A DNA stretch of 64,000 nt. It comes from Actinophytocola algeriensis. Lineage in GTDB: Bacteria > Actinomycetota > Actinomycetes > Mycobacteriales > Pseudonocardiaceae. Position 1 is the first letter of the stretch, and each line of letters starts with the position of its first letter. The notes below the pieces were generated by a model, which made no database searches, was not told where the DNA came from, and saw only the letters and a list, made by a program, of their open reading frames with translations. The position numbers and the translations under genes were made by a program. Shown here in pieces: positions 1 through 64,000 of this stretch. The stretch is from positions 605,326 through 669,325 of the forward strand of contig NZ_JACHJQ010000003.1 of NCBI RefSeq assembly GCF_014203735.1, read 5' to 3'.

Positions 1-833
1 GGTTCGGCTCGTTGATCTTCTGCCACAGCTTCGCCGCCTCGGCACGCGCCTCGTCGTCGGTCAGCCCGGCGTAGTGGTGGAAGTGCGAGTCCGGGTCGGC
101 GAACGCCGTGTCGCGCAACGTGAGGAACCGCTCCACGTACCAGCGCGCGATGTCCTCGGTGTGCGCGTCGACGTAGATCGAGAAGTCGAACAGGTCCGCC
201 ACGGTCAGTCCCTGCCCGGGCAGCAGCACGTTCAGGCCCTCGATGATGAGGATGTCCGGCTTGCGCACGACCTGCGCCTCATCGGGCACGATGTCGTACG
301 CGAGGTGCGAGTACACCGGCGCGTGCACCTCGGGCGCGCCGGACTTCACGTCCGACACGAACCGCAGCAGGCTGCGCCGGTCGTAGCTCTCGGGGAACCC
401 CTTGCGGCTCATCATGCCGCGCCGGATCAGGTCCGCCTTCGGCCACAAGAAACCGTCGGTGGTCACGAGGTCCACGTGTGGGTGATCCGGCCAGCGCGCC
501 AGCAGTGTCCGCAGTAGCCGCGCGGTGGTCGACTTGCCGACGGCGACGCTGCCCGCGATCCCGATCACGAACGGCACCTGCTGCGCGGTCTCGCCGAGGA
601 ACGACGTGGTGTCCGCGTACAGCCGCTGGTGGGCGGCGACCCGCAGGCTGATCAGGCGCGACAGCGGCAGGTAGACGTCGACGACCTCGTCGAGGTCCAC
701 GGGGTCGCCGAGCCCGCGGAGGCTGACCAGCTCGTCGAGGGTGAGAGTCAGGGGCGTGGCGCGTCGCAGCCCTCGCCACTGGTCGCGACGCAGCTCCACG
801 TACGGGCTGAGGTCGCGGGTCTTCACCGCCACG
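1..833 (-). CDS. coaA: Pantothenate kinase, type I (3-prime end outside window)
   Basis: Phosphorylates pantothenate with ATP, the first committed step of coenzyme A synthesis in the cytosol. The frame reads from a GTG at 833 down through the window edge. About 277 residues are visible against a usual length near 311-316, so roughly 35 C-terminal residues are missing. The P-loop [12 protein letters not shown] lies at residues 91-102. It is followed by the family segments [18 protein letters not shown] and IIEGLNVL, all typical of the bacterial CoaA (PRK-like) fold. A second GTG at 827 is an alternative start. It is divergent from the GNAT gene, with only 28 bases between starts, so the two promoters must overlap each other or the coding ends. 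Assignment is firm; only the end is unseen. Confidence 0.95.
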
Positions 834-861
834 TCAACAAACGTTAGGTGTTCGTGGCACC

Positions 862-1371
862 GTGAGCACTGTGACGCACTACACGCTCCGGCCGCTCACC
901 CCGGCCGACAAGCCCGTGGTCACCCCGGTCCTCGTGCGCGAATGGGGAGCGACGCAGGTCGTGGCCCTGTCCCTCGGCGGCGTGGTCGACGCCTCGGAGC
1001 TGCCCGGATGGGTCGCGGAGTCGGACGGCGAGGTCGTGGGACTGCTCACGTACCTCGTTCGCGGCGAGGTGGCCGAGCTGGTGACGATCAACGCGTTCGC
1101 GGGTGGCGGTGTCGGGGCGGCCCTGCTGGCGGAACTGGTCGAGCACTGCCGGACGAACGGGGTCCGCCGGATCGCCGTGACCACCACCAACGACAACACC
1201 AGGGCGCTGCGCTTCTACCAGCGCGCGGGCTTCCACCTGTCCGCGCTGCGCCCGGGGGCCGTCACCGAGGCCAGAAGAAGCAAACCGGAAATCCCCGAAC
1301 TCGGCGAGGACGACATTCCCATCCGGGACGAGCTGGAACTGACCATGGCATTGACTGTGGAATTGCCATAA
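862..1371 (+). CDS. GNAT family N-acetyltransferase
   Basis: A 169-residue protein of the GNAT fold, which transfers acetyl from acetyl-CoA to an amine. The acetyl-CoA pyrophosphate loop is seen as [12 protein letters not shown] near residues 74-85. The late-strand segment [12 protein letters not shown], near residues 113-124, is the usual GNAT motif B with the Tyr that often acts as general acid. The GTG at 862 starts the frame, and a second GTG lies at residue 4. The substrate cannot be told from sequence, since this subfamily acts on small molecules, peptides or antibiotics. The gene stands alone between divergent coaA and a hairpin terminator. Confidence 0.85.
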
Positions 1372-1397
1372 AAAGGGAGCCGCGAGAGGTTCCTTTT
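1371..1397 (+). terminator. Hairpin terminator after GNAT gene
   Basis: The stop codon is followed at once by a stem: AAAAGG, one bulged G, then AGCC, paired with GGTTCCTTTT across the six-base loop gcgaga. The right arm ends in a T run, as in an intrinsic terminator. Confidence 0.6.
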
Positions 1398-1718
1398 CTC
1401 AGCAGTTGACCAATCCTGGAATTCGAGCCGGACGTTGAAGCGCCGGTCCCTGCTCGTGCTGGCGCTGGCAGCCCTGACCCGCCTACGCGCGTGTTCCGCC
1501 GAGCACTGGCCGCCTCGGCAGCGGGTGTCGTCGCCGGACGGGCTTTGCCTCCGGCGGCTCCTCGCCGGAGGGGCAGGTCTCCGGAATGGCGCCTTTCACG
1601 GCATACCAGCCCACCCCGGTACGACGATCACCGTCGGCTTGGCCGGACCCCGCCGCAGGACCCGGCAACTGTTGGTGGACACAGCACTGGCACTCCTGCC
1701 CGGTGTGGACGCGGTCCG
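1372..1718. other. Convergent intergenic region with a possible lipoprotein remnant
   Basis: About 350 bases lie between the GNAT gene and the macro-domain gene, which face each other. After the hairpin, a TTG at 1435 opens a frame of 96 codons to 1725. It begins like a lipoprotein leader (Lys-Arg-Arg, then Leu/Ala, then a Cys near residue 20), but its body is Arg-rich and unlike any family known to me. It overlaps the macro-gene stop by 7 bases. It could be a decayed secreted-protein gene or chance. A stretch near 1568-1588 resembles one near 6800-6822 (shared CGCCGGA and GGGGCAGGTCT-like words). I cannot support a functional gene here. Confidence 0.3.
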
Positions 1719-2354
1719 TCACTGACCGGGCGTGCGTGGGGCGAACACCTCGTCCCACGCGGCCATGACCTGCCTGGCGCACACCTCGGGCGGCACGCCG
1801 CCGATCCCGGTGCCCAGGCCCGGCATGGCGATGGTCGACACCACCGAGCGCACCGGTCTGCCGTCTTCGAGCCTGCCCTCGCGCCACATCCGGAACACCG
1901 CGCGTGCCGCGAGGTACGGGTGCACCGTGTCCTGCGGCAGGCGCTCACCCGGCTCCCGCATCGTCGGCGCGCTGATCAGCCACGCGGGTGCCGCCAGGTC
2001 GGTCGGCACGATCACCGCCTGGCCGACCGGGAGCTCACCGCCGTGGTAGGCCAGCACAGCGCTGCGCACGTGCTGTTCGATCGCCGGGAACGTGCTCGCG
2101 TACACCGCGTCGATGCCGCCGCGCATCCACCCGTACGAGTTAGCCGGGCTCACCACCGCGTCGGCAGGCACGTCCAGCGTGGAGCCACGGTGCGTGTACA
2201 CCTCGCGCCGCCCGTCCGCGGCCGACTCCCACGCCCCTGCCAGGGCGTCTTCGACAGCGCACAGGACAAGTCGAAGCGGTTCCTTCGTCCCGGTACCCGC
2301 TTGCGAAGCCTCTTCGGCGGCGGTCACGGGTTTCAGCATGGCACTGGAAGGCAC
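1719..2354 (-). CDS. Macro domain-containing protein
   Basis: A 211-residue protein whose core matches the macro fold that binds ADP-ribose or its esters. Residues 67-82 carry SPANSYGWMRGG, the place of the usual NAAN/GGG adenosine- and ribose-binding loop. Near residue 175 the segment MPGLGTGIGG fits the second phosphate-binding loop. The first 25 residues look non-conserved, so the ATG at 2339 (residue 6) or a later start may be the true one. It stands alone and convergent to the GNAT gene. It probably removes or senses ADP-ribose marks; the substrate is inferred from the family only. Confidence 0.8.
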   Translation of the reverse strand: MPSSAMLKPVTAAEEASQAGTGTKEPLRLVLCAVEDALAGAWESAADGRREVYTHRGSTLDVPADAVVSPANSYGWMRGGIDAVYASTFPAIEQHVRSAVLAYHGGELPVGQAVIVPTDLAAPAWLISAPTMREPGERLPQDTVHPYLAARAVFRMWREGRLEDGRPVRSVVSTIAMPGLGTGIGGVPPEVCARQVMAAWDEVFAPRTPGQ

Positions 2355-2459
2355 CGCGCGTAACCGCTATCTGGTAACTGGCAGCACCGTCCAGGTTAAG
2401 TCTCGGTGCACCCGATCGGGCGCAGCGGCAACGCAGAGCTGCGGGGTTAGGGTGGCGTC

Positions 2460-3380
2460 GTGGCGAGCATCGCGTACTTCGGACCGCAGGGGACCTTCTC
2501 CGAGCAGGCCGCGCTCGCGGCGAACCGCCCGGACCACACGCTCGTGCCGGAGGCGACCGTGCCCGAGGCGCTCGCCGCGGTCCGGCACGGCCACGCCGAC
2601 CTCGCGTGCGTGCCGGTGGAGAACTCGGTCGAGGGCGCGGTGTCGGCCACCATGGACGCCCTCGCCGTCGACGAGCCGCTGGTCGCGATCGCCGAGATCG
2701 TGCTGCCGGTCAGGTTCTCGCTGCTCGCGAAGCCCGGCACGGAGCTGGGCGACATCACGTCCGTGGCGAGCCACCCGCACGCGCTCGCGCAGGTCCAGGG
2801 CTGGCTCGCGAAACACCTCAGCCACGCCACCCAGCTCGCGGCGACCTCAACGGCCGCCGCCGCGGTCGGCGTGCTCGACGGCCAGTGCGGCGCCGCGATC
2901 ACCGCGCCCGTCGCCGCCGACCACTACGACCTCGAGGTGCTGGAGACCGGCATCGCGGACGTCGACGACGCGGTCACCCGCTTCCTCCTGCTCCAGCGCC
3001 CCGGCGCGCTCCCGGCGCCGACCGGCTCGGACCGCACGTCGATCGTGGCCGTCGCCGCCTACCAGCGCACCGGCGTGCTCGCCGAGATGCTCACCGAGCT
3101 GGCGCTGCGTGGCATCAACCTGAGCCGCATCGAGTCCCGCCCGATGAAGGGCCGCCTCGGCGAGTACCGCTTCTACCTGGACTTCGACGGGCACGTGGCG
3201 GAGCAGCGGATCGCCGACGCGCTCGCCGCGCTGCACCGCCGCTGCCACGAGGTCCGCTTCCTGGGCTCCTACCCGAAGGCCGACGGCACACCGACCCTCG
3301 CGGGCACCGACAACGCCGACGCGGACTACGCCGCAGCCGCGAGCTGGGTCACGAAGGTCCAGCAGGGCCGCACCGGTTAG
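2460..3380 (+). CDS. pheA: Prephenate dehydratase with ACT domain
   Basis: Converts prephenate to phenylpyruvate in phenylalanine synthesis. It is a monofunctional actinobacterial PheA of 306 residues without chorismate mutase. The N-terminal dehydratase domain opens with AYFGPQGTFSEQA and holds VENSVEGAV near residues 52-60. The catalytic Thr-Arg-Phe triad appears as VTRFLLL at residues 172-178. The ACT domain (about 195-275) contains LSRIESRPMKG, the phenylalanine-binding ESRP motif, so feedback inhibition by phenylalanine is expected. The GTG at 2460 gives the conserved MASIAYFG beginning. In mycobacteria pheA lies next to the septum-formation gene and serS; here about 20 kb separate them. 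Confidence 0.96.
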   Translation: MASIAYFGPQGTFSEQAALAANRPDHTLVPEATVPEALAAVRHGHADLACVPVENSVEGAVSATMDALAVDEPLVAIAEIVLPVRFSLLAKPGTELGDITSVASHPHALAQVQGWLAKHLSHATQLAATSTAAAAVGVLDGQCGAAITAPVAADHYDLEVLETGIADVDDAVTRFLLLQRPGALPAPTGSDRTSIVAVAAYQRTGVLAEMLTELALRGINLSRIESRPMKGRLGEYRFYLDFDGHVAEQRIADALAALHRRCHEVRFLGSYPKADGTPTLAGTDNADADYAAAASWVTKVQQGRTG

Positions 3381-3487
3381 GCGTCCGCGCTGAGCCCCTC
3401 ACCTTCTCCTCGCGGCATAAACGGAGCGAAATTGTCGGTGCTCCGGTCTACAGTGCGCGGCGGCACACCGACGAACCGGGGGACCGC

Positions 3488-4444
3488 ATGCCTACCGACA
3501 CCGCCGTCCGGGCGGAAGCGCTGGTGAAGACCTTCGGGTCCACCCGCGCGCTCGACGGTATCGATCTCGAGATACCGACCGGGACCGTTCTGGGCCTGCT
3601 CGGACCGAACGGCGCGGGGAAGACCACCGCGGTCCGCATCCTGACCACCCTCTTACGTCCCGACTCCGGCCGCGCGTGGGTGGCCGGGCACGACGTGCTG
3701 GCCGAGCCGGACAAGGTGCGCAGGTCGATCGGTCTCTCCGGCCAGTACGCGGCCGTCGACGAGAACCTGACCGGCTTCGAGAACCTGTACATGGTCGGGC
3801 GGCTCTACGGCATGAACAAGCCGGACGCCCGCACCCGCGCCACCGAGCTGATCAACCGGTTCCGGCTGACGGACGCGGCGGCGCGCCCGTCGAAGACGTA
3901 CTCCGGCGGCATGCGGCGGCGCCTCGACCTCGCGGGCGCGCTGGTGGCCGAGCCGCAGGTCGTGCTGCTCGACGAGCCGACCACCGGCCTCGACCCGCGC
4001 GGGCGGCTCGACACGTGGGAGGTCATCGGCGAGCTGGTGGCCGACGGCGCAACGGTGCTGCTGACCACGCAGTACCTGGAAGAAGCCGACCAGCTGGCCG
4101 ACACGATCCTCGTGATCGACCACGGCAAGGTCATCGCGAGCGGCACCGCCGACCAGCTGAAGGCCGAGGTCGGCGGCGAGCGGCTGGAGATCGTGGTCGC
4201 GGAGGAGTCCGAGGTGGAGGCGACGACCAGGGTGCTCGCCGAGGTCGGCTCGGCGGAACCGACCGTCGACCGGCACGGCAAGCGGGTGCAGGTGCTGGTC
4301 GACGCCGGGCCGAAGTCGCTGGTGGAGGCGTTGCGCAGACTGGACGTGGAGAACGTGACCGTCCTCGACGTCGGACTGCACCGGCCCACGCTCGACGACG
4401 TGTTCCTGTCGCTCACCGGCCACGCGACGGAGGAGACCGCATGA
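3488..4444 (+). CDS. Daunorubicin-resistance (DrrA)-type ABC transporter ATP-binding protein
   Basis: The ATPase subunit of a drug or lipid exporter, 318 residues. Walker A GPNGAGKTT is at 39-47, the ABC signature YSGGMRRR near 138-145, and Walker B VVLLDEPTTGLD near 158-169, followed by the switch His region TTQYLEEAD. The C-terminal extension of about 80 residues, ending PTLDDVFLSLTGH, is typical of the DrrA family. The ATG at 3488 is chosen because the protein begins MPTDTAVRAEALVKTFG, matching relatives, although the frame stays open far upstream. The next gene starts within its stop (ATGA overlap), so the two are co-translated. Substrate unknown. Confidence 0.93.
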   Translation: MPTDTAVRAEALVKTFGSTRALDGIDLEIPTGTVLGLLGPNGAGKTTAVRILTTLLRPDSGRAWVAGHDVLAEPDKVRRSIGLSGQYAAVDENLTGFENLYMVGRLYGMNKPDARTRATELINRFRLTDAAARPSKTYSGGMRRRLDLAGALVAEPQVVLLDEPTTGLDPRGRLDTWEVIGELVADGATVLLTTQYLEEADQLADTILVIDHGKVIASGTADQLKAEVGGERLEIVVAEESEVEATTRVLAEVGSAEPTVDRHGKRVQVLVDAGPKSLVEALRRLDVENVTVLDVGLHRPTLDDVFLSLTGHATEETA

Positions 4445-5241
4445 CCGTGCTGACCCAGGGCCTGCGTGACAGCGGCATCGTCGCGTGGCGCAACCTGCTC
4501 AACGTCCGCCGCAACGCCGACTGGCTGTTCGCCGCGGTGATCCAGCCGATCATGTTCGTGCTGCTGTTCGCGTACGTGTTCGGCGGTGCGCTCGGCGGCG
4601 GGCAGTACCGCGAGTTCCTGATCGCGGGCATCTTCGTGCAGACGATCTCGTTCAACTCGGCGTTCACCGTGATCGGCCTGTGCAACGACCTGCAGAAGGG
4701 CATCATCGACCGGTTCCGGTCGTTACCCATGTCCCGGCTCGCGGTGCTGCTGGGCCGCACGACGTCCGACCTCGTCGTGTCGGCGCTGGCGCTGCTGATC
4801 ATGTCGCTGTGCGGTCTGCTGGTGGGCTGGCGGATCCGCGGCAGCTTCCTCGACGCGGTGCTGGCGTACCTGCTGCTGTTGCTGTTCGGCTTCGCGATGT
4901 CGTGGATCGGCGCGCTGATCGGGCTGTCGGCGCCGAGCGTCGAGGTGGCGCAGAGCGCGGGCCTGATGTGGTTGTTCCCGCTGTCGTTCATCTCGTCGGC
5001 GTTCGTCGGCGCGGGCACGATGCCGGGGCCGCTGCGCGTGGTGGCGGAGTGGAACCCGTTCACGGCGGTGATCCAGTCGGTGCGTGACCTGTTCGGCAAC
5101 GAGGCACCACCGGGCATGGCGCCGCCGCCGGGCTGGCCCGCGGACAACGCGGTGCTCTACGCGCTGTTGTCGTCGATCGTGATCCTGGCGGTGTTCGTGC
5201 CGCTGTCGGTGGCGAAGTACCGGAGGGTGGCTAGCAAGTAG
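4441..5241 (+). CDS. DrrB-type ABC transporter permease
   Basis: The membrane subunit of the exporter encoded just upstream, 266 residues with six predicted membrane spans of the ABC-2 type. The segment FRSLPMSRLAVLLGR near residues 95-109 and the late WNPFTAVIQSVRDLF near 205-219 are hallmarks of the DrrB/NodJ permease family. The start overlaps the ATPase stop by four bases (ATGA). Its last 11 bases overlap the end of the convergent N-acetyltransferase gene, so no terminator fits between them. A role in efflux of an antibiotic or export of a lipid is inferred from the family. Confidence 0.92.
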   Translation: MTVLTQGLRDSGIVAWRNLLNVRRNADWLFAAVIQPIMFVLLFAYVFGGALGGGQYREFLIAGIFVQTISFNSAFTVIGLCNDLQKGIIDRFRSLPMSRLAVLLGRTTSDLVVSALALLIMSLCGLLVGWRIRGSFLDAVLAYLLLLLFGFAMSWIGALIGLSAPSVEVAQSAGLMWLFPLSFISSAFVGAGTMPGPLRVVAEWNPFTAVIQSVRDLFGNEAPPGMAPPPGWPADNAVLYALLSSIVILAVFVPLSVAKYRRVASK

Positions 5242-6025
5242 GCACGCGCGGCCGCAGCGCCGACACTCGCTCCGCAAGCTCCGCTCGGAACCTGAAGTGT
5301 TTCTCGTACGCGGCAAGGATTTCCTCGTCGGTGGCGAGTGTCGTCTCGGTCCGTTCGCCGTGGACTGTCTCGATGAGACGGTCGCCGCGGATCGTGACGC
5401 GCCCTGACCCGGTGGCGCGTGAACACCGTGGCCCGGAGCGGAAGTGCGACTCGGGCGAGCTCGCGTGCCACCAGGCGAAGCGCGCGAAGTCGGTGATCCT
5501 GCGTGCCCTCGGCTCGGCCCGGTACTGCGGCACGCCGTCCTGGAGCACGTCGACGTCCCCGCCCGGTGCGTCGACGACGAGGAACGAGCCGGCGGGGTCC
5601 TCCTGCGCCTCGGGCCAGTCCCGCCGCAGCGGGTAGGTGGTGTGCGCGCCGAACCCGACGTCGACGAGGTACCGCTCGTCCAGCTCGACGAGGAGCGCGA
5701 GGTGGTCGAAGGCGGGCGTGAGCGTGCCGTCCTCCCCGAACACGGAGGCGGCGAGGAGGCGCACGTCGTACCCGATGGCGGCGAGCAACGCGGCGAACGC
5801 CCCGTTGAGCTCGTAACAGAACCCGCCGCGCCGCCGGTGGACGATCTTGTCGACGAGCGAGTCCTCGTCGAGCGCGACCGGCTCCCCGAGCACGATCGAC
5901 AGGTTCTCGAAGGGCACCGCCTCGACGTGCCTGCGGTGCAGCTCGCGGAGCGCGGCGGCGTCCGGCACGCCGGGCCGCCGTGCGCCGATCCTGTCGAGGT
6001 ACCGGTCTGCGGTGTCGAGATCCAT
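5231..6025 (-). CDS. nat: Arylamine N-acetyltransferase
   Basis: Transfers acetyl or a related acyl group from CoA to arylamines or hydrazines. The catalytic triad is complete: Cys70 in RRGGFCYELNG, His108 in FDHLAL, Asp122 in VDVGFG. The 264 residues match the family length, and the N-terminal segment VPFENLSI is also conserved. In mycobacteria NAT acetylates isoniazid and affects cell-wall lipids; the role here is unknown. The gene ends inside the last codons of the convergent permease gene. Confidence 0.93.
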   Translation of the reverse strand: MDLDTADRYLDRIGARRPGVPDAAALRELHRRHVEAVPFENLSIVLGEPVALDEDSLVDKIVHRRRGGFCYELNGAFAALLAAIGYDVRLLAASVFGEDGTLTPAFDHLALLVELDERYLVDVGFGAHTTYPLRRDWPEAQEDPAGSFLVVDAPGGDVDVLQDGVPQYRAEPRARRITDFARFAWWHASSPESHFRSGPRCSRATGSGRVTIRGDRLIETVHGERTETTLATDEEILAAYEKHFRFRAELAERVSALRPRVPTC

Positions 6026-6291
6026 GAGTACACGGTGACCGCTCCACCTAGGTCGAGGTCAAGCAGAAAATTTTCCTCCGATAGACCAGTTTCGCCGAAA
6101 TACTTGACGGATGCCCGGTGCTCGGCGCTAATGGGAATTGCTAGGCACGCAGAAGGATTCGTAACGAACCGGAAACGGTGAGAGGTGCTTCGGATGACCT
6201 GATGACCCGTCGGCGCTGCCGGGTCGACCTGCCGCAGCACCATGCCGTCGTTCCTGGTCGGACGGTATGAGGGGCAGGAGGTGCAGGCATC

Positions 6292-6720
6292 ATGAACACG
6301 TTTCTGATCGCGTCGGGCGCTGTCGTCGTTCTGGTTTTCGTCACGAGGTTCGGGATGGGGAAGCGGCGCACCCGCGAGCTGGACAGGGACTTCTCCGTGG
6401 AGCTGGCTTGCAGCCGCTCCCGGGCCCTGCTGACCGCCGCGACCGCGGCCCGCGGTGTGCTGTGGGAAGTCGAGTTCACCGACAACGGCCTGCGCACGAA
6501 ACACATCCGCGCTCGCAACGTCGTCCACGTGGCGATCTCCGATCTCCCCGACCGCCACGGCCGCAGCGTGGCCAAGGTGTGGACCCGCTACGCCCTGACC
6601 GACGCGGTGCTGATCCAACGCCCCCGCTCCTACACCGACACCCGCCGCAAGCGCGACAAGATCATCCGCGCGTTGACGGCCCACGCCGCTCCACGCCCAC
6701 GAGACGTGAAAATCCGCTGA
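6292..6720 (+). CDS. Hypothetical membrane-anchored protein
   Basis: A 142-residue protein I do not recognise. Residues 2-19 form one hydrophobic segment (FLIASGAVVVLVFV), suggesting an N-terminal membrane anchor with the rest in the cytosol. The remainder is basic, ending in an Arg/Lys-rich helix. The ATG at 6292 has a strong ribosome binding site, GGAGGTG, about 10 bases upstream. About 265 bases separate it from the divergent nat gene. A TTGACG near 6103 with a TAATGG about 19 bases on could be its promoter, but this is weak. Confidence 0.6.
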   Translation: MNTFLIASGAVVVLVFVTRFGMGKRRTRELDRDFSVELACSRSRALLTAATAARGVLWEVEFTDNGLRTKHIRARNVVHVAISDLPDRHGRSVAKVWTRYALTDAVLIQRPRSYTDTRRKRDKIIRALTAHAAPRPRDVKIR

Positions 6721-6733
6721 CACCAACGGCCTG

Positions 6734-6760
6734 ATGCCTCGAAAGGCGCTTTCGGGGCAT
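6734..6760. repeat. Intergenic hairpin repeat, CGAAAG...CTTTCG family
   Basis: A near-perfect hairpin: ATGCC, a T:G wobble, CGAAAG, loop GCG, CTTTCG, GGCAT. It lies just after the stop of the preceding gene and can act as a terminator. The same words recur in a longer hairpin at 35913-35972, so it looks like a dispersed repeat family. Confidence 0.7.
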
Positions 6761-6937
6761 GGGGCCTGATGCGTTGTTTCGGTGGTGTGGTTTGTCCTCG
6801 CCGGACGGGCAGGTCTCTGGGGTGCTTGAGCTTTGCCCCGCTTTCGCTTGCCCGTGCGGGCGAGACCGCGTTCGCGGGGGGCCGGGATGTGCTTTGGTTG
6901 CTGTGAAAGGCGCGCGCTGTCAGTGCGCCGGGGCGGG

Positions 6938-7060
6938 GTTCGGTGACCGGCCGCGGTCGTGAAGCCGGCGATGGCGGTGCCGCCCGCGAGCGACCCCAGC
7001 GCGATGCCGACGTTGGCCGCGGACGCGGGCAGCGACTGCGTTCCGGTCGGCGATGCGTTC
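6938..7060 (-). pseudogene. Remnant of an MFS transporter C-terminus
   Basis: On the minus strand, a stretch of about 35 codons reads QSLPASAANVGIALGSLAGG and continues TAIAGFTTAAG. This is the pattern of helix 11 and the following loop in drug-efflux MFS permeases. Neither side continues as a transporter: upstream sequence in any frame becomes Arg/Ser-rich, and downstream there is no start, stop or operon partner. I read it as the relic of a deleted transporter gene. The rest of 6721-7314 shows only the hairpin at 6734, a T run near 7199 and the leader of the next lipoprotein gene. Confidence 0.5.
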
Positions 7061-7314
7061 CGCCGGGACGACCGCGACGCCCGGTGGGAAACCCGTCGCC
7101 GCCACCGGACGTGCGCTCCCGGTTCTCGCTTCGGCCGGGTTTGCCCTGGTCGACCGAACGCGAGTGACGATTTCTCACTGTCCGTGCACAAATGTCGTTT
7201 TTTCTTCCCCAAAGAGGGGTAGTTCTGGTGGGAAGCAACCCTGAACGCGGCCGAACGTCCTTGTAAGTGGAAGTCAGTAGATGCGTCCAGTGGTGTCGGG
7301 GCCAGGTGGAGGCG

Positions 7315-7983
7315 ATGACCATGCTGCGAAACAGGATCGGTGCGGGCGTCATGATCGGCGGAGCGTTGCTGCTGCTCGCCGCCTGCAACAGTGGGGGAAC
7401 GGCCAGTCCGGGAGATCCGGACGTGCCGGCCATCCCGCAGAGCACGTCCCAGCAGGCGACGACCACGCCGCCACCCAGTTCGACCGCGCCCAGCACGGCG
7501 CAGGCGGAACAGCCGCCGCCGAGTGTGGGCAGCGACAGCGGAACCAGCAGCACCGAGTGCAAGGTCGCCGACCTCAAGCTGAGCCTCGGCGGCGGTGACG
7601 CCGCGGCGGGCACCGCCTACCGGAACCTCGTCTTCACCAACAAGGGCAGCCGCACCTGCACGATGCAGGGCTTCCCCGGCGTCTCGTACGTCGCCGGTGA
7701 TGACGGGCACCAGGTCGGGCCCGCTGCCTACCGCACCGGCAAGAAAGGGCCGGCCGTCACGCTGAAGCCGGGCGGCAGCGCCTTCGCGGACGTCGGGTTC
7801 GTGCAGGTCGCCAACTTCGACCCGGCCGTCTGCAAGCCGACCGAGGTGCGCGGGCTGCGGGTGTACCCGCCGCACGACTACGACTCGATGTTCCTGCCCA
7901 ACGCGGGCACCGGCTGCGCGGGCACTCCGCCCGGCAACCAGCTGACCGTCGCCACGGTGCAGAGCGGTACGGGCGGCGCCTAG
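7315..7983 (+). CDS. DUF4232-type secreted lipoprotein
   Basis: A lipoprotein of 222 residues. The leader has positive charges, a hydrophobic core and the lipobox LLAAC with the acylated Cys at residue 24. Residues 25-80 are Ser/Thr/Pro/Gln-rich, a flexible wall-spanning linker. The globular part (about 82-220) has the DUF4232 pattern: an early Cys (SSTECKVADL), TNKGSRTCTMQGFPGVSYV, and two late Cys. Function of DUF4232 is unknown. Starts at 7315 and 7321 are both possible; a GGTGGAGG site just upstream fits either. Its stop overlaps the stop of the convergent response-regulator gene. Confidence 0.8.
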   Translation: MTMLRNRIGAGVMIGGALLLLAACNSGGTASPGDPDVPAIPQSTSQQATTTPPPSSTAPSTAQAEQPPPSVGSDSGTSSTECKVADLKLSLGGGDAAAGTAYRNLVFTNKGSRTCTMQGFPGVSYVAGDDGHQVGPAAYRTGKKGPAVTLKPGGSAFADVGFVQVANFDPAVCKPTEVRGLRVYPPHDYDSMFLPNAGTGCAGTPPGNQLTVATVQSGTGGA

Positions 7984-8642
7984 TTCCCGCCGCCGGTCAT
8001 CAGCCCGGTGCGCCACGCCCACGCGGCCACCTCGACGCGGTTGCGGGCCCCGATCTTGGCCTGCACCGCGGCGAGGTGCGTCTTCACCGTGGAGAGCGAC
8101 AGGTACAGCTCGGTGCCGATCTCGGTGTTGGTGAGCCCGCGCGCCGCGGCCTGCACGACGTCCAGCTCCCGCTCGGTCAGCGGCTCCGTCGTCTGCTCGG
8201 CCGGCGCGGTCGCGTTCGCCGTCGAGAAGTGCTTCAGCAGGCGCACGGTGATCTGCGGCGACACCAGTGCGTCACCGCGGTCTGCCGCGCGGACCGCTTC
8301 CAGCAACAGCGCCGGGCCCGCGTCCTTCAGCAGGAAACCGTTGGCGCCGTTGGACAACGCGGTGTGGACGTACTCGTCGAGGTCGAAAGTGGTGACCACG
8401 ACGACCTTCAGCGGGTCCGGCACGCCAGGACCGGCGAGCGACTTGGTCACCTCGAGGCCGTCCATGCCCGGCATGCGAATGTCCAGCAAGCAGACGTCCG
8501 GCCTCAGCTCCCGTGCCCGCCGCACCGCCGACACCCCGTCGGCGACGTCCGCCACCACCTCGATGTCGTCCTGCGTCTCCAGGATCATCCGGAAACCCGC
8601 GCGCACCATTTCCTGATCGTCTGCGATCAGTACCCGGATCAC
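7980..8642 (-). CDS. NarL/LuxR-family response regulator
   Basis: Cytosolic transcription regulator of 220 residues, partner of the kinase encoded just upstream. The receiver domain has Asp8-Asp9, the phospho-acceptor Asp54 in CLLDIRMPG, the Thr in VVVVTTFDLDEY and the Lys in FLLKDAG. The C-terminal LuxR helix-turn-helix reads LTERELDVVQAAARGLTNTE, then LSLSTVKTHLAAV. The GTG at 8642 is chosen because it overlaps the kinase stop (GTGA) and gives the canonical VIRVLIADD start. The target genes cannot be told; the divergent small membrane gene or the facing lipoprotein gene are candidates. Confidence 0.93.
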   Translation of the reverse strand: MIRVLIADDQEMVRAGFRMILETQDDIEVVADVADGVSAVRRARELRPDVCLLDIRMPGMDGLEVTKSLAGPGVPDPLKVVVVTTFDLDEYVHTALSNGANGFLLKDAGPALLLEAVRAADRGDALVSPQITVRLLKHFSTANATAPAEQTTEPLTERELDVVQAAARGLTNTEIGTELYLSLSTVKTHLAAVQAKIGARNRVEVAAWAWRTGLMTGGGN

Positions 8643-10357
8643 GTTCCCTCTTTCCGCAGCGGCAGCCACGCCTCGACGCTCCAGCCGACGTATCCGCTCG
8701 GCCCCGCGTCGAACCGGCCCCCGAGTAGCTCGACCCGCTCACGCATGCCGACCAGACCGTAACCGCCCGACCCGCCGGCCGGGTGCACCGGGCGCTGCGA
8801 ACCGTCGTCGGTCACCCGGATGTGCAGGGTGTCGCTCGTCGTCGCGGCCACCAGCACCCGCACGGACGTCGCGTCCGGTGCGTGCTTGCCGACGTTCGTC
8901 AGCGACTCCTGCACCAGCCGCAGCACCGACCGGCCGACCTCGTGCGGCAGCTCGCCCGGCAGGTCCAGCTCCAGCTCGACCGGCGGGCCCGCGAAGTTCT
9001 CGGCGAGCCCGGCGAGGTCGCCCGCCAGGTCGGTCGTGGCCTGCTCGGCCATGTCGGTGTTGCCCGCGGTCCACGCGGCCGTGCCGTCGCGGAGGCTGCC
9101 CACCAGCGTGCGCATCGCCTTCAGCGCCTCGGTGCCGCTGCGTTCGATCTTCTCCAGCGCGGGCACCGCGACCTCGGGGTTCTTCTCGGCGACCATGATC
9201 GCGGCCTGCGCCTGCACGACGATGCCGGTGACGTGGTGCGCGACCACGTCGTGCAGCTCGCGGGCCAGCGCCATCCGCTCGCCCTGCTGCGCGGACGTCA
9301 CCGCGGCCTTCACCGTCTGGTTCCGCTCCCGGTCCCGCGCGCGGAAGTACACGCCTGCCGCGACCGACACGAGCAGCAGGAACAGCAGGATCAGCACCAT
9401 GTTCGCGTCGGTGATCGCGCTGCGGTACCGCACCGACGCCGCCAGCACGAACGCGAGCGACAGCCCGGCCGTCGCCCACGCGGCCTGCTTCGGTGCCACG
9501 AAACGCACGACGTAGGCGATCAGCGCCATGCTCGCGGCGAGACCGGTGAACGACAGCGGTGGGCCGTTGTTGCCGCCGTACATCGCGGAGACCAGCGCGG
9601 CGAACAGTTGCACGCCCGCCGCGAGCCACGTGTTCCGCAGCGGGTACTTCGGGCCGAAGAACGCGCACACGCTCGCCCCGACCGCGCCGGCGATGGCGAC
9701 CATGCCGTCGATGCCGCTCTCGGACAGCTCGATCAGCGCGAGCGCGCTGAGCGCGGCGCCGAGCGGCCACTGCTTGCGGACCAGCGCACCCATCTCGGTC
9801 TCGACCCGCTGCTTGGCCGTGCGGCGCAGGTACAGGCCGGTGCTGACGGCCGCGACCAGCAGCATGAACCCCAGCAGCAGTGACTGCAGCACGTCGGACG
9901 GGGTGATGAGCACGGTGAACGAGTTCTCGTACGGGTCGCAGTAGTACTCGCAGTACCGCTGCCGCAGGACGATCGACGCGAGGCACGACACCACGAGCGC
10001 GGTCGTGCAGGCGAACGCGACCAGCGGCGTCGTCCGCCACACCACCAGCACGACCAGCACGGTCCCGGCGATCAGCTCGGTGAGCATGATGTGGGACAGC
10101 GCGATCGACGGCGTGATCACGCCGACCGCCCGCATCAGCACCGACGACGCGGTCAGTGTGAACGCGCCGACGATCGACGCGGTCGCCGGACGGTGCACTC
10201 CCAGCCACGCGCACGCGGCGAAGATCGCGGCGCCCGGGATGGCCAGCACCGACTTCCCGCTCGCCGACACCCCGGTGACGATCATCGTGAAGTCGAGGAG
10301 CAGGGCGATGCCCAGCAAGGTGGCCAGCCAGCGATGTGGCACCGGTTGCGGTGTCAT
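8639..10357 (-). CDS. Sensor histidine kinase, HisKA_3 type
   Basis: Membrane sensor of 572 residues. The N-terminal 330 residues hold about ten hydrophobic segments in two blocks and a short external Cys-containing loop (YCEYYCDPYE). The dimerisation segment ARELHDVVAHHV carries the phospho-accepting His near residue 369. The ATPase domain near the end has VQESLTNVGKHA (N box) and GGYGLVGMRERV (G box). The ATG at 10357 begins MTPQPVPHRW directly before the first membrane span; the frame stays open upstream but that part looks non-coding. Translationally coupled to the regulator gene. The stimulus is unknown. Confidence 0.9.
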   Translation of the reverse strand: MTPQPVPHRWLATLLGIALLLDFTMIVTGVSASGKSVLAIPGAAIFAACAWLGVHRPATASIVGAFTLTASSVLMRAVGVITPSIALSHIMLTELIAGTVLVVLVVWRTTPLVAFACTTALVVSCLASIVLRQRYCEYYCDPYENSFTVLITPSDVLQSLLLGFMLLVAAVSTGLYLRRTAKQRVETEMGALVRKQWPLGAALSALALIELSESGIDGMVAIAGAVGASVCAFFGPKYPLRNTWLAAGVQLFAALVSAMYGGNNGPPLSFTGLAASMALIAYVVRFVAPKQAAWATAGLSLAFVLAASVRYRSAITDANMVLILLFLLLVSVAAGVYFRARDRERNQTVKAAVTSAQQGERMALARELHDVVAHHVTGIVVQAQAAIMVAEKNPEVAVPALEKIERSGTEALKAMRTLVGSLRDGTAAWTAGNTDMAEQATTDLAGDLAGLAENFAGPPVELELDLPGELPHEVGRSVLRLVQESLTNVGKHAPDATSVRVLVAATTSDTLHIRVTDDGSQRPVHPAGGSGGYGLVGMRERVELLGGRFDAGPSGYVGWSVEAWLPLRKEGT

Positions 10358-10545
10358 GCGGTCAACGTAGGACAGCGGTGCGTTCCCCGCCTCGGCCGAC
10401 CGGCGGGCCGGGGTCGGCCGATCGGCCAGTACGGGCCAGCCGTGCGGTGACCGGTCGGCCGGGCGGGCGCGGCTGTTCGACCGATCCGCGGGCGGGGTCT
10501 CCGGAGAGAAGCTTGTGACCAGGAAGTTCACCGGAGGAGGAAGAC

Positions 10546-10740
10546 ATGCTGCAGGCGGTTCTGGTGTGGGTGGGGGCAGTGCTGGCGATCGGCCTGCTGC
10601 TGGTGATGGCGCTCGGCCCGGTCATCGTGGAGCTCGACTCGTGGTGGTTCGAGCGGCGCCACAACAAGAAGATCGCCAAGAAGAAGGCGCGCACGAGCGA
10701 GGCGCCGGTGGCGCACCGTGTACCGCACCCGGTGGGCTAA
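10546..10740 (+). CDS. Small single-span membrane protein
   Basis: A 64-residue protein with one membrane span (about residues 4-28) followed by a strongly basic tail (RRHNKKIAKKKAR). It is not a family I recognise. A strong GGAGGAGG site lies 5 bases before the ATG, which supports real translation. It is divergent from the two-component operon, so it may be one of its targets (inference). Its TAA stop overlaps the stop of the convergent ArsR gene. Confidence 0.65.
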   Translation: MLQAVLVWVGAVLAIGLLLVMALGPVIVELDSWWFERRHNKKIAKKKARTSEAPVAHRVPHPVG

Positions 10741-11051
10741 CTCGCGTCGAGGACGGTGCGGACGAGCCCGGGGAAGCGCTCGTCCAGCTCGTCGAGGCGC
10801 AGCGTGTTCATCCGCTGCCTGCCGTCGTCGTACTGGCGGAGGATGCCCGCCTTGCGCAACGTCCGGAAGTGGTGGCTGAGCGTCGAGGCGGCGACCGGCA
10901 GGCCGAACGTGCCGCAGGGCCGGTCGCCCTCAGCGAGGAGCAGCCGGACGATCTGCCGCCGCGTGGGGTCGGCGAGGGCCCGGAGCAGGTCGTCGACCTC
11001 GACGGATGCGACGTCCGGGTGCGAAAGCGGCGCCCACCGCCCGATCGGCAT
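10737..11051 (-). CDS. ArsR-family transcriptional regulator
   Basis: A 104-residue winged-helix regulator. The conserved start LLRALADPTRRQIVRLLL and recognition helix AASTLSHHFRTLRKAGIL are clear, and the wing carries DDGRQRMNTLRLDEL. No ArsR-type metal-binding Cys pair (ELCVCDL) is seen, so it may sense a non-metal ligand. The ATG at 11051 is preferred; upstream codons in the same frame run into the operator region. It is divergent from the secreted-protein gene at 11147, with two inverted repeats between them. Confidence 0.88.
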   Translation of the reverse strand: MPIGRWAPLSHPDVASVEVDDLLRALADPTRRQIVRLLLAEGDRPCGTFGLPVAASTLSHHFRTLRKAGILRQYDDGRQRMNTLRLDELDERFPGLVRTVLDAS

Positions 11052-11072
11052 TCCTGGCAGACCTCTCAGTTC

Positions 11073-11092
11073 TCTTCGACACCTAACGAAGA
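11073..11092. promoter_or_regulatory. Inverted repeat TCTTCG-N8-CGAAGA
   Basis: A perfect six-base inverted repeat 22-41 bases upstream of the ArsR start. It is placed where an autoregulatory operator would sit. Confidence 0.45.
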
Positions 11093-11103
11093 CTCTACCG
11101 GCG

Positions 11104-11139
11104 CTCCGGTGTATTCGACACACATCGAAAACACCGGAG
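11104..11139. promoter_or_regulatory. Long inverted repeat, probable ArsR operator
   Basis: Two 15-base arms, CTCCGGTGTATTCGA and TCGAAAACACCGGAG, match with one mismatch around the spacer cacaca. The site ends seven bases before the ATG at 11147 and covers its ribosome binding site, so a bound repressor would block the secreted-protein gene. Confidence 0.6.
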
Positions 11140-11146
11140 GTTCGGC

Positions 11147-11881
11147 ATGAAAGTCCCATTCGTCCTGGCGGTCGTGGCGGCAGCGGTCGGTCTCTCGGCG
11201 ACCCCCGCGGCGGCTGACGACCTCGCCCACCCCGCCCCGCTGGGTCCGCAACGGCCCTACGAACCCACCGTGGCGGGCCCGGAGAACATCGAGTCCGGCG
11301 ACGTGACCGTCAACCGGCTCGGCGGCGGTGTCTCACTCACGTTCGACACCGCGCGCCGCACGGCGACCGGCGAGAAGCCGTCCGCGCCACGCGAGTTCGT
11401 GTTCCTGTTCGACAACTCGATCCGGTTCAACCCGTACGCGTTCCCGACCTGCGGCAGGGCACAGCTGGCCGAGCAGGCCTGCCCACCCGGCTCACAGGTG
11501 GGCTCGGGCCGCGCCACGTTCCACCCGGCGGGCACGTCCGAGGTGCTCGTCTACAACACCAGTTTCGCGAACGGCATGCGTGGCGTGCTGATCACGCTCC
11601 CCGCCGCTGGCACGGTCCTCGACAACACCCTCGAGCCGGTCATCGGCGACTACCAGAAGCGGTACACCTGGGGATTCCACGAGATCATCCCGGTGAGCGA
11701 CATCCCGCCGGAGCTGCGCGGCTCGACCACCGAGTTCGAGGTGACCTTCGGCGCCACCTGGAACGGGCAGGACTTCATCCAGTCCTACGCCCGTCCCGGC
11801 ACCAAGCTGGACTTCGGCGTCTGGAGCCACTACGTGACCGGTCAGAAGACGCTGACCGAGGGGCGGACGACGCGGCCGTGA
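11147..11881 (+). CDS. Secreted protein of unknown function
   Basis: A 244-residue exported protein with a classical signal peptide: MK, a hydrophobic core (VPFVLAVVAAAVGLSAT) and cleavage near PAAA-DD at residue 24. The mature part holds two Cys (FPTCGRAQ and EQACPPGSQ) that may form a disulfide, and the phrase FDNSIRFNPYAFP. Similar secreted proteins occur across actinomycetes without known function. It is divergent from the ArsR gene, and the operator sits on its ribosome binding site, so repression by that regulator is likely. A hairpin terminator follows. Confidence 0.75.
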   Translation: MKVPFVLAVVAAAVGLSATPAAADDLAHPAPLGPQRPYEPTVAGPENIESGDVTVNRLGGGVSLTFDTARRTATGEKPSAPREFVFLFDNSIRFNPYAFPTCGRAQLAEQACPPGSQVGSGRATFHPAGTSEVLVYNTSFANGMRGVLITLPAAGTVLDNTLEPVIGDYQKRYTWGFHEIIPVSDIPPELRGSTTEFEVTFGATWNGQDFIQSYARPGTKLDFGVWSHYVTGQKTLTEGRTTRP

Positions 11882-11890
11882 CGTGTGTAT

Positions 11891-11930
11891 CGGCGGCGCG
11901 GGAAGCCCCCTGCGACTCCCCGCGCCGCCG
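11891..11930. terminator. Bidirectional hairpin terminator
   Basis: Perfect 12-base arms CGGCGGCGCGGG and CCCGCGCCGCCG around a 16-base loop, between the stops of two convergent genes. Confidence 0.7.
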
Positions 11931-11937
11931 AAGTCCG

Positions 11938-12591
11938 TCAGCGGGCGACCGTCTTGCGCAGCCGGTTGAGCGCCCGGTGCTGTGCGACGCGGACCGCGTC
12001 CGGGGTCGTGCCGACGGCGTCCGCGGTCTCCTGCGCGGACATGCCCATCACGACCCGCATCACGACGATCTCGCGCTGGCGCGGCAGGAGCGTCCGCAGC
12101 AGGTCACCGGCCTGCTCGACCAGCTCGCGGCGCAGCGCGATCTGCTCGGGGCTCTCGTCGACGAGGATCGTGTCCGGGGTCTCCGCGGTCGGCAGCGAAC
12201 GGTCCCTGGCGGCGGCGCGGTGGACGTCGGCCACCTTGTGCGCCGCGACGCCGAACACGAACGAGAGGAAAGGACGGCCGAGGTGCCGGTAGGTGGGCAG
12301 CGCGCGGAAGACCGCGATGCAGACCTCCTGCGCGACGTCGTCGGCGGAGCTGATCGGGCGCACCCGGCCCAGCTTCGTGCGGCAGTACCGCACCATGATC
12401 GGCCGCAGGTAGGCGAGCAGCTCGTCGGTCGCCGCGTGGTCACCGGCGGACGCGGCGGCGGCCACGTCGTCCAGGTTCACCCTGTTCACCGGGCGTGACC
12501 ACGCCGGAGCGATGGCCGTCGGCGTGGTCACACCCGCCAGCTCGGCTTCGAGCTGGGCGAGATCGACTTCTGGCTCTGCCGTGCACAACAT
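11938..12591 (-). CDS. RNA polymerase sigma factor, SigD/ShbA type
   Basis: An alternative sigma factor of 217 residues in the group 4 (ECF-like) class. Region 2 is seen in DDVAQEVCIAVFRALPTY followed by RPFLSFVFGVAAHKVADVHR, a phrase characteristic of SigD of mycobacteria and ShbA of Streptomyces. Region 4 reads LPRQREIVVMRVVMGMSAQE, then AVGTTPDAVRVAQHRALNRL, the -35 recognition helix. The ATG at 12591 begins MLCTAEPEVDL. No anti-sigma factor gene lies beside it, in contrast to mycobacterial sigD. ShbA in Streptomyces drives the principal sigma gene; whether that holds here is inference. Confidence 0.85.
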   Translation of the reverse strand: MLCTAEPEVDLAQLEAELAGVTTPTAIAPAWSRPVNRVNLDDVAAAASAGDHAATDELLAYLRPIMVRYCRTKLGRVRPISSADDVAQEVCIAVFRALPTYRHLGRPFLSFVFGVAAHKVADVHRAAARDRSLPTAETPDTILVDESPEQIALRRELVEQAGDLLRTLLPRQREIVVMRVVMGMSAQETADAVGTTPDAVRVAQHRALNRLRKTVAR

Positions 12592-12738
12592 CGCGCGCCT
12601 CCTGTGCCCCCGGCTGTTGTGTTCACTCAAGAGAGCACGAACAGGCGGCACAAATACGTCGGCGGCGAAATCAGATCCCCGCGGAACCAAACCGTTGCCC
12701 CAAAGGGCAGAACGCCTGCACGGGACGTGTGCTGGCGG

Positions 12739-13917
12739 TTACCGCTTGCTGATCAGCACGTCCACGCGCACGAGGTGGTGGTCCGACGCGTCGTTCAGCC
12801 GGGACAGCTCGTCGGTCGGCCAGTAGACCGCGGCCCGCACCGGCCACAGGCCACGCGACGGGAGCACGTAGTCGGCACGCAGGTTGCCGGGCGCGTTGTC
12901 GTTGAAGTCGGCGGTGTCGAAGTACGGGTTCGACCGGTGGGTCAGGTTCGCGCCGCCCTGGGTCTCCGCGGCGAGCACACCGCCCGCGCTGCCCGGGCGC
13001 GGGTCGATCACGCGCGGTGCGTGCAGCAGCTGCTGGATCGAGCCCGGCACGCTGTCGCCGTCGAGCGGGTCGGAGTTGTTGTCGCCCGCGACGACGAACT
13101 TCTGGCTCGGGTTCAGCCCACCTCGGCGGTGCTTGTCGTCGTAGATGTAGCGACCCTTGCCCGGCGTCACGTAGTCCGCCCAGAACCGGATCTCGTCGTG
13201 GTTGCGGGTGCCGTTGCGGTCCTCGGCGCCGTCGAACGTGGGCGGCGTCGGGTGCGACACGAGGAAGTGCACGGTCTCCCGGCCGATCCTCACCGGCACG
13301 TCCCAGTGCGACTTCGAGGACAGGCGCAGCACGTCGAGGACTTCTGCGGAGTACCAGTCCTTCGCCGCCGGGGTCGCCGGGTCGTCCGGCAGCATCGCGT
13401 TCGGCATGTCCTTCCACAGGAAGTGCTGGAAGGTCCGGACGTTCTTGGTATCGATCGGGTACTTCGAGAGGACGAGCATCCCGTACTGGCCCTCGAACAG
13501 GCCGAAGCCGTGCGCGTCGTTACCGGTGGTCGTGGTGCCGTCGCGGTCCAGGTCGAAGCCGGTCAGCACACCCGTGTTGGACGGCGCGATGAACGCGTAC
13601 GGGTAGTCGACGGGCCGGGCGCCGTTCTGGCCGCGCTCGAGGTAGTTGTCGCGGAAGAGGTCGACGGCGGCGGGCGCGTAGTCGAACTCGTTGATCAGCA
13701 GCACGTCCGGGCGGTTGCGCTGGATGACCTCGGCGACCTCGCGGGCCTGCGCGTTGTCCGGCGTCGAGAGGTCGGCGACCAGCTGGCCGGCGGCGCCGCG
13801 GTTGAGCGAGGCGTTGAAGGTGGCGAAGCGGACCGACTCGTGGCCGGTGGCCTGGGCGGTCGGAGCGGTGAGAACACCGGCGACGAGCGCCAGCGCGGGT
13901 AAGAGCAGTAGACGCAT
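12739..13917 (-). CDS. Secreted endonuclease/exonuclease/phosphatase-family protein
   Basis: A 392-residue exported protein. Residues 1-22 form a signal peptide ending AQA. The mature protein has the DNase I-like fold pattern: RFATFNASL at the start (metal-site Asn), INEFDYAP (catalytic Glu), VHFLVSHPTPP, FVVAGDNNSDP (the GDxN step) and the terminal SDHHLVRVDV (catalytic Asp-His). Such proteins hydrolyse nucleic acids, sugar phosphates or phospholipid heads outside the cell. The ATG at 13917 directly precedes the leader. It is divergent from a TetR gene, with 52 bases between starts. Confidence 0.88.
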   Translation of the reverse strand: MRLLLLPALALVAGVLTAPTAQATGHESVRFATFNASLNRGAAGQLVADLSTPDNAQAREVAEVIQRNRPDVLLINEFDYAPAAVDLFRDNYLERGQNGARPVDYPYAFIAPSNTGVLTGFDLDRDGTTTTGNDAHGFGLFEGQYGMLVLSKYPIDTKNVRTFQHFLWKDMPNAMLPDDPATPAAKDWYSAEVLDVLRLSSKSHWDVPVRIGRETVHFLVSHPTPPTFDGAEDRNGTRNHDEIRFWADYVTPGKGRYIYDDKHRRGGLNPSQKFVVAGDNNSDPLDGDSVPGSIQQLLHAPRVIDPRPGSAGGVLAAETQGGANLTHRSNPYFDTADFNDNAPGNLRADYVLPSRGLWPVRAAVYWPTDELSRLNDASDHHLVRVDVLISKR

Positions 13918-13969
13918 GGGCCACCCTGACACGGCCACGTGAACGGTGTCGCGGGGATACGGTGAACGG

Positions 13970-14662
13970 GTGGCGGATTCTCCTGCGGCGGTGGTCAGGA
14001 CACCCAAGAGCGAGGCGACTCGCACGCTGATCGTGGAGACGGCGCTGCGGTTGTTCCAGGAGAACGGCTACGACAAGACGACCATGCGGGCCATCGCCAA
14101 GGAGGCGGGGGTCTCGGTCGGCAACGCGTACTACTACTTCTCGTCGAAGGAGCAGCTGGTCCAGGGCTTCTACGACCGGATAACGCAGCTGCACGACGAG
14201 GCGTGCGCGGACGTGCTGACCAGCGAGAAGGACTTCGCCAAACGTTTGCGCGCGGTCCTGCTGGCGTGGCTTTCGGTGGCCGCGCCGTACCACGAGTTCG
14301 GCAGGCAGTTCTTCGTGAACGCGGCCGACCCGGACAGCCCGCTGAGCCCGTTCTCGACCGAGTCGAGCCCCGCGCGCGACGCGCAGATCGCGTTGTTCCG
14401 GCGCGTGCTGGAGGGGTCGACGGCAAAGGTCGACCCCGACCTGCGGCCCGAATTGCCGGAGTTGCTCTGGTTGTACGAGATGGGTGTCGTGCTGTTCTGG
14501 GTGCACGACCGCTCGCCGGACTGCCGGCGCACGCGGATGCTCGTGGACCGCACGGTGCCGCTGCTCGACCGCGTGATCGGCCTGTCCCGGCTGCGGCTGC
14601 TGCGGCCGGTGACCAGGGAGATCGTGCAACTCATCGGAGATCTGACGCGTCCGGAAGCTTGA
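13970..14662 (+). CDS. TetR-family transcriptional regulator
   Basis: A 230-residue regulator. The N-terminal helix-turn-helix spans about residues 14-62: TRTLIVETALRLFQENGYDK, TTMRAIAKEAGVSVGNAYYY, then FSSKEQLV. The C-terminal ligand domain is not assigned. The GTG at 13970 is chosen because the codons before it lie in the divergent promoter region. It lies 70 bases upstream of an AurF-like oxygenase gene in the same direction, with a palindrome between, so it likely represses that gene and perhaps the divergent nuclease gene. Confidence 0.88.
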   Translation: MADSPAAVVRTPKSEATRTLIVETALRLFQENGYDKTTMRAIAKEAGVSVGNAYYYFSSKEQLVQGFYDRITQLHDEACADVLTSEKDFAKRLRAVLLAWLSVAAPYHEFGRQFFVNAADPDSPLSPFSTESSPARDAQIALFRRVLEGSTAKVDPDLRPELPELLWLYEMGVVLFWVHDRSPDCRRTRMLVDRTVPLLDRVIGLSRLRLLRPVTREIVQLIGDLTRPEA

Positions 14663-14694
14663 CAGGGGAGTGTGCGGCGGTCCACCTTTGTGCG

Positions 14695-14711
14695 TGTTAC
14701 TTGTCGTAACA
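14695..14711. promoter_or_regulatory. Palindrome TGTTAC-N5-GTAACA, probable TetR operator
   Basis: A perfect six-base inverted repeat with a five-base spacer, 22 bases before the oxygenase ATG and directly downstream of the TetR gene. The form resembles operators of TetR-type fatty-acid and oxygenase regulators. Confidence 0.55.
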
Positions 14712-14732
14712 TGTACTTTCGGGAGGATCGCG

Positions 14733-15629
14733 ATGGCGCGAGTGCTGCAACCCAAGGACCGGGACGTCACCGCTGAGCGGCTGCTCGACTCGTCCATGCG
14801 TAACTCCTACGACCCCGACGTGGACGTCGACTGGAACGCGCCGCTGGTCGACGGTCTCGGGTTCATGCCGGAGGAGCGGGTGTCGCTCTACGGCACGCAC
14901 CTGTGGGACCGCCTGACGCCGGAGCAGCGGCTGGAGCTGTCGAAGCACGAGATCGGCAGCATCACCAGCGTCGGGCTGTGGACCGAGATCGTGCTGATGC
15001 AGCTGCTCGCCCGCTACGCGGCGGACCTGGACCCGCGCAGCCCGCACACGCACTACGCGCTCACGGAGATCGGCGACGAGACCCGCCACGCGATCATGTT
15101 CGGCAAGGGCATCGCCCGGCTCGGCCTGCCTGCCTACGGCCCGCCGCGCGTGGTGCGGGTGCCCGCGAAGCTGTTCGGCGCGATCATCGGCGGGCCCGCC
15201 ATGTTCGCATCGGTGCTGGTGGTCGAGGAGACGACCGACCGGCTGCAGCGCTCGATGCTCGACGACGAGCGCATCCAGCCGATGATCCGCATGATCAACC
15301 GGATCCACGTGGTGGAGGAGGCCCGCCACGTCCGGTACGCGCGGGAGGAACTGGTGCGTGGCATGTCCAAGCTCTCGCGCCCGGCGCTGGAGCTGCACCG
15401 CCTGGTGACGGCGGTGGTCGGGGCGACGGTGATGGACATCCTGGTGCACCCTGGCGCGTACGCGGCGGTCGGTCTCGACCCGCGCGAGGCGCGTCGGGTG
15501 GCGTTGGCGAACCCGCACCACCACGAGTCCCGCCGGTGGATGGCGGAGAAGATCGTGGCGTTCCTCGACGAGGTCGGCATGATCGGCGGCCCGTCGAAGG
15601 CGATCTGGAAGCGTGCCCACTTGATTTAA
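14733..15629 (+). CDS. AurF-like diiron oxygenase
   Basis: A 298-residue protein of the AurF / p-aminobenzoate N-oxygenase group, helical diiron enzymes that oxidise amines or hydroxylate small molecules. Metal-ligand motifs are visible: Glu in WTEIVLMQ, the EIGDETRHAIMF pair (ExxxExxH), Glu in VVEETTDR, and HVVEEARHVRYA (HxxEExxH). The ATG at 14733 has a GGGAGGA site 7 bases upstream. It is preceded by a TetR gene and palindrome, so ligand-induced expression is expected. Closest AurF relatives make nitro-aromatics, but many of this size are uncharacterised housekeeping oxygenases, so the substrate is open. Confidence 0.82.
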   Translation: MARVLQPKDRDVTAERLLDSSMRNSYDPDVDVDWNAPLVDGLGFMPEERVSLYGTHLWDRLTPEQRLELSKHEIGSITSVGLWTEIVLMQLLARYAADLDPRSPHTHYALTEIGDETRHAIMFGKGIARLGLPAYGPPRVVRVPAKLFGAIIGGPAMFASVLVVEETTDRLQRSMLDDERIQPMIRMINRIHVVEEARHVRYAREELVRGMSKLSRPALELHRLVTAVVGATVMDILVHPGAYAAVGLDPREARRVALANPHHHESRRWMAEKIVAFLDEVGMIGGPSKAIWKRAHLI

Positions 15630-15660
15630 ATCGCTGGTTCCGTTCTCTACTCTGGATTTC

Positions 15661-16839
15661 ATGGCAGCTACGACGATTCCAGGGAAGCACGTCGACATTC
15701 GCATGTGGACCCGGCCGGAGACGGTCGAGGAACAGGCGATGCGGCAGCTCCAGAACATCGCCGCGCTGCCGTGGACCTTCAAGCACGTCGCGGTCATGCC
15801 GGACGTGCACTACGGGAAGGGCGCCACGGTCGGCTCGGTGATCGCGATGCGCGACGCCGTGTCCCCGGCCGCGGTCGGGGTGGACATCGGCTGCGGCATG
15901 ACCGCCGTCCGGACCTCCCTCGACGCGGCTGACCTCCCGGCCGACCTGCGGCGCCTGCGTGCCGAGCTGGAGCGGGCGGTGCCGGTCGGCTTCGGCCAGC
16001 ACCGCGCGACCGCGTTCACCGACCGCGACGCACGCGACTGGGACACTTTCTGGCGCGGCTTCGAGGACCTGACGCCCGCGGTGAAGGCGAACTCCGCCAA
16101 GGCGCTGCACCAGATGGGCACGCTCGGCGGCGGCAACCACTTCATCGAGATCTGCCTGGACACGGCTGGTCACGTGTGGGTGATGTTGCACTCGGGTAGC
16201 CGCGGCATCGGGAACCTGTTGGCGCAGCACCACATCGAGGTGGCGCGGGGCCTCGCGCACAACGAGTCGCTGCCGGACCCGGACCTGTCGGTGTTCCTCG
16301 CGAACACGGCGGAGATGAAGGCGTACCGGCATGACCTCTTCTGGGCGCAGGACTACGCGCGCCGGAACCGGTCCGTGATGCTGCGGCTGATCTGCGACGT
16401 GCTGCGCAAGCAGTTCCCGCAGGTCACGTTCGAACAGCCCATTTCGGCGCACCACAACTACGTCGCCGAGGAGACCCACTTCGGCGAGGAGGTGCTGGTG
16501 ACGCGGAAGGGGGCCATCCGGGCAGGCCGCGGTGACATGGGCATCATCCCGGGTTCGATGGGCACGGGTTCGTACATCGTGCGGGGCCTGGGAAACCCGG
16601 ACTCGTTCGAGTCGGCGTCCCACGGTGCCGGCAGGCGGATGTCCAGGAACAAGGCACGCAAGCAGTTCACGGCCGAGGACCTGGCAAGCCAGACCGCGGG
16701 CGTCGAGTGCCGCAAGGACAACGGCGTGGTGGACGAGATTCCGGCCGCCTACAAGGACATCGACGAGGTGATCCGCAACCAGGAGGACCTCGTCGAGATC
16801 GTGGCGAAGCTGAAGCAGGTGGTCTGCGTCAAGGGTTGA
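15661..16839 (+). CDS. rtcB: RNA-splicing ligase RtcB
   Basis: Joins RNA 2-prime,3-prime-cyclic phosphate or 3-prime phosphate ends to 5-prime hydroxyl ends using GTP and Mn2+. The 392 residues carry the whole motif set: PDVHYGKGATVG, VGVDIGCGM with metal ligand Cys78, GTLGGGNHFIE, LHSGSRGIG and the guanylylated His321 in SHGAGR. No inserted intein is present and no archease gene is adjacent. It follows the oxygenase gene by 31 bases but has its own likely promoter in that gap (TTGATT near the previous stop, TCTACT ahead of the ATG). A strong hairpin follows the stop. Likely role is RNA repair. Confidence 0.95.
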   Translation: MAATTIPGKHVDIRMWTRPETVEEQAMRQLQNIAALPWTFKHVAVMPDVHYGKGATVGSVIAMRDAVSPAAVGVDIGCGMTAVRTSLDAADLPADLRRLRAELERAVPVGFGQHRATAFTDRDARDWDTFWRGFEDLTPAVKANSAKALHQMGTLGGGNHFIEICLDTAGHVWVMLHSGSRGIGNLLAQHHIEVARGLAHNESLPDPDLSVFLANTAEMKAYRHDLFWAQDYARRNRSVMLRLICDVLRKQFPQVTFEQPISAHHNYVAEETHFGEEVLVTRKGAIRAGRGDMGIIPGSMGTGSYIVRGLGNPDSFESASHGAGRRMSRNKARKQFTAEDLASQTAGVECRKDNGVVDEIPAAYKDIDEVIRNQEDLVEIVAKLKQVVCVKG

Positions 16840-16844
16840 CGGTT

Positions 16845-16875
16845 ACGTGGGGTCGCGGGCGGCGCGGCCCCACGT
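16845..16875. terminator. Hairpin terminator between rtcB and a convergent TetR gene
   Basis: Arms ACGTGGGG-T-CGC and GCG-G-CCCCACGT close around a short G/C-rich loop, directly after the rtcB stop. Confidence 0.65.
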
Positions 16876-16883
16876 CCGAGCCA

Positions 16884-17507
16884 TCAACCGATCGCGTGCT
16901 GCAGGGCGAGTGGTGCGGGCGGTGGCAGCGACCCAGCCTGGTTGGTGTGGAACGCCTGCAGCAGATAAGCGACGAGCCGCCGAGACGCGGCAAGCGCGAC
17001 TGCGGGGGAGTCGGCGGTGATGCCGGCGTTGGCCTGGAGGATCAACGCGAGGTCCGCGGGATCGAAGTCAGCGCGCAGGCCGCCGGACTCCTGCGCGCGG
17101 CGAACCACTGCGGCGAAGCCCTCTTCGGCGCGGGTTCGTGCCTTGTCGAAGTCGATCGCGTCGGGAAACGCGGTCAGGAAAGCGGCACTGAACCCCCGGT
17201 CGATCACCTGCATGGCGCAGACTTTCTCGATGGCCGAGCAGAAACCACGCCACGGATCCGGGTCCGCCAGCGCGTCGTCCACAAGCGACAGACACCCGGC
17301 AAGCTGGTCGGCGAACACCTCGGTGATCAGTGACTCCCGGGTGGGGAACCGCCGGTAGAGCGTCGCCACCCCAACCCCGGCCCGCCGGGCGATGGCGGCC
17401 ATGGGCACGTCGAGCCCACGCACCGCGAACGCGTCCCGGGCCGCGTCGAGAATCCGGTCCCGGTTCAGCTGAGCATCGGCACGCAAGCGAGACGAACCAC
17501 CAGGCAT
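16884..17507 (-). CDS. TetR/AcrR-family transcriptional regulator
   Basis: A 207-residue repressor. The N-terminal helix-turn-helix is RILDAARDAFAVRGLDVPMA, then AIARRAGVGVATLYRRFPTR. The ATG at 17507 gives MPGGSSRLRAD. The C-terminal part has the SetR/TetR_C33-like pattern common in regulators of oxidoreductase genes. It is divergent from a quinone oxidoreductase gene with 51 bases between, a standard repressor-target pair. In the gap, AACTGGAGTCCCCC followed by GTCCGCTT forms a weak imperfect inverted repeat (AA..GGA and TCC..TT) that could be the operator. Confidence 0.86.
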   Translation of the reverse strand: MPGGSSRLRADAQLNRDRILDAARDAFAVRGLDVPMAAIARRAGVGVATLYRRFPTRESLITEVFADQLAGCLSLVDDALADPDPWRGFCSAIEKVCAMQVIDRGFSAAFLTAFPDAIDFDKARTRAEEGFAAVVRRAQESGGLRADFDPADLALILQANAGITADSPAVALAASRRLVAYLLQAFHTNQAGSLPPPAPLALQHAIG

Positions 17508-17558
17508 GTCTCTCACATTAGCCAGAACTGGAGTCCCCCGTCCGCTTATGACGTTGGT

Positions 17559-18526
17559 GTGGACATGAACGAGATGCGAGCAGCCCTCTACGACAGGTAC
17601 GGCCCACCCGAGGTCCTGTACGAGGGCAGGCGACCAAAGCCGACGGCCGCCCCAGGCCAGGTACTGGTCCGGGTACACGCAACAAGCGTGAACGGCGGCG
17701 AACTACACGTCCGAGCAGGCAAGGTCCGCCTGCTCACCGGGACGATAGACCGAGGCTTCCCGAAACCCATGGGCGTCGACTTCACCGGCGAGGTAGCAGC
17801 AACGGGCCCGGACGTGAGCACCTACCGCCCAGGCGACCGAGTATGGGGCCTACTACCACGCCGCTTCGGCGCAGCAGCAGAGTTCGTGGCGGTGGATGCT
17901 CGCCAACTGGCCCCGGCCCCGGCAACCGTCGACCTGGTGCAGGCGGCCGCTCTGCCCGCGGCGGGCACCACAGCGATAACCGCGCTGAGAGACAAGGCCC
18001 ACCTACAACCGGGCGAACGCCTACTGGTGCGTGGCGCGAGCGGCGGCGTAGGCAGCGTCGCGGTCCAACTGGGCCGCGTGTACGGCGCGCACGTAACCGC
18101 ACTGGCGAACCCCAAACACCGCGAAGCCCTGCAAGACCTGGGCGCACACGAGGTACTCGACTACCGAACCACGACCCCAGCCGACCTACCCCGATACGAC
18201 GTCGTCCTGGACACAGTGGGCACGGAGTTCCCCGCCTACCGCGACCGCTTGACCCGCTCAGGCCGCATGGTCGCGATCTCCTTCGACACCGACCACCCGT
18301 TCACCTCCCTCGCGTACTCATCGGCTCCTCGGTCTTCATCCGCCGCAAAATCCACTTCTTCAGCGGCAACCCAAAATCGGCCCTACTGGCCGAACTGTCC
18401 CGCCTGACAGACAACGGCGCCATCCGCCCGGTCGTGGACACGGTGTACTCGCTGTCCAAGATCGCGGAAGCCCACCAAGCCCTGGAAACAAGGAGCGTCC
18501 GCGGAAAACTGGTAATCCAGATCTGA
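17559..18526 (+). pseudogene. Quinone oxidoreductase-type dehydrogenase, frameshifted
   Basis: A zinc-free medium-chain dehydrogenase (quinone oxidoreductase group, NADPH-dependent) of about 320 residues split by a frameshift. The first frame has the N-terminal LYDRYGPPEVL, MGVDFTGEVA, and the Rossmann motif RGASGGVGSVAVQLG. Near 18290-18320 it leaves the frame and soon stops at 18407. The next frame over continues in register with the family, RVLIGSSVFIRRK then DTVYSLSKIAEAHQALE, and ends GKLVIQI. A one-base deletion or a sequencing error would explain it. The start is GTG 17559, ATG 17565 or ATG 17574; MRAALYDRYG from 17574 resembles relatives best. Codons end in A more often than in neighbouring genes. 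Confidence 0.8.
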
Positions 18527-18559
18527 CGCCCCGCCACGGCAACCCCGCCGCGAACGCCC

Positions 18560-19900
18560 TCGCTCGCCAACTCATGCACCACACCCGAGGCAGGACCACC
18601 ACAGGAGGCATCGCCTGCTCCGCCCACCGCGGGCGCTGCCGTGGTGGAGCCGCAATCGCCCCACCGCACCCCAGGCCCTGGAACCGCAGCACCCAGCCCA
18701 GCCCGCAGCACCCGCCGGTCAGGATCCCTGGCTGGACTGCGATGCCAGGCTGAACTGCAACCGGCCTGGATTGCGGTGCCTGGCTCAACGGCGGCCAGCC
18801 TGGATGCGGTGCCAGGCTGGTTTGTAGTGCTCGCGCGCACCCTGGCGCCCATCCGGCCCGCAGCGCACGCCGGATCACGACGTTCGCTCGAACCGCGATG
18901 CTCGCCCAGACCGCAACGTCTGGCCGCATCACAGCACCCGGCCGGAGCGCAGTGCAGCGGCGGGGCCGCCGAGCTGGCCCATCGCCGTATCAGGCCCACA
19001 GCACCTGGTTAGGCTGTGGTGTCCGCCAGATCGCAACGCCTGGCTGCATCCCAGCGCCCGAACCCGCGGTGCAGCGCTGGGCCGTCGTGCGCTCGGACCG
19101 CAGCGCGGACCGTCGAGCTGGCCAATCGCGCTACCAGGGCCCACAGCGCCTGGCTAGGCCGTAACGTTCGCCCAGACCGCAGCGCCGCCGCCGCGCTCGG
19201 ATCGCTGCGCGTGGCTGACCCGCGGTCTGGCGGGCTCGTGGTGCTTGCCCCGATCGTGGTGCCTGCCCAGACGCAGCTGCTGGGCCGTTCATCTAGCTGA
19301 GCCGCCGGGCTTCGCGCGGATCCTTTGTTTGCCCGGATCGCCGTGCATCGCTGGCCTCGGCCTCGGTCGGGCTCGTGGTGGTCGCCCCGATCGTGGTGCC
19401 TGCCCGGACCGCAGCTGGGCCGGTGTGCTGGCTGGGATCACCGTGCTTGGCTGGGATGCCTTTTCCGGATCGCCGTGCCTCCTGGATCGCTGGCTTGGCT
19501 GGGCCGCTCTGCCCGACCAGTGGTTAGCCACGCTTGGTGGGTCGGGGTGCCCGCCGAACCGCAGCGGCTGGGCCGCCCTGGTCGCCCGAGTCGCCTGCGT
19601 CCGGATCTCCTGTCCGTCCCGGTCGCTCTGCCTGGCTGGCTCCGCATCCGGCTGGGGCTGGGCCGCCTTGGCCTTCCAGCCCCCTGTGTTCGGATCTCCT
19701 GCCCATCCGGGGCGCTCTGCCTGGCTGGGGTTCGGCGTTCTGCTGAGCTGGCGGGCTGCTGTCCGGGTTTCTCTGTCCGTCCGGATGCCCTGCCCGCCTC
19801 GATCGCTCTGCTTGGCTGGGCTCAGTGCCTGGTTGGGTCGGGCGGTCCGTCCTGACCATTGCGGGCGGGGCCTGCGGCGGGGGAGCCACCTCGATGGCGC
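18560..19900. repeat. Degenerate repeat array in a convergent intergenic region
   Basis: About 1.4 kb without a credible gene. The first half (about 18650-19200) repeats an 18-30 base word around GACCGCAACGCCTGGCT and its variants, on both strands. The second half (about 19330-19830) repeats longer units that begin TCCGGATC and end CTCTGCCTGGCTGG, at about 19464, 19599, 19688 and 19779, with spacing 89-135 bases. Open frames across it are Trp/Cys/Arg-rich and match nothing. It fills the gap between the oxidoreductase (ends 18526) and VIT/VWA (ends 19950) genes, which face each other. Confidence 0.7.
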
Positions 19901-19949
19901 CGTGGTCGCTCCGGGTGGTGGGCGGGGCGACCACGGGCGTCTGTCGTGG

Positions 19950-22442
19950 TCAGCGTTTCCAGAAGGGGCGGCGGGTGCGCGGGGTGCCGCCGGTTGTTAA
20001 GGACTCCAGTGTGGTTAGCGCCTGGTGCCAGCGGCGGTCCACCTCGGCCGGGTCGGCGGTTGGGGATGCCAGCTCGGTCGACAGTGTGCCCAGCGTAGTG
20101 CGTGCCTCCTGCGGTTCGTTGTTCTGCTTCCAGACGTCCAGCAGCACTCGGATGCGCTCCGACAGTGCCGTCAGCAGGCCGGCGCGCAGCCACACGTCCT
20201 GGCCGTCGCTGCCGCGCAGGCGGGTCAGTTCGTCCTGGACGAACGTTGTCAGCGAAGCGCCGTCACCCGGTGCTGGTGGTGGCGGAGTCGGCTTGCCGCC
20301 TCGCGTGCGTCGCTTTCCTGCCGGGGGGACCAGCGGGCGTCCCGGCACTCCCGCCGCCGGAGACGGGAAACCGCCGGGTACTGGGCCGCTCGGCGGGGGG
20401 CCACCGTAGCTGCCTTGGTCGTAGCCGCCGAAGCTGTCAGGTGCGCTGCCGTAGCCGCCCTGCATCCCGTAGTTCGGCGCCGGAGCGCCTCGGGTCGCCT
20501 CCGCCGCGCTGAAGCGGGCTGCCGCGCCGAAGGTCGGCATGCTTGCCGGCATCGCCGCCGCGCCCGCGGGGGCTGCTCCCGGAACTTCCCAGCCGCTCGG
20601 AAGGTCCACTGGTTGTGTGACGCGGCGGGTGTTGCCGCCTTCGTTCACCACGCGCTGGTCGACCGCCACGAACGCCGTGAACCTCGACAGCACGCCGAAC
20701 TTCAAGGACGTCTCGACGATCTGCTCTTCCAGCGATGTCTGCCCGGTGACGTACTTGTCCTCGAGGTCGCGGAGGTTCGCCCGCGCCCACAGTGCCGCGA
20801 GTGCCGGGTTGTCGCTCTTCGTGGCCGACAGCCTTGCCTGCAAGCCCGGCTGACCGCTCACTGTCACCGCTCCGTCCGGCGAGCCGGTGTAGCGGCCCAT
20901 CACCACCACCGGTGCGCCCGGGAAGACATCCGGGATCGGCGCTGGTGCCAGCGTCGTCATGTCCACCGCCAGCCCGTCCGGTGTGACCTGCAGGTCCGTC
21001 AACAGCGGCGTGCCGATCCTGCGGTGGATGTTGTGCATCGCCTCGTCGAGGCGGTCCTCCGACTCCACCAGTTCGCACCGGCCCTGTGAGCCCGCGAGTC
21101 GCTGCAGGAAGCCTTCGTTCACGGCCCGGTCGATGCCCACCGTGTGCACGCGGACACCGGACAGCTTCGACGACAGCTCGTACAGGAGCTGGTCCTCGTT
21201 GCCGATCTGGCCGTCCGTGACCAGGACCAGCACGCGCTCGCGGACCGCGACCTCCCGGAGGAGTTCCGCGCCGCGGCGCAGTGGCGCCAGCATCTCGGTG
21301 CCGCCTCGCGCGTCCAGGTTCGACAGGAACTCCACGGCGCGGAATCGGTTGCGGTCGGTCGCCTCCACCAGCTGTTCCGGCAGCGTGGGCGGGGTGTCGA
21401 TGAGGTGGTCGAAGGCCAGTACGGCGAACCGGTCGTCGCCGCCGAGCGTGTCGATGATCCTGGCCGCGGCTCGCCGGGCGGCCACCATCTTCCAGCCACC
21501 CATCGACCCGGAGCGGTCCAGGACCAGCACCACGTCACGGCCGCGCTTCGGTGCCTCGCCGGTAGGTGGCAGGACGGTCAGCGCGAAGGTGCCACCCTGC
21601 TCGTCCTCGTCCGGCAGCACCGCGAGTGCCGTGGTCACCGCCGACTCGTCACCCACCTGCAGCCGCAGCAGGAAGTCACGGTCGGCGCGCTCGCCCGGGT
21701 TCAGCCGGATCCGCAGCCCAGTGCCCGCGTCCTCGATAGCCGTGGCGTGCAGGCTCGACCGCACTCCGGCCAGCGGAAGGCCCGCGGAGTCGACGTCCAC
21801 CTCCAGCGACAGGTCGACCGGGTTCGGAAAGCCGGGGAGCAGCACCGGCGGCGAGATGCGGGACGCGTCGGGCACCTCGTTGGTGTCCAGCGCGGTGCCG
21901 TCACCCACCTGCTCGCCGTCGACGGGCTGTCCCGGGATGTACTTCGGCGCCACCACCAGCGGGAACCGGTACGTGGCCTCGCCGTCCTCGTAGGACAGGG
22001 CACCGGCCAGGGTCAGGTGCACGGTCACCCGCTCGCCGGACAGGATGTTGCCGACGCGCATGGTGAAGACACCCGGTCGCTCCTCCTCCGCGATCGAGGC
22101 GCGTTTGCCCTCCTGGATGGCCTGGTCGTAGGTGGCGCGTGCCTCGCCGCGCTCCTTCAGCACGCCTTCGACCACCCGGCCGTCGGCTTCCATGCGCATC
22201 GCCGTGACCGCCGCGCGCGGTGGCAGCGGGAAGACGTACGTGGCCTCGAGCGGTTCGTCGTACGTGTTGCGAAAGCCCTGCGTCAGCTCGGTGTGCGACG
22301 CGAGACCAGTGATCCTCGCGCGGACGTCGATCGACTCCAGCGGCAGGTTGCCGTGCTTCGTCCGCAGGCAGCCGAGCCCGTCGTCGTCGGTCGGCCGGGC
22401 GGTCACCTCCGCCTGGTCGATCAACTCGATGTCGGTGCTCAT
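19950..22442 (-). CDS. VIT and von Willebrand factor A domain protein
   Basis: An 830-residue protein. Residues about 15-145 form a VIT (vault/inter-alpha-trypsin) domain, with THTELTQ-like strand GLASHTELTQGFRN and YVFPLPPRAAVT. The VWA domain follows from about 300, with the metal-ion site DRSGSM (Asp309), the conserved Thr and the GGTEMLAPL step. After a beta-rich segment, a Pro/Gly/Tyr-rich linker (about 655-740) leads to a helical C-terminus. No signal peptide or membrane span is seen, so it is probably cytosolic. Its ATG overlaps the stop of the MerR gene (ATGA). Actinobacterial VIT-VWA proteins are of unknown function; a stress or metal role is only guessed. Confidence 0.88.
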   Translation of the reverse strand: MSTDIELIDQAEVTARPTDDDGLGCLRTKHGNLPLESIDVRARITGLASHTELTQGFRNTYDEPLEATYVFPLPPRAAVTAMRMEADGRVVEGVLKERGEARATYDQAIQEGKRASIAEEERPGVFTMRVGNILSGERVTVHLTLAGALSYEDGEATYRFPLVVAPKYIPGQPVDGEQVGDGTALDTNEVPDASRISPPVLLPGFPNPVDLSLEVDVDSAGLPLAGVRSSLHATAIEDAGTGLRIRLNPGERADRDFLLRLQVGDESAVTTALAVLPDEDEQGGTFALTVLPPTGEAPKRGRDVVLVLDRSGSMGGWKMVAARRAAARIIDTLGGDDRFAVLAFDHLIDTPPTLPEQLVEATDRNRFRAVEFLSNLDARGGTEMLAPLRRGAELLREVAVRERVLVLVTDGQIGNEDQLLYELSSKLSGVRVHTVGIDRAVNEGFLQRLAGSQGRCELVESEDRLDEAMHNIHRRIGTPLLTDLQVTPDGLAVDMTTLAPAPIPDVFPGAPVVVMGRYTGSPDGAVTVSGQPGLQARLSATKSDNPALAALWARANLRDLEDKYVTGQTSLEEQIVETSLKFGVLSRFTAFVAVDQRVVNEGGNTRRVTQPVDLPSGWEVPGAAPAGAAAMPASMPTFGAAARFSAAEATRGAPAPNYGMQGGYGSAPDSFGGYDQGSYGGPPPSGPVPGGFPSPAAGVPGRPLVPPAGKRRTRGGKPTPPPPAPGDGASLTTFVQDELTRLRGSDGQDVWLRAGLLTALSERIRVLLDVWKQNNEPQEARTTLGTLSTELASPTADPAEVDRRWHQALTTLESLTTGGTPRTRRPFWKR

Positions 22443-23032
22443 CGGCGTTCCTTTCGTGGGGTCAGGCCGAGCCGCTCGAGAGCGTCCAGCAACGGCGTGG
22501 CGGCCGCTGTCAGCTCCTCGATCTCGGCGTCGTCGAGAGTGCGGGTGACACCGTTCAACAGAACGGTGACACTGTCACCGACGCGGAAGGCCGGGACCAG
22601 GTTCCTGACAGCGTGGATGGCGGTGTCGGCCGCGACACCGGCCAGCAGCGACGGGCTGACCTCCGCCTGGATGGCCGCCGACGGGTAGACGATGTCCACC
22701 ACGGGGCGGGAGACCTTGGGCAGCTCGGCGAGCTCGGCGAGTTCGTCGTCGCTCGCGCCGACCAGCCGCTCCTGTACCTCGGCCAGCGCCAGGCCGTTTG
22801 CCTGCAGTTTCTTGATGGCGGCCAGCTGCAGTGCATGACGCTGGCCGTACAGCGCGACCCGGCCCCGGGTCGCCAGCGGACGGTCGACGAGTCCGATGGT
22901 CGTGTACCACCGGATGGTCCGCCCGTTCGGCAGCTCGCGGACCCGGCCGCTCCGCTGCCCGTCGTAGTCCTCGGCCAGCAGGTCGGCGACACGTTCCGAA
23001 AGCTGTTCGAGGGTGTACAGCTCGTCGCTCAT
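22439..23032 (-). CDS. MerR-family transcriptional regulator
   Basis: A 197-residue regulator with an N-terminal winged helix: YTLEQLSERVADLLAE, then NGRTIRWYTTIGLVDRP and YGQRHALQLAAIKKLQANGL. The dimerisation helix is short and the C-terminal 100 residues form a distinct domain without Cys metal ligands. It is the first gene of a two-gene unit: the VIT/VWA start overlaps its stop, so it probably controls that protein. The ATG at 23032 begins MSDELYTL. Upstream lie several TGACAGTGT words, fitting autoregulation. Its type resembles regulators that pair with VIT/VWA genes in other actinomycetes. Confidence 0.85.
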   Translation of the reverse strand: MSDELYTLEQLSERVADLLAEDYDGQRSGRVRELPNGRTIRWYTTIGLVDRPLATRGRVALYGQRHALQLAAIKKLQANGLALAEVQERLVGASDDELAELAELPKVSRPVVDIVYPSAAIQAEVSPSLLAGVAADTAIHAVRNLVPAFRVGDSVTVLLNGVTRTLDDAEIEELTAAATPLLDALERLGLTPRKERR

Positions 23033-23041
23033 GACAGCTAT

Positions 23042-23082
23042 CTTGACAGTGTTGGGTGACAGTGTCAAGCTGTCAGTGTCAG
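23042..23082. promoter_or_regulatory. TGACAGTGT repeats, probable MerR operator
   Basis: Two direct TGACAGTGT copies 13 bases apart (23044 and 23057), a third variant TGTCAGTGT at 23071, the palindrome TGACA-G-TGTCA at 23057-23067, and outer arms CTTGACA/TGTCAAG at 23042 and 23063. All lie 10-50 bases upstream of the MerR start. Confidence 0.55.
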
Positions 23083-23088
23083 AAAACG

Positions 23089-23439
23089 TCAACCCCAGCC
23101 GAGCTCGTGCAACCGGGCATCGTCGATACCGAAATGGTGGGCAATCTCGTGAACGACCGTGATGGCGACTTCCTCGACCACGTCATCCTCGTCCCGGCAG
23201 ATGTCGAGGATGGCCTCGCGGTAGATGGTGATCGTGTCCGGCAGCACGCCCCCGTACTGCGACGTGCGCTCGGTCAGCGCCACGCCGTGGTAGAGGCCGA
23301 GGAGCGTGGGGTTCTCGGGGTTGCGGTCCTCGACGAGGATCACCACGTTGTCCATGGCCCGCGCGAACTCTTCGGGGATGAGGTCGAGCGCGTCGCCGAC
23401 CAGCTCCTCGAAGCGCTGGCGGGTCATGGCGAACGCCAC
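23089..23439 (-). CDS. Zincin-like metallopeptidase family protein
   Basis: A 116-residue protein with the zinc site HEIAH at residues 97-101 followed by HFGIDDARLHELGW, the signature of the small MpaC-like/DUF1025 metallopeptidase family. The N-terminal RQRFEELVGDALDLIPEEF is also typical. A GTG at 23439 or an ATG at 23427 could be the start. It follows the septum-formation gene with a one-base gap, and serS is nearby, matching Rv3836-Rv3835-Rv3834c in M. tuberculosis. Activity as a peptidase is likely but its target is unknown. Confidence 0.9.
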   Translation of the reverse strand: MAFAMTRQRFEELVGDALDLIPEEFARAMDNVVILVEDRNPENPTLLGLYHGVALTERTSQYGGVLPDTITIYREAILDICRDEDDVVEEVAITVVHEIAHHFGIDDARLHELGWG

Positions 23440-23440
23440 G

Positions 23441-24403
23441 TCAGCCGCCCGGCTTCGGGCTGCTCGGCGGCGCCGAGCTCACGGGCTGGGCCTTCACGCT
23501 GCCGCGCACCGGCCGCAGCGTCTGGTCCGGCTCGAGCGCGCCGACCTTGCAGTCGATCTTCCTGGAACCCGCGTCCCAGCTCTCCTTCTTCAGCGTGTCC
23601 GAGTAGAGGGACAGGCCGAGCGCGGCCAGGTCCTTGTCACCCGTGTACTGGTTCGCCACCGGCGGGCACAGGTCCACGGTCTTCTCGAGCTGCAGCGCCT
23701 CGGTCGGGTACTCGGCGGGGAACGTCTTCGACAGGTCGATGCTGCCGACGACCTCGTAGGAGTGCTCCTTCGAGCAGTCCACCGGATCGCCGACCTCTTT
23801 CTTGTTCACGAGGGCGAAGCAGGTGCCGGGGTCGTGCACATTGGACTGGTCCTGCTCGGCGGCGCTCCCCGTGGTGGGCAGGAGACGCTTGCCGGACGGG
23901 GTCACCCGCTGCAGGCCACAGCGCAGCTTGCGGTCGCCGTCACGCCACTGGTCGGCGTTGGGCTTCAGCGCACCGACCGTGTACTTGCCGAACGGGTCGA
24001 GCTTGCCGCCCAGGTACTTGGCCCCCACGGCCGTGCACTTCTCCGTCACGATCTGCTGCCAGCCCTCGGCGTTCGGCGGCGGCGCGCTGCCGGGGTAGTC
24101 CTTGCCGATGTCGACGTTCTCCGTCACCTCGAAGGTGTGTGGTTTCGAGCACGGGACGCGGCGCATGTTCTGCGGTGCGTCGTTCGGCCAGTCCAGGCAG
24201 GTGCCGCTGGGCGAGTCGAACGCCGCGGCTGCCTCCTCGGCGGCGGTGTCCGCCGCGCCCTTCACCGACACCGGCCATGAGAACAGCATGCTCATGCTGA
24301 GTACGGCCAGCGCCCCGACGAAGGCGCCCGCCATCACCAACCGTGTTTTGAGCGTGCTCCTCCGGGAGCGCGACAACCCGACGCGTGCAGACATCGCGTC
24401 CAT
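23441..24403 (-). CDS. Septum formation family protein
   Basis: A 320-residue membrane-anchored protein of the actinobacterial septum-formation family. A basic N-terminus (RSRRSTLKTR) precedes one membrane span (about residues 23-45). The external part has two repeats, each with a Cys pair: GTCLDWPND to VPCSKPHTFEV, and GTCFALVNKKEV to VDCSKEHSYEV, and later Cys in LRCGLQRV, VDLCPPVANQY and KIDCKVG. The C-terminus is Ser/Pro-rich. The ATG at 24403 (or 24394) is favoured over 24421. It is divergent from serS and co-directional with the metallopeptidase gene, the order seen in mycobacteria. Confidence 0.88.
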   Translation of the reverse strand: MDAMSARVGLSRSRRSTLKTRLVMAGAFVGALAVLSMSMLFSWPVSVKGAADTAAEEAAAAFDSPSGTCLDWPNDAPQNMRRVPCSKPHTFEVTENVDIGKDYPGSAPPPNAEGWQQIVTEKCTAVGAKYLGGKLDPFGKYTVGALKPNADQWRDGDRKLRCGLQRVTPSGKRLLPTTGSAAEQDQSNVHDPGTCFALVNKKEVGDPVDCSKEHSYEVVGSIDLSKTFPAEYPTEALQLEKTVDLCPPVANQYTGDKDLAALGLSLYSDTLKKESWDAGSRKIDCKVGALEPDQTLRPVRGSVKAQPVSSAPPSSPKPGG

Positions 24404-24480
24404 GATGCCAGCGTTACGCACGGTGGTAGGGACCGAATCGACTTGCGGGTCAAAAGTAGGCGGCGGATACGCTCCGGGCT

Positions 24481-25740
24481 GTGATCGACCTGAGGACGTT
24501 GCGTGAGGACCCGGAGGCGGTGCGTGCTTCTCAGCGCGCCCGCGGCGAGGACGAGGCGCTGGTGGACGCGCTGTTGTCCGCGGACGAACGGCGACGCTCC
24601 GCGGTCGCCGCCGCGGACACGTTGCGCGCTGAGCAGAAGCAGCTGGGCAAGCAGGTAGGCCTGGCTCGGGGTGAGGAGCGTGACGCGCTTCTCACCAAGG
24701 GCAAGCAGCTGGCGGCCGACGTGCGTGCGGCGGAGGCGGCGCAGTCGGCGGCCGAGGACGAGCTGGCGAAGCTGCACGTGGCGGTGCCGAACGTGGTGCA
24801 CCCGGACGCGCCGGCGGGCGGCGAGGACGACTACGTGGTGCTTAAGGAGGTCGGCACGCCGCCGGAGTTCGACTTCGAGCCCGTCGACCACCTCGACCTC
24901 GGGGTCCGGCTCGGGGCGCTGGACATCGAGCGCGGCGCGAAGGTGTCCGGGTCGCGGTTCTACTTCCTGACCGGGGTCGGCGCGCAGCTGCAGCTCGCGC
25001 TGCTGAACCTGGCGGCTGCGCAGGCGACCGCGAACGGGTTCACGCTGATGATCCCGCCCGTGCTGGTGCGGCCGGAGATCATGGCGGGAACGGGCTTCCT
25101 CGGCGCGCACGCGAGCGAGGTCTACCGGCTTGCCGACGACGACCTTTACCTGGTGGGGACGTCGGAGGTGCCGCTGGCGGGGTACCACTCCGACGAGATC
25201 CTTGACCTGTCGGCGGGGCCGAGGCGGTACGCGGGGTGGTCGTCGTGCTTCCGGCGGGAAGCGGGGTCGTACGGCAAGGACACGCGGGGCATCATCCGCG
25301 TGCACCAGTTCGACAAGGTCGAGATGTTCGTCTACTGCAGGCCGGAGGACGCGGAGGCGGAACACGCGCGGCTGCTCGCGTGGGAGGAGGAGATGCTCGC
25401 GAAGATCGAGGTGCCGTACCGCGTGATCGACGTGGCAGGCGGCGATCTCGGCATGAGCGCGGCACGCAAGTTCGACTGCGAGGCGTGGGTGCCGACACAG
25501 GCCCGCTACCGCGAGCTGACGTCGGCGTCCAACTGCACGACGTTCCAGGCCCGCCGCCTCTCGGTGCGCTACCGCGACGAGAACGGCCGGCCCCAGGCGG
25601 CGGCGACGTTGAACGGCACGTTGGCGACCACCCGGTGGATCGTGGCGCTGCTGGAGAACCACCAGCAGGCGGATGGCTCGGTGCTGGTTCCTGAGGCGTT
25701 GCGCCCGTTCCTCGGGGTGGAGGTTCTGCGGCCGGTGTGA
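24481..25740 (+). CDS. serS: Seryl-tRNA synthetase
   Basis: Charges tRNA-Ser (and tRNA-Sec where present) with serine in the cytosol. The 419 residues include the N-terminal coiled-coil arm (about 25-105) that grips the long variable arm of the tRNA, and a class II catalytic core. Visible are motif 1 with [11 protein letters not shown], motif 2 [18 protein letters not shown], the TSEVPL and FDKVEMF segments, and motif 3 with [14 protein letters not shown]. The GTG at 24481 gives the usual [12 protein letters not shown] beginning. It is divergent from the septum-formation gene, with 77 bases between. No T-box leader is visible. Confidence 0.97.
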
Positions 25741-25744
25741 TCCG

Positions 25745-26125
25745 GGGCTGGGCGAGGCGGGCAGGGGAGGCTTGCGGGGGATTGATCGGGCTGCGCGGAC
25801 TGGGCTGCGCGGGGCCGGGCTGTGCGGGGATCGGGTTGCGCGGGGGTCGGGCTAAGCGAGGTTGGGCAGGGGCGGCCTGGGACGCGCGGGACTGGGAGGC
25901 GCGAATCAGGCTGTGCGGGATCGGGCTGGGCATGGCTGGGTTCCGCTGGATCGGGCTCAGCAGGATCGGGGGTGCGCGGGACCGGTTCCCGCAGCTGGGC
26001 TGGGCGGATTTGGGGTGCGCGGCGCCGGTTGTGCAGGGGTTGGCTGGTGTGGCGCCGGGTGCCCAGGATCGGGCTGGGCGCGATCGGGGGGTGTAGCGCC
26101 GGGTGCGCGGGGCCCGGCTGGGTGA
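25745..26125. repeat. Degenerate G-rich repeat array after serS
   Basis: About 380 bases built from variants of GGATCGGGCTGCGCG, roughly 14-18 bases per unit and some 20 units, all G-rich on the plus strand. Copies include GGGATCGGGCTGGGC, GGGGATCGGGTTGCGC and GGATCGGGCTCAGC. No plausible gene lies here; the plus frames are Gly/Trp/Arg-rich only. It fills the gap between serS and the convergent acyltransferase gene and may serve as a terminator or be a decaying minisatellite. Confidence 0.75.
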
Positions 26126-26167
26126 CGCTGAGGTGCGCGACCTTGGCTTCGTTGGTGTGGGCGTTGT

Positions 26168-28291
26168 TCAGCGCAGGCCCGTTGCCTCGGCGATCATGGG
26201 TTTCAGGCTGCGGCTGAATTCCAGGTTCATGTGGTCGTTGTCGAAGTAAACGGCCACGTTTCCTACGACTGCGTAGCACTTATGGTCGTCGCAGAAATAC
26301 TTGGTGAGGTCTACCGCCGTCACGCCTGGGACTTCGGTGGACTTCGCTACTTCGGTCAGTGGGTCTGCCGGGTGGGCTACCTTGCGGTCCACTGCGCACG
26401 TGAGGGGGTTCGTGGGGTTCAGTTCCACGCAGTCCTGCGCTCTCACCTCTCGGTTGAGCGGGGGATCTGCCAGGACCACGACCTTCGCGCCGGTGTCTGA
26501 CCATCGGCGCCAGTACGGCTCCAGGCCGTCCTTGTACTGGGCTGTCTGGGAGCGGTCCGAGCCGTCGTCCGCGTGTTCTTCTCGGGCGAAGAACGACACG
26601 AACACCATGGCCGGCTTGTCCGAAGCGACTACCTCCGTCATGTGGGAGGTCCAGTCGGTGCAGGTTCGGCGTTTCTCTTCCGATGCGACTGTCCGGTAGC
26701 CGGTGAAGTCGATCTTCGCGAAGGGGCAGGCGCCCAGCAGCGCCAGTTTCAGGACCCAGCGTTGTTCCTTGGCCAGTTCGAACAGTGGGGCCTGCCACTG
26801 CTGGGCGTGTGAGTCGCCTACCAGCCACACCGTCTTCGGCTTGGGGTTGCCTTTGCTGTAGTCGCAGATGGAGACCGTCTTGATGTCGCCTGCTTTGTGC
26901 TGGTCGATCTGGCGACATTGCTTGGGGGTGTTGTAGTACTGGTTTGCCGGGCCCATCGTCACGATCTTCGCCGGGCCGAGGCGGTCTGCGCACTTGTTCA
27001 CCATCGCGGGGGCGCCGTGACATGGGGCTTCTTTGTAGGCGCCGACCTCTTGTGTCGCCTGTTCCACATGGCGGTCGTACGTCCAGGCCAGGGCGGCTGA
27101 TGCCAGGGCGACCACCAGCACGCCCGCGATCATCGCCGTGAACGTCAGTTTGGTGCTGCGCTTTAGCGGGGCGAACGTGATGCCCTTGTCTTCCACCAGC
27201 GCCTTCGACAGGTACGCCAGCAGCAGCGACGCGCCCAGCACCGCCAGCAGGTACGGCCACGTCATGCGGCCCGCGTCGAGGACGTCGCCCAGCACGAACG
27301 GGGTCAGGAGGATCAGGGGCCAGTGCCACAGGTACAGGGAGTAGCTGATGTTGCCTATCAGCTGGACCGGCGACGACGCCGTCACCGCCGTGTGCCACTG
27401 CCTGACCGGCCGCAGGCCGGACATGATGACCAGTGCGGTGCCCACCGTCGGGACCGCCGCCAGGTAGCCCGGGAACGGGGTGTGGTGGTCGTACAGGACC
27501 GCCGAGCCGATGATCATCGCGAAGCCCGCCAGGGACGCCGCGCCCGCCGCCGCGCGGGGGAGGGCCAGGCGGTGCGCTGCCAGCGCCACCAGGGCGCCCA
27601 GTGCGAACTCCCACACGCGCACCGGGGTGATGAAGTACGCCTCGTTCGGGGACGCCTGCGTGTAGTACACGCTGAACGCGAACGACGCCGCGCCCACCAG
27701 CGCGATGCCGACGACCTGAGCGCGGCGGCGACGGACCTTGAACAGCAGCAGCAACAGCAGCGGCCACACCAGGTAGAACTGCTCCTCCACCGACAGTGAC
27801 CAGTAGTGCTGCACCAGGCTGGCGGCGGTGTTCGCCGCCATGTAGTCCACCGACTTGGCTGCCAGCAGCCAGTTCTCCCAGTACATGGCGCTCGCGGCGG
27901 CCTCGTGGGCCGTCGCTTCCCAGCGGGAGTACGGGAGCAGGAAATACGCCGCCGCCACCGACAGGGCCAGCACCAGCAAGGCCGCGGGCAGCAGCCTGCG
28001 GATCCGGCGTGCGTAGAACTGGCCCAGTTTGACCCGGCCTGTCCGAATGATCTCTTTGTCGAGGTGGGAGCTGATCAGGAAGCCCGAGATCACGAAGAAC
28101 ACGTCCACGCCGACATAACCGCCGGTCAGCCAGTCGGCGGACAGGTGGTTGAGCACCACCGCCAGCACGGCGACCGCGCGCAGCGCCTGGATGTCGGTCC
28201 GGAAACCGGTCGCGCGGGCCGCGTCAGACGGCGGGGCGCCACCGCTCCGGCGCTGCTCGATGACGGTGTCCACTCTCGTCCGATCCCCCAA
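26168..28291 (-). CDS. OafA/YrhL-type acyltransferase with SGNH domain
   Basis: A 707-residue membrane enzyme that acylates an envelope polysaccharide or lipid sugar. The N-terminal acyltransferase-3 domain (about 30-400) has ten membrane spans, the catalytic His49 in VVLNHLSADW, the YVGVDVFFVISGFL segment, and WSLSVEEQFYL. After one more span near 390-410, an outer SGNH hydrolase-like domain follows, with VGDSHAQQW near residue 490 and the terminal DNDHMNLEFS (catalytic Asp-His) near 687. Such enzymes bring acyl groups across the membrane. It is alone on the strand, next to the surface-glycan block. Confidence 0.92.
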   Translation of the reverse strand: MGDRTRVDTVIEQRRSGGAPPSDAARATGFRTDIQALRAVAVLAVVLNHLSADWLTGGYVGVDVFFVISGFLISSHLDKEIIRTGRVKLGQFYARRIRRLLPAALLVLALSVAAAYFLLPYSRWEATAHEAAASAMYWENWLLAAKSVDYMAANTAASLVQHYWSLSVEEQFYLVWPLLLLLLFKVRRRRAQVVGIALVGAASFAFSVYYTQASPNEAYFITPVRVWEFALGALVALAAHRLALPRAAAGAASLAGFAMIIGSAVLYDHHTPFPGYLAAVPTVGTALVIMSGLRPVRQWHTAVTASSPVQLIGNISYSLYLWHWPLILLTPFVLGDVLDAGRMTWPYLLAVLGASLLLAYLSKALVEDKGITFAPLKRSTKLTFTAMIAGVLVVALASAALAWTYDRHVEQATQEVGAYKEAPCHGAPAMVNKCADRLGPAKIVTMGPANQYYNTPKQCRQIDQHKAGDIKTVSICDYSKGNPKPKTVWLVGDSHAQQWQAPLFELAKEQRWVLKLALLGACPFAKIDFTGYRTVASEEKRRTCTDWTSHMTEVVASDKPAMVFVSFFAREEHADDGSDRSQTAQYKDGLEPYWRRWSDTGAKVVVLADPPLNREVRAQDCVELNPTNPLTCAVDRKVAHPADPLTEVAKSTEVPGVTAVDLTKYFCDDHKCYAVVGNVAVYFDNDHMNLEFSRSLKPMIAEATGLR

Positions 28292-28368
28292 AGCAGTCGG
28301 TGCTCAAAGATCCCCAGCGGGGTAGCGTAACCGACTCTTCTCACGCGCCAGGGGCGCGTTAGGTTGCT

Positions 28369-29547
28369 TCAGGACGCCTGATCGGCGACGTGTTTCGCGA
28401 TCTCCAGCGCACACGTCGCGCCAGGTGAGGGTGCGTTCAGCACGTGGACCTGGTGGGGCGCGGATTCGATGATGAAGTCCTGCACGAGCGTCCCGTCCGG
28501 CAGCAACGCCTGGGCCCGCACCCCGGAGCCGGCCCGCACCAGGTCCTCCCGTCCCACCGCGGGCACCAGCCGCGCCAGGCTGTTGGCGAACCGGCGCCGC
28601 GACAGCGAGCGGACCACCTCGTCGACGGCCGTGCGCGGGTACTTGCGCGCCAGCCGCCAGATGCCGGGGAACCGCGCGACCTCCGCCAGGTCCGCGGCCG
28701 AGACGTCCCGCCAGCGGTAGCCCTCGCGGCGCAGCGCGAGCACCGCGTTCGGGCCAGCGTGCACGCTGCCGTCGAGCATGCGCGTCAGGTGCACGCCAAG
28801 GAACGGCAGCGTCGGGTCCGGCACCGGGTAGATCAGGCCCCGGACCAGGTGCGCGGACTCGGGTCGCAGCGTGAAGTACTCGCCGCGGAACGGCACGATC
28901 CGCACCTTCGGGTTCAGCCCGGCCAGGCGTGCGACCCGGTCGGCGTGCAGGCCAGCGCAGTTGACCAGCACGTCCGCCCGCAGCACCTCGCTGCCCGTCG
29001 CGATCTCCACGCCGCCGCTCCGGCCCGCGCGGATGCCCAGCGCAGGCGTCGACAGGCGCAGGTCGGCGCCCGCTTCCGCCAGCAGCCGGACCAGCGCGGC
29101 GCACACGGCCGGGAAGTCGATGATGCCGGTGCTCTCCACCCGCAGGGCCGACAGGCAGGCGACCTCGGGTTCACGTTCGTGCGCTTCCGCGGGCTCGATC
29201 AGCTTCGCGGGCACGTTGTTGGCCTCGGCGCGGGCCGCCAGCGCGTGCAGGCCGGGCAGCTCCTCCTCGCGGGTGGCGACGACGAGCTTGCCGCATACCT
29301 CGACCGGCACACCGTGCTCGCGGGCGAACTCCACGATCGACCGGTTCCCCGCCACCGACATGCGTGCCTTGAACGACCCCGGCGCGTAGTACAGCCCGGC
29401 GTGCACGACGTTGGAGTTGTGCCCGGTCTGGTGCCCGGCCCAGTGGTCCTCCTTCTCCAGGACGGTCACCCGGTCGCCGCGCGAGGTCAGCTCCCGCGCG
29501 GTCGCCAGGCCGAGGATGCCACCGCCGACCACCACTACGTTTCGCAC
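28369..29547 (-). CDS. lhgO: L-2-hydroxyglutarate oxidase
   Basis: FAD enzyme oxidising L-2-hydroxyglutarate to 2-oxoglutarate, passing electrons to the membrane quinone pool. The 392 residues start with the dinucleotide fold VVVVGGGILGLATARELTSR (Gly-rich loop at 8-13). Then come the family marks TGHNSNVVHAGLYY, RSIVEFAREHGVP, VVPFRGEYF-like IVPFRGEYFTLRPE, and the late GSGVRAQAL. The GTG at 29547 directly precedes the flavin fold; the frame remains open upstream through the complement of a Thr repeat and is not coding there. It is divergent from the LAxTG-protein gene. Lysine or glutarate breakdown is the usual setting. Confidence 0.9.
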   Translation of the reverse strand: MRNVVVVGGGILGLATARELTSRGDRVTVLEKEDHWAGHQTGHNSNVVHAGLYYAPGSFKARMSVAGNRSIVEFAREHGVPVEVCGKLVVATREEELPGLHALAARAEANNVPAKLIEPAEAHEREPEVACLSALRVESTGIIDFPAVCAALVRLLAEAGADLRLSTPALGIRAGRSGGVEIATGSEVLRADVLVNCAGLHADRVARLAGLNPKVRIVPFRGEYFTLRPESAHLVRGLIYPVPDPTLPFLGVHLTRMLDGSVHAGPNAVLALRREGYRWRDVSAADLAEVARFPGIWRLARKYPRTAVDEVVRSLSRRRFANSLARLVPAVGREDLVRAGSGVRAQALLPDGTLVQDFIIESAPHQVHVLNAPSPGATCALEIAKHVADQAS

Positions 29548-29658
29548 GGAAAGTAAGCGTACGGCGTGCACACGTCCGTAGGTAACGGACCGATCACGGC
29601 GGCAACCGGCGGTGGCCGCCCCGCGGTGTCCGGAGCAACCACGACACCTGGGGGAAGC

Positions 29659-30453
29659 ATGAGAACGCTCATCAGCGCGCTCGCCGCGACCGGTCTGCTG
29701 CTCGCGGCGGCGCCCATCGCGACGGCCGACGAGACCACGACCACCACTACGACGCCCACGACAACGACACCGACGACAACGACACCGACGACAACGACAC
29801 CGACGACAACGACACCGACGACAACGACACCGACGACAACGACACCGACGACAACGCCCACCGCCACAACCACGCCAACCACAACCACGACCACCACGTC
29901 GACGACCGAGGAAATCCTCGGCCCCAACGACCTGAGCCTCACCGGCCTGACGTTCGCCCCGGACAAGAAGACCTACCGGCCCGGCGACACCTTCACCGCC
30001 ACCATGACGGCCCGAGGCGGCGCTCTCCGCGATGGGTGGGGCATCGCCGGGACCTTCCCGGCAGGGCTCACGGTCACCGGCAGTACGGGCCTGGCCGCCG
30101 TCGAGACCGGCAAGGGCACGCTCAAGGGCTTCGGCGAGGACAAGCTCGATCCCGGCGCGACCGCCACCGTGACGGTGACGTTCCGCGCGGACGCGGAGAC
30201 CAGCGGCCCGGTCACGTTCCGGGTGTTCGGTGGTCTGTGGCCGGACGTGAACCCGGACAACGACACCGTGGCCCGCGACGTCGTGGTGGCGAAGGCAACG
30301 GCACCAGCACCGCCGAAGCCCGCCCCGCAACCGAAGCTCGCCGACACCGGTGCGTCCTCGGCGGTACCGCTGCTCGCGGGCGGCGTGCTCGTCCTCCTCG
30401 GCGGCGGGCTGCTGCTGGCCGTCCGCCGCGGGAACAGCCGCGGGAATACCTGA
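29659..30453 (+). CDS. Wall-anchored Thr-rich protein with LAxTG sorting signal
   Basis: A 264-residue exported protein. The signal peptide (1-24) ends IATADE. Residues about 25-75 are a TTTTP-repeat stalk encoded by an exact 15-base tandem repeat. The folded part (about 80-210) is a single Ig-like/DUF11-like domain (PGDTFTATMT and GATATVTVTFRADA). The end carries LADTG, a hydrophobic span and a RRGNSRG tail, the layout of a sortase substrate. LAxTG is the form known for class E sortases of high-GC actinobacteria. ATG 29659 has GGGGGAA upstream. The sortase that would use it is not certain; the class F enzyme at 49070 is the only one in the window. Confidence 0.82.
   Translation: MRTLISALAATGLLLAAAPIATADETTTTTTTPTTTTPTTTTPTTTTPTTTTPTTTTPTTTTPTTTPTATTTPTTTTTTTSTTEEILGPNDLSLTGLTFAPDKKTYRPGDTFTATMTARGGALRDGWGIAGTFPAGLTVTGSTGLAAVETGKGTLKGFGEDKLDPGATATVTVTFRADAETSGPVTFRVFGGLWPDVNPDNDTVARDVVVAKATAPAPPKPAPQPKLADTGASSAVPLLAGGVLVLLGGGLLLAVRRGNSRGNT
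29761..29850 (+). repeat. 15-base tandem repeat encoding TTTTP
   Basis: Six exact consecutive copies of ACAACGACACCGACG, with a partial degenerate seventh. They lie in frame inside the Thr-rich protein gene and lengthen its stalk by five residues per copy, so length variation between strains is expected. Confidence 0.95.
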
Positions 30454-30491
30454 CGGCCCAGGCAACCCGGAGCGATCTCACACGACTTATA

Positions 30492-30553
30492 GGTACGGCC
30501 CGCGCCACATGGCGTCGGGGGACGGCACAGAACTCGTTTCGCGGGCCCGTACC
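30492..30553. promoter_or_regulatory. Long-spaced inverted repeat upstream of DUF6541 gene A
   Basis: Arms GGTACGGCCCGCG and CGCGGGCCCGTACC match with one bulged base across a 35-base spacer, between the Thr-rich gene and the glycan operon. It could be an attenuator hairpin or a regulator site; no more can be said. Confidence 0.35.
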
Positions 30554-30621
30554 AATGTCGATTCGGCGATGACCCGTGCCCGCGTGGCACGGGTGTTCGT
30601 CCTGCGCTCCTGGGGGATCGC

Positions 30622-32499
30622 GTGAACTGGGTGGAAGTCGCGCCGATCGTGCTCGTCACGGTCGCGTGGTTGTGGTTGCCGGGGCTGCCGGTGACGTATT
30701 CGTTGGGGTTGCGGGGAATCGCGGCGGCCGCGACCGCACCGCTGGTGAGCATCGCGGTCGTGGCGGGCACCGCGGTGGCCGCCGAACTGGCCGGAGTGGG
30801 GTGGTCGGTGCTGGTACCGCTCGCCGTCTCCGCGGTACTCGCGGCAACAGCGTTCTTCCTGCGACGCAAGGCTTTCGCGCCTGATCCGCGGCGACTGACC
30901 ATCGTCGCCGCGGTGGGGATGCTGCCCGCGGCACTGCTGGCGACGTTCAGCGTCATGCGTGCGGTCGGCCCGCCGGACAGCCTCTCGCAGGTGTTCGACA
31001 CGCCGTTCCACTACAACGCGCTCGCCTACATCCGCGACACGCACCAGGCGTCGTCGCTGACGATCGGCTCGCTGGGCAACCCGGACCTGCCGGGCGTGTT
31101 CTACCCGGCGGCCTGGCACGACTTCGGCTCGCTCGTGATGATGTCGACCGGCACGTCGATCCCCATCGCCGCCAACGTGGTGTGCGCGGTCGTCACCGTG
31201 CTGCTGTGGCCGCTGTCGTGCCTGCTGCTGGCGCGTCAGCTGTTCGGCCGCAACATCGCCGCGCTGGCGATCGCGGGCGTGCTGAGCGTCGCGTTCCCCG
31301 GGTTCCCGTGGGACCTGTTCGGGTGGGGCGTGCTGTGGCCCAACCTGTTCGGGATGGCGCTCGCACCGGCGGCGTTCGCGCTCGTGCTGACCGTCACCGG
31401 ATGGGTGAAGGACGACGCGATCGGCACCCGTCGGGCGTGGGTGCTGCTCGTCTTCGCCGTGGTGGCGGCCGGGTTCGCGCACCCGAACGTGTTGTTCTCA
31501 CTGGTCGCGCTGTCGCTGTTCCCGGTCGGCGCACGGCTGTTCCTGCGGGCCAGGCAGGGCAGGCGCGGGGTGGTCGAGTGCGTGGTGTTCGCGGTCGTGG
31601 TGATCGGCGGCTGGCTGTGGTCGGCGACCTCGCCCGTGTTCGCCAACGCCAGGAACTGGAACTGGAAGGCGATCGAGACGCCGGCGAACGCGGTCGGTGA
31701 GGTGCTGCTCAACGCGACCAACCAGCGCGAGGCGCTGTGGCTGCTGTCGGCGGTGGTGGTCGTGGGCATGTGCACGGTGCCGCGGTTCCCCGTCATGCGC
31801 TGGGTGCTGGCCGCTCACGCGGTGACCGCCCTGCTGTACGTGCTCGCCGCGGGCCTCAACCGGCCGGACACCCGCCTGTTCACCGGCTACTGGTACAACG
31901 ACTCGCACCGGCTCGCGGCCATGCTGCCGATCACCGCCGTGCCGCTCGCGATCGCCGGGATCCTCTTCCTCGCCACCAAGCTGCCGAAGGTCAGGCAGCC
32001 CGCCATCGTGCTCACCGCGCTGCTGGTCGTCGCGACCGGTGGCCTGTACCCCGCCGACCGGGAGCTCCGGATCCAGGTCACCTACCCGCGCACCGAGGAA
32101 CACAAGCTGGTCACCGACGACATGCGGGACTTCTACGCGCGGGTCGCCGACGAGATCCCCGAGGACGGCCGCGTGATCGGCAACCCGTTCGACGGCAGCG
32201 TGCTGCTGTGGGCGCTCGCGGACCGCGAGGTGCTCTTCCCGCACTTCCTCACCGCGAGCAGCTCCGGGCAGGCCTACCTCGGCAGGCACCTCGAGGACGC
32301 GGCGACCGATCCGAGGGTCTGCCGCGAGCTGGACCGCTACGACGTCGGGTACGTCCTGATCGGCAAGGACGAGGCCGACACGGTCCAGGGCCGCTACGGC
32401 GGAATCCTCGGTGTCACGGACGCCGAGGGCTTCGAGCTGGTGGACCGTGCGGGGGCCACGCGGCTGTACCGGATCACCGCCTGCGACCGGCACCCGTGA
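30622..32499 (+). CDS. DUF6541-family polytopic membrane protein (copy A)
   Basis: A 625-residue membrane protein. About twelve spans fill residues 1-470, followed by an outer domain of about 150 residues. The layout is like GT-C glycosyltransferases that take sugar from polyprenyl phosphate. Characteristic segments are DTPFHYNALAYIRDTHQASS after span 4, YPAAWHDFGSLV, FPWDLFGWGVLWPNLFGMA, and TGYWYNDSHRLAAMLPI. The outer domain has VIGNPFDGSVLLWALADREV. The family has no assigned activity. GTG 30622 begins MNWVEVAP, the same as its paralog at 35971-37974, which faces it across the operon. A flippase gene follows 36 bases later. Confidence 0.82.
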   Translation: MNWVEVAPIVLVTVAWLWLPGLPVTYSLGLRGIAAAATAPLVSIAVVAGTAVAAELAGVGWSVLVPLAVSAVLAATAFFLRRKAFAPDPRRLTIVAAVGMLPAALLATFSVMRAVGPPDSLSQVFDTPFHYNALAYIRDTHQASSLTIGSLGNPDLPGVFYPAAWHDFGSLVMMSTGTSIPIAANVVCAVVTVLLWPLSCLLLARQLFGRNIAALAIAGVLSVAFPGFPWDLFGWGVLWPNLFGMALAPAAFALVLTVTGWVKDDAIGTRRAWVLLVFAVVAAGFAHPNVLFSLVALSLFPVGARLFLRARQGRRGVVECVVFAVVVIGGWLWSATSPVFANARNWNWKAIETPANAVGEVLLNATNQREALWLLSAVVVVGMCTVPRFPVMRWVLAAHAVTALLYVLAAGLNRPDTRLFTGYWYNDSHRLAAMLPITAVPLAIAGILFLATKLPKVRQPAIVLTALLVVATGGLYPADRELRIQVTYPRTEEHKLVTDDMRDFYARVADEIPEDGRVIGNPFDGSVLLWALADREVLFPHFLTASSSGQAYLGRHLEDAATDPRVCRELDRYDVGYVLIGKDEADTVQGRYGGILGVTDAEGFELVDRAGATRLYRITACDRHP

Positions 32500-32535
32500 C
32501 CGGCCGGGGCCGGGACGTTCCGTACGGTTGTCCGC

Positions 32536-33867
32536 GTGGTCAGCCTGCGTGCACGTCTCGGCCCCGCCATCTACATGGGCGGGGGGCTGGCGCTCGTCGG
32601 CGCGGCGGGCTACGGGTTCGTGGCGCTCGCCGGGCACACGCTCGACCCGGCCCACGCGGCCGCCCTCGCCAGCCTCTACCTCATGGTCAACATCATCGGC
32701 CCCGGTGTGTTCTCCGCGCTCGAGCAGGAGACCAGCCGGTCGGTGAGCACCGAGGTCGCCGCGGGCCGCCCGACGGGGGTGGTGCTGCGGCACGCGTGGC
32801 TCCTCGCGTCCGCGCTGCTGGCCGCGGTGCTCCTGGTGCTGCTGATCGTGTCGCCGGTCCTCACCGACCGGGCGTTCGCCGGGCAGTGGGGGCTGTTCGT
32901 GGCCGTGCTGCTGAGCGTGGTCACCTCGGCCGCCGTGTACGTGGTGCGTGGCCTGCTCGGCGGCGTCCAGCGGTTCACCGGCTACTCGGCCACGCTCGCC
33001 GCCGAGGGCATCGCCAGGATCCTGCCGTGCGTCGTGATCGCGGCGCTGGGCATGCCGGACTCCACCGGCTACGCGCTGATCTTCGCCGCGGGCTCCGGGT
33101 TCGGCGCGGTCGCCGGGCTGTTCTGGCTGCGGCGCGGCGTGCGCGAGCCGGTCGAGCCTGCCGAGCCCACCGGGCCGGTGACCGCGGCGCCGCCGACCGT
33201 GAAGAACATGGCGCGGGCGCTGTCGCTGCTGGTGGGCGGCACCGTGCTGATGCTGGTCGTGTCGAACGTGGCGCCGATCGTGGTGACCGGGCGGCTGACC
33301 GACGACGCGGTCACGGCCGCCGCGTTCGCGTCGGCCTTCGTGCTCGCCCGCATCCCGCTGTTCCTGTTCGCGCCGGTCCAGGCGATGCTGCTGCCGTCGC
33401 TGACCAGGGCGGCCGCCGCGCACGACTTCGCGACGGTGCGGGCCAGGCTCCGGGTGATCATCATGGCGGTGCTCGCCATCGGGCTGCTCGGCGTGCTCGC
33501 GTCGTTCACGATCGGGCCGTGGGCCGTGCAGGTGCTGTTCGGCGCCGAGGTGCGCCTGTCGGCCGTGGTCGTCGGCCTGCTCGGGGTCAGCACGGTCGGG
33601 CTGATGACCGCGATGGTGCTGCAGCCGGGGCTCATCGCGCTGGGTGCGCACAAGTCGGTGACCATCGCGTGGCTCGCGGGCACGGTGGTGCTGGTCGCGC
33701 TGCTCGCGCTGCCCGGTGACCCCATCCGGGCCGGGGTGGCGGCGCAGCTCGCCGGTGCCGCACTCGTGGTGGTGATCATGCTCCGCGCGCTGTCGACGGC
33801 GCTGCGCGGCGGGGCCCAACCCGCGGCGGCGACAGCCGGTACCGGAGTCGCCACGACACCCGGCTAG
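32536..33867 (+). CDS. MOP-superfamily polysaccharide flippase
   Basis: A 443-residue membrane protein with about twelve spans, of the Wzx/oligosaccharide-flippase type. The start GPAIYMGGGLALVGAAGYGF is typical, as is the EQETSRSVSTEVA loop after span 2 and the repeat-like second half from TVKNMARALSLLVGGTVL. It would turn lipid-linked sugars to the outer leaflet. GTG 32536 follows the DUF6541 gene by 36 bases; the GT2 gene starts 11 bases after its stop, so the block is an operon. Substrate is inferred from neighbours. Confidence 0.87.
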   Translation: MVSLRARLGPAIYMGGGLALVGAAGYGFVALAGHTLDPAHAAALASLYLMVNIIGPGVFSALEQETSRSVSTEVAAGRPTGVVLRHAWLLASALLAAVLLVLLIVSPVLTDRAFAGQWGLFVAVLLSVVTSAAVYVVRGLLGGVQRFTGYSATLAAEGIARILPCVVIAALGMPDSTGYALIFAAGSGFGAVAGLFWLRRGVREPVEPAEPTGPVTAAPPTVKNMARALSLLVGGTVLMLVVSNVAPIVVTGRLTDDAVTAAAFASAFVLARIPLFLFAPVQAMLLPSLTRAAAAHDFATVRARLRVIIMAVLAIGLLGVLASFTIGPWAVQVLFGAEVRLSAVVVGLLGVSTVGLMTAMVLQPGLIALGAHKSVTIAWLAGTVVLVALLALPGDPIRAGVAAQLAGAALVVVIMLRALSTALRGGAQPAAATAGTGVATTPG

Positions 33868-33878
33868 TCTTGTCACCC

Positions 33879-34658
33879 GTGTCAAGCAAGGTGCCTGCGG
33901 CCCGCGCGATCATCGTTGTTCCCGCCTGGAACGAGCAGCTGACGGTGGGTGAGACGGTGCGGGAGATCCGCGCCGCGACGCCCGACCTCCCGGTGCTGGT
34001 CGTGAGCGACGGGTCGACCGACCGGACCGCCGACGTGGCCCGCGACGCGGGCGCCCTCGTGCTGGAACTTCCCTTCAACCTCGGTGTCGGCGGGGCGATG
34101 CGGGCCGGGTTCCGCTACGCCGTCCGCCACGGCTACGACGCCGCCGTCCAGGTGGACGCGGACGGGCAGCACGACCCGAAGGAAGTACCGGTGCTGCTGG
34201 AGAAGCTCGCCGAGTACGACATCGTGATCGGTGCCCGGTTCTCCGACGGCGACGACACCTACAAGGTCAAGGGCCCCCGCAAGTGGGCCATGGTCGTGCT
34301 GTCGAAGGTGCTGTCCAAGCTCGCGAAGACCAAGCTCACGGACGCCACGTCCGGGTTCAAGGCGACCGGTGGCCGTGCGCTGCCGGTGTTCGCCGAGCAC
34401 TACCCGGTGGAGTACCTGGGTGACACCGTCGAATCGCTGGTGATCGCGCTGCGTGCCGGCTGCAAGGTCACGCAGGTGTCCGCGCACATGCGCCCCCGGC
34501 GCGGCGGCACCCCCAGCCACCGGCCGATCAAGTCCATGATCTACCTCTTCCGCGCGGGCTTCGCCCTGCTGCTCGCCCTCATCCGCCGGTACGACACGGC
34601 GGCCGAGGTCGACCAGAAGCAGGCGCGTCCCGCGGTGAAGGAAGGCGTCACGCGATGA
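33879..34658 (+). CDS. Polyprenyl-phosphate glycosyltransferase, DPM1-like GT2
   Basis: A cytosolic or membrane-associated GT2 enzyme of about 259 residues, of the group that loads a sugar onto polyprenyl phosphate. Seen are VVPAWNEQLTVGE, the LVVSDGSTDRT loop, FNLGVGGAMRAGFRYA, and the metal site VQVDADGQHD near residue 91. No C-terminal membrane spans are present; instead a DUF2304 membrane gene overlaps its stop (ATGA), a pairing often seen for this GT2 class. The start may be TTG 33870 or GTG 33879; the latter is chosen. It probably makes the sugar donor used by the DUF6541 proteins (inference). Confidence 0.88.
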   Translation: MSSKVPAARAIIVVPAWNEQLTVGETVREIRAATPDLPVLVVSDGSTDRTADVARDAGALVLELPFNLGVGGAMRAGFRYAVRHGYDAAVQVDADGQHDPKEVPVLLEKLAEYDIVIGARFSDGDDTYKVKGPRKWAMVVLSKVLSKLAKTKLTDATSGFKATGGRALPVFAEHYPVEYLGDTVESLVIALRAGCKVTQVSAHMRPRRGGTPSHRPIKSMIYLFRAGFALLLALIRRYDTAAEVDQKQARPAVKEGVTR

Positions 34659-35023
34659 GCAACACCTACCTGGTCGCCCTGGTCGGCAGCATCCTGGTGC
34701 TCGCGGGCATCGTGGAGCTGCTCCGCCGCCGTCAGCTCGGCGAGAAGTACGCGGTGCTGTGGCTCGTCGTCGGCATCCTGCTGCTGATCTTCACGGTGTT
34801 CCCCGGCCTGCTGACCGGGATCGCGAGCGGTCTCGGCGTCGCGGTGCCGACCAACCTCATGTTCTTCGTGGGGATCCTGTTCCTCGTCGGCGTGGTGCTG
34901 CACCTGTCGTGGGAGGTGTCCAGGCTCGAGAACGAGACCCGCAAGCTCGCCGAGGACCAGGCCATCCTGCGGCTCGAGGTCGAGCAGCTGCAGCGCGACA
35001 AGCAGGAGAACGTGACCGACTGA
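34655..35023 (+). CDS. DUF2304 membrane protein
   Basis: A 122-residue protein with three membrane spans (about 5-22, 34-52 and 67-86) and a charged helical tail (about 88-120) likely to form a coiled coil (SRLENETRKLAEDQ). The segment RRRQLGEKYAVLWLVVG after span 1 is the DUF2304 mark. Its start overlaps the stop of the GT2 gene (ATGA), and its stop overlaps the next GT2 start (TGATG). It may anchor the soluble GT2 enzyme at the membrane, but this has not been shown for the family to my knowledge. Confidence 0.88.
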   Translation: MSNTYLVALVGSILVLAGIVELLRRRQLGEKYAVLWLVVGILLLIFTVFPGLLTGIASGLGVAVPTNLMFFVGILFLVGVVLHLSWEVSRLENETRKLAEDQAILRLEVEQLQRDKQENVTD

Positions 35024-35907
35024 TGGCAGACGTCGACATCATGATGCCGTTCTACGGCGACGTCCCGATGATGCAGGCGGCCGTCCGCAGCGTCATGGCG
35101 CAGGACGACCCGCGCTGGCGGCTCACGGTCGTCGACGACGACAGCAACCCCGCCGTGCCGGAGTGGTTCGCGACCATCGACGACGAGCGGGTGCGGTACG
35201 TCAAGAACCCGGAGAACCTGGGCCTGACCGGCAACTTCAACCGCTGCCTCGAGCTGGTCGAGCACGAGTTGTGGACCCTCATCGGCTGCGACGACCTGAT
35301 GCTGCCGAACTACGTCGGCACCGTGCAGGGCGTGTACGCCGACCACCCCGACGTGGGCATCATCCAGCCCGGCGTGCGGGTGATCGATGGCGACGGGAAC
35401 GAGTCGAAGACCCTGGTCGACGAGGCCAAGCGCCGGATCTACGCGCCGAAGTTCGACCGCCGCGTCGCGCTGACCGGCGAGGCGCTGGCGGTCAGCCTGC
35501 TGCGTGGGGACTGGCTGTACTTCCCGTCGATCTGCTGGCGCACCGAGGTGGTCAAGGGGCTGCGGTTCCGGCCGGAGCTGAAGGTCATCCAGGACCTGGC
35601 ACTGCTGATCGAGGTGGTCCAGCGCGGCGCGAAGCTCGTCGCCGACCGCACCGTGGCCTTCGAGTACCGCCGCCACGACGCGTCGGAGTCGTCGGCGACG
35701 GCGTTCGACGGCTCCCGCTTCACCGAGGCGGGCGAGTTCTTCAACGACGTGGCCGACAGGATGGCCGCCCACGGCTGGCACCGGGCCGCGCGCGTGGCGC
35801 GGCTGCACCTGTCGTCGCGGATCTTCGCGCTCACCAAGCTGCCGCAGGCGGTCAAGGCACGCAACGGCGTGCAGCCACTGGTCAGGCACGCTTTCGGCCG
35901 AGCCTGA
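35023..35907 (+). CDS. GT2-family glycosyltransferase
   Basis: A 294-residue GT-A enzyme. The nucleotide-sugar fold starts DVDIMMPFYGDVPMMQAAV. The metal-site region is TLIGCDDLMLPNYV with Asp-Asp, and the acceptor-side motif is VIQDLALLIEV, near residues 186-196. It has no membrane span and likely acts at the inner membrane face, adding a sugar to a lipid-linked acceptor that the flippase exports. Start ATG overlaps the DUF2304 stop (TGATG), so it ends a tightly coupled operon. A hairpin terminator follows directly. Confidence 0.88.
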   Translation: MADVDIMMPFYGDVPMMQAAVRSVMAQDDPRWRLTVVDDDSNPAVPEWFATIDDERVRYVKNPENLGLTGNFNRCLELVEHELWTLIGCDDLMLPNYVGTVQGVYADHPDVGIIQPGVRVIDGDGNESKTLVDEAKRRIYAPKFDRRVALTGEALAVSLLRGDWLYFPSICWRTEVVKGLRFRPELKVIQDLALLIEVVQRGAKLVADRTVAFEYRRHDASESSATAFDGSRFTEAGEFFNDVADRMAAHGWHRAARVARLHLSSRIFALTKLPQAVKARNGVQPLVRHAFGRA

Positions 35908-35912
35908 CACCG

Positions 35913-35972
35913 ATGCCCTGAAAGACGCTTTCGGGGGCGTTGAATGCCCCGAAAGCGTCCGTCACGGCATTC
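35913..35972. terminator. Bidirectional hairpin of the CGAAAGCGTC repeat family
   Basis: Perfect 13-base arms GACGCTTTCGGGG and CCCCGAAAGCGTC around a 10-base loop, nested in outer arms ATGCC and GGCAT. It lies between the convergent GT2 and DUF6541 genes and shares its words with the hairpin at 6734-6760. Confidence 0.75.
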
Positions 35973-37974
35973 AGCCGTCCGAGTCGCTGCTCGGGATGTC
36001 GCAGGCGGTGATGCGGTACAGCTTGCTGTCGCCGTCCGTGTCGACCAGTTCGAAGCCCGGCGCCGAGCCCGGGTCGTCCAGGCCGCTGTAGTACTCCCAC
36101 TTGATGTCGGACGTGCGGAACTCGCCGCCGCCGACCAGCAGGAACTCGATGCCGAGGTCCTCGACCGCGTCGCAGACCTCCGGGTCGCTGGCCACCTCGT
36201 CCAGGTGGCCGGCGACGAGGTCCTGCTCGGGGCTCTGCGTGCTGCGGAAGTGCGGGAACAGCACCTGCCGGTCCGCGAGGGTCCACAGCATGGCGCTTCC
36301 GTTGAACGGGTTGCCCGCGACCAGGGCGTCGTCCGGGATCTCGTCCTTGATCCGCTGGAAGAACTCCTGCGTCTCCGAGTTCACGAGCTGCGCCGGGTAG
36401 GGCACGGCGTACCCGGCGGTGACGCGGACCTCGCGGTCCTTCGGGTACAGGCCACCGGTCACCACGACGAGCGCGGCGGCGAGCGTGACGATCAGCGTGG
36501 TCGACGACGTCGTCGCGATCCTGGCGCGCCAGCCGGTGGGGGCTTCCGCGCCCTCGGCGCTGCGGGCCAGCAGCTTCGCGGCGATGAACAGGATGCCGCC
36601 GACCGCGAGCGGGACGGCCGTGATCGGCAGCATGGCCGCGAGGCGGTGCGAGTCGTTGTACCAGTAGCCGGTGAACTTCTTGGTGTCCGGCCGGTTGATG
36701 GCGGCGGTCAGCACGTACAGGAACGTGGTGGCGACGTGCCCGGCCACGATCAGCCGCAGGATCGGCCACTCGCGGCGCGCGGCGAACACGCCGACGATCA
36801 CCACGATCGACAGGATCCACAGCGCCTCGTGCCGGTGCGTGGCGTTCAGCAGCACGTCGCCGACCGCGTTCGCGGGGGTCTCGAACGGCGGCCAGTACTG
36901 GTCACGCGTGTTGGCGAACGCGGGCGTCGTGGCCGTGTACCACCACACCAGGCCGGCGAACAGGACCGCGGCGACCACCTCGACGATCCCGCGGACCGTC
37001 TTGCCCGCCTTGTGCAGCTCCCACGCGCGGGCACCGAGCCGGGCGCCGATCGGGAACAGTGCCAGCACGCCGACGGAGAACAGCACGTTCGGGTGCGTGA
37101 GCCCCGCCGCGACGACCGCGACCACCGCGGCGAGCCAGCCGCGGCCCACACCGATCGCGTCGTCGGCGACCCAGCGGGTCACCGTGAACACGATCGCGAG
37201 CGCCGCGGGTGCGAACGCCATGCCGAGCAGGTTCGGCCACAGCACGCCGAATCCGAGCAGGTCCCACGGGAACGCGGCGAAGCCGAGGCTCAGCGTGCCG
37301 GTGATGGCGAGCGCGCCGACGTGGCGGCCGAACAGCTGGCGGGCCAGCAGCAGGCAGGACAGCGGCCACACGATGATCGTGGCGACCACGGTCACGAGGT
37401 TCGCGGCCACCGGGATCGAGCTGCCGGTCGACAGCATCACGAGCGAGCCGAGGTCGTGCCACGCCGCCGGGTAGAACACGCCGGGGACCTCGGGGTTGCC
37501 GAGCGTCGAGAGCGTCAGCGACGACGCCTGGTGCGAGTCCTGGATGTAGGCGAGCGCGTTGTAGTGGAACAGCGCGTCGTAGGTCTGGTTGAGCACGTCC
37601 GGCGCGTGGATCGCCATGACGATCGTGATCATCCCGAGCACCATGCCGGGCAGCAGGCCGACGAATCCGGCGACGGACACCGCCCTCGGGTCCGGCTCGG
37701 CGGCGAAGATCCGGCGCCGTCGCAGCAGGAATCCGACCACGCCGGCGACCGCCACGACCACGACGCACACGACGAGCACAGCGAGCGCACTCCAGTCGAT
37801 GCCCGCCATCTCGAGGACGACGGCCGTCGACGCGATGATCGCGAGGCTCGTCATCGGTGCGAGCCCCCATGCGGCGATGCCGCGGAGGCCGACCAGGTAG
37901 CTGATCGCCACACCGGGTACGAGCAGCCATGCCGCGGTGACCAGCAGGGCGGGCACGGCTTCGAACCAGTTCAT
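35971..37974 (-). CDS. DUF6541-family polytopic membrane protein (copy B)
   Basis: A 667-residue paralog of copy A with the same layout: about twelve spans, then an outer domain. Both start MNW.E..P, and nearly every landmark is shared: ALFHYNALAYIQDSHQASS, YPAAWHDLGSLV, FPWDLLGFGVLWPNLLGMA, TGYWYNDSHRLAAMLPI and VAGNPFNGSAMLWTLADRQV. The longer length comes from a loop near residues 460-480. It faces the glycan operon and is divergent from the LGFP-protein gene. The pair likely uses the same lipid-linked donor on different acceptors; this is inferred. Confidence 0.82.
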   Translation of the reverse strand: MNWFEAVPALLVTAAWLLVPGVAISYLVGLRGIAAWGLAPMTSLAIIASTAVVLEMAGIDWSALAVLVVCVVVVAVAGVVGFLLRRRRIFAAEPDPRAVSVAGFVGLLPGMVLGMITIVMAIHAPDVLNQTYDALFHYNALAYIQDSHQASSLTLSTLGNPEVPGVFYPAAWHDLGSLVMLSTGSSIPVAANLVTVVATIIVWPLSCLLLARQLFGRHVGALAITGTLSLGFAAFPWDLLGFGVLWPNLLGMAFAPAALAIVFTVTRWVADDAIGVGRGWLAAVVAVVAAGLTHPNVLFSVGVLALFPIGARLGARAWELHKAGKTVRGIVEVVAAVLFAGLVWWYTATTPAFANTRDQYWPPFETPANAVGDVLLNATHRHEALWILSIVVIVGVFAARREWPILRLIVAGHVATTFLYVLTAAINRPDTKKFTGYWYNDSHRLAAMLPITAVPLAVGGILFIAAKLLARSAEGAEAPTGWRARIATTSSTTLIVTLAAALVVVTGGLYPKDREVRVTAGYAVPYPAQLVNSETQEFFQRIKDEIPDDALVAGNPFNGSAMLWTLADRQVLFPHFRSTQSPEQDLVAGHLDEVASDPEVCDAVEDLGIEFLLVGGGEFRTSDIKWEYYSGLDDPGSAPGFELVDTDGDSKLYRITACDIPSSDSDG

Positions 37975-38232
37975 CGCGGGCGCAACCTCGTCTACTCGCG
38001 GGGATCCCAGCGTTGGGGCGGGCTGATTCTAGGAAGCCGGACGAATGTGGCGTCGGTCACCCATTGCGTCGCTCGGAGGGCACGCTCCCACGTGGTCACT
38101 CTCCGCACGAAACGTCCCGCTAATTCCGCATAACGAACCTGTATGGATGAAACGTCATCACCCGTATGGGCGATAGGCCGCACGAATAGCATCCGTCGGT
38201 CGCACAGGCCGTCGAACACCCGGGGGACGGCC

Positions 38233-41067
38233 ATGGCCAGAAGAATCCGACCTGCGTTACGTCGTGCCGTGTTGCTGCCGGCGCTCGCCGTGGTCGCCGC
38301 GACGCTCACCGTCCTGCCTGCCGCCGCGCCCGCCGCGGCCGCGCCCAGGCTCGAGGACGGGTTCGTCCTCCGCGACATCGAGACCGGCCTCGCGGGCATC
38401 TCCGGCGGCAAACTCGGCGACGGCCTCACCGACTTCGCCTACCTGCCCGACGAGTCCATCCTGGTCGCCGGCAAGTACGGCAAGGTCATGTGGCTGCCGC
38501 GCACCGGGGCGCCGAAGCAGATCGCGGACATCCCGACCAACGGGTCGGGCGACCTCGGCCTCAACGGGCTCGCGGTGGCACCCGACTACGCGACCAGCAA
38601 GGCGATCTACACCGCCCGCGCGGTCAACGCGACCGGCACGGGCACCGGCGCGAACGGCGTGCTGCGGGTCAGCCGCTGGACCGTCACCACCGACGCGGCG
38701 GGCAACCCGGCAGGCCTGACGAACGAGCAGACGGTCATCCAGACCTTCGCCGACTTCTACATCCACGGTCTCTCCGGCATCGTCGCCGCACCCGACGGCA
38801 CCGTGTGGGCGTCCATCGGCGACAACGCGAACTACGTCGGCGTCCCGCGTGAGGCGCTGCGCGCGATCGACCCGAACGACCTGCACGGCAAGCTGATCCA
38901 CGTCAACCCGGACGGCACGGGCGTGCCGACCAACCCGTACTACGACCCGGCGAACCCGCGTTCGCCGCGCAGCCAGATCTTCGCGAGCGGCTTCCGCAGC
39001 CCGTTCCGGATCAGCCTCGAACCGGGCACCGGCCGCCCGCTCCTCGGTGACGTCGGCAACGGCGCCATCGAGGAGATCAACATCGTCGCGGCGGGCAACA
39101 ACTACGGCTGGCCGTGCTGGGAAGGCAACGTGAAGACCGCGTGGAGCAACACGTACGCGGAGTGCGCGAACGTCTCGTCGGCGCAGCCGGTCTACTCCTA
39201 CCCGCACGTCGGTGGCAGCAGCGTCACCGGCGGCGTGGTCTACACGGGACACACCTACCCGGACGCCTACCACGGCAAGTACTTCTTCGGTGACTACGCC
39301 GACCGCGTCATGTGGACGATGAAGTGGGACGAGCGCGGCGAGCTCACCACGGCGCCCGAGACAGGCGGCTTCGGCGGCGAGATCGGCGCGCCGGTCAAGT
39401 TCGGCACCGTGCCCACCGGCGGCGACATCATCTACGCCGACATCGCGTCCGGGAAGCTGCGCCGGATCGTCTACGCCCCTGGCAACGTGCCGCCGGACCC
39501 GGTGATCAGGTCCACGGTGGACCCGGCGACCCGCACTGTCGCGTTCGACGCCCGCGAGTCCACCGACCCCAACGGCGACCCGCTGACGTACACGTGGGAC
39601 TTCGGCGACGGCCAGACCGGCACCGGTGAGACGGCGAGCCACACCTACGCGGCGGGCCAGGAGAGCTTCGAGGTCACGCTCACCGCACGCGACCCGGGCG
39701 GCGCGACCGCGACGAAGAGCGCCACCGTCCACCCGAGCAACCACCCGCCGGTCCTGTCGCTGCAGGCACCGGACCCGGACGTGACGTTCGAGGTCGGCGA
39801 CCAGATCGCCGCCGACGCGACCGCGACCGACGCGGAGGACGGTGAGCTCGCCGTCGGCTGGGAGACCCAGATCGTCCACTGCGCCGCGCCCGCCGACTGC
39901 CACCTGCACCCGGGCGCGCGGCAGGACGGTCCGCGGTTCCGGCTCACGTTCGACGGGCACCCCGGCGACAGCAGGCTCGAGGTCACCGCGGTCGCGGTCG
40001 ACTCGAAGGGCGCGGCCACGACGAGCACGTTCACGGTCCGCCCGAAGCAGCGCCGCGTCACGATCAACAGCACGGCCGCTGCCGACTTCACGATCGGTCA
40101 GGAGAACCTGTCGTCCGGGCTGTTCACGGTCGGCACGCCGCTCACGATCATCGCGCCGGAGCGGTCGCTCGACGGCATCGCCACCTTCGGCCAGTGGGCG
40201 GAGGGCAGCACGAACCGCGTCCGCGAGGTCGTCCTGCCCGACGCCGACCAGGTGTACGAGGTCCTCTACGCCACCCCGATCGACCAGCGGTACGACTCGG
40301 ACGCCGCGCTGCGCACCGCGCTCGGCACGCCGACCGACGTCGAGCAGGGTGACACGAAGGTCCGCTGGCGCAACTACCAGCGCGGCCGCCTGTACTGGTC
40401 GCCGACCACGGGCGTGCACGTGATGGCCGGCGCCGTGCTGGCGAAGTACCTGGCGATGGGCGGGCACGTCTCGCTCGGCCTGCCCACCACCGACGAGCTG
40501 GCGGGCGCGGGCGGCGGCCGCTACCAGCTGCTGGACCGCAACCAGGGCCTCTACTGGCTCCCGGCCACTGGCGCGCACCTGGTGGTCGGCGCGATCCACA
40601 CCCGCTACCGCGCGATCGGCGCGGAGGGCTCGGCGCTCGGCTACCCGACCACCGACGAGGGCGGCGCCCCGGCAGGCCGGTTCAACCACTTCCAGCGCGG
40701 CTCCGTCTACTGGACGCCCAAGTACGGCGCGTGGGAGCTGTTCGGCGCGATCCTCGGCCGCTGGAACGCGCTCGGCGGCGCGACCGGCCTCGGCTTCCCG
40801 ACCGGCGGCGAGACCAGCACCCAGGGCAACACCGGCCGGTACCAGCACTTCGAGCGCGGCACGGTCCTGTGGTCGGGCGCCACCGGCGCGTGGGAGGTCC
40901 TCGGGGCCATCCGCACCCGCTACTTCGCGCTCGGCTGGGAGCGGTCCTACCTCGGCTTCCCGAAGAGCGGCGAGTACGGCGTGACCGGCGGCCGCCGCTC
41001 GGACTTCCAGGGCGGCTACATCTTCTACGAATCGGCTACGGGCCGGGTCACCGACCGGCCGTACTGA
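38233..41067 (+). CDS. Secreted PQQ-type sugar dehydrogenase with PKD and LGFP repeats
   Basis: A 944-residue exported protein. The signal peptide (1-37) ends AAAA. Residues about 40-415 are a glucose/sorbosone dehydrogenase six-blade propeller: GDGLTDFAYLPDES, LNGLAVAPDY, ASGFRSPFRISLEP (the PQQ-site Arg region), NYGWPCWEG and YFFGDYADRVM. A PKD-like domain (about 425-505, YTWDFGDGQTG) and a second Ig-like part follow. The C-terminus (about 690-944) has five LGFP repeats (LGLPTTDE, LGYPTTDE, LGFPTGGE, LGFPKSGE), which bind mycolyl/arabinogalactan walls in corynebacteria. ATG 38233 precedes the leader. It likely sits in the wall and oxidises or binds a sugar. Confidence 0.87.
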   Translation: MARRIRPALRRAVLLPALAVVAATLTVLPAAAPAAAAPRLEDGFVLRDIETGLAGISGGKLGDGLTDFAYLPDESILVAGKYGKVMWLPRTGAPKQIADIPTNGSGDLGLNGLAVAPDYATSKAIYTARAVNATGTGTGANGVLRVSRWTVTTDAAGNPAGLTNEQTVIQTFADFYIHGLSGIVAAPDGTVWASIGDNANYVGVPREALRAIDPNDLHGKLIHVNPDGTGVPTNPYYDPANPRSPRSQIFASGFRSPFRISLEPGTGRPLLGDVGNGAIEEINIVAAGNNYGWPCWEGNVKTAWSNTYAECANVSSAQPVYSYPHVGGSSVTGGVVYTGHTYPDAYHGKYFFGDYADRVMWTMKWDERGELTTAPETGGFGGEIGAPVKFGTVPTGGDIIYADIASGKLRRIVYAPGNVPPDPVIRSTVDPATRTVAFDARESTDPNGDPLTYTWDFGDGQTGTGETASHTYAAGQESFEVTLTARDPGGATATKSATVHPSNHPPVLSLQAPDPDVTFEVGDQIAADATATDAEDGELAVGWETQIVHCAAPADCHLHPGARQDGPRFRLTFDGHPGDSRLEVTAVAVDSKGAATTSTFTVRPKQRRVTINSTAAADFTIGQENLSSGLFTVGTPLTIIAPERSLDGIATFGQWAEGSTNRVREVVLPDADQVYEVLYATPIDQRYDSDAALRTALGTPTDVEQGDTKVRWRNYQRGRLYWSPTTGVHVMAGAVLAKYLAMGGHVSLGLPTTDELAGAGGGRYQLLDRNQGLYWLPATGAHLVVGAIHTRYRAIGAEGSALGYPTTDEGGAPAGRFNHFQRGSVYWTPKYGAWELFGAILGRWNALGGATGLGFPTGGETSTQGNTGRYQHFERGTVLWSGATGAWEVLGAIRTRYFALGWERSYLGFPKSGEYGVTGGRRSDFQGGYIFYESATGRVTDRPY

Positions 41068-41081
41068 AGGGGGCACACACG

Positions 41082-43547
41082 TTGAGGCGCAAGGGAAGTC
41101 TGTTACTGGTCGGGGTGACCGCGGCCGCGCTGCTCGGCACGCAGGGCGCCGCCGCGGCCGCACCGGCCACTGTGGAACCGGACGGCTCCGCCGTGCGGGC
41201 TGAGCAGCCCGTCGGTTTCGAGGATGCCAGGAGGACCCCGGTGGCCGGCGGTGCGGCGGTCGCGCAGCGGCAGGCCAGGGCGGCGACAGCCGCGGCGGAA
41301 GCGGCGGCGACCGACAGCACGGGCTCGGTGTACGTGCCGGTCACCCCGCTCCGCGTCCTCGACTCGCGCGCGTCCCAGCCGCTGGGGCCGGGCAAGGTCT
41401 CGCCGCTGTCGCTGGTCGAGCGGGTGCCGGAGGGCACGACCGCGGTGGCGTTGAACATCACCGGCGTGTCCCCGACACAGGCCACGTTCCTGACCGTGTG
41501 GCCCGCGAGCTCCGACCGGCCCGAGGTGTCGAACCTCAACCTGCGTGCCGGGGAGATCCGGGCCAACGCGGCGACGGTGGCGCTGGACGGGATCCGGGAC
41601 CTGAACGTCTACAACAACTCCGGCAGCACGCACGTGGTCGTCGACCTCGTCGGCTACTACGCGCAGGGCACCGGTTCGAGGTTCACCGCGCAGTCGCCCG
41701 CCCGCGTGCTCGACACCCGCGACGCGGGCGGCGCGCTGGCCACCGGTGCCACGCGGGTGCTGGACCTGTCGTCCCGGGTGCCCGCCTCCGCCACCGCGGT
41801 GACGTTCAACCTGACCGGCGCGTCGGCGACCGCGAACACGTTCGTCACCGCGTGGCCGTCGGGTGCGGCCCGGCCGACCGCGTCGTCGCTCAACCTGGCA
41901 CCCGGGCAGGTCACGCCCAACCAGGTGACCGTCGCGCTCAGCGCCGACAAGAAGGTCGCGCTGTACAACAACTCCGGCAACACGCACCTGATCGCCGACC
42001 TGGCCGGTTACTACGCCACCGACCGAGGCGACGCGTTCTACCAGCTGTCACCGGTCCGCCTGTTCGACTCGCGCTTCGGCGAGCCGCTCGGCGCGGGCGC
42101 CACCGGCACGGTCGCGCTCGACACCGACCTCCCGGCCGCGGCCTCGGCGGTCGTGTTCAACCTGACCGGCACCGGGCCGACCGCGTCGACGTTCCTGACC
42201 GCGTTCCCGGCTGGCGCCACCCGCCCGACCGCGTCGAACGTCAACCTGGTGGCCGGCCAGACGGCCGCGAACCTGGCGACGGTGGCGGTCGGCGGCAACC
42301 GCTCGGTCAGCGTCTACAACCTCGCGGGCCGCACCGACTTCGTGATGGACCTAGCCGGCTACTTCGCCCCGGTGCCCGCCGCGTGCACCACGGACTGCGT
42401 GTACAGCTGGGCCGACAACGAGCTCGGCCAGCTGGGCGTCGGCACCGTCGGCGGCTTCTCCCGCACGCCCGGCCGGGTCGACGGCCTGACCGGCGTGACC
42501 GCGGTGACCGGCAGCTTCCCCAACGGCTACGCGCTGCAGAGCGACGGCACCGTGTGGGCGTGGGGCGACAACAGCTGGAGCGGCCTCGGCAACGGCAAGA
42601 CCTACGGCACGAACCCCGTGCCCGGCCGTGTCGGCTCGCTGACCGGGGTCACCCAGATCGCCGCAGGCGTCTACAACGGCTACGCGCTGAAGGGCAACGG
42701 CGAGGTGTGGGCCTGGGGCTACAACGGCGACGGCTCGCTCGGCAACGGCAACGTCAGCACGCAGTCCGCGCCGGTGCGGGTCAACACCCCGAGCGGCATC
42801 ACGCAGGTCGCGGCGGGCTACACCACCGCGTACGCGCTGCGGAACGACGGCACCGTGTGGGCGTGGGGGTCCAACGGCAGCTCGCTCGGCAACGGCTTCT
42901 ACGGCACCGGCTGCGACACCACCCCGGTCGGCGCCGGCTGCCGCGCGGTCACCCCGATCCAGGTGCCGGGCCTGACCGGCGTGACCTCGATCGCCGCCAC
43001 CCGCAACGCCGCGTTCGCGGTCAAGGGCGACGGCACGGTCTGGGCGTGGGGCTTCAACGCGCACGGCGAGCTGGGCATCGGCACCGCCGGCGGCCCGGCC
43101 TGCTTCGACGACCCGCGGGGCCAGGACTGCGTCGCCCTGTCGCCCGTCCAGATCCCGGGCCTCACCGGCGTCGCGGAGGTGGCGTCCGGCAGCGTCTCGA
43201 CGACCTACGCGATCAGGACCGACGGCACCGCACTGGCCTGGGGCTGGAACGGCGAGGCGCAGCTGGGCAACGGCACCGCCGGCGGTCAGTGCGAGGACCC
43301 GGGCACGCCGGACTGCGTCGCGCCCAGCCCGGTCGCGGTCAGCACGCTCACGAACGTCACCGAGCTGGTCGGCGGCAACGGCTACGCCCTCGCCCTGCGG
43401 TCGGACGGCCTGGCCTACGGCTGGGGCTGGTCGCCGATGGGCCAGGCGGGCCACCCCTCGGTGACCGCGGAGCCGGAGCTGGTCGGCCAGGAGACCGGCG
43501 TGCGCACCGTCGGCAGCGGCGGCACGACCTCGTACCTCGTCAAGTAG
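41082..43547 (+). CDS. Secreted protein with three RVLDTR modules and an RCC1 propeller
   Basis: An 821-residue exported protein starting at a TTG (41082), 15 bases after the previous stop, with GAAGGGGG upstream. The leader (1-27) ends AAAA. Three modules of about 117 residues begin LRVLDSR (near 88), ARVLDTR (near 205) and VRLFDSR (near 323). Each has ALNITG/FNLTG and a NNSG-THVVVDLVGYY-type end; these are common in actinobacterial surface proteins. From about 440 an RCC1-type seven-blade propeller follows, with repeated DGTVWAWG and GELGIG words and three Cys-pair loops. No anchor is seen. It is probably co-transcribed with the LGFP protein. Function unknown; adhesion or glycan binding is a guess. 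Confidence 0.83.
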   Translation: MRRKGSLLLVGVTAAALLGTQGAAAAAPATVEPDGSAVRAEQPVGFEDARRTPVAGGAAVAQRQARAATAAAEAAATDSTGSVYVPVTPLRVLDSRASQPLGPGKVSPLSLVERVPEGTTAVALNITGVSPTQATFLTVWPASSDRPEVSNLNLRAGEIRANAATVALDGIRDLNVYNNSGSTHVVVDLVGYYAQGTGSRFTAQSPARVLDTRDAGGALATGATRVLDLSSRVPASATAVTFNLTGASATANTFVTAWPSGAARPTASSLNLAPGQVTPNQVTVALSADKKVALYNNSGNTHLIADLAGYYATDRGDAFYQLSPVRLFDSRFGEPLGAGATGTVALDTDLPAAASAVVFNLTGTGPTASTFLTAFPAGATRPTASNVNLVAGQTAANLATVAVGGNRSVSVYNLAGRTDFVMDLAGYFAPVPAACTTDCVYSWADNELGQLGVGTVGGFSRTPGRVDGLTGVTAVTGSFPNGYALQSDGTVWAWGDNSWSGLGNGKTYGTNPVPGRVGSLTGVTQIAAGVYNGYALKGNGEVWAWGYNGDGSLGNGNVSTQSAPVRVNTPSGITQVAAGYTTAYALRNDGTVWAWGSNGSSLGNGFYGTGCDTTPVGAGCRAVTPIQVPGLTGVTSIAATRNAAFAVKGDGTVWAWGFNAHGELGIGTAGGPACFDDPRGQDCVALSPVQIPGLTGVAEVASGSVSTTYAIRTDGTALAWGWNGEAQLGNGTAGGQCEDPGTPDCVAPSPVAVSTLTNVTELVGGNGYALALRSDGLAYGWGWSPMGQAGHPSVTAEPELVGQETGVRTVGSGGTTSYLVK

Positions 43548-43550
43548 GCG

Positions 43551-43595
43551 GCGCGCGGCCCCGGGAGCGAGGAGAACCGCTCCCGGGCCGCGCGC
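43551..43595. terminator. Strong hairpin terminator
   Basis: Arms GCGCGCGGCCCCGGGAGCG and CGCTCCCGGGCCGCGCGC pair with one bulge around aggagaac, just after the RCC1-gene stop. Confidence 0.75.
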
Positions 43596-43767
43596 CCCCG
43601 CTCGCGCTACCCTCGGAACGAACCCCTAAGCGATGGTCGTGCGATGGCCATCTGTGCAGGTCGGCGGACGTCGACGAGTGTCAGCGCGGCACCGTGACCT
43701 AACGGTAACCATGTGCGGCTGCACAGGTACCCTGGTCGGCCTGACGACCCTGGAGGACTGAACTCGA

Positions 43768-45687
43768 ATGCTCGGCAGCACCCCGACCACGAGCGAGGCG
43801 TCGGCTCCGGACGAGCGGCTGGTGGAGCACGCGCCCAGCGGGCGTCTGGTCGCCCAGCGCGGGCTGTTCCGCGGTCCCGACCCGGTGTGCCCTGACGACC
43901 TGTACGCACAGATCACCATCGGCAACGCGGCGCGCGAGCGGCAGCGCCTGGTGGTGCACAGCGGCTCCGAGGTGTCCATGGACACCTACTTCGGCCGCTT
44001 CCCGGCGAGCTACTGGCAGCGCTGGACCGTCGTGTCCGAGGTGCACGCGGAGGTGACGATCTCCGGCTCCGGCCGGGTGGCGCTCGTCGCGTCCGACCCC
44101 AAGGGTGAGACCCGCACGGTCGCGGCCGAGGAGGTCACCGACCAGCGCGGCGGCCAGGTCACCCTGCGTGCCGCGCTCAACCAGTACCTCGACGGCGGCT
44201 TCCTCTGGCTGGAGTTCGCCGCGCCGGAGTCCGACCTGGTCGTCGAACGCCTCCGCTGGACCGTCGAGGCGCCGGAGCTGCTGCGCCCGACCGCCGTCGT
44301 CATCTGCACGTTCAACCGGGCCGACGACTGCACGAAGACGCTGCAGGCACTCGCCGCCGACGACGAGGCGCTCGACGTGCTCGACGCCGTGTACGTGGTG
44401 GACCAGGGCACCGACACGGTCGAGTCGCGGGACGCGTTCCCGCAGGTCGAGAAGGACCTCGGCGGCAGGCTGCGGTACCTCCGCCAGCCCAACCTCGGCG
44501 GCGCGGGCGGCTTCGGCCGCGGCATGTACGAGGTCACCGAGCGCGGCTCGGAGCACGCGAACGTGCTGCTGATGGACGACGACGTGCTGTGCGAGCCGGA
44601 GATCGCGGTGCGGCTGACCGCGTTCGCCAACCGCACGGCGGAGCCGACCATCGTCGGCGGCCAGATGCTGCGGCTGCTGCACCCGACGATCCTGCTGGCC
44701 GGCGCCGAGTACGCGGACTTCGCGCAGCTCGTGCCGGGCAAGGTCGTGAAGGGCGCCCTCGACGACGTCGACCTCACCGAGGAGGCGGAGGACGACTACG
44801 GCGTGCCGACCGGCAAGCCCAACCGGGGCGACCGCCGCGTCGACGCCGACTACAACGCGTGGTGGTCCTGCCTGATCCCGGCCGAGGTGATCGCGAAGAT
44901 CGGGCTGCCGCTGCCGCTGTTCTTCCAGTGGGACGACGTCGAGTACGGCTACCGCGCCCGCCACGCCGGGTTCGCGACCGTCACCCTGCCCGGCGCCGGG
45001 CTGTGGCACGCGGACTTCGACTGGAAGGACGCGGACAAGTGGAACGAGTACTTCGCGGTCCGCAACTCGATGATCGTGGCCTCGCTGCACGCCGAGATCG
45101 ACCCGAAGCAGACCGCGCGGGTGTTCGTGTCCCGTGTCAGCCGCTACCTGATGTCGATGCAGTACGGCCTCGCGGCCACGCTGATCAAGGCGGTCGAGGA
45201 CTTCCTGAAGGGGCCTGACTTCCTGCACGACGGCGGGGCGGCCGCCGCCAAGGAGATCCACGTCGTCCGCGCCGACTACCCGGACACGATCATGTACCCG
45301 GCCAGCGACGTGCCCGGCTACAAGCCCGGCGACGTGCCGATGGTCCAGGCCGGTCCCGCGCCGAGCAAGGCGCGGCTGGTGCTGCTGAAGCGGCTCATCC
45401 ACTTCGCGATGGGCAAGACGGTGCACGAGATCGGCGCGGTCACCCAGAAGGACGCCACCTGGTGGCACCTGTCGCAGTTCAACACGGTCGTCGTCACCGA
45501 CGGCTCGCAGGGTGGTGTGCGCATCCGCCGCCGCGACAAGGAGGTGACGGTCCGGCTCGCCAAGGAGTGCGGCAGGCTCACCCGCCGCCTGATCAACGAG
45601 ATGCCCCGCCTGCGCGAGGAGTACCGCGCCGCCGCCGGGGACCTGACCAGCCGCGAGAACTGGACCCGCCTCTACAACCGCGACTGA
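43768..45687 (+). CDS. glfT2: Galactofuranosyltransferase GlfT2
   Basis: Polymerises the galactan chain of arabinogalactan from UDP-galactofuranose on a decaprenyl-linked acceptor, at the inner membrane face. The 639 residues equal the mycobacterial enzyme (637). An N-terminal beta-sandwich (about 1-160) precedes the GT-A domain, with VVICTFNRADDC, PNLGGAGGFGRG, the metal motif MDDDV (Asp270-272), the catalytic FQWDDVEYG (Trp388, Asp389-390) and LWHADF (His414). A helical C-terminal domain gives the tetramer interface. It opens an operon-like run with a methyltransferase and a second GlfT2-like gene. In M. tuberculosis glfT2 sits beside glf; here glf is 9 kb away. Confidence 0.93.
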   Translation: MLGSTPTTSEASAPDERLVEHAPSGRLVAQRGLFRGPDPVCPDDLYAQITIGNAARERQRLVVHSGSEVSMDTYFGRFPASYWQRWTVVSEVHAEVTISGSGRVALVASDPKGETRTVAAEEVTDQRGGQVTLRAALNQYLDGGFLWLEFAAPESDLVVERLRWTVEAPELLRPTAVVICTFNRADDCTKTLQALAADDEALDVLDAVYVVDQGTDTVESRDAFPQVEKDLGGRLRYLRQPNLGGAGGFGRGMYEVTERGSEHANVLLMDDDVLCEPEIAVRLTAFANRTAEPTIVGGQMLRLLHPTILLAGAEYADFAQLVPGKVVKGALDDVDLTEEAEDDYGVPTGKPNRGDRRVDADYNAWWSCLIPAEVIAKIGLPLPLFFQWDDVEYGYRARHAGFATVTLPGAGLWHADFDWKDADKWNEYFAVRNSMIVASLHAEIDPKQTARVFVSRVSRYLMSMQYGLAATLIKAVEDFLKGPDFLHDGGAAAAKEIHVVRADYPDTIMYPASDVPGYKPGDVPMVQAGPAPSKARLVLLKRLIHFAMGKTVHEIGAVTQKDATWWHLSQFNTVVVTDGSQGGVRIRRRDKEVTVRLAKECGRLTRRLINEMPRLREEYRAAAGDLTSRENWTRLYNRD

Positions 45688-45769
45688 TGGTTGCCGGACG
45701 CACCTGGCTACCATGCGGTGCGTCCGGCTTCCTCGTTCCGCGCAACCCTCTGTGAATAGGAATTTCGCC

Positions 45770-46375
45770 ATGGCCTCCCTGGAATCGACCGAGGGCGAGG
45801 AGTACACCGACCGGCTCAAGCGGCTCGAACTGCCGCTGTGGAAGCGGGTTCTGGACGTACAGGCGCCCTACCGGTGGAACATCCGCCGCCTGTTCGGTGA
45901 CCGCGAGGTGCTCGACGTCGGCTGCGGCATCGGCCGCTGCCTGGCGCACCTCGCCCCGCGCGGCGTCGGCGTCGACCACAACAAGACCTCGATCGACGCG
46001 TGCCGCGAGCGCGGGCTGACCGCGTTCACCACGGACGAGTTCGCCGAGACCGAGTACGCGAAGCCGGGTCGTTTCGGTGGCATGCTCGCCGCCCACCTCG
46101 TCGAGCACATGCCGAGGGAGGACGCGATCAAGATCCTCTCCGGCTACGTCGACTACCTGGCGGACGACGCGCGCCTCGTGCTGATCTGCCCGCAGGAGCG
46201 CGGTTACGCGAGCGACAGCACGCACGTCGCGTTCTCGGACTTCGACGCGCTCACCGACGTGGCCTACCAGCTGGGCTTCACCAAGACCAACCGGCAGTCC
46301 TTCCCCCTGCCTCGTTTCGCGGGCAAGGCGTTCACCTACAACGAGTTCGTGCTGGTCGCCGACCGCACGGCGTGA
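45770..46375 (+). CDS. SAM-dependent methyltransferase
   Basis: A class I methyltransferase of 201 residues. The SAM-binding motif EVLDVGCGIGRCLAHL is at about residues 46-61, the acidic strand end is GVGVDHNKTS, and the post-II segment is AAHLVEHMPREDA. The ATG at 45770 is preferred over an upstream start, since MASLESTEGEEYTDR begins the conserved part. It lies between two GlfT2-like genes, so it may methylate a galactan or other glycan terminus, or a lipid carrier; this is inferred from place only. No signal peptide or span. Confidence 0.88.
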   Translation: MASLESTEGEEYTDRLKRLELPLWKRVLDVQAPYRWNIRRLFGDREVLDVGCGIGRCLAHLAPRGVGVDHNKTSIDACRERGLTAFTTDEFAETEYAKPGRFGGMLAAHLVEHMPREDAIKILSGYVDYLADDARLVLICPQERGYASDSTHVAFSDFDALTDVAYQLGFTKTNRQSFPLPRFAGKAFTYNEFVLVADRTA

Positions 46376-46404
46376 GCCACCCCCACACCGGAGGAGCAGA
46401 AACC

Positions 46405-48306
46405 GTGGCCGAGCAGGCGACCGACAGCACACCCGACGCCGATCGCGTGCTGCAGCGGGTGATCCTGCCGAGGGATCGCGATCCGCTCGACGTCCGTCCG
46501 CTGTACCTCGACGAGCCAGAGAACGTGCACAGCCACGTCGCCTCCCGTCGTGAGGTCGTCATCCCGCCGTCGGCCAGGGTCTCGTTCGCCTCCTACTTCA
46601 ACGCCTTCCCGGCGAGCTACTGGAAGCGCTGGACGGTCATCGAGGACGTCACCCTGCGGCTGCGGGTGAAGGGCGCAGGCCGGATCGAGGTGTACCGCTC
46701 GAAGCCGAACGGCGACGTCGTCCACCTGACGGGCGCGCCGGTGCACGCGGAGTCGGACTGGGAGACCTTCGAGTTCCGCACGACGCTGAAGCCGTTCGAG
46801 GACGGCGGCTGGCTGTGGTTCGACGTGTACACCGAGAACGTCGAGCTGACCATCGGCGCGGCGGAGTGGCTGTCCGACGAGCCGCTGCCGGCGAAGAAGG
46901 TCGCCGTCGGCACCACCACGTTCAACCGCCTCGACGACTGCGTCGAGTCGCTGCTCGCGCTCGGCGAGGACCCGCAGGTGCTCGACGTGATCGCCAAGGT
47001 CTACGTGGCCGACCAGGGGCCGAAGAAGATCGTCGACCACGAGCGGTACGGCGAGGTCAGGGCGGCGCTCGGCGAGCGCCTCAACGTCATCGCGCAGGGC
47101 AACCTCGGTGGCTCCGGCGGCTTCACCCGCGCGCTGTTCGAGTCGATCGAGCACACGAAGCCGGGCACCGTCGACCAGATCCTGCTGATGGACGACGACA
47201 TCGCGCTGGAGGCGGACTCGATCCTGCGCTCCAACGCGTTCGCCCGCGCGGCGGCCAAGCCGGTGATCGTCGGCAGCCACATGCTGAACCTGCAGGCCAA
47301 GTCGCGCCTGCACACCATGGGCGAGATCGTCGACCTCACCTCGTTCGTGTGGCGGCCCGCGCCCGGCGCGATCACCGACCACGACTTCGGCGCCCGCTCG
47401 CTGCGTGACACCCGCGAGCTGCACCGGCGTATCGACTCCACCTACAACGGCTGGTGGATGTGCCTGTTCCCGCGTGAGGTCGTGGAGAAGGTCGGCCTGC
47501 CGCTGCCGCTGTTCATCAAGTGCGACGACGCCGAGTACTCGCTGCGGGCGCTGGCGCAGGACATCCCGACGGTGACGCTGCCGGGTTCCGCGGTGTGGCA
47601 CGAGCCGTGGACCGACAAGAACGACACCAAGGACTGGACGGTCTACTTCCACCTGCGCAACCGCCTGGTGATGGCGGCGCTGCACAGCCCGTACGACATG
47701 CGCAAGACGCTGCTCAAGCAGGGTGCGCGGTCCACGGTCCGGCGGCTGCTGTCGATGGAGTACTCGACCGTCGCGCTGGAGCTGAAGGCGCTCGACGACT
47801 TCATGGCCGGGCCGGACAAGCTGTTCGAGAAGCTCGGCACCGCGCTGCCCGAGATCCAGGCCATCCGCAAGCAGTACACGGACGCGCAGTTCGAGCCGTC
47901 GGCCAGGGAGTTCCCGACGCCGAGCTTCGACATGGCGAAGGCCGAGCAGATGATGCACCCGCCGGTGCACCCGGCGAAGATCGCGCTGCGGGCAGGCAAG
48001 GCGCTGGTGCACAACCTGCGCTCGCCGAACCCGGACTCTCATGACCGGCCGCAGGTCAACCTGTCCGCCAACGGCGCGCCGTGGTTCCTGCTCGGCAACC
48101 TGGACAGCGCGACCGTCTCCAACCCGGACGGCAGCGGGGTGGCGTTCCGCCGCCGCGACCCGAAGGTGTTCCGCGAGCTGGCGATGCGGACCACGCAGAC
48201 CTACAAGCGCCTCATCGCCGAGTGGCCCGCGCTCGTCGAGCAGTACAAGGGTGCGCTGCCGGAGCTGACCTCCGCGGAGTCGTGGCGCAAGGTGTTCCAG
48301 GACTAG
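46405..48306 (+). CDS. Second GlfT2-like galactofuranosyltransferase
   Basis: A 633-residue paralog of the upstream GlfT2 with the same three-part layout. The GT-A domain holds VGTTTFNRLDDC, GNLGGSGGFTRA, the metal motif MDDDI (Asp263-265), and AVWHEPW with the His at 399. The catalytic loop differs: the family Trp before the Asp-Asp pair is replaced by Lys-Cys (FIKCDDAEYS, Asp374-375). This change near the acceptor site suggests a different acceptor or linkage. GTG 46405 has GGAGGAG upstream. It is followed by a textbook intrinsic terminator, so it ends the operon. Whether it extends galactan or makes another galactofuranoside is open. Confidence 0.87.
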   Translation: MAEQATDSTPDADRVLQRVILPRDRDPLDVRPLYLDEPENVHSHVASRREVVIPPSARVSFASYFNAFPASYWKRWTVIEDVTLRLRVKGAGRIEVYRSKPNGDVVHLTGAPVHAESDWETFEFRTTLKPFEDGGWLWFDVYTENVELTIGAAEWLSDEPLPAKKVAVGTTTFNRLDDCVESLLALGEDPQVLDVIAKVYVADQGPKKIVDHERYGEVRAALGERLNVIAQGNLGGSGGFTRALFESIEHTKPGTVDQILLMDDDIALEADSILRSNAFARAAAKPVIVGSHMLNLQAKSRLHTMGEIVDLTSFVWRPAPGAITDHDFGARSLRDTRELHRRIDSTYNGWWMCLFPREVVEKVGLPLPLFIKCDDAEYSLRALAQDIPTVTLPGSAVWHEPWTDKNDTKDWTVYFHLRNRLVMAALHSPYDMRKTLLKQGARSTVRRLLSMEYSTVALELKALDDFMAGPDKLFEKLGTALPEIQAIRKQYTDAQFEPSAREFPTPSFDMAKAEQMMHPPVHPAKIALRAGKALVHNLRSPNPDSHDRPQVNLSANGAPWFLLGNLDSATVSNPDGSGVAFRRRDPKVFRELAMRTTQTYKRLIAEWPALVEQYKGALPELTSAESWRKVFQD

Positions 48307-48321
48307 CTCACAGTCGAGGGA

Positions 48322-48354
48322 AACGGGGTCGCTTCGGCGGCCCCGTTCTTTTTT
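48322..48354 (+). terminator. Intrinsic terminator after the GlfT2-like operon
   Basis: Stem AACGGGG-T-CGC, loop TTCG, GCG-G-CCCCGTT, then C and a run of six T. This is a complete Rho-independent terminator. Confidence 0.9.
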
Positions 48355-48455
48355 CCGAACCGGTGCAACCCAGCCGACCCCGGGGCGTCTTCCAAGGCGT
48401 AGAACGATGAGCACGCGGAGCTGACAGCCCGCGATTGCATTCCTGGGGGAAAACA

Positions 48456-49070
48456 ATGAAGGTTCGGTTTGTTTTGGCGTGCGCTGTCGCCGGTCTCGCG
48501 CTGACGGCGTTCGGCGCGGGCAGCGCGTCGGCGGAGGGTGACACGGCGCTGGGGGAGGGCGCGGTCGCACGGTTCCAGACCTATGGGCAGGCCGAGGAGC
48601 CGTACACGGCGATCGGCATCGACGACGACGTCATCAAGGCCGGGCAGGAGGTCCGGGTGGCCGCGAGCTGCCAGACCGAGGAATTCGTCAGCTCGAAAAT
48701 CATTTCGCCTGCGTTGATCGCACCCGATCTGGTTCGGGAAAAGGGCGCGCCCGCGAACAGTGTGCTCATGTCGATGGGTCGAATTCACGCCGAGGTGCCG
48801 GCAGGAATCTATCCGATTTCCTTCACCTGTGCCGACCGCGAGGTGACCGGTCAGTTCACCGTCGTCGCGGACGAGGAGCCGGAGCCGAGGGCCAGGCCCG
48901 CGGCCCAGGTGCCGGTGAAGCCGAAGGGCGCGCCCGAGACCGGCTCGCTCGACCAGGCGGCGCCCGCCGAGGACGGCAACCTCGGCATCGTGGTCGGCGC
49001 GGGCGCGGCGGCCCTGCTCGTCGCCGGTGGCGTGGGTGTGCAGGCGTACCGCAAGCGCGGGCAGTTCTGA
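48456..49070 (+). CDS. Exported membrane-anchored protein, likely partner of sortase
   Basis: A 204-residue exported protein. The signal peptide (1-27) ends GSASA-EG. The mature domain has two Cys (AASCQTEEF and SFTCADREV) that likely pair. Then a Pro/Glu-rich linker holds APETGSLD, a possible degenerate sorting motif, and a hydrophobic span (about 174-195) precedes the tail YRKRGQF. The tail and distance make it a candidate sortase substrate or simply a membrane anchor. ATG 48456 follows GGGGGAAAA. Its stop overlaps the sortase start (TGATG), so the two are co-translated. Confidence 0.75.
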   Translation: MKVRFVLACAVAGLALTAFGAGSASAEGDTALGEGAVARFQTYGQAEEPYTAIGIDDDVIKAGQEVRVAASCQTEEFVSSKIISPALIAPDLVREKGAPANSVLMSMGRIHAEVPAGIYPISFTCADREVTGQFTVVADEEPEPRARPAAQVPVKPKGAPETGSLDQAAPAEDGNLGIVVGAGAAALLVAGGVGVQAYRKRGQF

Positions 49071-49651
49071 TGGCGCGGATCGGCGCCGCGGTGGTGGCGG
49101 TCGTGCTCGCCGCCACCGCACTGCTGACCGGCTGCGCGGTACCGAACATCTCGGCACCGCCGCTGAGCACGGACCCGACCACCGGTTCGACCACCACCTC
49201 GGCGGTAGTGGTGCCCGCCGAGATCGACATCCCGCGGATCGGGGCGACGTCGTCGCTGGTCGGGCTGGGGCTCGCCGCCGACGGGACCGTCGAGGTGCCG
49301 CCGGTCGAGGCGCCGATGCAGGCCGGCTGGTTCACGGGAGCCCCGAAGCCCGGTGAGCCGGGTCCCTCGGTGGTCCTCGGGCACGTCGACGGCGGCGGCC
49401 AGGCGGGCGTCTTCGCCCGGCTGCACGAGCTGGAAGAAGGTGACGAGGTGCTGGTCCGGCGCAGCGACGGCACCGGGGTGCGGTTCACCGTGACCCGCGT
49501 CGAGCAGGTGCCGAAGGCGGACTTCCCGACCGAGGAGGTCTACGGCGACACCCAGAAGCCGGAGCTGCGGCTCATCACCTGCGGTGGCACCTTCGACAGG
49601 TCCGCGCACAGCTACCGGGAGAACGTGATCGTCTACGCCGAACTCGCGTGA
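49070..49651 (+). CDS. Class F sortase
   Basis: A transpeptidase-type protein of 193 residues that cuts surface proteins and joins them to the envelope. The catalytic set is complete: His105 in VVLGHVDGGG, Cys171 in RLITCGGTFD, Arg183 in SYRENV. The N-terminus looks like a lipoprotein leader, with LLTGC (Cys22), so it may be lipid-anchored or held by its leader. The short Ser/Thr linker leads into DIPRIGATSSL. It shares a TGATG junction with the exported protein upstream, its likely substrate. Class F sortases are poorly known; the substrate assignment is inference. Confidence 0.87.
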   Translation: MARIGAAVVAVVLAATALLTGCAVPNISAPPLSTDPTTGSTTTSAVVVPAEIDIPRIGATSSLVGLGLAADGTVEVPPVEAPMQAGWFTGAPKPGEPGPSVVLGHVDGGGQAGVFARLHELEEGDEVLVRRSDGTGVRFTVTRVEQVPKADFPTEEVYGDTQKPELRLITCGGTFDRSAHSYRENVIVYAELA

Positions 49652-49669
49652 CCGGTCGTGGACACGAAA

Positions 49670-49701
49670 GAGGCCGCCAGGGCCTGGACCCTGGCGGCCT
49701 C
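49670..49701. terminator. Bidirectional hairpin between sortase and cspA
   Basis: Perfect 13-base arms GAGGCCGCCAGGG and CCCTGGCGGCCTC around cctgga, placed between two convergent genes. Confidence 0.8.
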
Positions 49702-49723
49702 GATCATTCGCAACTTGGCGAGA

Positions 49724-49927
49724 TCAGACGGCGCGCACGCCGGTAGCCTGGGGGCCCTTCTGGCCCTGGCCGATCTCGAACTCCACGCGCTGGTTCTCGT
49801 CCAGGCTGCGGAAGCCGCTGCCCTGAATCTCCGAGTAGTGGACGAAGACGTCAGCGCTACCGTCGTCCGGTGCGATGAAGCCGAAGCCCTTCTCGGAGTT
49901 GAACCACTTCACAGTTCCCTGTGCCAC
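49724..49927 (-). CDS. cspA: Cold shock protein
   Basis: A 67-residue OB-fold RNA/DNA chaperone. RNP1 [10 protein letters not shown] and RNP2 VFVHYSEI are intact, and the start [15 protein letters not shown] is canonical. The GTG at 49927 has AGGAGAT upstream. The 150 bases before it, up to the divergent gene at 50078, may hold a structured cold-responsive leader, as known for csp genes; I cannot resolve one by eye. Confidence 0.96.
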
Positions 49928-50077
49928 TACATATCTCCTGATACTGCTGTGCAAGCCGCCGCGGTCGCGACAACCCTTGGTCGGTTCAGACGGCGACTCA
50001 ACCTGGAGAGGTAACCCGCGCGCCCGCATTCGTTCGCGAGCGGTGATCGAACACGAACTCATTGACGACCATGGACA

Positions 50078-50497
50078 GTGAACCACAAAGAGCGGAGCGA
50101 ACGCACTAGAAGGGTTGCGGGCATTCACGTGCTGGGAGACGCTCGTAAGGTGAGCGAGCTCGCTAGTGACCAGCCCCGATCCATCGCACTGAACCTGGAC
50201 GACGCAGGCGTCTCCGTAGACCTCCCCAAGCCCTCCCACCAGGAGGATCAGGTCTACGGCGTCCCATATCGACCCGTCGAGTTCCGCGACGACGACCTGC
50301 CCACCGCCCTCGAACGTTCCGCGGCATGGCTTCGGCGAACACAGGAATGGCTGGGTGAACCGGTAGACGTCATCGCGATCCACCTGGATTACGACGACGG
50401 CGGGGACTCCCCGTACTACGACGTGAAGCTCCTGTGCAACGAGGAGGATCTGGCAGGCGCGCCGATCGCGCTGCGTGCCGCCAAGAACACCGACTGA
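50078..50497 (+). CDS. Hypothetical protein
   Basis: A 139-residue frame I do not recognise. The acidic C-terminal half ([31 protein letters not shown]) looks like real protein, while the first 15 residues are basic and less convincing. GTG starts at 50078, 50129 or 50150 are possible. It is divergent from cspA and followed by a perfect hairpin shared with the convergent SixA gene. No membrane span or signal peptide is present, and no function can be given. Confidence 0.55.
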
Positions 50498-50510
50498 GAC
50501 CCGTGTCCCC

Positions 50511-50546
50511 CCTGGTCAGCCGCGTGGTGTCGCGTGGCTGACCAGG
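50511..50546. terminator. Bidirectional hairpin overlapping the end of sixA
   Basis: Perfect 11-base arms CCTGGTCAGCC and GGCTGACCAGG across a 14-base loop. It begins 14 bases after the upstream stop and covers the last codons of the convergent phosphatase gene. Confidence 0.65.
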
Positions 50547-50986
50547 CTCGCGCCGCGGGCCCACACGTCGGGCCACCCACCCTGCCAGGTGACGACGGCG
50601 ATGGCCGAGGTCTTCAGCTCCACTGGCTCCCCGGTCAGCACCCCGACCAGCTCGGACACCCCCGGGTTGTGCCCGACGATGGCCACCGTGTCCAGGTCGT
50701 CGGACACCTCGTCCAGCACCGACATCAGGTCCTGCGGCGCGGCCGCGTACACGCGTTCGTCGTGCCGGACCTCGCCCGCGGTCAGCCCGGACCGCTGGAG
50801 GGTCTCCCGCGCACGAGCCGCCGTCGAGCAGAGCACGAGGTCGACGGGCCCGACGTGCTCGGCGACCCATCGCCCGATCAGGGGAGCTTCCCGCTGCCCG
50901 CGCGGGTTGAGTGGCCGCTGGTCATCGGGCAGGTCGTGGGTCCAGTCGGACTTGGCGTGCCGGATGACGACGAGAGTGCGAGCCAT
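50516..50986 (-). CDS. SixA-type histidine phosphatase
   Basis: A 156-residue phosphatase of the histidine-acid superfamily. The phospho-His motif RHAKS is at residues 9-13, RPLNPRGQREA is the usual SixA step, and the second catalytic His is in VAIVGHNPGVSEL. SixA of E. coli removes phosphate from histidine residues of phosphotransfer proteins; the actinobacterial target is unknown. It lies downstream of the HAD gene in the same direction, but a 140-base tandem repeat separates them and occupies its promoter region. Confidence 0.88.
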   Translation of the reverse strand: MARTLVVIRHAKSDWTHDLPDDQRPLNPRGQREAPLIGRWVAEHVGPVDLVLCSTAARARETLQRSGLTAGEVRHDERVYAAAPQDLMSVLDEVSDDLDTVAIVGHNPGVSELVGVLTGEPVELKTSAIAVVTWQGGWPDVWARGASLVSHATPRG

Positions 50987-51036
50987 CCCCCGATGCTAAT
51001 GCCGCGTCCGCGAACGGCAGGCCGTGCACCCAGCGT

Positions 51037-51173
51037 GATGAAGGACCCCTTCAGGGCACCTGGTGTTACGAAGGACCCCTTCATGACGCCTGGTGTTACG
51101 AAGGACCCCTTCATGACGCCTGGTGTTACGAAGGACCCCTTCATGACGCCTGGTGTTACGAAGGACCCCTTCA
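51037..51173. repeat. 30-base palindromic tandem repeat array
   Basis: The core AAGGACCCCTTCA recurs five times at 51041, 51071, 51101, 51131 and 51161, exactly 30 bases apart. The linker TGGTGTTACG recurs four times without change. The core is a short hairpin (GAAGG, ACC, CCTTC; TGAAGG-ACC-CCTTCA in the first copy). The repeat reads through as ten-residue periods in both directions (TKDPFMTPGV or MKGSFVTPGV), because 30 is divisible by three and no stops occur; these frames are not supported as genes. It fills the gap between the HAD gene end and sixA start. Confidence 0.95.
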
Positions 51174-51189
51174 TCGCAGCGGTCCAGCG

Positions 51190-52023
51190 CTAGAACCACC
51201 GCTCCAGAACCTGCGCGACGCCATCTTCCGAGTTCGGGGCGGTCACCTCGTCCGCGATGGCCAGGAGGGCCTCGTGCGCGTTGGCCATCGCCACCCCGTG
51301 TCCCGCCCAGCCGAGCATCGGCACGTCGTTGGGCATGTCGCCGAACGCGACCACCCGCTCGGCGTCCACCCCCAGCTCCCGGCACACCCACTCGAGACCG
51401 GACGCCTTGGTCACGCCGCTCGCGGAGATCTCGATCAGCCCGCTGTTGGACGAGTAGGTGATCTCGAGGTCCATGTCCCCGAGCACGTTCTCCATCACGT
51501 CGGCCATCTGGGCGCTGGTCATGCCGGGGTTGCGCACCAGCAGCTTCGTGGCCGGCTTGCCGACCACCTCGGCCCTCGGGGCGAGGTCCGGTGAGTCGGT
51601 CTCGCCGTTCGGGTTGCCCCACGGGTTGCGGAACCCGGGCTCGGTCGCGAACGGCTCGGGCTGGTGGCTGCCGACCACGGTCCGCTCGGCGGCGACCTTG
51701 ATGTCCGGCAGCACGTGTTCCACCGCCCGGACCACGTCCTGCAGCTGCAACGACGTCAGGTCCCGCACGTGCAGCACCTCGTCGGCGCCGATGTCGTAGA
51801 CGGACGCGCCGTTCGCGCAGACCGCGTACCCGGTCAGCCCGGCGGCCTGTGCGACCCTCGGGATCCAGCGTGGCGGCCTGCCGCTGACCAGCACGAACGG
51901 TATGCCGTCCGCGAGGACGCGGGAGATCACGCCAGCGGTGCGGTCGGTGACGCGTTCGGTCGGGTCCAGCAGGGTGCCATCCACGTCGGAGGCCACGAGA
52001 TCGGGTCGGTGCACAACTCCCAT
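51190..52023 (-). CDS. Cof-type HAD-IIB hydrolase
   Basis: A 277-residue phosphatase of the HAD superfamily, subfamily IIB, acting on small phosphorylated metabolites. The nucleophile motif LVASDVDGTLLD (Asp14 and Asp16) is near the start, motif II is FVLVSGRPP, the cap spans about 85-190, and motif IV is VVAFGDMPNDVPML. It corresponds in type and place to Rv3813c of M. tuberculosis. It is divergent from a small membrane gene by 34 bases. Substrate unknown. Confidence 0.92.
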   Translation of the reverse strand: MGVVHRPDLVASDVDGTLLDPTERVTDRTAGVISRVLADGIPFVLVSGRPPRWIPRVAQAAGLTGYAVCANGASVYDIGADEVLHVRDLTSLQLQDVVRAVEHVLPDIKVAAERTVVGSHQPEPFATEPGFRNPWGNPNGETDSPDLAPRAEVVGKPATKLLVRNPGMTSAQMADVMENVLGDMDLEITYSSNSGLIEISASGVTKASGLEWVCRELGVDAERVVAFGDMPNDVPMLGWAGHGVAMANAHEALLAIADEVTAPNSEDGVAQVLERWF

Positions 52024-52057
52024 CTTCCATGAGGCCGAATGGGCTACGGTGCGTTTC

Positions 52058-52633
52058 GTGAGCTACCCACCACAGGGTTATGGACCACAGGGCTACCAGC
52101 CGTACGGCCCGCCGCCACCCGGTTACGGTCCGTACGGCTACCGGCCACCGAGCCCCGCACTGGGTTACGTCACCGCGATCGCGTTCGTCGTGCTCGGCCT
52201 GCTGTCGCTCATGTTCGCGATCAACGGCTGGGACGGCACCAGCGACAACGGCACGCTGATGGCCGCGCTGATCGGGGTCGCGTTCACCGAGGACCTCACC
52301 GGCAACGTCGACTTCGCGATCTCCGCGACCATGTCGGTCGCGTGCACGGCCGTCCTGTTCGGCCTGGCCATGTTCGCCCGCCTGGAGTTCCTGCGCTGGA
52401 TCCTCGCGGTCCTTGGCGGCCTCGTGACCGTGTACTACCTGTACGCGATCGTCTGGATCCTCTCCAACGACGGCGGCGAGGTCATCGGCATGGCCCTGGT
52501 GTCGTGGGTCCTGTGGCTCGCCGCGACCGTGCTCGCCGCACTCCCGGCGACGGGCCGCGCGATGCGCGAACGTGGCCCCGCACCGTATCCGCCCCAGGGG
52601 CCACCGCAGGCCGGCTACCCGCAGCAGTACTGA
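52058..52633 (+). CDS. Four-span membrane protein with a Tyr/Pro/Gly-rich N-terminus
   Basis: A 191-residue membrane protein. Residues 1-30 are a disordered YGPQGYQPYGPPPPGYG-type tail, and the last 20 residues return to Pro/Gln/Tyr. Four hydrophobic spans fall at about 34-52, 84-105, 111-132 and 142-162. GTG 52058 opens the tail; codons before it in this frame run antisense to the HAD gene start and are not used. Such tails are common in actinobacterial envelope and division proteins, but no family is recognised. The LLM gene follows 23 bases later. Confidence 0.7.
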   Translation: MSYPPQGYGPQGYQPYGPPPPGYGPYGYRPPSPALGYVTAIAFVVLGLLSLMFAINGWDGTSDNGTLMAALIGVAFTEDLTGNVDFAISATMSVACTAVLFGLAMFARLEFLRWILAVLGGLVTVYYLYAIVWILSNDGGEVIGMALVSWVLWLAATVLAALPATGRAMRERGPAPYPPQGPPQAGYPQQY

Positions 52634-52656
52634 TCCAGACCGGTTACGGTGCAGAC

Positions 52657-53526
52657 GTGCGTGCCGGCATCGTGATCCTCCCCGAGTACCGGTGGTCCGC
52701 CGCCGAACCCAGGTGGCGGGCGGCCGAGTCCTACGGCTTCGACCACGTCTGGACCTACGACCACATCGGCTGGCGGTCGCTGGCCGACGGACCGTGGTTC
52801 GACGCGGTCTCGACCCTGACGGCGGCGGCCATGGTGACCAGCCGCATCCGCCTCGGCACGCTCGTCGCGTCACCCAACTTCCGGCACCCGGTGCCGTTCG
52901 CGCGGAGCCTGCTCTCGCTCGACGACGTGTCCGGCGGCCGCCTGCTCGTCGGGCTCGGCGCGGGTGCCCTTGCCGGGTACGACAACATCGTCACGGGCGG
53001 CGAAGCGCTTCCGCTCAGGGCCCGCGTCGACCGGTACCGCGAGTTCGTCGAGCAGCTCGACTCGCTGCTGACCGCCGAACGCACGTCGATCAGCGGCGAG
53101 TACTACACGTCGGTCGACGCCCGCTCCGCGCCCGGCTGCGTGCAGCAGCCCCGGGCCCCGTTCGTGGTGGCCGCGAACGGTCCCCGCTCGATGCGCGTCG
53201 CCGCGCGGTTCGGCCAGGCCTGGCTCACCACCGGCAAGGGCGGCGACACGGTCGACGAGTGGTGGGCCGGCGTCGCCGAGCTGGCGAAGCGGTTCACCGA
53301 CGTCCCGGGCAGCGCGGGCAAGGACCGCTTCCTGAGCATGGACGCGGCGCCGGTGTTCTCCCTGTCGAGCGTGGAGTACTTCCGCGAGGCCTTCGGGCGC
53401 GCGGCCGAACTCGGCTTCACGGACGTCGTCACGCACTGGCCCCGCGCGGACGGCGTCTATGCGGGACGCGAGGCCGTGCTGGAGGAAGTCGCTGCCACGG
53501 TTCTGCTCGCGCGATCAACCGCCTGA
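52657..53526 (+). CDS. LLM-class flavin or F420-dependent oxidoreductase
   Basis: A 289-residue TIM-barrel enzyme of the luciferase-like monooxygenase class. It begins RAGIVILPEYRW and has HVWTYDHIGWR near residues 30-40, RLGTLVASPNFRHP near 68-81 (cofactor-side cis-peptide region), LLVGLGAGALAGYD, and ANGPRSMRVAARFGQAW near 169-185. In actinomycetes most members use coenzyme F420. The substrate is not predictable. GTG 52657 follows the membrane gene by 23 bases, so the two may share a transcript. A 15-base duplication (AACCGCCTGAAGA) straddles its stop. Confidence 0.88.
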   Translation: MRAGIVILPEYRWSAAEPRWRAAESYGFDHVWTYDHIGWRSLADGPWFDAVSTLTAAAMVTSRIRLGTLVASPNFRHPVPFARSLLSLDDVSGGRLLVGLGAGALAGYDNIVTGGEALPLRARVDRYREFVEQLDSLLTAERTSISGEYYTSVDARSAPGCVQQPRAPFVVAANGPRSMRVAARFGQAWLTTGKGGDTVDEWWAGVAELAKRFTDVPGSAGKDRFLSMDAAPVFSLSSVEYFREAFGRAAELGFTDVVTHWPRADGVYAGREAVLEEVAATVLLARSTA

Positions 53527-53644
53527 AGACCAACCGCCTGAAGATCAACGGGGAAAGTGACCTACGGCACGGGAACGCCGGGGGTCCCCGCCGCGTCCCT
53601 ATTACCGAGGCAACTGCCGGAGGAAGCAGGGGAACGCCAGGGGT

Positions 53645-53680
53645 GAGGACCCTCGTACCGGGGGAGGTACGGGGGTCTTC
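53645..53680. promoter_or_regulatory. 15-bp stem hairpin upstream of the HhH-GPD gene
   Basis: GAGGACCCTCGTACC pairs with GGTACGGGGGTCTTC through 15 positions (two G:T wobbles) around ggggga. It sits 37 bases before the next ATG. It could end the LLM transcript or act as a leader structure. Confidence 0.5.
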
Positions 53681-53716
53681 GGCGTTTTCGGGGGCCGTTT
53701 CGGGTACCCGACCTGC

Positions 53717-54322
53717 ATGGACACCGTGCGCGCACTGCTCGACAAGGCCGGCACGACCTACGCGGAACAGGCCGGCATCACCCTCGCTGACAAACCGGCC
53801 CCGCTGTACCGGCTGCTCGTACTGAGCACGCTGCTCTCCACCCGCATCAAGGCGGACATTGCCGTCGAGGCGGCCAAGGAGCTGAAGCGGTACGGCACGC
53901 CGAAGAAGATGCTCGACGCGTCCTGGCAGGACCGGGTCGACGCGCTGGGCCGCGCCCACTACGTCCGCTACGACGAGTCGACCGCGACCGCGCTCGGTGA
54001 CGGCGCACAGCTCCTGCTCGACGAGCACGGCGGCGACCTGCGGAAGATCCGGGGCGGCGACGTGCGCGCCGAGCTGCGGAAGTTCCCCAGGATGGGGCCG
54101 GTCGGGGCGGACATCTTCTGCCGTGAGGCGCAGGCCGTGTGGCCGGAGCTGCGGCCCTACCTGGACAAGAAGACCCTCGACGGCGCGAAGAAGATCGGCC
54201 TGCCCGCCGAGCCGGACCGGCTGGCGGGACTGACCGCCAAGAAGGACCTGCCGAGGCTCGCCGCCGCGCTGGTCCGGGTGTCGCTCGACCGCAAGCTCGC
54301 GGACGCCGTGCGCACTGCGTGA
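53717..54322 (+). CDS. HhH-GPD (endonuclease III-like) protein without Fe-S motif
   Basis: A 201-residue helical protein related to base-excision glycosylases. The helix-hairpin-helix region reads FPRMGPVGADIFCREAQ at about 117-133. In Nth this place is LPGVGRKTA with the catalytic Lys; here the Lys is absent (Pro-Val-Gly) and only an Asp (GADIF) is kept. The four-Cys iron-sulfur loop at the C-terminus is also absent. It may be a monofunctional glycosylase or a DNA-binding relative. ATG 53717 follows a hairpin region. It stands before the glf operon but has a separate leader. Confidence 0.75.
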   Translation: MDTVRALLDKAGTTYAEQAGITLADKPAPLYRLLVLSTLLSTRIKADIAVEAAKELKRYGTPKKMLDASWQDRVDALGRAHYVRYDESTATALGDGAQLLLDEHGGDLRKIRGGDVRAELRKFPRMGPVGADIFCREAQAVWPELRPYLDKKTLDGAKKIGLPAEPDRLAGLTAKKDLPRLAAALVRVSLDRKLADAVRTA

Positions 54323-54368
54323 CGGGGTGAGGCGATATCAAGCATGTCCCGACACGCAGGTAGCCTGA

Positions 54369-55588
<1,220 letters not shown>

Positions 55589-55589
<1 letters not shown>

Positions 55590-56158
55590 TGACCACCACC
55601 GCTCCGGCTCGCCTGCGTGTAGTCGAACCCGGCACCCCGCCTCCCGAGCCGGAGCGGTCGGCCGAGATCAGGGCCCTCGCCGCGGTCCAGCGCACGATCG
55701 GGAAGCCCCCGGTCGTGCGGGCCGCGCGCGGGCTGTCGCTGTTCGGTGAGCACTCGGCCGGCTGGTTCGCGCTCGGCCTGGTCGGCGCGGCGGTCGACCG
55801 CGACCGCCGCAAGGACTGGCTCGTGAGCGCCGCCGGTGTCGTCGCCGCGCACGCCGCGTCGATCGCGGTGAAGCGGGTCGTGCGCAGGCAGCGGCCGATC
55901 GACGAGTCGGTCGAGGTGCTGGTCAAGACGCCGTCGTCGCTGTCGTTCCCGTCGTCGCACGCGACGTCCACGACGGCCGCCGCGGTCGTGTACTCCGGCC
56001 TGACCGGCCGCAACCTGGTGCCCGCGCTGGTGCCGCCGATGCTGGTGTCGCGGCTGGTGCTTGGCGTGCACTACCCGAGCGACGTGCTCGCGGGCGCGAC
56101 GCTGGGCGCGGTCGTCGGCGGACTGGTCCGCCGACTCGTCCGGAAGCGCGTCTCATGA
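55589..56158 (+). CDS. PAP2-family decaprenylphosphoryl-5-phosphoribose phosphatase
   Basis: A 189-residue membrane phosphatase. The three PAP2 motifs are present: KRVVRRQRP (about 95-103), SFPSSHATS (about 114-122) and SRLVLGVHYPSDVLAG (about 154-169). It matches the place and type of Rv3807c, proposed to remove the 5-phosphate from decaprenylphosphoryl-phosphoribose before epimerisation by DprE1/DprE2. It lies between glf and the phosphoribosyltransferase gene. Fine substrate choice is inferred from the operon. Confidence 0.9.
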
Positions 56159-56231
56159 GCGGAGCTTGCGGAGCGAATCGGCAGACGCAGGGCGACCGCG
56201 AGCGGCTCCACGGAGCCTGCGAGGGGGAGTC

Positions 56232-57167
56232 GTGAGTAGCACGGCGGAGAGCGGCACTTCGGTGTCCTCCGCCGACGCCCCGCGCGGTGGGCTCGTGCGG
56301 GGCGTGATCCGCACGGCCCGGCCGCGCCAGTGGGTGAAGAACGTGCTGGTGCTGGCGGCGCCGTTCGCCGCGTTCGCCGCCAACCCGGTGTTCCGGTCGG
56401 ACGTGGTCGTCGACGCCGCCATCGCGTTCGTCGCGTTCTGCCTGGTCGCGTCCGCGGTGTACCTGATCAACGACGCGATCGACGTCGAGGCCGACCGGGC
56501 GCACCCGACCAAGCGCAACCGGCCCATCGCGGCCGGGATCGTGCCGGTGCGGCTGGCGTACGGGCTGTCGGTGTTCCTGTTCCTGGCGTCGTTCGCGGTG
56601 TCGCTGGTGTCGAGCTGGCGGCTCTTGGTCGTCGTCGGCGTGTACGCGGCCGTGCAGGTCGGCTACTGCCTGGGGCTCAAGCACCAGCCGGTGATCGACC
56701 TGTGCATCGTCGCGTCGGGCTTCCTGCTGCGCGCGATCGCAGGCGGTGCCGCCGCCGGGCTGCCGCTGTCGCAGTGGTTCCTGCTGGTCACCGCGTTCGG
56801 TTCGCTGTTCATGGTGGCGGGCAAGCGGTACGCGGAGATCGTGTTGTACGAGCGGACCGGCGCCAAGATCCGCGCGTCCCTGTCGAAGTACTCCGCGAGC
56901 TACCTGCGGTTCGTGTGGGCCACCTCCGCGGCGATCATGATCATGACCTACGCGCTGTGGGCGTTCGAGATCCGTCAGCGCACCGGCACCAACTCGGTGT
57001 GGGCGGTCATCTCGATCGTCCCGATGGTGGTCGCGGTGCTGCGGTACGCGGTCGACGTGGACGGCGGCAACGCGGGGGAGCCGGAGGAGATCGCGCTGCG
57101 CGACCGTGTGCTGCAGGTCCTCGGTGCGTCGTGGGTCGTCTGCGTGGCCCTGTCCGCGTTCCTCTAG
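56232..57167 (+). CDS. ubiA: Decaprenyl-phosphate phosphoribosyltransferase (UbiA fold)
   Basis: Joins 5-phosphoribosyl pyrophosphate to decaprenyl phosphate, the first step to decaprenyl-phosphoryl-arabinose. The 311 residues have nine membrane spans. The first Asp-rich motif is NDAIDVEAD (Asn80 to Asp88), preceded by RPRQWVKNVLV, and the second loop is VIDLCIVASGFLLRAIAGG. The YAEIVLYE segment is also typical of Rv3806c proteins. GTG 56232 follows GGGGGAG and is favoured over upstream codons, which run through the previous gene's end. It closes the glf operon. Confidence 0.94.
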   Translation: MSSTAESGTSVSSADAPRGGLVRGVIRTARPRQWVKNVLVLAAPFAAFAANPVFRSDVVVDAAIAFVAFCLVASAVYLINDAIDVEADRAHPTKRNRPIAAGIVPVRLAYGLSVFLFLASFAVSLVSSWRLLVVVGVYAAVQVGYCLGLKHQPVIDLCIVASGFLLRAIAGGAAAGLPLSQWFLLVTAFGSLFMVAGKRYAEIVLYERTGAKIRASLSKYSASYLRFVWATSAAIMIMTYALWAFEIRQRTGTNSVWAVISIVPMVVAVLRYAVDVDGGNAGEPEEIALRDRVLQVLGASWVVCVALSAFL

Positions 57168-57172
57168 CCCCG

Positions 57173-57217
57173 TCACTGTCACCAACGTAGGCTTGAACCC
57201 TACGGAGGTGACACTGA
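57173..57217. promoter_or_regulatory. Long imperfect palindrome over the abiEi start, probable AbiEi operator
   Basis: Arms of 19 bases (57173-57191 and 57199-57217) match at 16 positions around cttgaac. The strongest part is TGTCACC opposite GGTGACA, with GTAGG opposite CCTAC. The right arm covers the ribosome binding site and first base of the ATG, so a bound antitoxin would block its own gene. AbiEi antitoxins are known to bind inverted repeats at their promoter. Confidence 0.6.
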
Positions 57218-57852
57218 TGAGGACACGGGCCGCGGGCAAGGTCCCCGCCGCGCTGCTGCGCCGCCCCATGCGTGTCATCCGCCCGCAGGACGCGGCGGAC
57301 CTGTACGCCTTCCCCCGCCCGGAGCTCGCGCGGCTGGCGAAGGCGGGCACGTTGCACCGCCTGGCGGGCGGCTACTACGCCGTCGTGCCGGACGACCAGA
57401 CCGACCGCGACTGGCTCCCGGAGCTGGAGGCGGCCGCCCTCGGGATCGCCGCCGCCGACCAGGGCGCGGACGGGGTGGCGTTGATGGGCCTGTCGGCGGC
57501 CCGCGTGCACGGTGCGATCCCACGGGCCCTCGGCGTCGCCGTGGTCGCCGCGGCAGGCCACCGGAGAACGCTGCGCCTGACCGACCGGGACGCGACGGTG
57601 GTGTTCGTGCGCCGCGACGTGGGCAGGCTCGACTGCGAGCAACGACCGAACGAGCTGGGCCGCGGCCTGGTCACCACGGTGGAGCAGACGCTGCTGGACC
57701 TGGCCGCGCGCCCGTCGCTGGGCGGCCTGACCGACGAGGCGGAGGCGGCCGTGCGGGCACTGATCCCGCGCGCGGACCGCGAGACCCTGCGCGAACTGGC
57801 CATCGCGCAACGCCGCCGCGCCATGCTCGACCGGCTCCTGGCGGGTGCGTGA
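57217..57852 (+). CDS. abiEi: Type IV toxin-antitoxin system antitoxin AbiEi
   Basis: A 211-residue antitoxin and autorepressor. The N-terminal winged-helix part contains RPQDAADLYAFPRPELARLA and KAGTLHRLAGGYYAVV, the AbiEi/AbiEi_4 mark. The C-terminal half has ALMGLSAARVHGAIPRAL and TVEQTLLDLAARPSLGG. ATG 57217 follows GGAGGTG. Its stop overlaps the toxin start (GTGATG), so toxin translation is coupled. AbiE systems limit phage growth or hold plasmids; the antitoxin works by counteracting the toxin activity without direct binding. Located directly after the arabinan-precursor operon. Confidence 0.9.
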   Translation: MRTRAAGKVPAALLRRPMRVIRPQDAADLYAFPRPELARLAKAGTLHRLAGGYYAVVPDDQTDRDWLPELEAAALGIAAADQGADGVALMGLSAARVHGAIPRALGVAVVAAAGHRRTLRLTDRDATVVFVRRDVGRLDCEQRPNELGRGLVTTVEQTLLDLAARPSLGGLTDEAEAAVRALIPRADRETLRELAIAQRRRAMLDRLLAGA

Positions 57853-58610
57853 TGCTGGACCCGGCCGAGGAGACGGCGGTCGCCGACAAGTTCGGCGTGG
57901 CCCGCCCGCAGGTCCGCCGCGACCACCTCATCTCGCACCTGCTCGCGGCCCTGTCCGCACGAGCGGCGGACCAGGTGGTGTTCTTCGGCGGCACGGCCCT
58001 GTCCCGCACGTTCCTCCCGGACGGCAGGCTGTCCGAGGACATCGACCTGATCGCCGTCAACGACCGCCGCTCGGCGGCGGAGGCGGTGACGGACTGCCTG
58101 GTGCGCGGCGTGCGCCGCGAGTACCCGGGTCTGCGGTGGGAGCCGTTGCTCACGACGGTCCGCGACACCGAACCGGCGGTGCTGATCTCCCAGGACGGCC
58201 TCACCGTCCGAGTGCAACTCCTGAGCGCGACGGGCTACCCGCCGTGGCCGACCGAGCAGCGGCAGCTCGTCCAGCGCTACTCCGACGCCCCACCGGCGAC
58301 CCTCACCGTGCTCACCCTCCCGGCTTTCGTGGCGGCGAAGATCATGGCGTGGGTCGACCGCGCCACCCCACGCGACCTGTACGACCTGTGGCTCCTCACC
58401 CAACGTGGCCCGTTCGACGACGCCGGGCTTTTCGCGAGGTACGGCCAGACCGGCAGGCCACCCACGGGCGCCCTGTTCACCACCGCCCCGGACGAGACCC
58501 GGTGGCGCCAGGAACTCTCCGGCCAGACCCGCCTGGAGATCACGGCAGCGGAAGCGCTGAACGCCGTCCGCGAGGCGTTCGAGCAGGCCTCGCCGACTGC
58601 CAGGAGCTAG
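57852..58610 (+). CDS. abiEii: Type IV toxin AbiEii, nucleotidyltransferase
   Basis: A 252-residue nucleotidyltransferase-fold toxin. Motif I is FFGGTALS (about 44-51) followed by LSEDIDLIAVN with the two metal-site Asp (Asp63, Asp65 region). Later family parts are VRVQLLSATGYP and FVAAKIMAWVDRATPRDLYD, which carries motif IV (Lys and Asp). Members such as AbiEii/MenT block growth by modifying tRNA ends. The start is ATG 57852 or GTG 57849. Its stop overlaps the stop of the convergent VapC-type toxin gene by two bases. Confidence 0.9.
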   Translation: MLDPAEETAVADKFGVARPQVRRDHLISHLLAALSARAADQVVFFGGTALSRTFLPDGRLSEDIDLIAVNDRRSAAEAVTDCLVRGVRREYPGLRWEPLLTTVRDTEPAVLISQDGLTVRVQLLSATGYPPWPTEQRQLVQRYSDAPPATLTVLTLPAFVAAKIMAWVDRATPRDLYDLWLLTQRGPFDDAGLFARYGQTGRPPTGALFTTAPDETRWRQELSGQTRLEITAAEALNAVREAFEQASPTARS

Positions 58611-59002
58611 TCCGTGCCCGGGGTCATCACGGGTAAGCCGATCTGCACGGCCGCGTCCCGGAGGCGCTTGTCGTACACGACGAACGCCGTCAGCAGGTCG
58701 CCCATCGCGAAAGCTGAGGCGAGGTGCAGCGCGTCGAGGGTGCGCAGGGTGGGCGGGCCGATGTTCTCCGCGGTCTCCACGATCCACCCCGCCAGCGGGA
58801 TGATCGGCAGGTCGGCGAGCAGCAACTCGGCGCCCGCCACGCCCGCCGGGTCGATGCGGCGGCAGGCACGGTGCAGCTCTATCTTGCCGACCACGCTGGT
58901 CGCGACCGTGTCCTCCTGGAGCAGCAGCCAGTGTTCCAGTGCGCCGGATTCAGCCTCCTCGAAGACGAGTTTGACGAGCGCGGACGTGTCGAGATAGATC
59001 AC
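58607..59002 (-). CDS. vapC: PIN-domain toxin, VapC type
   Basis: A 131-residue endoribonuclease toxin. The four acidic metal ligands are present: Asp5 in IYLDTSALVKL, Glu42 in GKIELHRA, Asp90 in LRTLDALHLA and Asp111 in VVYDKRL. The target RNA is not predictable. The start overlaps the end of the antitoxin gene by four bases (ATGA). It faces the AbiE pair tail to tail. Confidence 0.93.
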   Translation of the reverse strand: MIYLDTSALVKLVFEEAESGALEHWLLLQEDTVATSVVGKIELHRACRRIDPAGVAGAELLLADLPIIPLAGWIVETAENIGPPTLRTLDALHLASAFAMGDLLTAFVVYDKRLRDAAVQIGLPVMTPGTD

Positions 59003-59298
59003 TGCCGCTCCGCGCGCAGGTCGTCGAGGACCTCGCCGCTCGACGGACCTGACGGCGACGCCTGTATGCGCCGTGGCAGCCGCACGGTGCTGTTGCCGCT
59101 GCGGGACGGGAGCAGTCTGCCTTCCGCGACGAGCCGGTCCACCGGATCGCCGCTCGGCCTGGGCACGATCATCGCGATCGTCCTTCCGTTCTTCGTGACC
59201 TCGACCGTGGCGCCGAGTTCGACCTTGTCCAGTACGTCCTTGAGGTTGTCGCGCAGTTCCCGAATGCCGACCCGTGCTAAATCGTCATCGACGGTCAT
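58999..59298 (-). CDS. Phd/YefM-type antitoxin paired with VapC
   Basis: A 99-residue antitoxin. The N-terminal DNA-binding fold is VGIRELRDNLKDVLDKVELG, then ATVEVTKNGRTIAMIVP, the Phd/YefM pattern. The Arg/Ser/Pro-rich C-terminus would bind the toxin. ATG 59298 (MTVDDDLARV) is preferred over a start seven codons earlier. Just upstream, GTGTACAC (59306-59313) and a second GTAC word (59320) form a likely operator for autoregulation. Confidence 0.9.
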   Translation of the reverse strand: MTVDDDLARVGIRELRDNLKDVLDKVELGATVEVTKNGRTIAMIVPRPSGDPVDRLVAEGRLLPSRSGNSTVRLPRRIQASPSGPSSGEVLDDLRAERQ

Positions 59299-59331
59299 GG
59301 CAGAAGTGTACACAACCATGTACCAGAGTGG

Positions 59332-59670
59332 TCACGGTGCCTGGGCGAGCGACAGGCTGTTCCCGTCCGGGTCGAGGATGTCGACGTGGCGCACGCCGTT
59401 GCCGTACGTCTCCACCGGGGCGTGCTCGATGCCGTTGGCGGCGAGACGGGCCAGGATCTCGTCGAAGTCGGTCACACCGAACGTGACCATCGACCCGCCC
59501 ACCCGGTCGGCGCGCATGGACCGGTCGTCGACGACGAGCCACGCGTTCTCACCGACCTGCCACAGGTGCTCATCGCCGATGACCTCGTCGGCGGGACGCC
59601 CGAAGAACACCTCGTACCACGTGATCGCCGCTGCCGTGTCGCGCACGCACATGACGCTGTACATGTCCAT
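59332..59670 (-). CDS. VOC-family (glyoxalase-like) protein
   Basis: A 112-residue vicinal-oxygen-chelate fold protein. It has the two half-repeats: VMCVRDTAAAITWYEVFFG in the first and VTFGVTDFDEILARLAANG in the second, ending VRHVDILDPDGNSLSLAQ with the usual Asp-Pro-Asp-Gly-Asn turn. Members include resistance proteins, glyoxalases and dioxygenases; without a metal-site pattern clear enough to choose, the function is open. It is a single gene between the VapBC pair and DUF397 gene. Confidence 0.85.
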   Translation of the reverse strand: MDMYSVMCVRDTAAAITWYEVFFGRPADEVIGDEHLWQVGENAWLVVDDRSMRADRVGGSMVTFGVTDFDEILARLAANGIEHAPVETYGNGVRHVDILDPDGNSLSLAQAP

Positions 59671-59699
59671 GGCAGGTAGACCGCGTCAGCGGCCGGGAC

Positions 59700-59867
59700 T
59701 CATCGGAGGAAGGCGGCCCAGTTCGTCGCGGGGAACGTGAGGACGGGGCCGTCGGTGTTCTTGGAGTCCCGGACGGCCACGGCAGGACCGGAAAACGCGA
59801 CCTCGACGCAGTTGGCCTGGTCAGTGCTGCGGCTGCTCTTACGCCACTGCGCGTCCCTCAGGTCCAT
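59700..59867 (-). CDS. DUF397 protein
   Basis: A 55-residue protein with the DUF397 pattern: AQWRKSSRSTDQANCVEVA, VAVRDSKNTDGPVLTFP and WAAFL. Such proteins are encoded next to XRE/DUF5753 regulators in actinomycetes (for example WhiJ-type and Scr1/Scr2 pairs of Streptomyces), where the pair affects development and antibiotic production. ATG 59867 has GGAGG five bases upstream and is preferred to a GTG at 59882 that overlaps the regulator stop. Confidence 0.92.
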   Translation of the reverse strand: MDLRDAQWRKSSRSTDQANCVEVAFSGPAVAVRDSKNTDGPVLTFPATNWAAFLR

Positions 59868-59878
59868 GCTGCCTCCAG

Positions 59879-60727
59879 TCACTCGTGCTCCTCGGCCACT
59901 CTCGCCATCAATTGCGCGGACTCGGCCGGTTCCAGTGCCTCGTTCAGGATATTGCCAAGGGCGACACGATAGGCGGCCACGTCGTCCTTCTCGTCGAGGA
60001 ACATGCTCGTGACTTGGTTCTCGGTGTAGACGAGACTCGGTTCGTCCTCGAACTCCAGGACCGCGAACGACCCGCGAAGACCTGCGTATTGCCCTGCCTG
60101 CAAGGGCACCACACGGATAGTGATGTTCGGGCGGTCAGAGGTGTCAGCCAGATGGCGGAGTTGTCGTCGCATCACGCCACTTTCCGTGATGGGTCGCCGA
60201 AGGGCGCCTTCGTCGATCACCGCGAGGAACTGAAGTTCTCGGCGGCTCAGCACTGCCTGCCGAGCCCTTCGGGACGCGACGAGGTTCGTCAGTTCGACCT
60301 TGCTCAGCGTCTTGTTGATGCTGCTGATGATCGCTTCCGTGTACTCGTCGGTCTGGAGGAGGCCGGGGACGACAAGCGCCTCGAAGTTCTGGATTCTCGT
60401 GGCCCTCGACTCGAAGTTGATGAGTGCCTGCCAGAGCTGCGGCAGCCCGAGGCCCTGGCTCTCCCACCAGCCGCGTTCCTCGGCTTTCCTTACCTGGTCC
60501 AGGATCTGGGCCCGTTTCTGCTCCGGCACCTTGTAGTGCCCGAGCAACGCCGCGACGTCGTCCACGCGCAGACCGCGGCTGCCCGTCTCGATGCGGCTGA
60601 TCTTGCTGGGGGACATGCCCAGCGACTTCGCGACCTCCGAGCCGGACAGTCCGAGGTCCTCACGTAGGGTCCTGAGCAACGCCGAGACCTGCCGGGATCG
60701 GACGCTGGGGTTGGGGTTCTCGGTCAT
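59879..60727 (-). CDS. XRE-family regulator with DUF5753 domain
   Basis: A 282-residue regulator. The helix-turn-helix (about 14-60) reads LLRTLREDLGLSGSEVAKSL, then GMSPSKISRIETG. The rest is the DUF5753 ligand-like domain: FEALVVPGLLQTDEYTEAII, then RQAVLSR, GVMRRQLRHLAD and GSFAVLEFEDEP. ATG 60727 (MTENPNPS) is preferred to 60763. It forms a pair with the DUF397 gene directly downstream, and is divergent from a small gene at 60818 with a perfect palindrome between, likely its operator. Confidence 0.92.
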   Translation of the reverse strand: MTENPNPSVRSRQVSALLRTLREDLGLSGSEVAKSLGMSPSKISRIETGSRGLRVDDVAALLGHYKVPEQKRAQILDQVRKAEERGWWESQGLGLPQLWQALINFESRATRIQNFEALVVPGLLQTDEYTEAIISSINKTLSKVELTNLVASRRARQAVLSRRELQFLAVIDEGALRRPITESGVMRRQLRHLADTSDRPNITIRVVPLQAGQYAGLRGSFAVLEFEDEPSLVYTENQVTSMFLDEKDDVAAYRVALGNILNEALEPAESAQLMARVAEEHE

Positions 60728-60793
60728 GCGGCCATCCTTCGATCCGCACCGGGTGAGTGGCAATCACACGATCGGTCGGATTGCTGGCCAGGC

Positions 60794-60806
60794 TGGCACA
60801 GTGCCA
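60794..60806. promoter_or_regulatory. Perfect palindrome TGGCAC-A-GTGCCA
   Basis: A six-plus-one-plus-six perfect inverted repeat, 12 bases before the ATG at 60818 and 67 bases from the XRE start. Its place suits a site for the XRE regulator. Confidence 0.45.
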
Positions 60807-60817
60807 ACGTCATCGTC

Positions 60818-61093
60818 ATGACATCCATCGCCACGCTGGCCGAACTGGCCCGGCTCGCCAGGCCGCGCCTCTTCGCCGTCTACGGACTGCGCCACCACCC
60901 CGACGCCCCGCCGATCATCGGCTGGGGCATGGAGTTCGAGGGCCAGGACGACGTCCTGTTCTACCTGCCGGAGGACTCGGTCACGCACCACACCGTCTCC
61001 GCGGAGCGCGTCGCGCAGCGCTTCGCGAGCCTCGGTGAGATGCACATCGACTGGTTCGACGAGCCCTCCGACAGGGCCGAACAGCTCAGGTGA
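60818..61093 (+). CDS. Small hypothetical protein next to XRE/DUF397 pair
   Basis: A 91-residue acidic protein of unrecognised family. It reads as real coding sequence (RLFAVYGLRHHPDAPPIIGW, then EFEGQDDVLFYLPE). It has no signal peptide or span. Proteins of this size and style often sit divergent to XRE/DUF397 pairs and may belong to the same unit. Its last eight bases overlap the end of the convergent SDR gene. Confidence 0.65.
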   Translation: MTSIATLAELARLARPRLFAVYGLRHHPDAPPIIGWGMEFEGQDDVLFYLPEDSVTHHTVSAERVAQRFASLGEMHIDWFDEPSDRAEQLR

Positions 61094-61850
61094 ACATGCC
61101 GCCCGTGGCGTTGACGAACGTGCCCGTGATGCCGCGGGCGTGGTCGGAGGCCAGGAACGCGACCGTCTCCGCCACCTCCGCGAGCCGGGGCGAACGCTTC
61201 GTCATGCGCAGCGAGGCCAGGTGGTTCAGCACGCCCTGGTGTGCCTCCGGCGTGCCCATCGCGGGGTTGACGGCACCCAGCTTCTCCGGCGTCAGCGTCT
61301 CCGGGATGCCGGCCACCCACACGCCGACCACGCGCACCCCACTCGGACCGGTCTCGTACGCCAGGTTGCGGCACAGCGAGTCCAGTGCCGCGTCGGCGGG
61401 GCCCGTGCCACCCATCATCGGGCTGCCCGCGTGACCGGAACCGCTGTTCAGCACGACGATCACGCCGCTGCCCCGCGTGGTCATGATCCGCGCCGCCGCG
61501 CGGGCGGTGTTGAAGTGGGCGCGTGCGGCGTTCGCGACGGGGGCGAGGAAGTCCTCGGCGGCCATCTCGATGAGCGGTGTCCCCTGGACGTCGCCGCGCG
61601 CGACCAGGTTAAGCGAGATATCCAGGCTGCCGAACCGCTCCACCACCGACTCGGCGTGCGCGACCACGGCCGCCTCGTCGAGCGCGTCGACCACCGCGAC
61701 CTCGACGCTCTCGATCCCACCAGCGGCCTGCTGGAGCCGTTCGAGCGTCCGGCCGACCAGGTGGACCCGCACGCCCTGCTTCGCCAGGATCGTCGCCACC
61801 GCCGTGCCGATCGCGCCGCCGCCGCCGTAGATCACCGCGTTCTTCGTCAT
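61086..61850 (-). CDS. SDR-family protein lacking the YxxxK catalytic motif
   Basis: A 254-residue short-chain dehydrogenase fold. The cofactor loop AVIYGGGGAIGTAVA is at about 5-19, the NLVA-type strand is LNLVARGD, and the Ser is in VVLNSGSGHAG. At the place of the catalytic Tyr-x-x-x-Lys the sequence is GGTGPADAALDSL, so both Tyr and Lys are missing. The C-terminal FLASDHARGITGTFVNATGG is typical of SDRs. ATG 61850 begins MTKNAVIYGG. It may bind a nucleotide without reducing anything, or use other residues. Confidence 0.85.
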   Translation of the reverse strand: MTKNAVIYGGGGAIGTAVATILAKQGVRVHLVGRTLERLQQAAGGIESVEVAVVDALDEAAVVAHAESVVERFGSLDISLNLVARGDVQGTPLIEMAAEDFLAPVANAARAHFNTARAAARIMTTRGSGVIVVLNSGSGHAGSPMMGGTGPADAALDSLCRNLAYETGPSGVRVVGVWVAGIPETLTPEKLGAVNPAMGTPEAHQGVLNHLASLRMTKRSPRLAEVAETVAFLASDHARGITGTFVNATGGMFT

Positions 61851-61964
61851 GTCCGTCTCCTTCGGATCGTGTGCCAATGAAGACGCTGAATCGGGCGGCC
61901 GCTCATCAACGCAGGTCAGAGCGCGTTATTCGTCACGCGTTACGGCGTTACGACCCGACGTGGC

Positions 61965-62190
61965 TCAGTGGAAGTACGTCTCGACGACCTGTGTCATGGC
62001 CTCGGTTCCCCGGTCGGCTTGTTCCTGGGGCAACGCCTCGGGGTTGCTCAGGTCGCCGCGGCCGCCCGCGGATTCCACCGCGATGTGCGGGTTGCCCCGC
62101 GCGTGAATGTCGTCGCCCGGTGACAGGTAGATCTCGAAGGCCGTCCGGTCGGTGTCCCAGAACGTAGAGCGTGCGGGCCGGTCAATGGAG
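61965..62190 (-). pseudogene. Gene remnant (C-terminal part of an unrecognised protein)
   Basis: The 455 bases between the SDR gene and dprE2 hold one coding-like stretch on the minus strand, about 65 codons ending TYFH-stop at 61965. It contains TFWDTDRTAFEIYLSPGDD and NPHIAVESAGGRGDLSNPE. No start codon with a ribosome site precedes it, and the frame upstream turns into the complement of the dprE2 end. It could be the tail of a lost gene; a faint likeness to tails of creatininase-type amidohydrolases is not enough to name it. The remaining bases (61851-61964) show nothing else. Confidence 0.4.
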
Positions 62191-62305
62191 AGGTTTCGCA
62201 GACGCGACTTCGCGAGTACGCTGAGTGGTTGCTTGCGAACAGCAAGTTGCGGAACGGGCCGTCCACCGGAGCGCGGCGAACTGCCGGTGGACGGCCCCGT
62301 GCGCG

Positions 62306-63061
62306 TCAGATCGGCAGGCGGCGGAAGATCGGCCGCGGGACGTGCCGCAGGATCGAGAACAGCACGCGCAGCGGCGCGGGTGCCCACACCAGTTCCTTGC
62401 GCTTGGCCACGGCACTGACGACCACGTCCGCGACCTGGTCGGCCGTCGCGGACAGCGGCGCGGGCTTCATGCCCTCGGTCATCTTCGTCTTCACGAACCC
62501 GGGCCGGACCACGGTGACCGAGATGCCGTCACCCCGCAGCGCCTCGCCGAGACCGAGGTAGAAGCCGTCCATGCCGGCCTTCGTCGACCCGTACACGAAG
62601 TTCGAGCGGCGGACCCGCTCCCCGGCGACCGAGGACAGCGCGACCACGCGGCCGTGCCCCTGCCTGCGGAGGCGCTCCGCGAGCAGCACACCGACCGACA
62701 CCGGAGCCGTGTAGTTGACCTGCGCCAGCTCGACCGCGCGGCCGTGGTCCTGCCACGCCTGCTCCGCGTCGCCGAGCAGGCCGAACGCGAGCACCGTGAT
62801 GTCGATGTCGCCGTCGCCGAACGCCTTGTCCAGCACGGCGGCGTGCGAGTCGAAGTCCAGCGCGTCGAACTCCACGGTGGACACCGTGGCGCCCGCGGCG
62901 CGCAGGTCGTCGGCGGCCTTGTCGAGGCGCTCGGAGGGCCGCGCGGCGAGCACGACCCGCAGCGGGCGGCGCTTCGCGTACTTCGCGGCGACCGCCAGGC
63001 CGATCTCCGACGTGCCGCCCAACAGCAGCAGCGACTGGGGGTTCCCGACCGCGTCGATCAC
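62306..63061 (-). CDS. dprE2: Decaprenylphosphoryl-D-2-keto-erythropentose reductase
   Basis: NADH-dependent SDR that reduces the 2-keto intermediate made by DprE1 to decaprenyl-phosphoryl-arabinose, the donor for arabinan. The 251 residues carry LLGGTSEIGLAVA (Gly-rich loop, 15-21), ALSSVAG with Ser144, and VYGSTKAGMD with Tyr157 and Lys161. The C-terminal basic segment RHVPRPIFRRLPI is typical. Its ATG overlaps the DprE1 stop by four bases (ATGA), as in mycobacteria, so both are made together. Confidence 0.95.
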   Translation of the reverse strand: MIDAVGNPQSLLLLGGTSEIGLAVAAKYAKRRPLRVVLAARPSERLDKAADDLRAAGATVSTVEFDALDFDSHAAVLDKAFGDGDIDITVLAFGLLGDAEQAWQDHGRAVELAQVNYTAPVSVGVLLAERLRRQGHGRVVALSSVAGERVRRSNFVYGSTKAGMDGFYLGLGEALRGDGISVTVVRPGFVKTKMTEGMKPAPLSATADQVADVVVSAVAKRKELVWAPAPLRVLFSILRHVPRPIFRRLPI

Positions 63062-64000
63062 GACAACTCCAACCTTCTCGACATGTCCGAAGCGAACTTT
63101 CCTTCTGGGTCAACGGAAGCGCGGACCTTGCGCCACTCGTCGAGGCGCGGGTACCCGCGCGCGATGACCTCGGGCGTCGCGCGGGACTCCTTCGCCAGGT
63201 AGTGCCGTCCGCCCGCGGCGAGCACCAGCTCGTCCAGCTCCTCGCACAGCTCGTGCACGCCCGCGCCGACCGGCAGGTCGACGCACAACGTCCAGCCCTT
63301 CATGGGGAAGGACAGCGGCGCGCGGTTGCCGTCGCCGAAGCGCTTGAGCACGTTCAGCGCGGAGACCTTGCCGGTCTCGGTCATGCGCCGGACCGTGTGC
63401 CGGATGACGTCCTCGGCGCCGAACGGGACCACGTACTGGTACTGCAGGAAGCCGTGCGGCCCGTACCCGCGGTTCCACTCGCCGAACATGTCCAGCGGGT
63501 GCAGGAACTGCGTGATGTTCTGGACCGCGCCCATCTTCGTCGGCGACTTGCGGTACCAGAGCTCGCTGAACACCCGGCCGGTCACCTTGTTGAGCAGCCC
63601 GGGCGGGAACAGGTCGGGGACGACCAGCAGCTGCGGCGCCTCGAACCTGAGCGGGTGCCTGCGGCGTTTCGCCGGGAGGTCGTCGAGCGTGGCGTGGTTG
63701 GCGCGGGTGAGCAGGCCGCGGCCGAGGTGCGGCCCGGTGGTGACGGCGTCGAACCACGAGACGGACTCGACGTACTTCTCGTCGTCCACGCTCTGGCGCG
63801 CCATCAGCTCGTCGAGGCTGCCGAGCTGCTCGGTGTCGACGAGGAAGTACGCGGTCTCGACGTGGTTGAGGTGCAGGGTCGCCCTGAGGACGACACCGGT
63901 CAGCCCCATGCCGCCGACGGTGGCCCAGAAGAGGTCGTCGGCCGGGGTGAGGGTGGCGACCTCCCCGTCGGCGGTGAGCAGGTCGAGTTCGCTGATGTGG
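63058..64000 (-). CDS. dprE1: Decaprenylphosphoryl-beta-D-ribose oxidase (5-prime end outside window)
   Basis: FAD enzyme that oxidises decaprenyl-phosphoryl-ribose at C2, paired with DprE2. About 313 C-terminal residues are visible; the FAD-binding N-terminus lies beyond 64000. Seen in order are DLFWATVGGMGLTG, VSWFDA, GFLQYQYVVP, SALNVLKRFG and FPMKGWTLCVDLP, and the end is FASDMSRRLEL. The Cys in GWTLCVD falls where Cys387 of M. tuberculosis DprE1 sits, the residue bound by benzothiazinone drugs; the Asn two places before it is Thr here. The later Lys in LAKESR matches active-site Lys418. Confidence 0.95.
   Translation of the reverse strand, partial: HISELDLLTADGEVATLTPADDLFWATVGGMGLTGVVLRATLHLNHVETAYFLVDTEQLGSLDELMARQSVDDEKYVESVSWFDAVTTGPHLGRGLLTRANHATLDDLPAKRRRHPLRFEAPQLLVVPDLFPPGLLNKVTGRVFSELWYRKSPTKMGAVQNITQFLHPLDMFGEWNRGYGPHGFLQYQYVVPFGAEDVIRHTVRRMTETGKVSALNVLKRFGDGNRAPLSFPMKGWTLCVDLPVGAGVHELCEELDELVLAAGGRHYLAKESRATPEVIARGYPRLDEWRKVRASVDPEGKFASDMSRRLELS

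What the first reader, a model, noticed from the sequence alone, without database searches (positions are those of the whole stretch)
30622..37974. Two DUF6541 membrane proteins face each other around a flippase-GT2-DUF2304-GT2 operon
Seen: paralogs of 625 and 667 residues share about a dozen landmark segments and both start MNW.E..P, but lie on opposite strands bracketing an operon of a Wzx-like flippase, a DPM1-like GT2, a DUF2304 protein and another GT2. Known: DPM1-like GT2 enzymes load sugar onto polyprenyl phosphate, and GT-C enzymes use that donor outside. Inference: DUF6541 proteins are GT-C-like transferases and the block is an undescribed lipid-linked glycan assembly and decoration system, with DUF2304 as membrane anchor for the soluble GT2. 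This is the best candidate for a new system in the window.
Basis: partly seen in the sequence, partly recalled or inferred. Interest (0 to 1): 0.75.

Follow-up and report, generated by a model that had tools for sequence, protein, structure and literature searches.

The report
Cell-wall galactan sugar-decoration gene cluster
These genes look like a machine that loads a sugar onto a lipid, flips it across the membrane and attaches it to the galactan of the cell wall; it is a soil-bacterium variant of the pathway that puts galactosamine on the wall polysaccharide of mycobacteria and their relatives.

Summary
In detail: two DUF6541 membrane proteins (54% identical) lie around flippase / GT2 / DUF2304 / GT2. 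The mechanism guessed is largely right, the novelty is not. The block is a variant of known lipid-linked sugar decoration of (arabino)galactan. In a mycobacterial-type genome the published Rv3779 primer falls on the start of a DUF6541 gene; Rv3779 is the reported galactosaminyltransferase. That genome also has an Rv3630-type flippase, PpgS and DUF2304 in the window's order. Streptococcal GacI-J-K-L has the same architecture. Differences: the window GT2 lies outside the PpgS clade and fails its model (94 of 370 bits), so its sugar is unknown; 3 of 5 genus genomes show the operon beside DUF6541; the pair stems from a duplication within the genus. All 5 genus genomes have GlfT2 but no detectable Emb or AftA, although the window encodes UbiA- and DprE1/DprE2-like proteins. 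The usual arabinan acceptor may be absent, and DUF6541 could even be the missing user of lipid-linked arabinose.

The parts
30622..32499 (+). DUF6541 protein a, GT-C-like transferase; first gene of the operon
   Evidence: PF20176 577 bits; profile kinship of the family with AftA
32536..33867 (+). Rv3630-type flippase candidate
   Evidence: no Pfam hit; 2 of 10 relatives hit Polysacc_synt_3; hhalign 98.7% to mycobacterial and 99.1% to coryneform-type proteins
33870..34658 (+). GT2, likely polyprenyl-phosphate sugar synthase, outside the PpgS clade
   Evidence: PF00535; NCBIfam PpgS 93.7 bits, below cut-off 370; tree; PDB relatives ArnC and DPMS
34655..35023 (+). DUF2304, three hydrophobic segments, likely helper of the GT2
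   Evidence: PF10066 91.9 bits; hydropathy; only DUF2304 found in the genome
35023..35907 (+). second GT2, perhaps adds a second sugar to the lipid-linked unit
   Evidence: PF00535 62 bits; no hydrophobic segment above threshold
35913..35970 (.). 24-nt inverted repeat between the convergent genes, possible shared terminator
   Evidence: 88% complementary arms; not listed by the terminator scan
35971..37974 (-). DUF6541 protein b, GT-C-like transferase
   Evidence: PF20176 602 bits; G21, D133, H137, Y168, P169, R444, G559 identical in 111 of 111 sequences
43768..45687 (+). second GlfT2-like protein (context)
   Evidence: GlfT2_domain3 106 bits, Glft2_N 85 bits
46000..48306 (+). GlfT2, galactan polymerase (context; start codon uncertain)
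   Evidence: GlfT2_domain3 250 bits, Glft2_N 174 bits
54375..55589 (+). Glf, UDP-galactopyranose mutase (context)
   Evidence: TIGR00031 353 bits, over cut-off 304
56061..57167 (+). UbiA-family prenyltransferase; role in lipid-linked arabinose synthesis inferred from the neighbourhood (context; start uncertain)
   Evidence: PF01040 75 bits
62306..63061 (-). short-chain dehydrogenase, DprE2-like (context; name recalled)
   Evidence: adh_short; 57-58% to genes in mycobacterial-type loci L035 and L037
63058..64000 (-). DprE1-like oxidoreductase, running past the window end (context; name recalled)
   Evidence: ALO 36 bits; 451 aa open across the edge; 53-59% to genes in L034, L035, L037

Best explanation
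The block is an envelope-polysaccharide decoration system. The GT2 at 33870, helped by DUF2304, loads a sugar onto polyprenyl phosphate in the cytoplasm; the GT2 at 35023 may add a second sugar; the Rv3630-type membrane protein flips the lipid-linked unit; the two DUF6541 proteins, members of the Rv3779 family and distant kin of AftA, transfer it outside the membrane to the galactan made by GlfT1, GlfT2 and Glf. Shown here: gene content, order, conservation and kinship of the parts. From print: activities of Rv3631/Rv3632 and Rv3779. Inferred: the flipping, the acceptor, the number of sugars and any split of work between the two DUF6541 copies. The sugar is unknown and need not be GalNAc.
For: Published Rv3779 primer core found in 1 of 198 genus genomes, in frame inside a DUF6541 gene of 299 bits. 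Same genome: flippase, PpgS (408 bits, cut-off 370), DUF2304 in that order, with one published Rv3630 peptide identical over 20 of 20 residues. Window flippase to mycobacterial ones 98.7%, E 1.5e-16; reversed 0.1%. DUF6541 to AftA 97.3%, E 2.4e-11; reversed 0.2-0.3%. Galactan genes Glf, GlfT2 in the window and GlfT1 and ABC genes beside it. 7 of 14 named loci carry all four operon genes beside DUF6541; in hand-picked stretches of 28 family genomes the synthase is found in 20, the flippase in 17, Glf or GlfT2 in 23. Reported functions: PMC9671496, PMC3485146, PMC3229680, PMC8327497 (passages).
Against: The first GT2 fails the PpgS model (93.7 of 370 bits) and lies outside its clade. No Emb or AftA_N in the genome, so the arabinan that Rv3779 is reported to modify is not evident. 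Operon genes near DUF6541 are missing in G613 and G697 of the genus, in 8 of 15 mycobacterial-type genomes and in 7 of 8 genomes of other classes at the thresholds used. PF20176 did not ring in the C. glutamicum control although cgp_0658 is called an Rv3779 orthologue. The flippase is not among the five most enriched genes named for C. glutamicum. No fold could be predicted. Known GT-C pairs used as positive controls were not detected by the same method.
Confidence: 0.68

Rival explanations
1. One or both DUF6541 proteins are Emb-independent arabinofuranosyltransferases that use the lipid-linked arabinose made by UbiA, DprE1 and DprE2 to put arabinose on galactan in a genus without Emb or AftA. 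The flippase-GT2-DUF2304 operon then serves only one of them, or another acceptor.
For: UbiA-, DprE1- and DprE2-like genes in the window, yet 0 of 5 genus genomes match Emb or AftA_N while 5 of 5 match Glft2_N and DUF6541. DUF6541 is profile kin of the arabinosyltransferase AftA.
Against: The studied family member Rv3779 is reported to use polyprenyl-P-GalNAc, and DUF6541 genes travel with lipid-sugar synthases. 37 of 65 DUF6541-positive family genomes also have Emb. 7 Emb- and AftA-negative genomes with Glft2_N have no DUF6541 over cut-off. AftB, AftC and AftD were not searched.
Confidence: 0.17
2. The system decorates another acceptor, such as surface proteins, a lipid or a separate exopolysaccharide, and lies beside the galactan genes by inheritance of a cluster only.
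For: Secreted-type LGFP and RCC1-repeat proteins lie next to it. DUF6541 also occurs in an archaeon, Methanosarcina acetivorans, and in genomes of other classes without Glf or GlfT2 above threshold nearby.
Against: Glf or GlfT2-type genes lie within the fetched stretches of 23 of 28 family genomes, and Rv3779 is reported to act on arabinogalactan.
Confidence: 0.14
3. DUF6541 is a polymerase or ligase of flipped oligosaccharides (Wzy- or WaaL-like) rather than a sugar transferase.
For: Two GT2 enzymes and a Wzx-like flippase also fit a Wzx/Wzy scheme. A scan of 17 DUF6541 members at E up to 10 gave no GT-C family of Pfam.
Against: Alignment with AftA, also for 21 Mycobacteriaceae-type members alone (94.0%, E 1.4e-7). 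Rv3779 is reported as a transferase. None of the operon's own genes matched a priming sugar-phosphate transferase.
Confidence: 0.08

Closest known systems
Mycobacterial arabinogalactan galactosamine pathway: Rv3631 (PpgS), Rv3632, Rv3779, with Rv3630 upstream
   Same: Order flippase-GT2-DUF2304; DUF6541 transferase; galactan gene neighbourhood
   Different: GT2 fails the PpgS model; an extra GT2 and a second DUF6541; everything in one locus; no Emb or AftA_N in the genome. Rv3779-like protein is 23-24% identical to the window copies
Corynebacterium glutamicum arabinogalactan modification genes ppgS, cgp_0391, cgp_0393, cgp_0396, cgp_0658 (PMC9671496, passages)
   Same: Lipid-sugar synthase, Rv3632 homologue, extra GT2, Rv3779 orthologue; coryneform-type genome G424 has flippase-GT2-PpgS-DUF2304 in a row
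   Different: Window's second GT2 resembles the coryneform GT2 only weakly (21-48 bits with its profile); cgp_0658 lies apart from ppgS by its gene number
Streptococcal GacI-GacJ-GacK-GacL and related systems (PMC8327497, passages)
   Same: Lipid-sugar synthase, DUF2304 helper, Wzx-like flippase, polytopic transferase
   Different: Acts on a rhamnan; its transferase was not compared with DUF6541 here
AftA arabinofuranosyltransferase (AftA_N, PF12250)
   Same: Profile alignment over 260 columns including the Asp and Tyr-Pro motifs
   Different: About 15% identity in that alignment; DUF6541 members gave no AftA_N match in Pfam scans

Membership tests
AG galactosamine decoration pathway (Rv3630-Rv3632 + Rv3779) | Transferase of the Rv3779 family | tested here: met
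   Rv3779-primer gene and both window proteins are PF20176; separate clades within the family
AG galactosamine decoration pathway (Rv3630-Rv3632 + Rv3779) | Synthase is PpgS | tested here: not met
   93.7 bits against cut-off 370; mycobacterial 408, coryneform-type 415 and L036 405 bits pass
AG galactosamine decoration pathway (Rv3630-Rv3632 + Rv3779) | DUF2304 partner gene next to the synthase | tested here: met
AG galactosamine decoration pathway (Rv3630-Rv3632 + Rv3779) | Acceptor is arabinan of arabinogalactan | tested here: inconclusive
   No Emb or AftA_N match in the genome, but UbiA-, DprE1-, DprE2-like genes present; other arabinosyltransferases not searched
AG galactosamine decoration pathway (Rv3630-Rv3632 + Rv3779) | Sugar is galactosamine | not testable with these tools
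   needs wall analysis or enzyme assay
GacI-J-K-L type decoration system | Synthase, DUF2304, flippase and polytopic transferase encoded together | tested here: met
   description from passages
GacI-J-K-L type decoration system | Backbone exported by an ABC transporter | tested here: met
   ABC_tran and ABC2_membrane genes beside GlfT1 just past the window; transport itself not testable
GT-C glycosyltransferases | Sequence kinship with a known GT-C family | tested here: met
   AftA 97.3%, E 2.4e-11, reversed 0.2-0.3%; 45.9%, E 2.1e-4 with 17 sequences only; 75.8% in a first run. No signal to PMT_2 or Emb, but these controls did not find each other either
GT-C glycosyltransferases | Invariant acidic residue in a loop between hydrophobic segments | tested here: met
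   D133 in 111 of 111, in a stretch without Lys/Arg between segments 104-116 and 191-209; outside location is inferred
GT-C glycosyltransferases | GT-C fold | not testable with these tools
   structure prediction switched off; no solved relative by sequence
Wzx/MATE-type flippases | Family or fold match | tested here: inconclusive
   window protein no hit, 2 of 10 relatives hit Polysacc_synt_3; its homologue Rv3630 is reported to match MATE structures (PMC8562490, passages)

The most novel reading that the evidence does not exclude
In Actinophytocola the wall galactan carries no Emb/AftA-made arabinan. Instead two DUF6541 GT-C enzymes, distant kin of AftA, finish it: one attaches a flipped one- or two-sugar unit made by the GT2-DUF2304-GT2 operon, the other uses the lipid-linked arabinose made by UbiA, DprE1 and DprE2. 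That would be an Emb-free wall polysaccharide finished by a family that, as far as I saw, has not been described as arabinosyltransferases.
Probability: 0.15. Interest if true: 0.72.

Novelty: new variant of a known kind. Interest (0 to 1): 0.5.

Why it matters
It gives the unnamed Pfam family DUF6541 a likely function (the Rv3779 family) and a likely superfamily (AftA-like GT-C). It points to a conserved Rv3630-type candidate for the flippase that a 2022 paper calls unidentified. It shows the decoration machinery in a genus that seems to lack the main arabinan-making enzymes, so its acceptor, and the fate of lipid-linked arabinose there, become concrete testable questions.

Tried and rejected
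Calling the block undescribed: rejected after the link to Rv3779 and Rv3630-Rv3632. Filing the first GT2 as PpgS: rejected on score and tree. Treating the facing pair as the functional unit: rejected, relatives carry one to three DUF6541 copies in varied order, and copies a and b split within the genus. GT-C by Pfam scan of 17 members at E up to 10: no GT-C family. GT-C against PMT_2 and Emb profiles: no signal, but the positive-control pairs failed too, so uninformative. Solved structures by sequence: DUF6541 only two antibody chains at E about 1, flippase none. DUF6541 as a general replacement for Emb: only a weak negative association (Emb in 37 of 65 DUF6541-positive and 44 of 55 negative family genomes; Fisher p 0.011, uncorrected for kinship), no association with Glft2_N (59 of 65 and 50 of 55). 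A broken DprE1 at the window end: rejected, the frame is open across the edge. Papers on wall sugars of the genus: nothing usable. Published Rv3630 peptides against the window flippase itself: no better than shuffled; the link runs through the mycobacterial protein.
Full report
WHAT IS THERE. Two DUF6541 proteins flank a short operon as described. The left copy is 36 bases upstream of the flippase-like ORF on the same strand, so it reads as the first gene of the operon; the right copy is convergent, with a 24-nt inverted repeat in the gap that the terminator scan did not list. The genome search found no other DUF6541 and no other DUF2304 gene. The genus includes Actinophytocola: three same-genus genomes (G648, G676, G697) have contigs of exactly the lengths of named records of A. 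xinjiangensis, A. xanthii and A. oryzae.

WHERE IT SITS. The window also holds GlfT2 (46000), a second GlfT2-like protein (43768), Glf (54375), a PAP2 protein (55589), a UbiA-family protein (56061) and DprE2- and DprE1-like genes (62306; 63058 onward). The names DprE1 and DprE2 are recalled; the calls show an ALO domain, a short-chain dehydrogenase and 53-59% identity to genes in mycobacterial-type loci that also carry DUF6541. GlfT1 (508 bits, cut-off 330), an ABC ATPase and an ABC-2 membrane protein follow just past the window. This is an arabinogalactan-type cluster.

THE LINK TO KNOWN GENES. The core of the published Rv3779 forward primer (PMC3485146, passages) was searched in 198 genomes of a mycobacterial-type genus; 1 matched, G724. 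The match lies in frame in a DUF6541 gene: read from the primer's GTG the protein is 664 aa and scores 299 bits; the longest open reading starts 22 codons upstream. The gene's end fits the published reverse primer in 14 of 15 bases (compared by eye). Genes that look by eye like the ABC, GT2 and membrane genes of the GlfT1 region follow; no family scan was run on those. G724 also has, in order, a flippase-like gene, PpgS (408 bits, cut-off 370), DUF2304 (99 bits) and, on the other strand, an epimerase. One published Rv3630 peptide (PMC2891697, passages) is identical there over 20 of 20 residues, the other matches in part. The window flippase aligns with four mycobacterial-type ones at 98.7% (E 1.5e-16) and five coryneform-type ones at 99.1% (E 4.2e-19); reversed controls 0.1 and 0.2%. 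These nine had been picked by a profile of the window family (75-130 bits). So each part of the window block has a counterpart in the pathway described in PMC9671496 (passages), PMC3485146 and PMC3229680 (passages). The original 2010 paper is not held.

WHAT IS IN PRINT. The PMC9671496 passages say that the flippase of this pathway is unidentified and propose that the extra GT2, cgp_0396, adds a second sugar. PMC8562490 (passages) calls Rv3630 a putative drug efflux protein from MATE-like structure matches and Rv3632 a putative flippase. A search for Rv3630 listed 15 papers; I read passages of three and saw no link of Rv3630 to this flipping step, so absence is not proven. DUF6541 is in 0 papers of the library, DUF2304 in 1.

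SAME ARCHITECTURE ELSEWHERE. Passages of PMC8327497 describe GacI (lipid-sugar synthase), GacJ (DUF2304, enhances GacI), GacK (Wzx-like) and GacL (polytopic transferase), and decorations of one or more sugars. The window block is this architecture with DUF6541 in the GacL role and an extra GT2.

NEIGHBOURHOOD. Of 14 named loci, 7 (L092, L093, L094, L097, L098, L099, L104) carry flippase, synthase GT2, DUF2304 and second GT2 beside a DUF6541. From the 65 of 120 family genomes with DUF6541 over cut-off I fetched 40 stretches of 28 genomes, picked by hand over the score range: synthase (200 bits or more) in 20 of 28, flippase 17, second GT2 15, window-type DUF2304 9, Glf 18, GlfT2-type 16, either galactan gene 23, nothing 1. 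Same class, 5 genomes: synthase 4, window-type DUF2304 2, Glf 3, GlfT2-type 3. Mycobacterial-type family, 15 genomes (20 stretches): synthase 6, second GT2 6, GlfT2-type 4, nothing 8; a further 4 genomes of that family: synthase 1, nothing 3. Other classes, 8 genomes: synthase 1, nothing 7. The thresholds are set on the window family and miss Rv3630-type flippases and Rv3632-type DUF2304. In the genus, the window genome, G648 and G676 have the operon beside DUF6541 (3 of 5); G613 and G697 show no flippase or synthase above threshold in their stretches.

TREES. With 111 DUF6541 sequences the Rv3779-type clade and the window clade are separate (FastTree, midpoint root, support values not read). 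Copies a and b split within Actinophytocola; A. xanthii has both types side by side. With 57 synthases the window GT2 falls in a clade next to, not inside, the one that holds PpgS, so its sugar should not be assumed to be GalNAc.

GT-C TEST. A first run with two AftA sequences gave 75.8% over 45 columns. A profile of 111 DUF6541 sequences against six AftA sequences gave 97.3%, E 2.4e-11, 260 columns; reversed controls 0.2-0.3%. 21 Mycobacteriaceae-type sequences alone gave 94.0%, E 1.4e-7. With 17 window-like sequences the tool gave 45.9%, E 2.1e-4, with the same motifs aligned; flippase against AftA 0.1%. DUF6541 against PMT_2 and Emb profiles gave nothing, but PMT_2, Emb and AftA profiles did not find each other either (0.1-2%), so the method is insensitive to known GT-C kinship and those negatives say little. 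G21, D133, H137, Y168, P169, R444 and G559 of protein b are identical in 111 of 111. This supports AftA-like GT-C kinship; it is not a fold determination.

THE ACCEPTOR PROBLEM. In 120 genomes of the family, 81 match Emb (PF04602), 42 AftA_N (PF12250), 109 Glft2_N and 65 DUF6541 over cut-off. The 5 genus genomes are Emb- and AftA_N-negative but positive for Glft2_N and DUF6541; 22 of 120 genomes have this pattern, and 7 more are Emb- and AftA_N-negative with Glft2_N but without DUF6541. C. glutamicum rings as control for Emb and AftA_N. So the arabinan that Rv3779 is reported to decorate is probably not made by the usual enzymes here, although genes for its lipid donor seem to be in the window. 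Either the decoration goes straight onto galactan, or DUF6541 adds arabinose, or enzymes not searched (AftB, AftC, AftD) do.

AGAINST AND UNRESOLVED. PF20176 did not ring in the C. glutamicum control, which is among the 14 since other families ring there, although PMC9671496 calls cgp_0658 an Rv3779 orthologue and genomes of genus g239, taken as coryneform from size and gene order, match at about 197-243 bits. I could not settle this. The flippase is not among the five genes named as most enriched in the C. glutamicum screen. DUF6541 and Glft2_N presence are not associated across the 120 genomes, as Glft2_N is nearly universal there.

VERDICT. A real, conserved envelope-glycan decoration cluster, a new variant of a known kind. 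The most interesting part lies beyond the finding: the missing Emb and AftA beside an intact-looking arabinose-donor pathway.

Noticed in passing
43768-45687 and 46000-48306: Two GlfT2-type proteins side by side (GlfT2 and a 639-aa paralogue); similar pairs lie near DUF6541 in several relatives, such as L093, L095, L100, L102 and L106. What the second one does is unknown.
   Followed up: partly
55589-64000: PAP2, UbiA-family, DprE2-like and DprE1-like genes in the window of a genome without detectable Emb or AftA_N.
   Followed up: partly
26168-28291: Acyltransferase-3/SGNH protein resembling SucT (253 bits, far below the cut-off 1275), perhaps another modifier of wall polysaccharide.
   Followed up: no
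38143-43547: A GSDH-PKD-LGFP-repeat protein followed by an RCC1-repeat protein; L092 shows the same LGFP protein and three RCC1-type stretches beside the cluster.
   Followed up: no
29566-30453 and 49070-49651: A Thr/Pro-repeat protein ending in an LADTG-type motif and hydrophobic tail (no Pfam hit) and a sortase-domain protein (91 bits) about 19 kb away.
   Followed up: no
57106-58610: AbiEi-like and AbiEii-like pair (28 and 92 bits, both over cut-off) directly after the UbiA-family gene.
   Followed up: no
L104 (CAJCJE010000262.1): Contig titled Candidatus Melainabacteria carries the operon with 51-76% identity to the window proteins; it is probably an actinobacterial contig in the wrong bin.
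   Followed up: no
L112, L121, L129, L141: In four family genomes an AftA_N gene lies in the fetched 20-kb stretch around a DUF6541 gene.
   Followed up: partly
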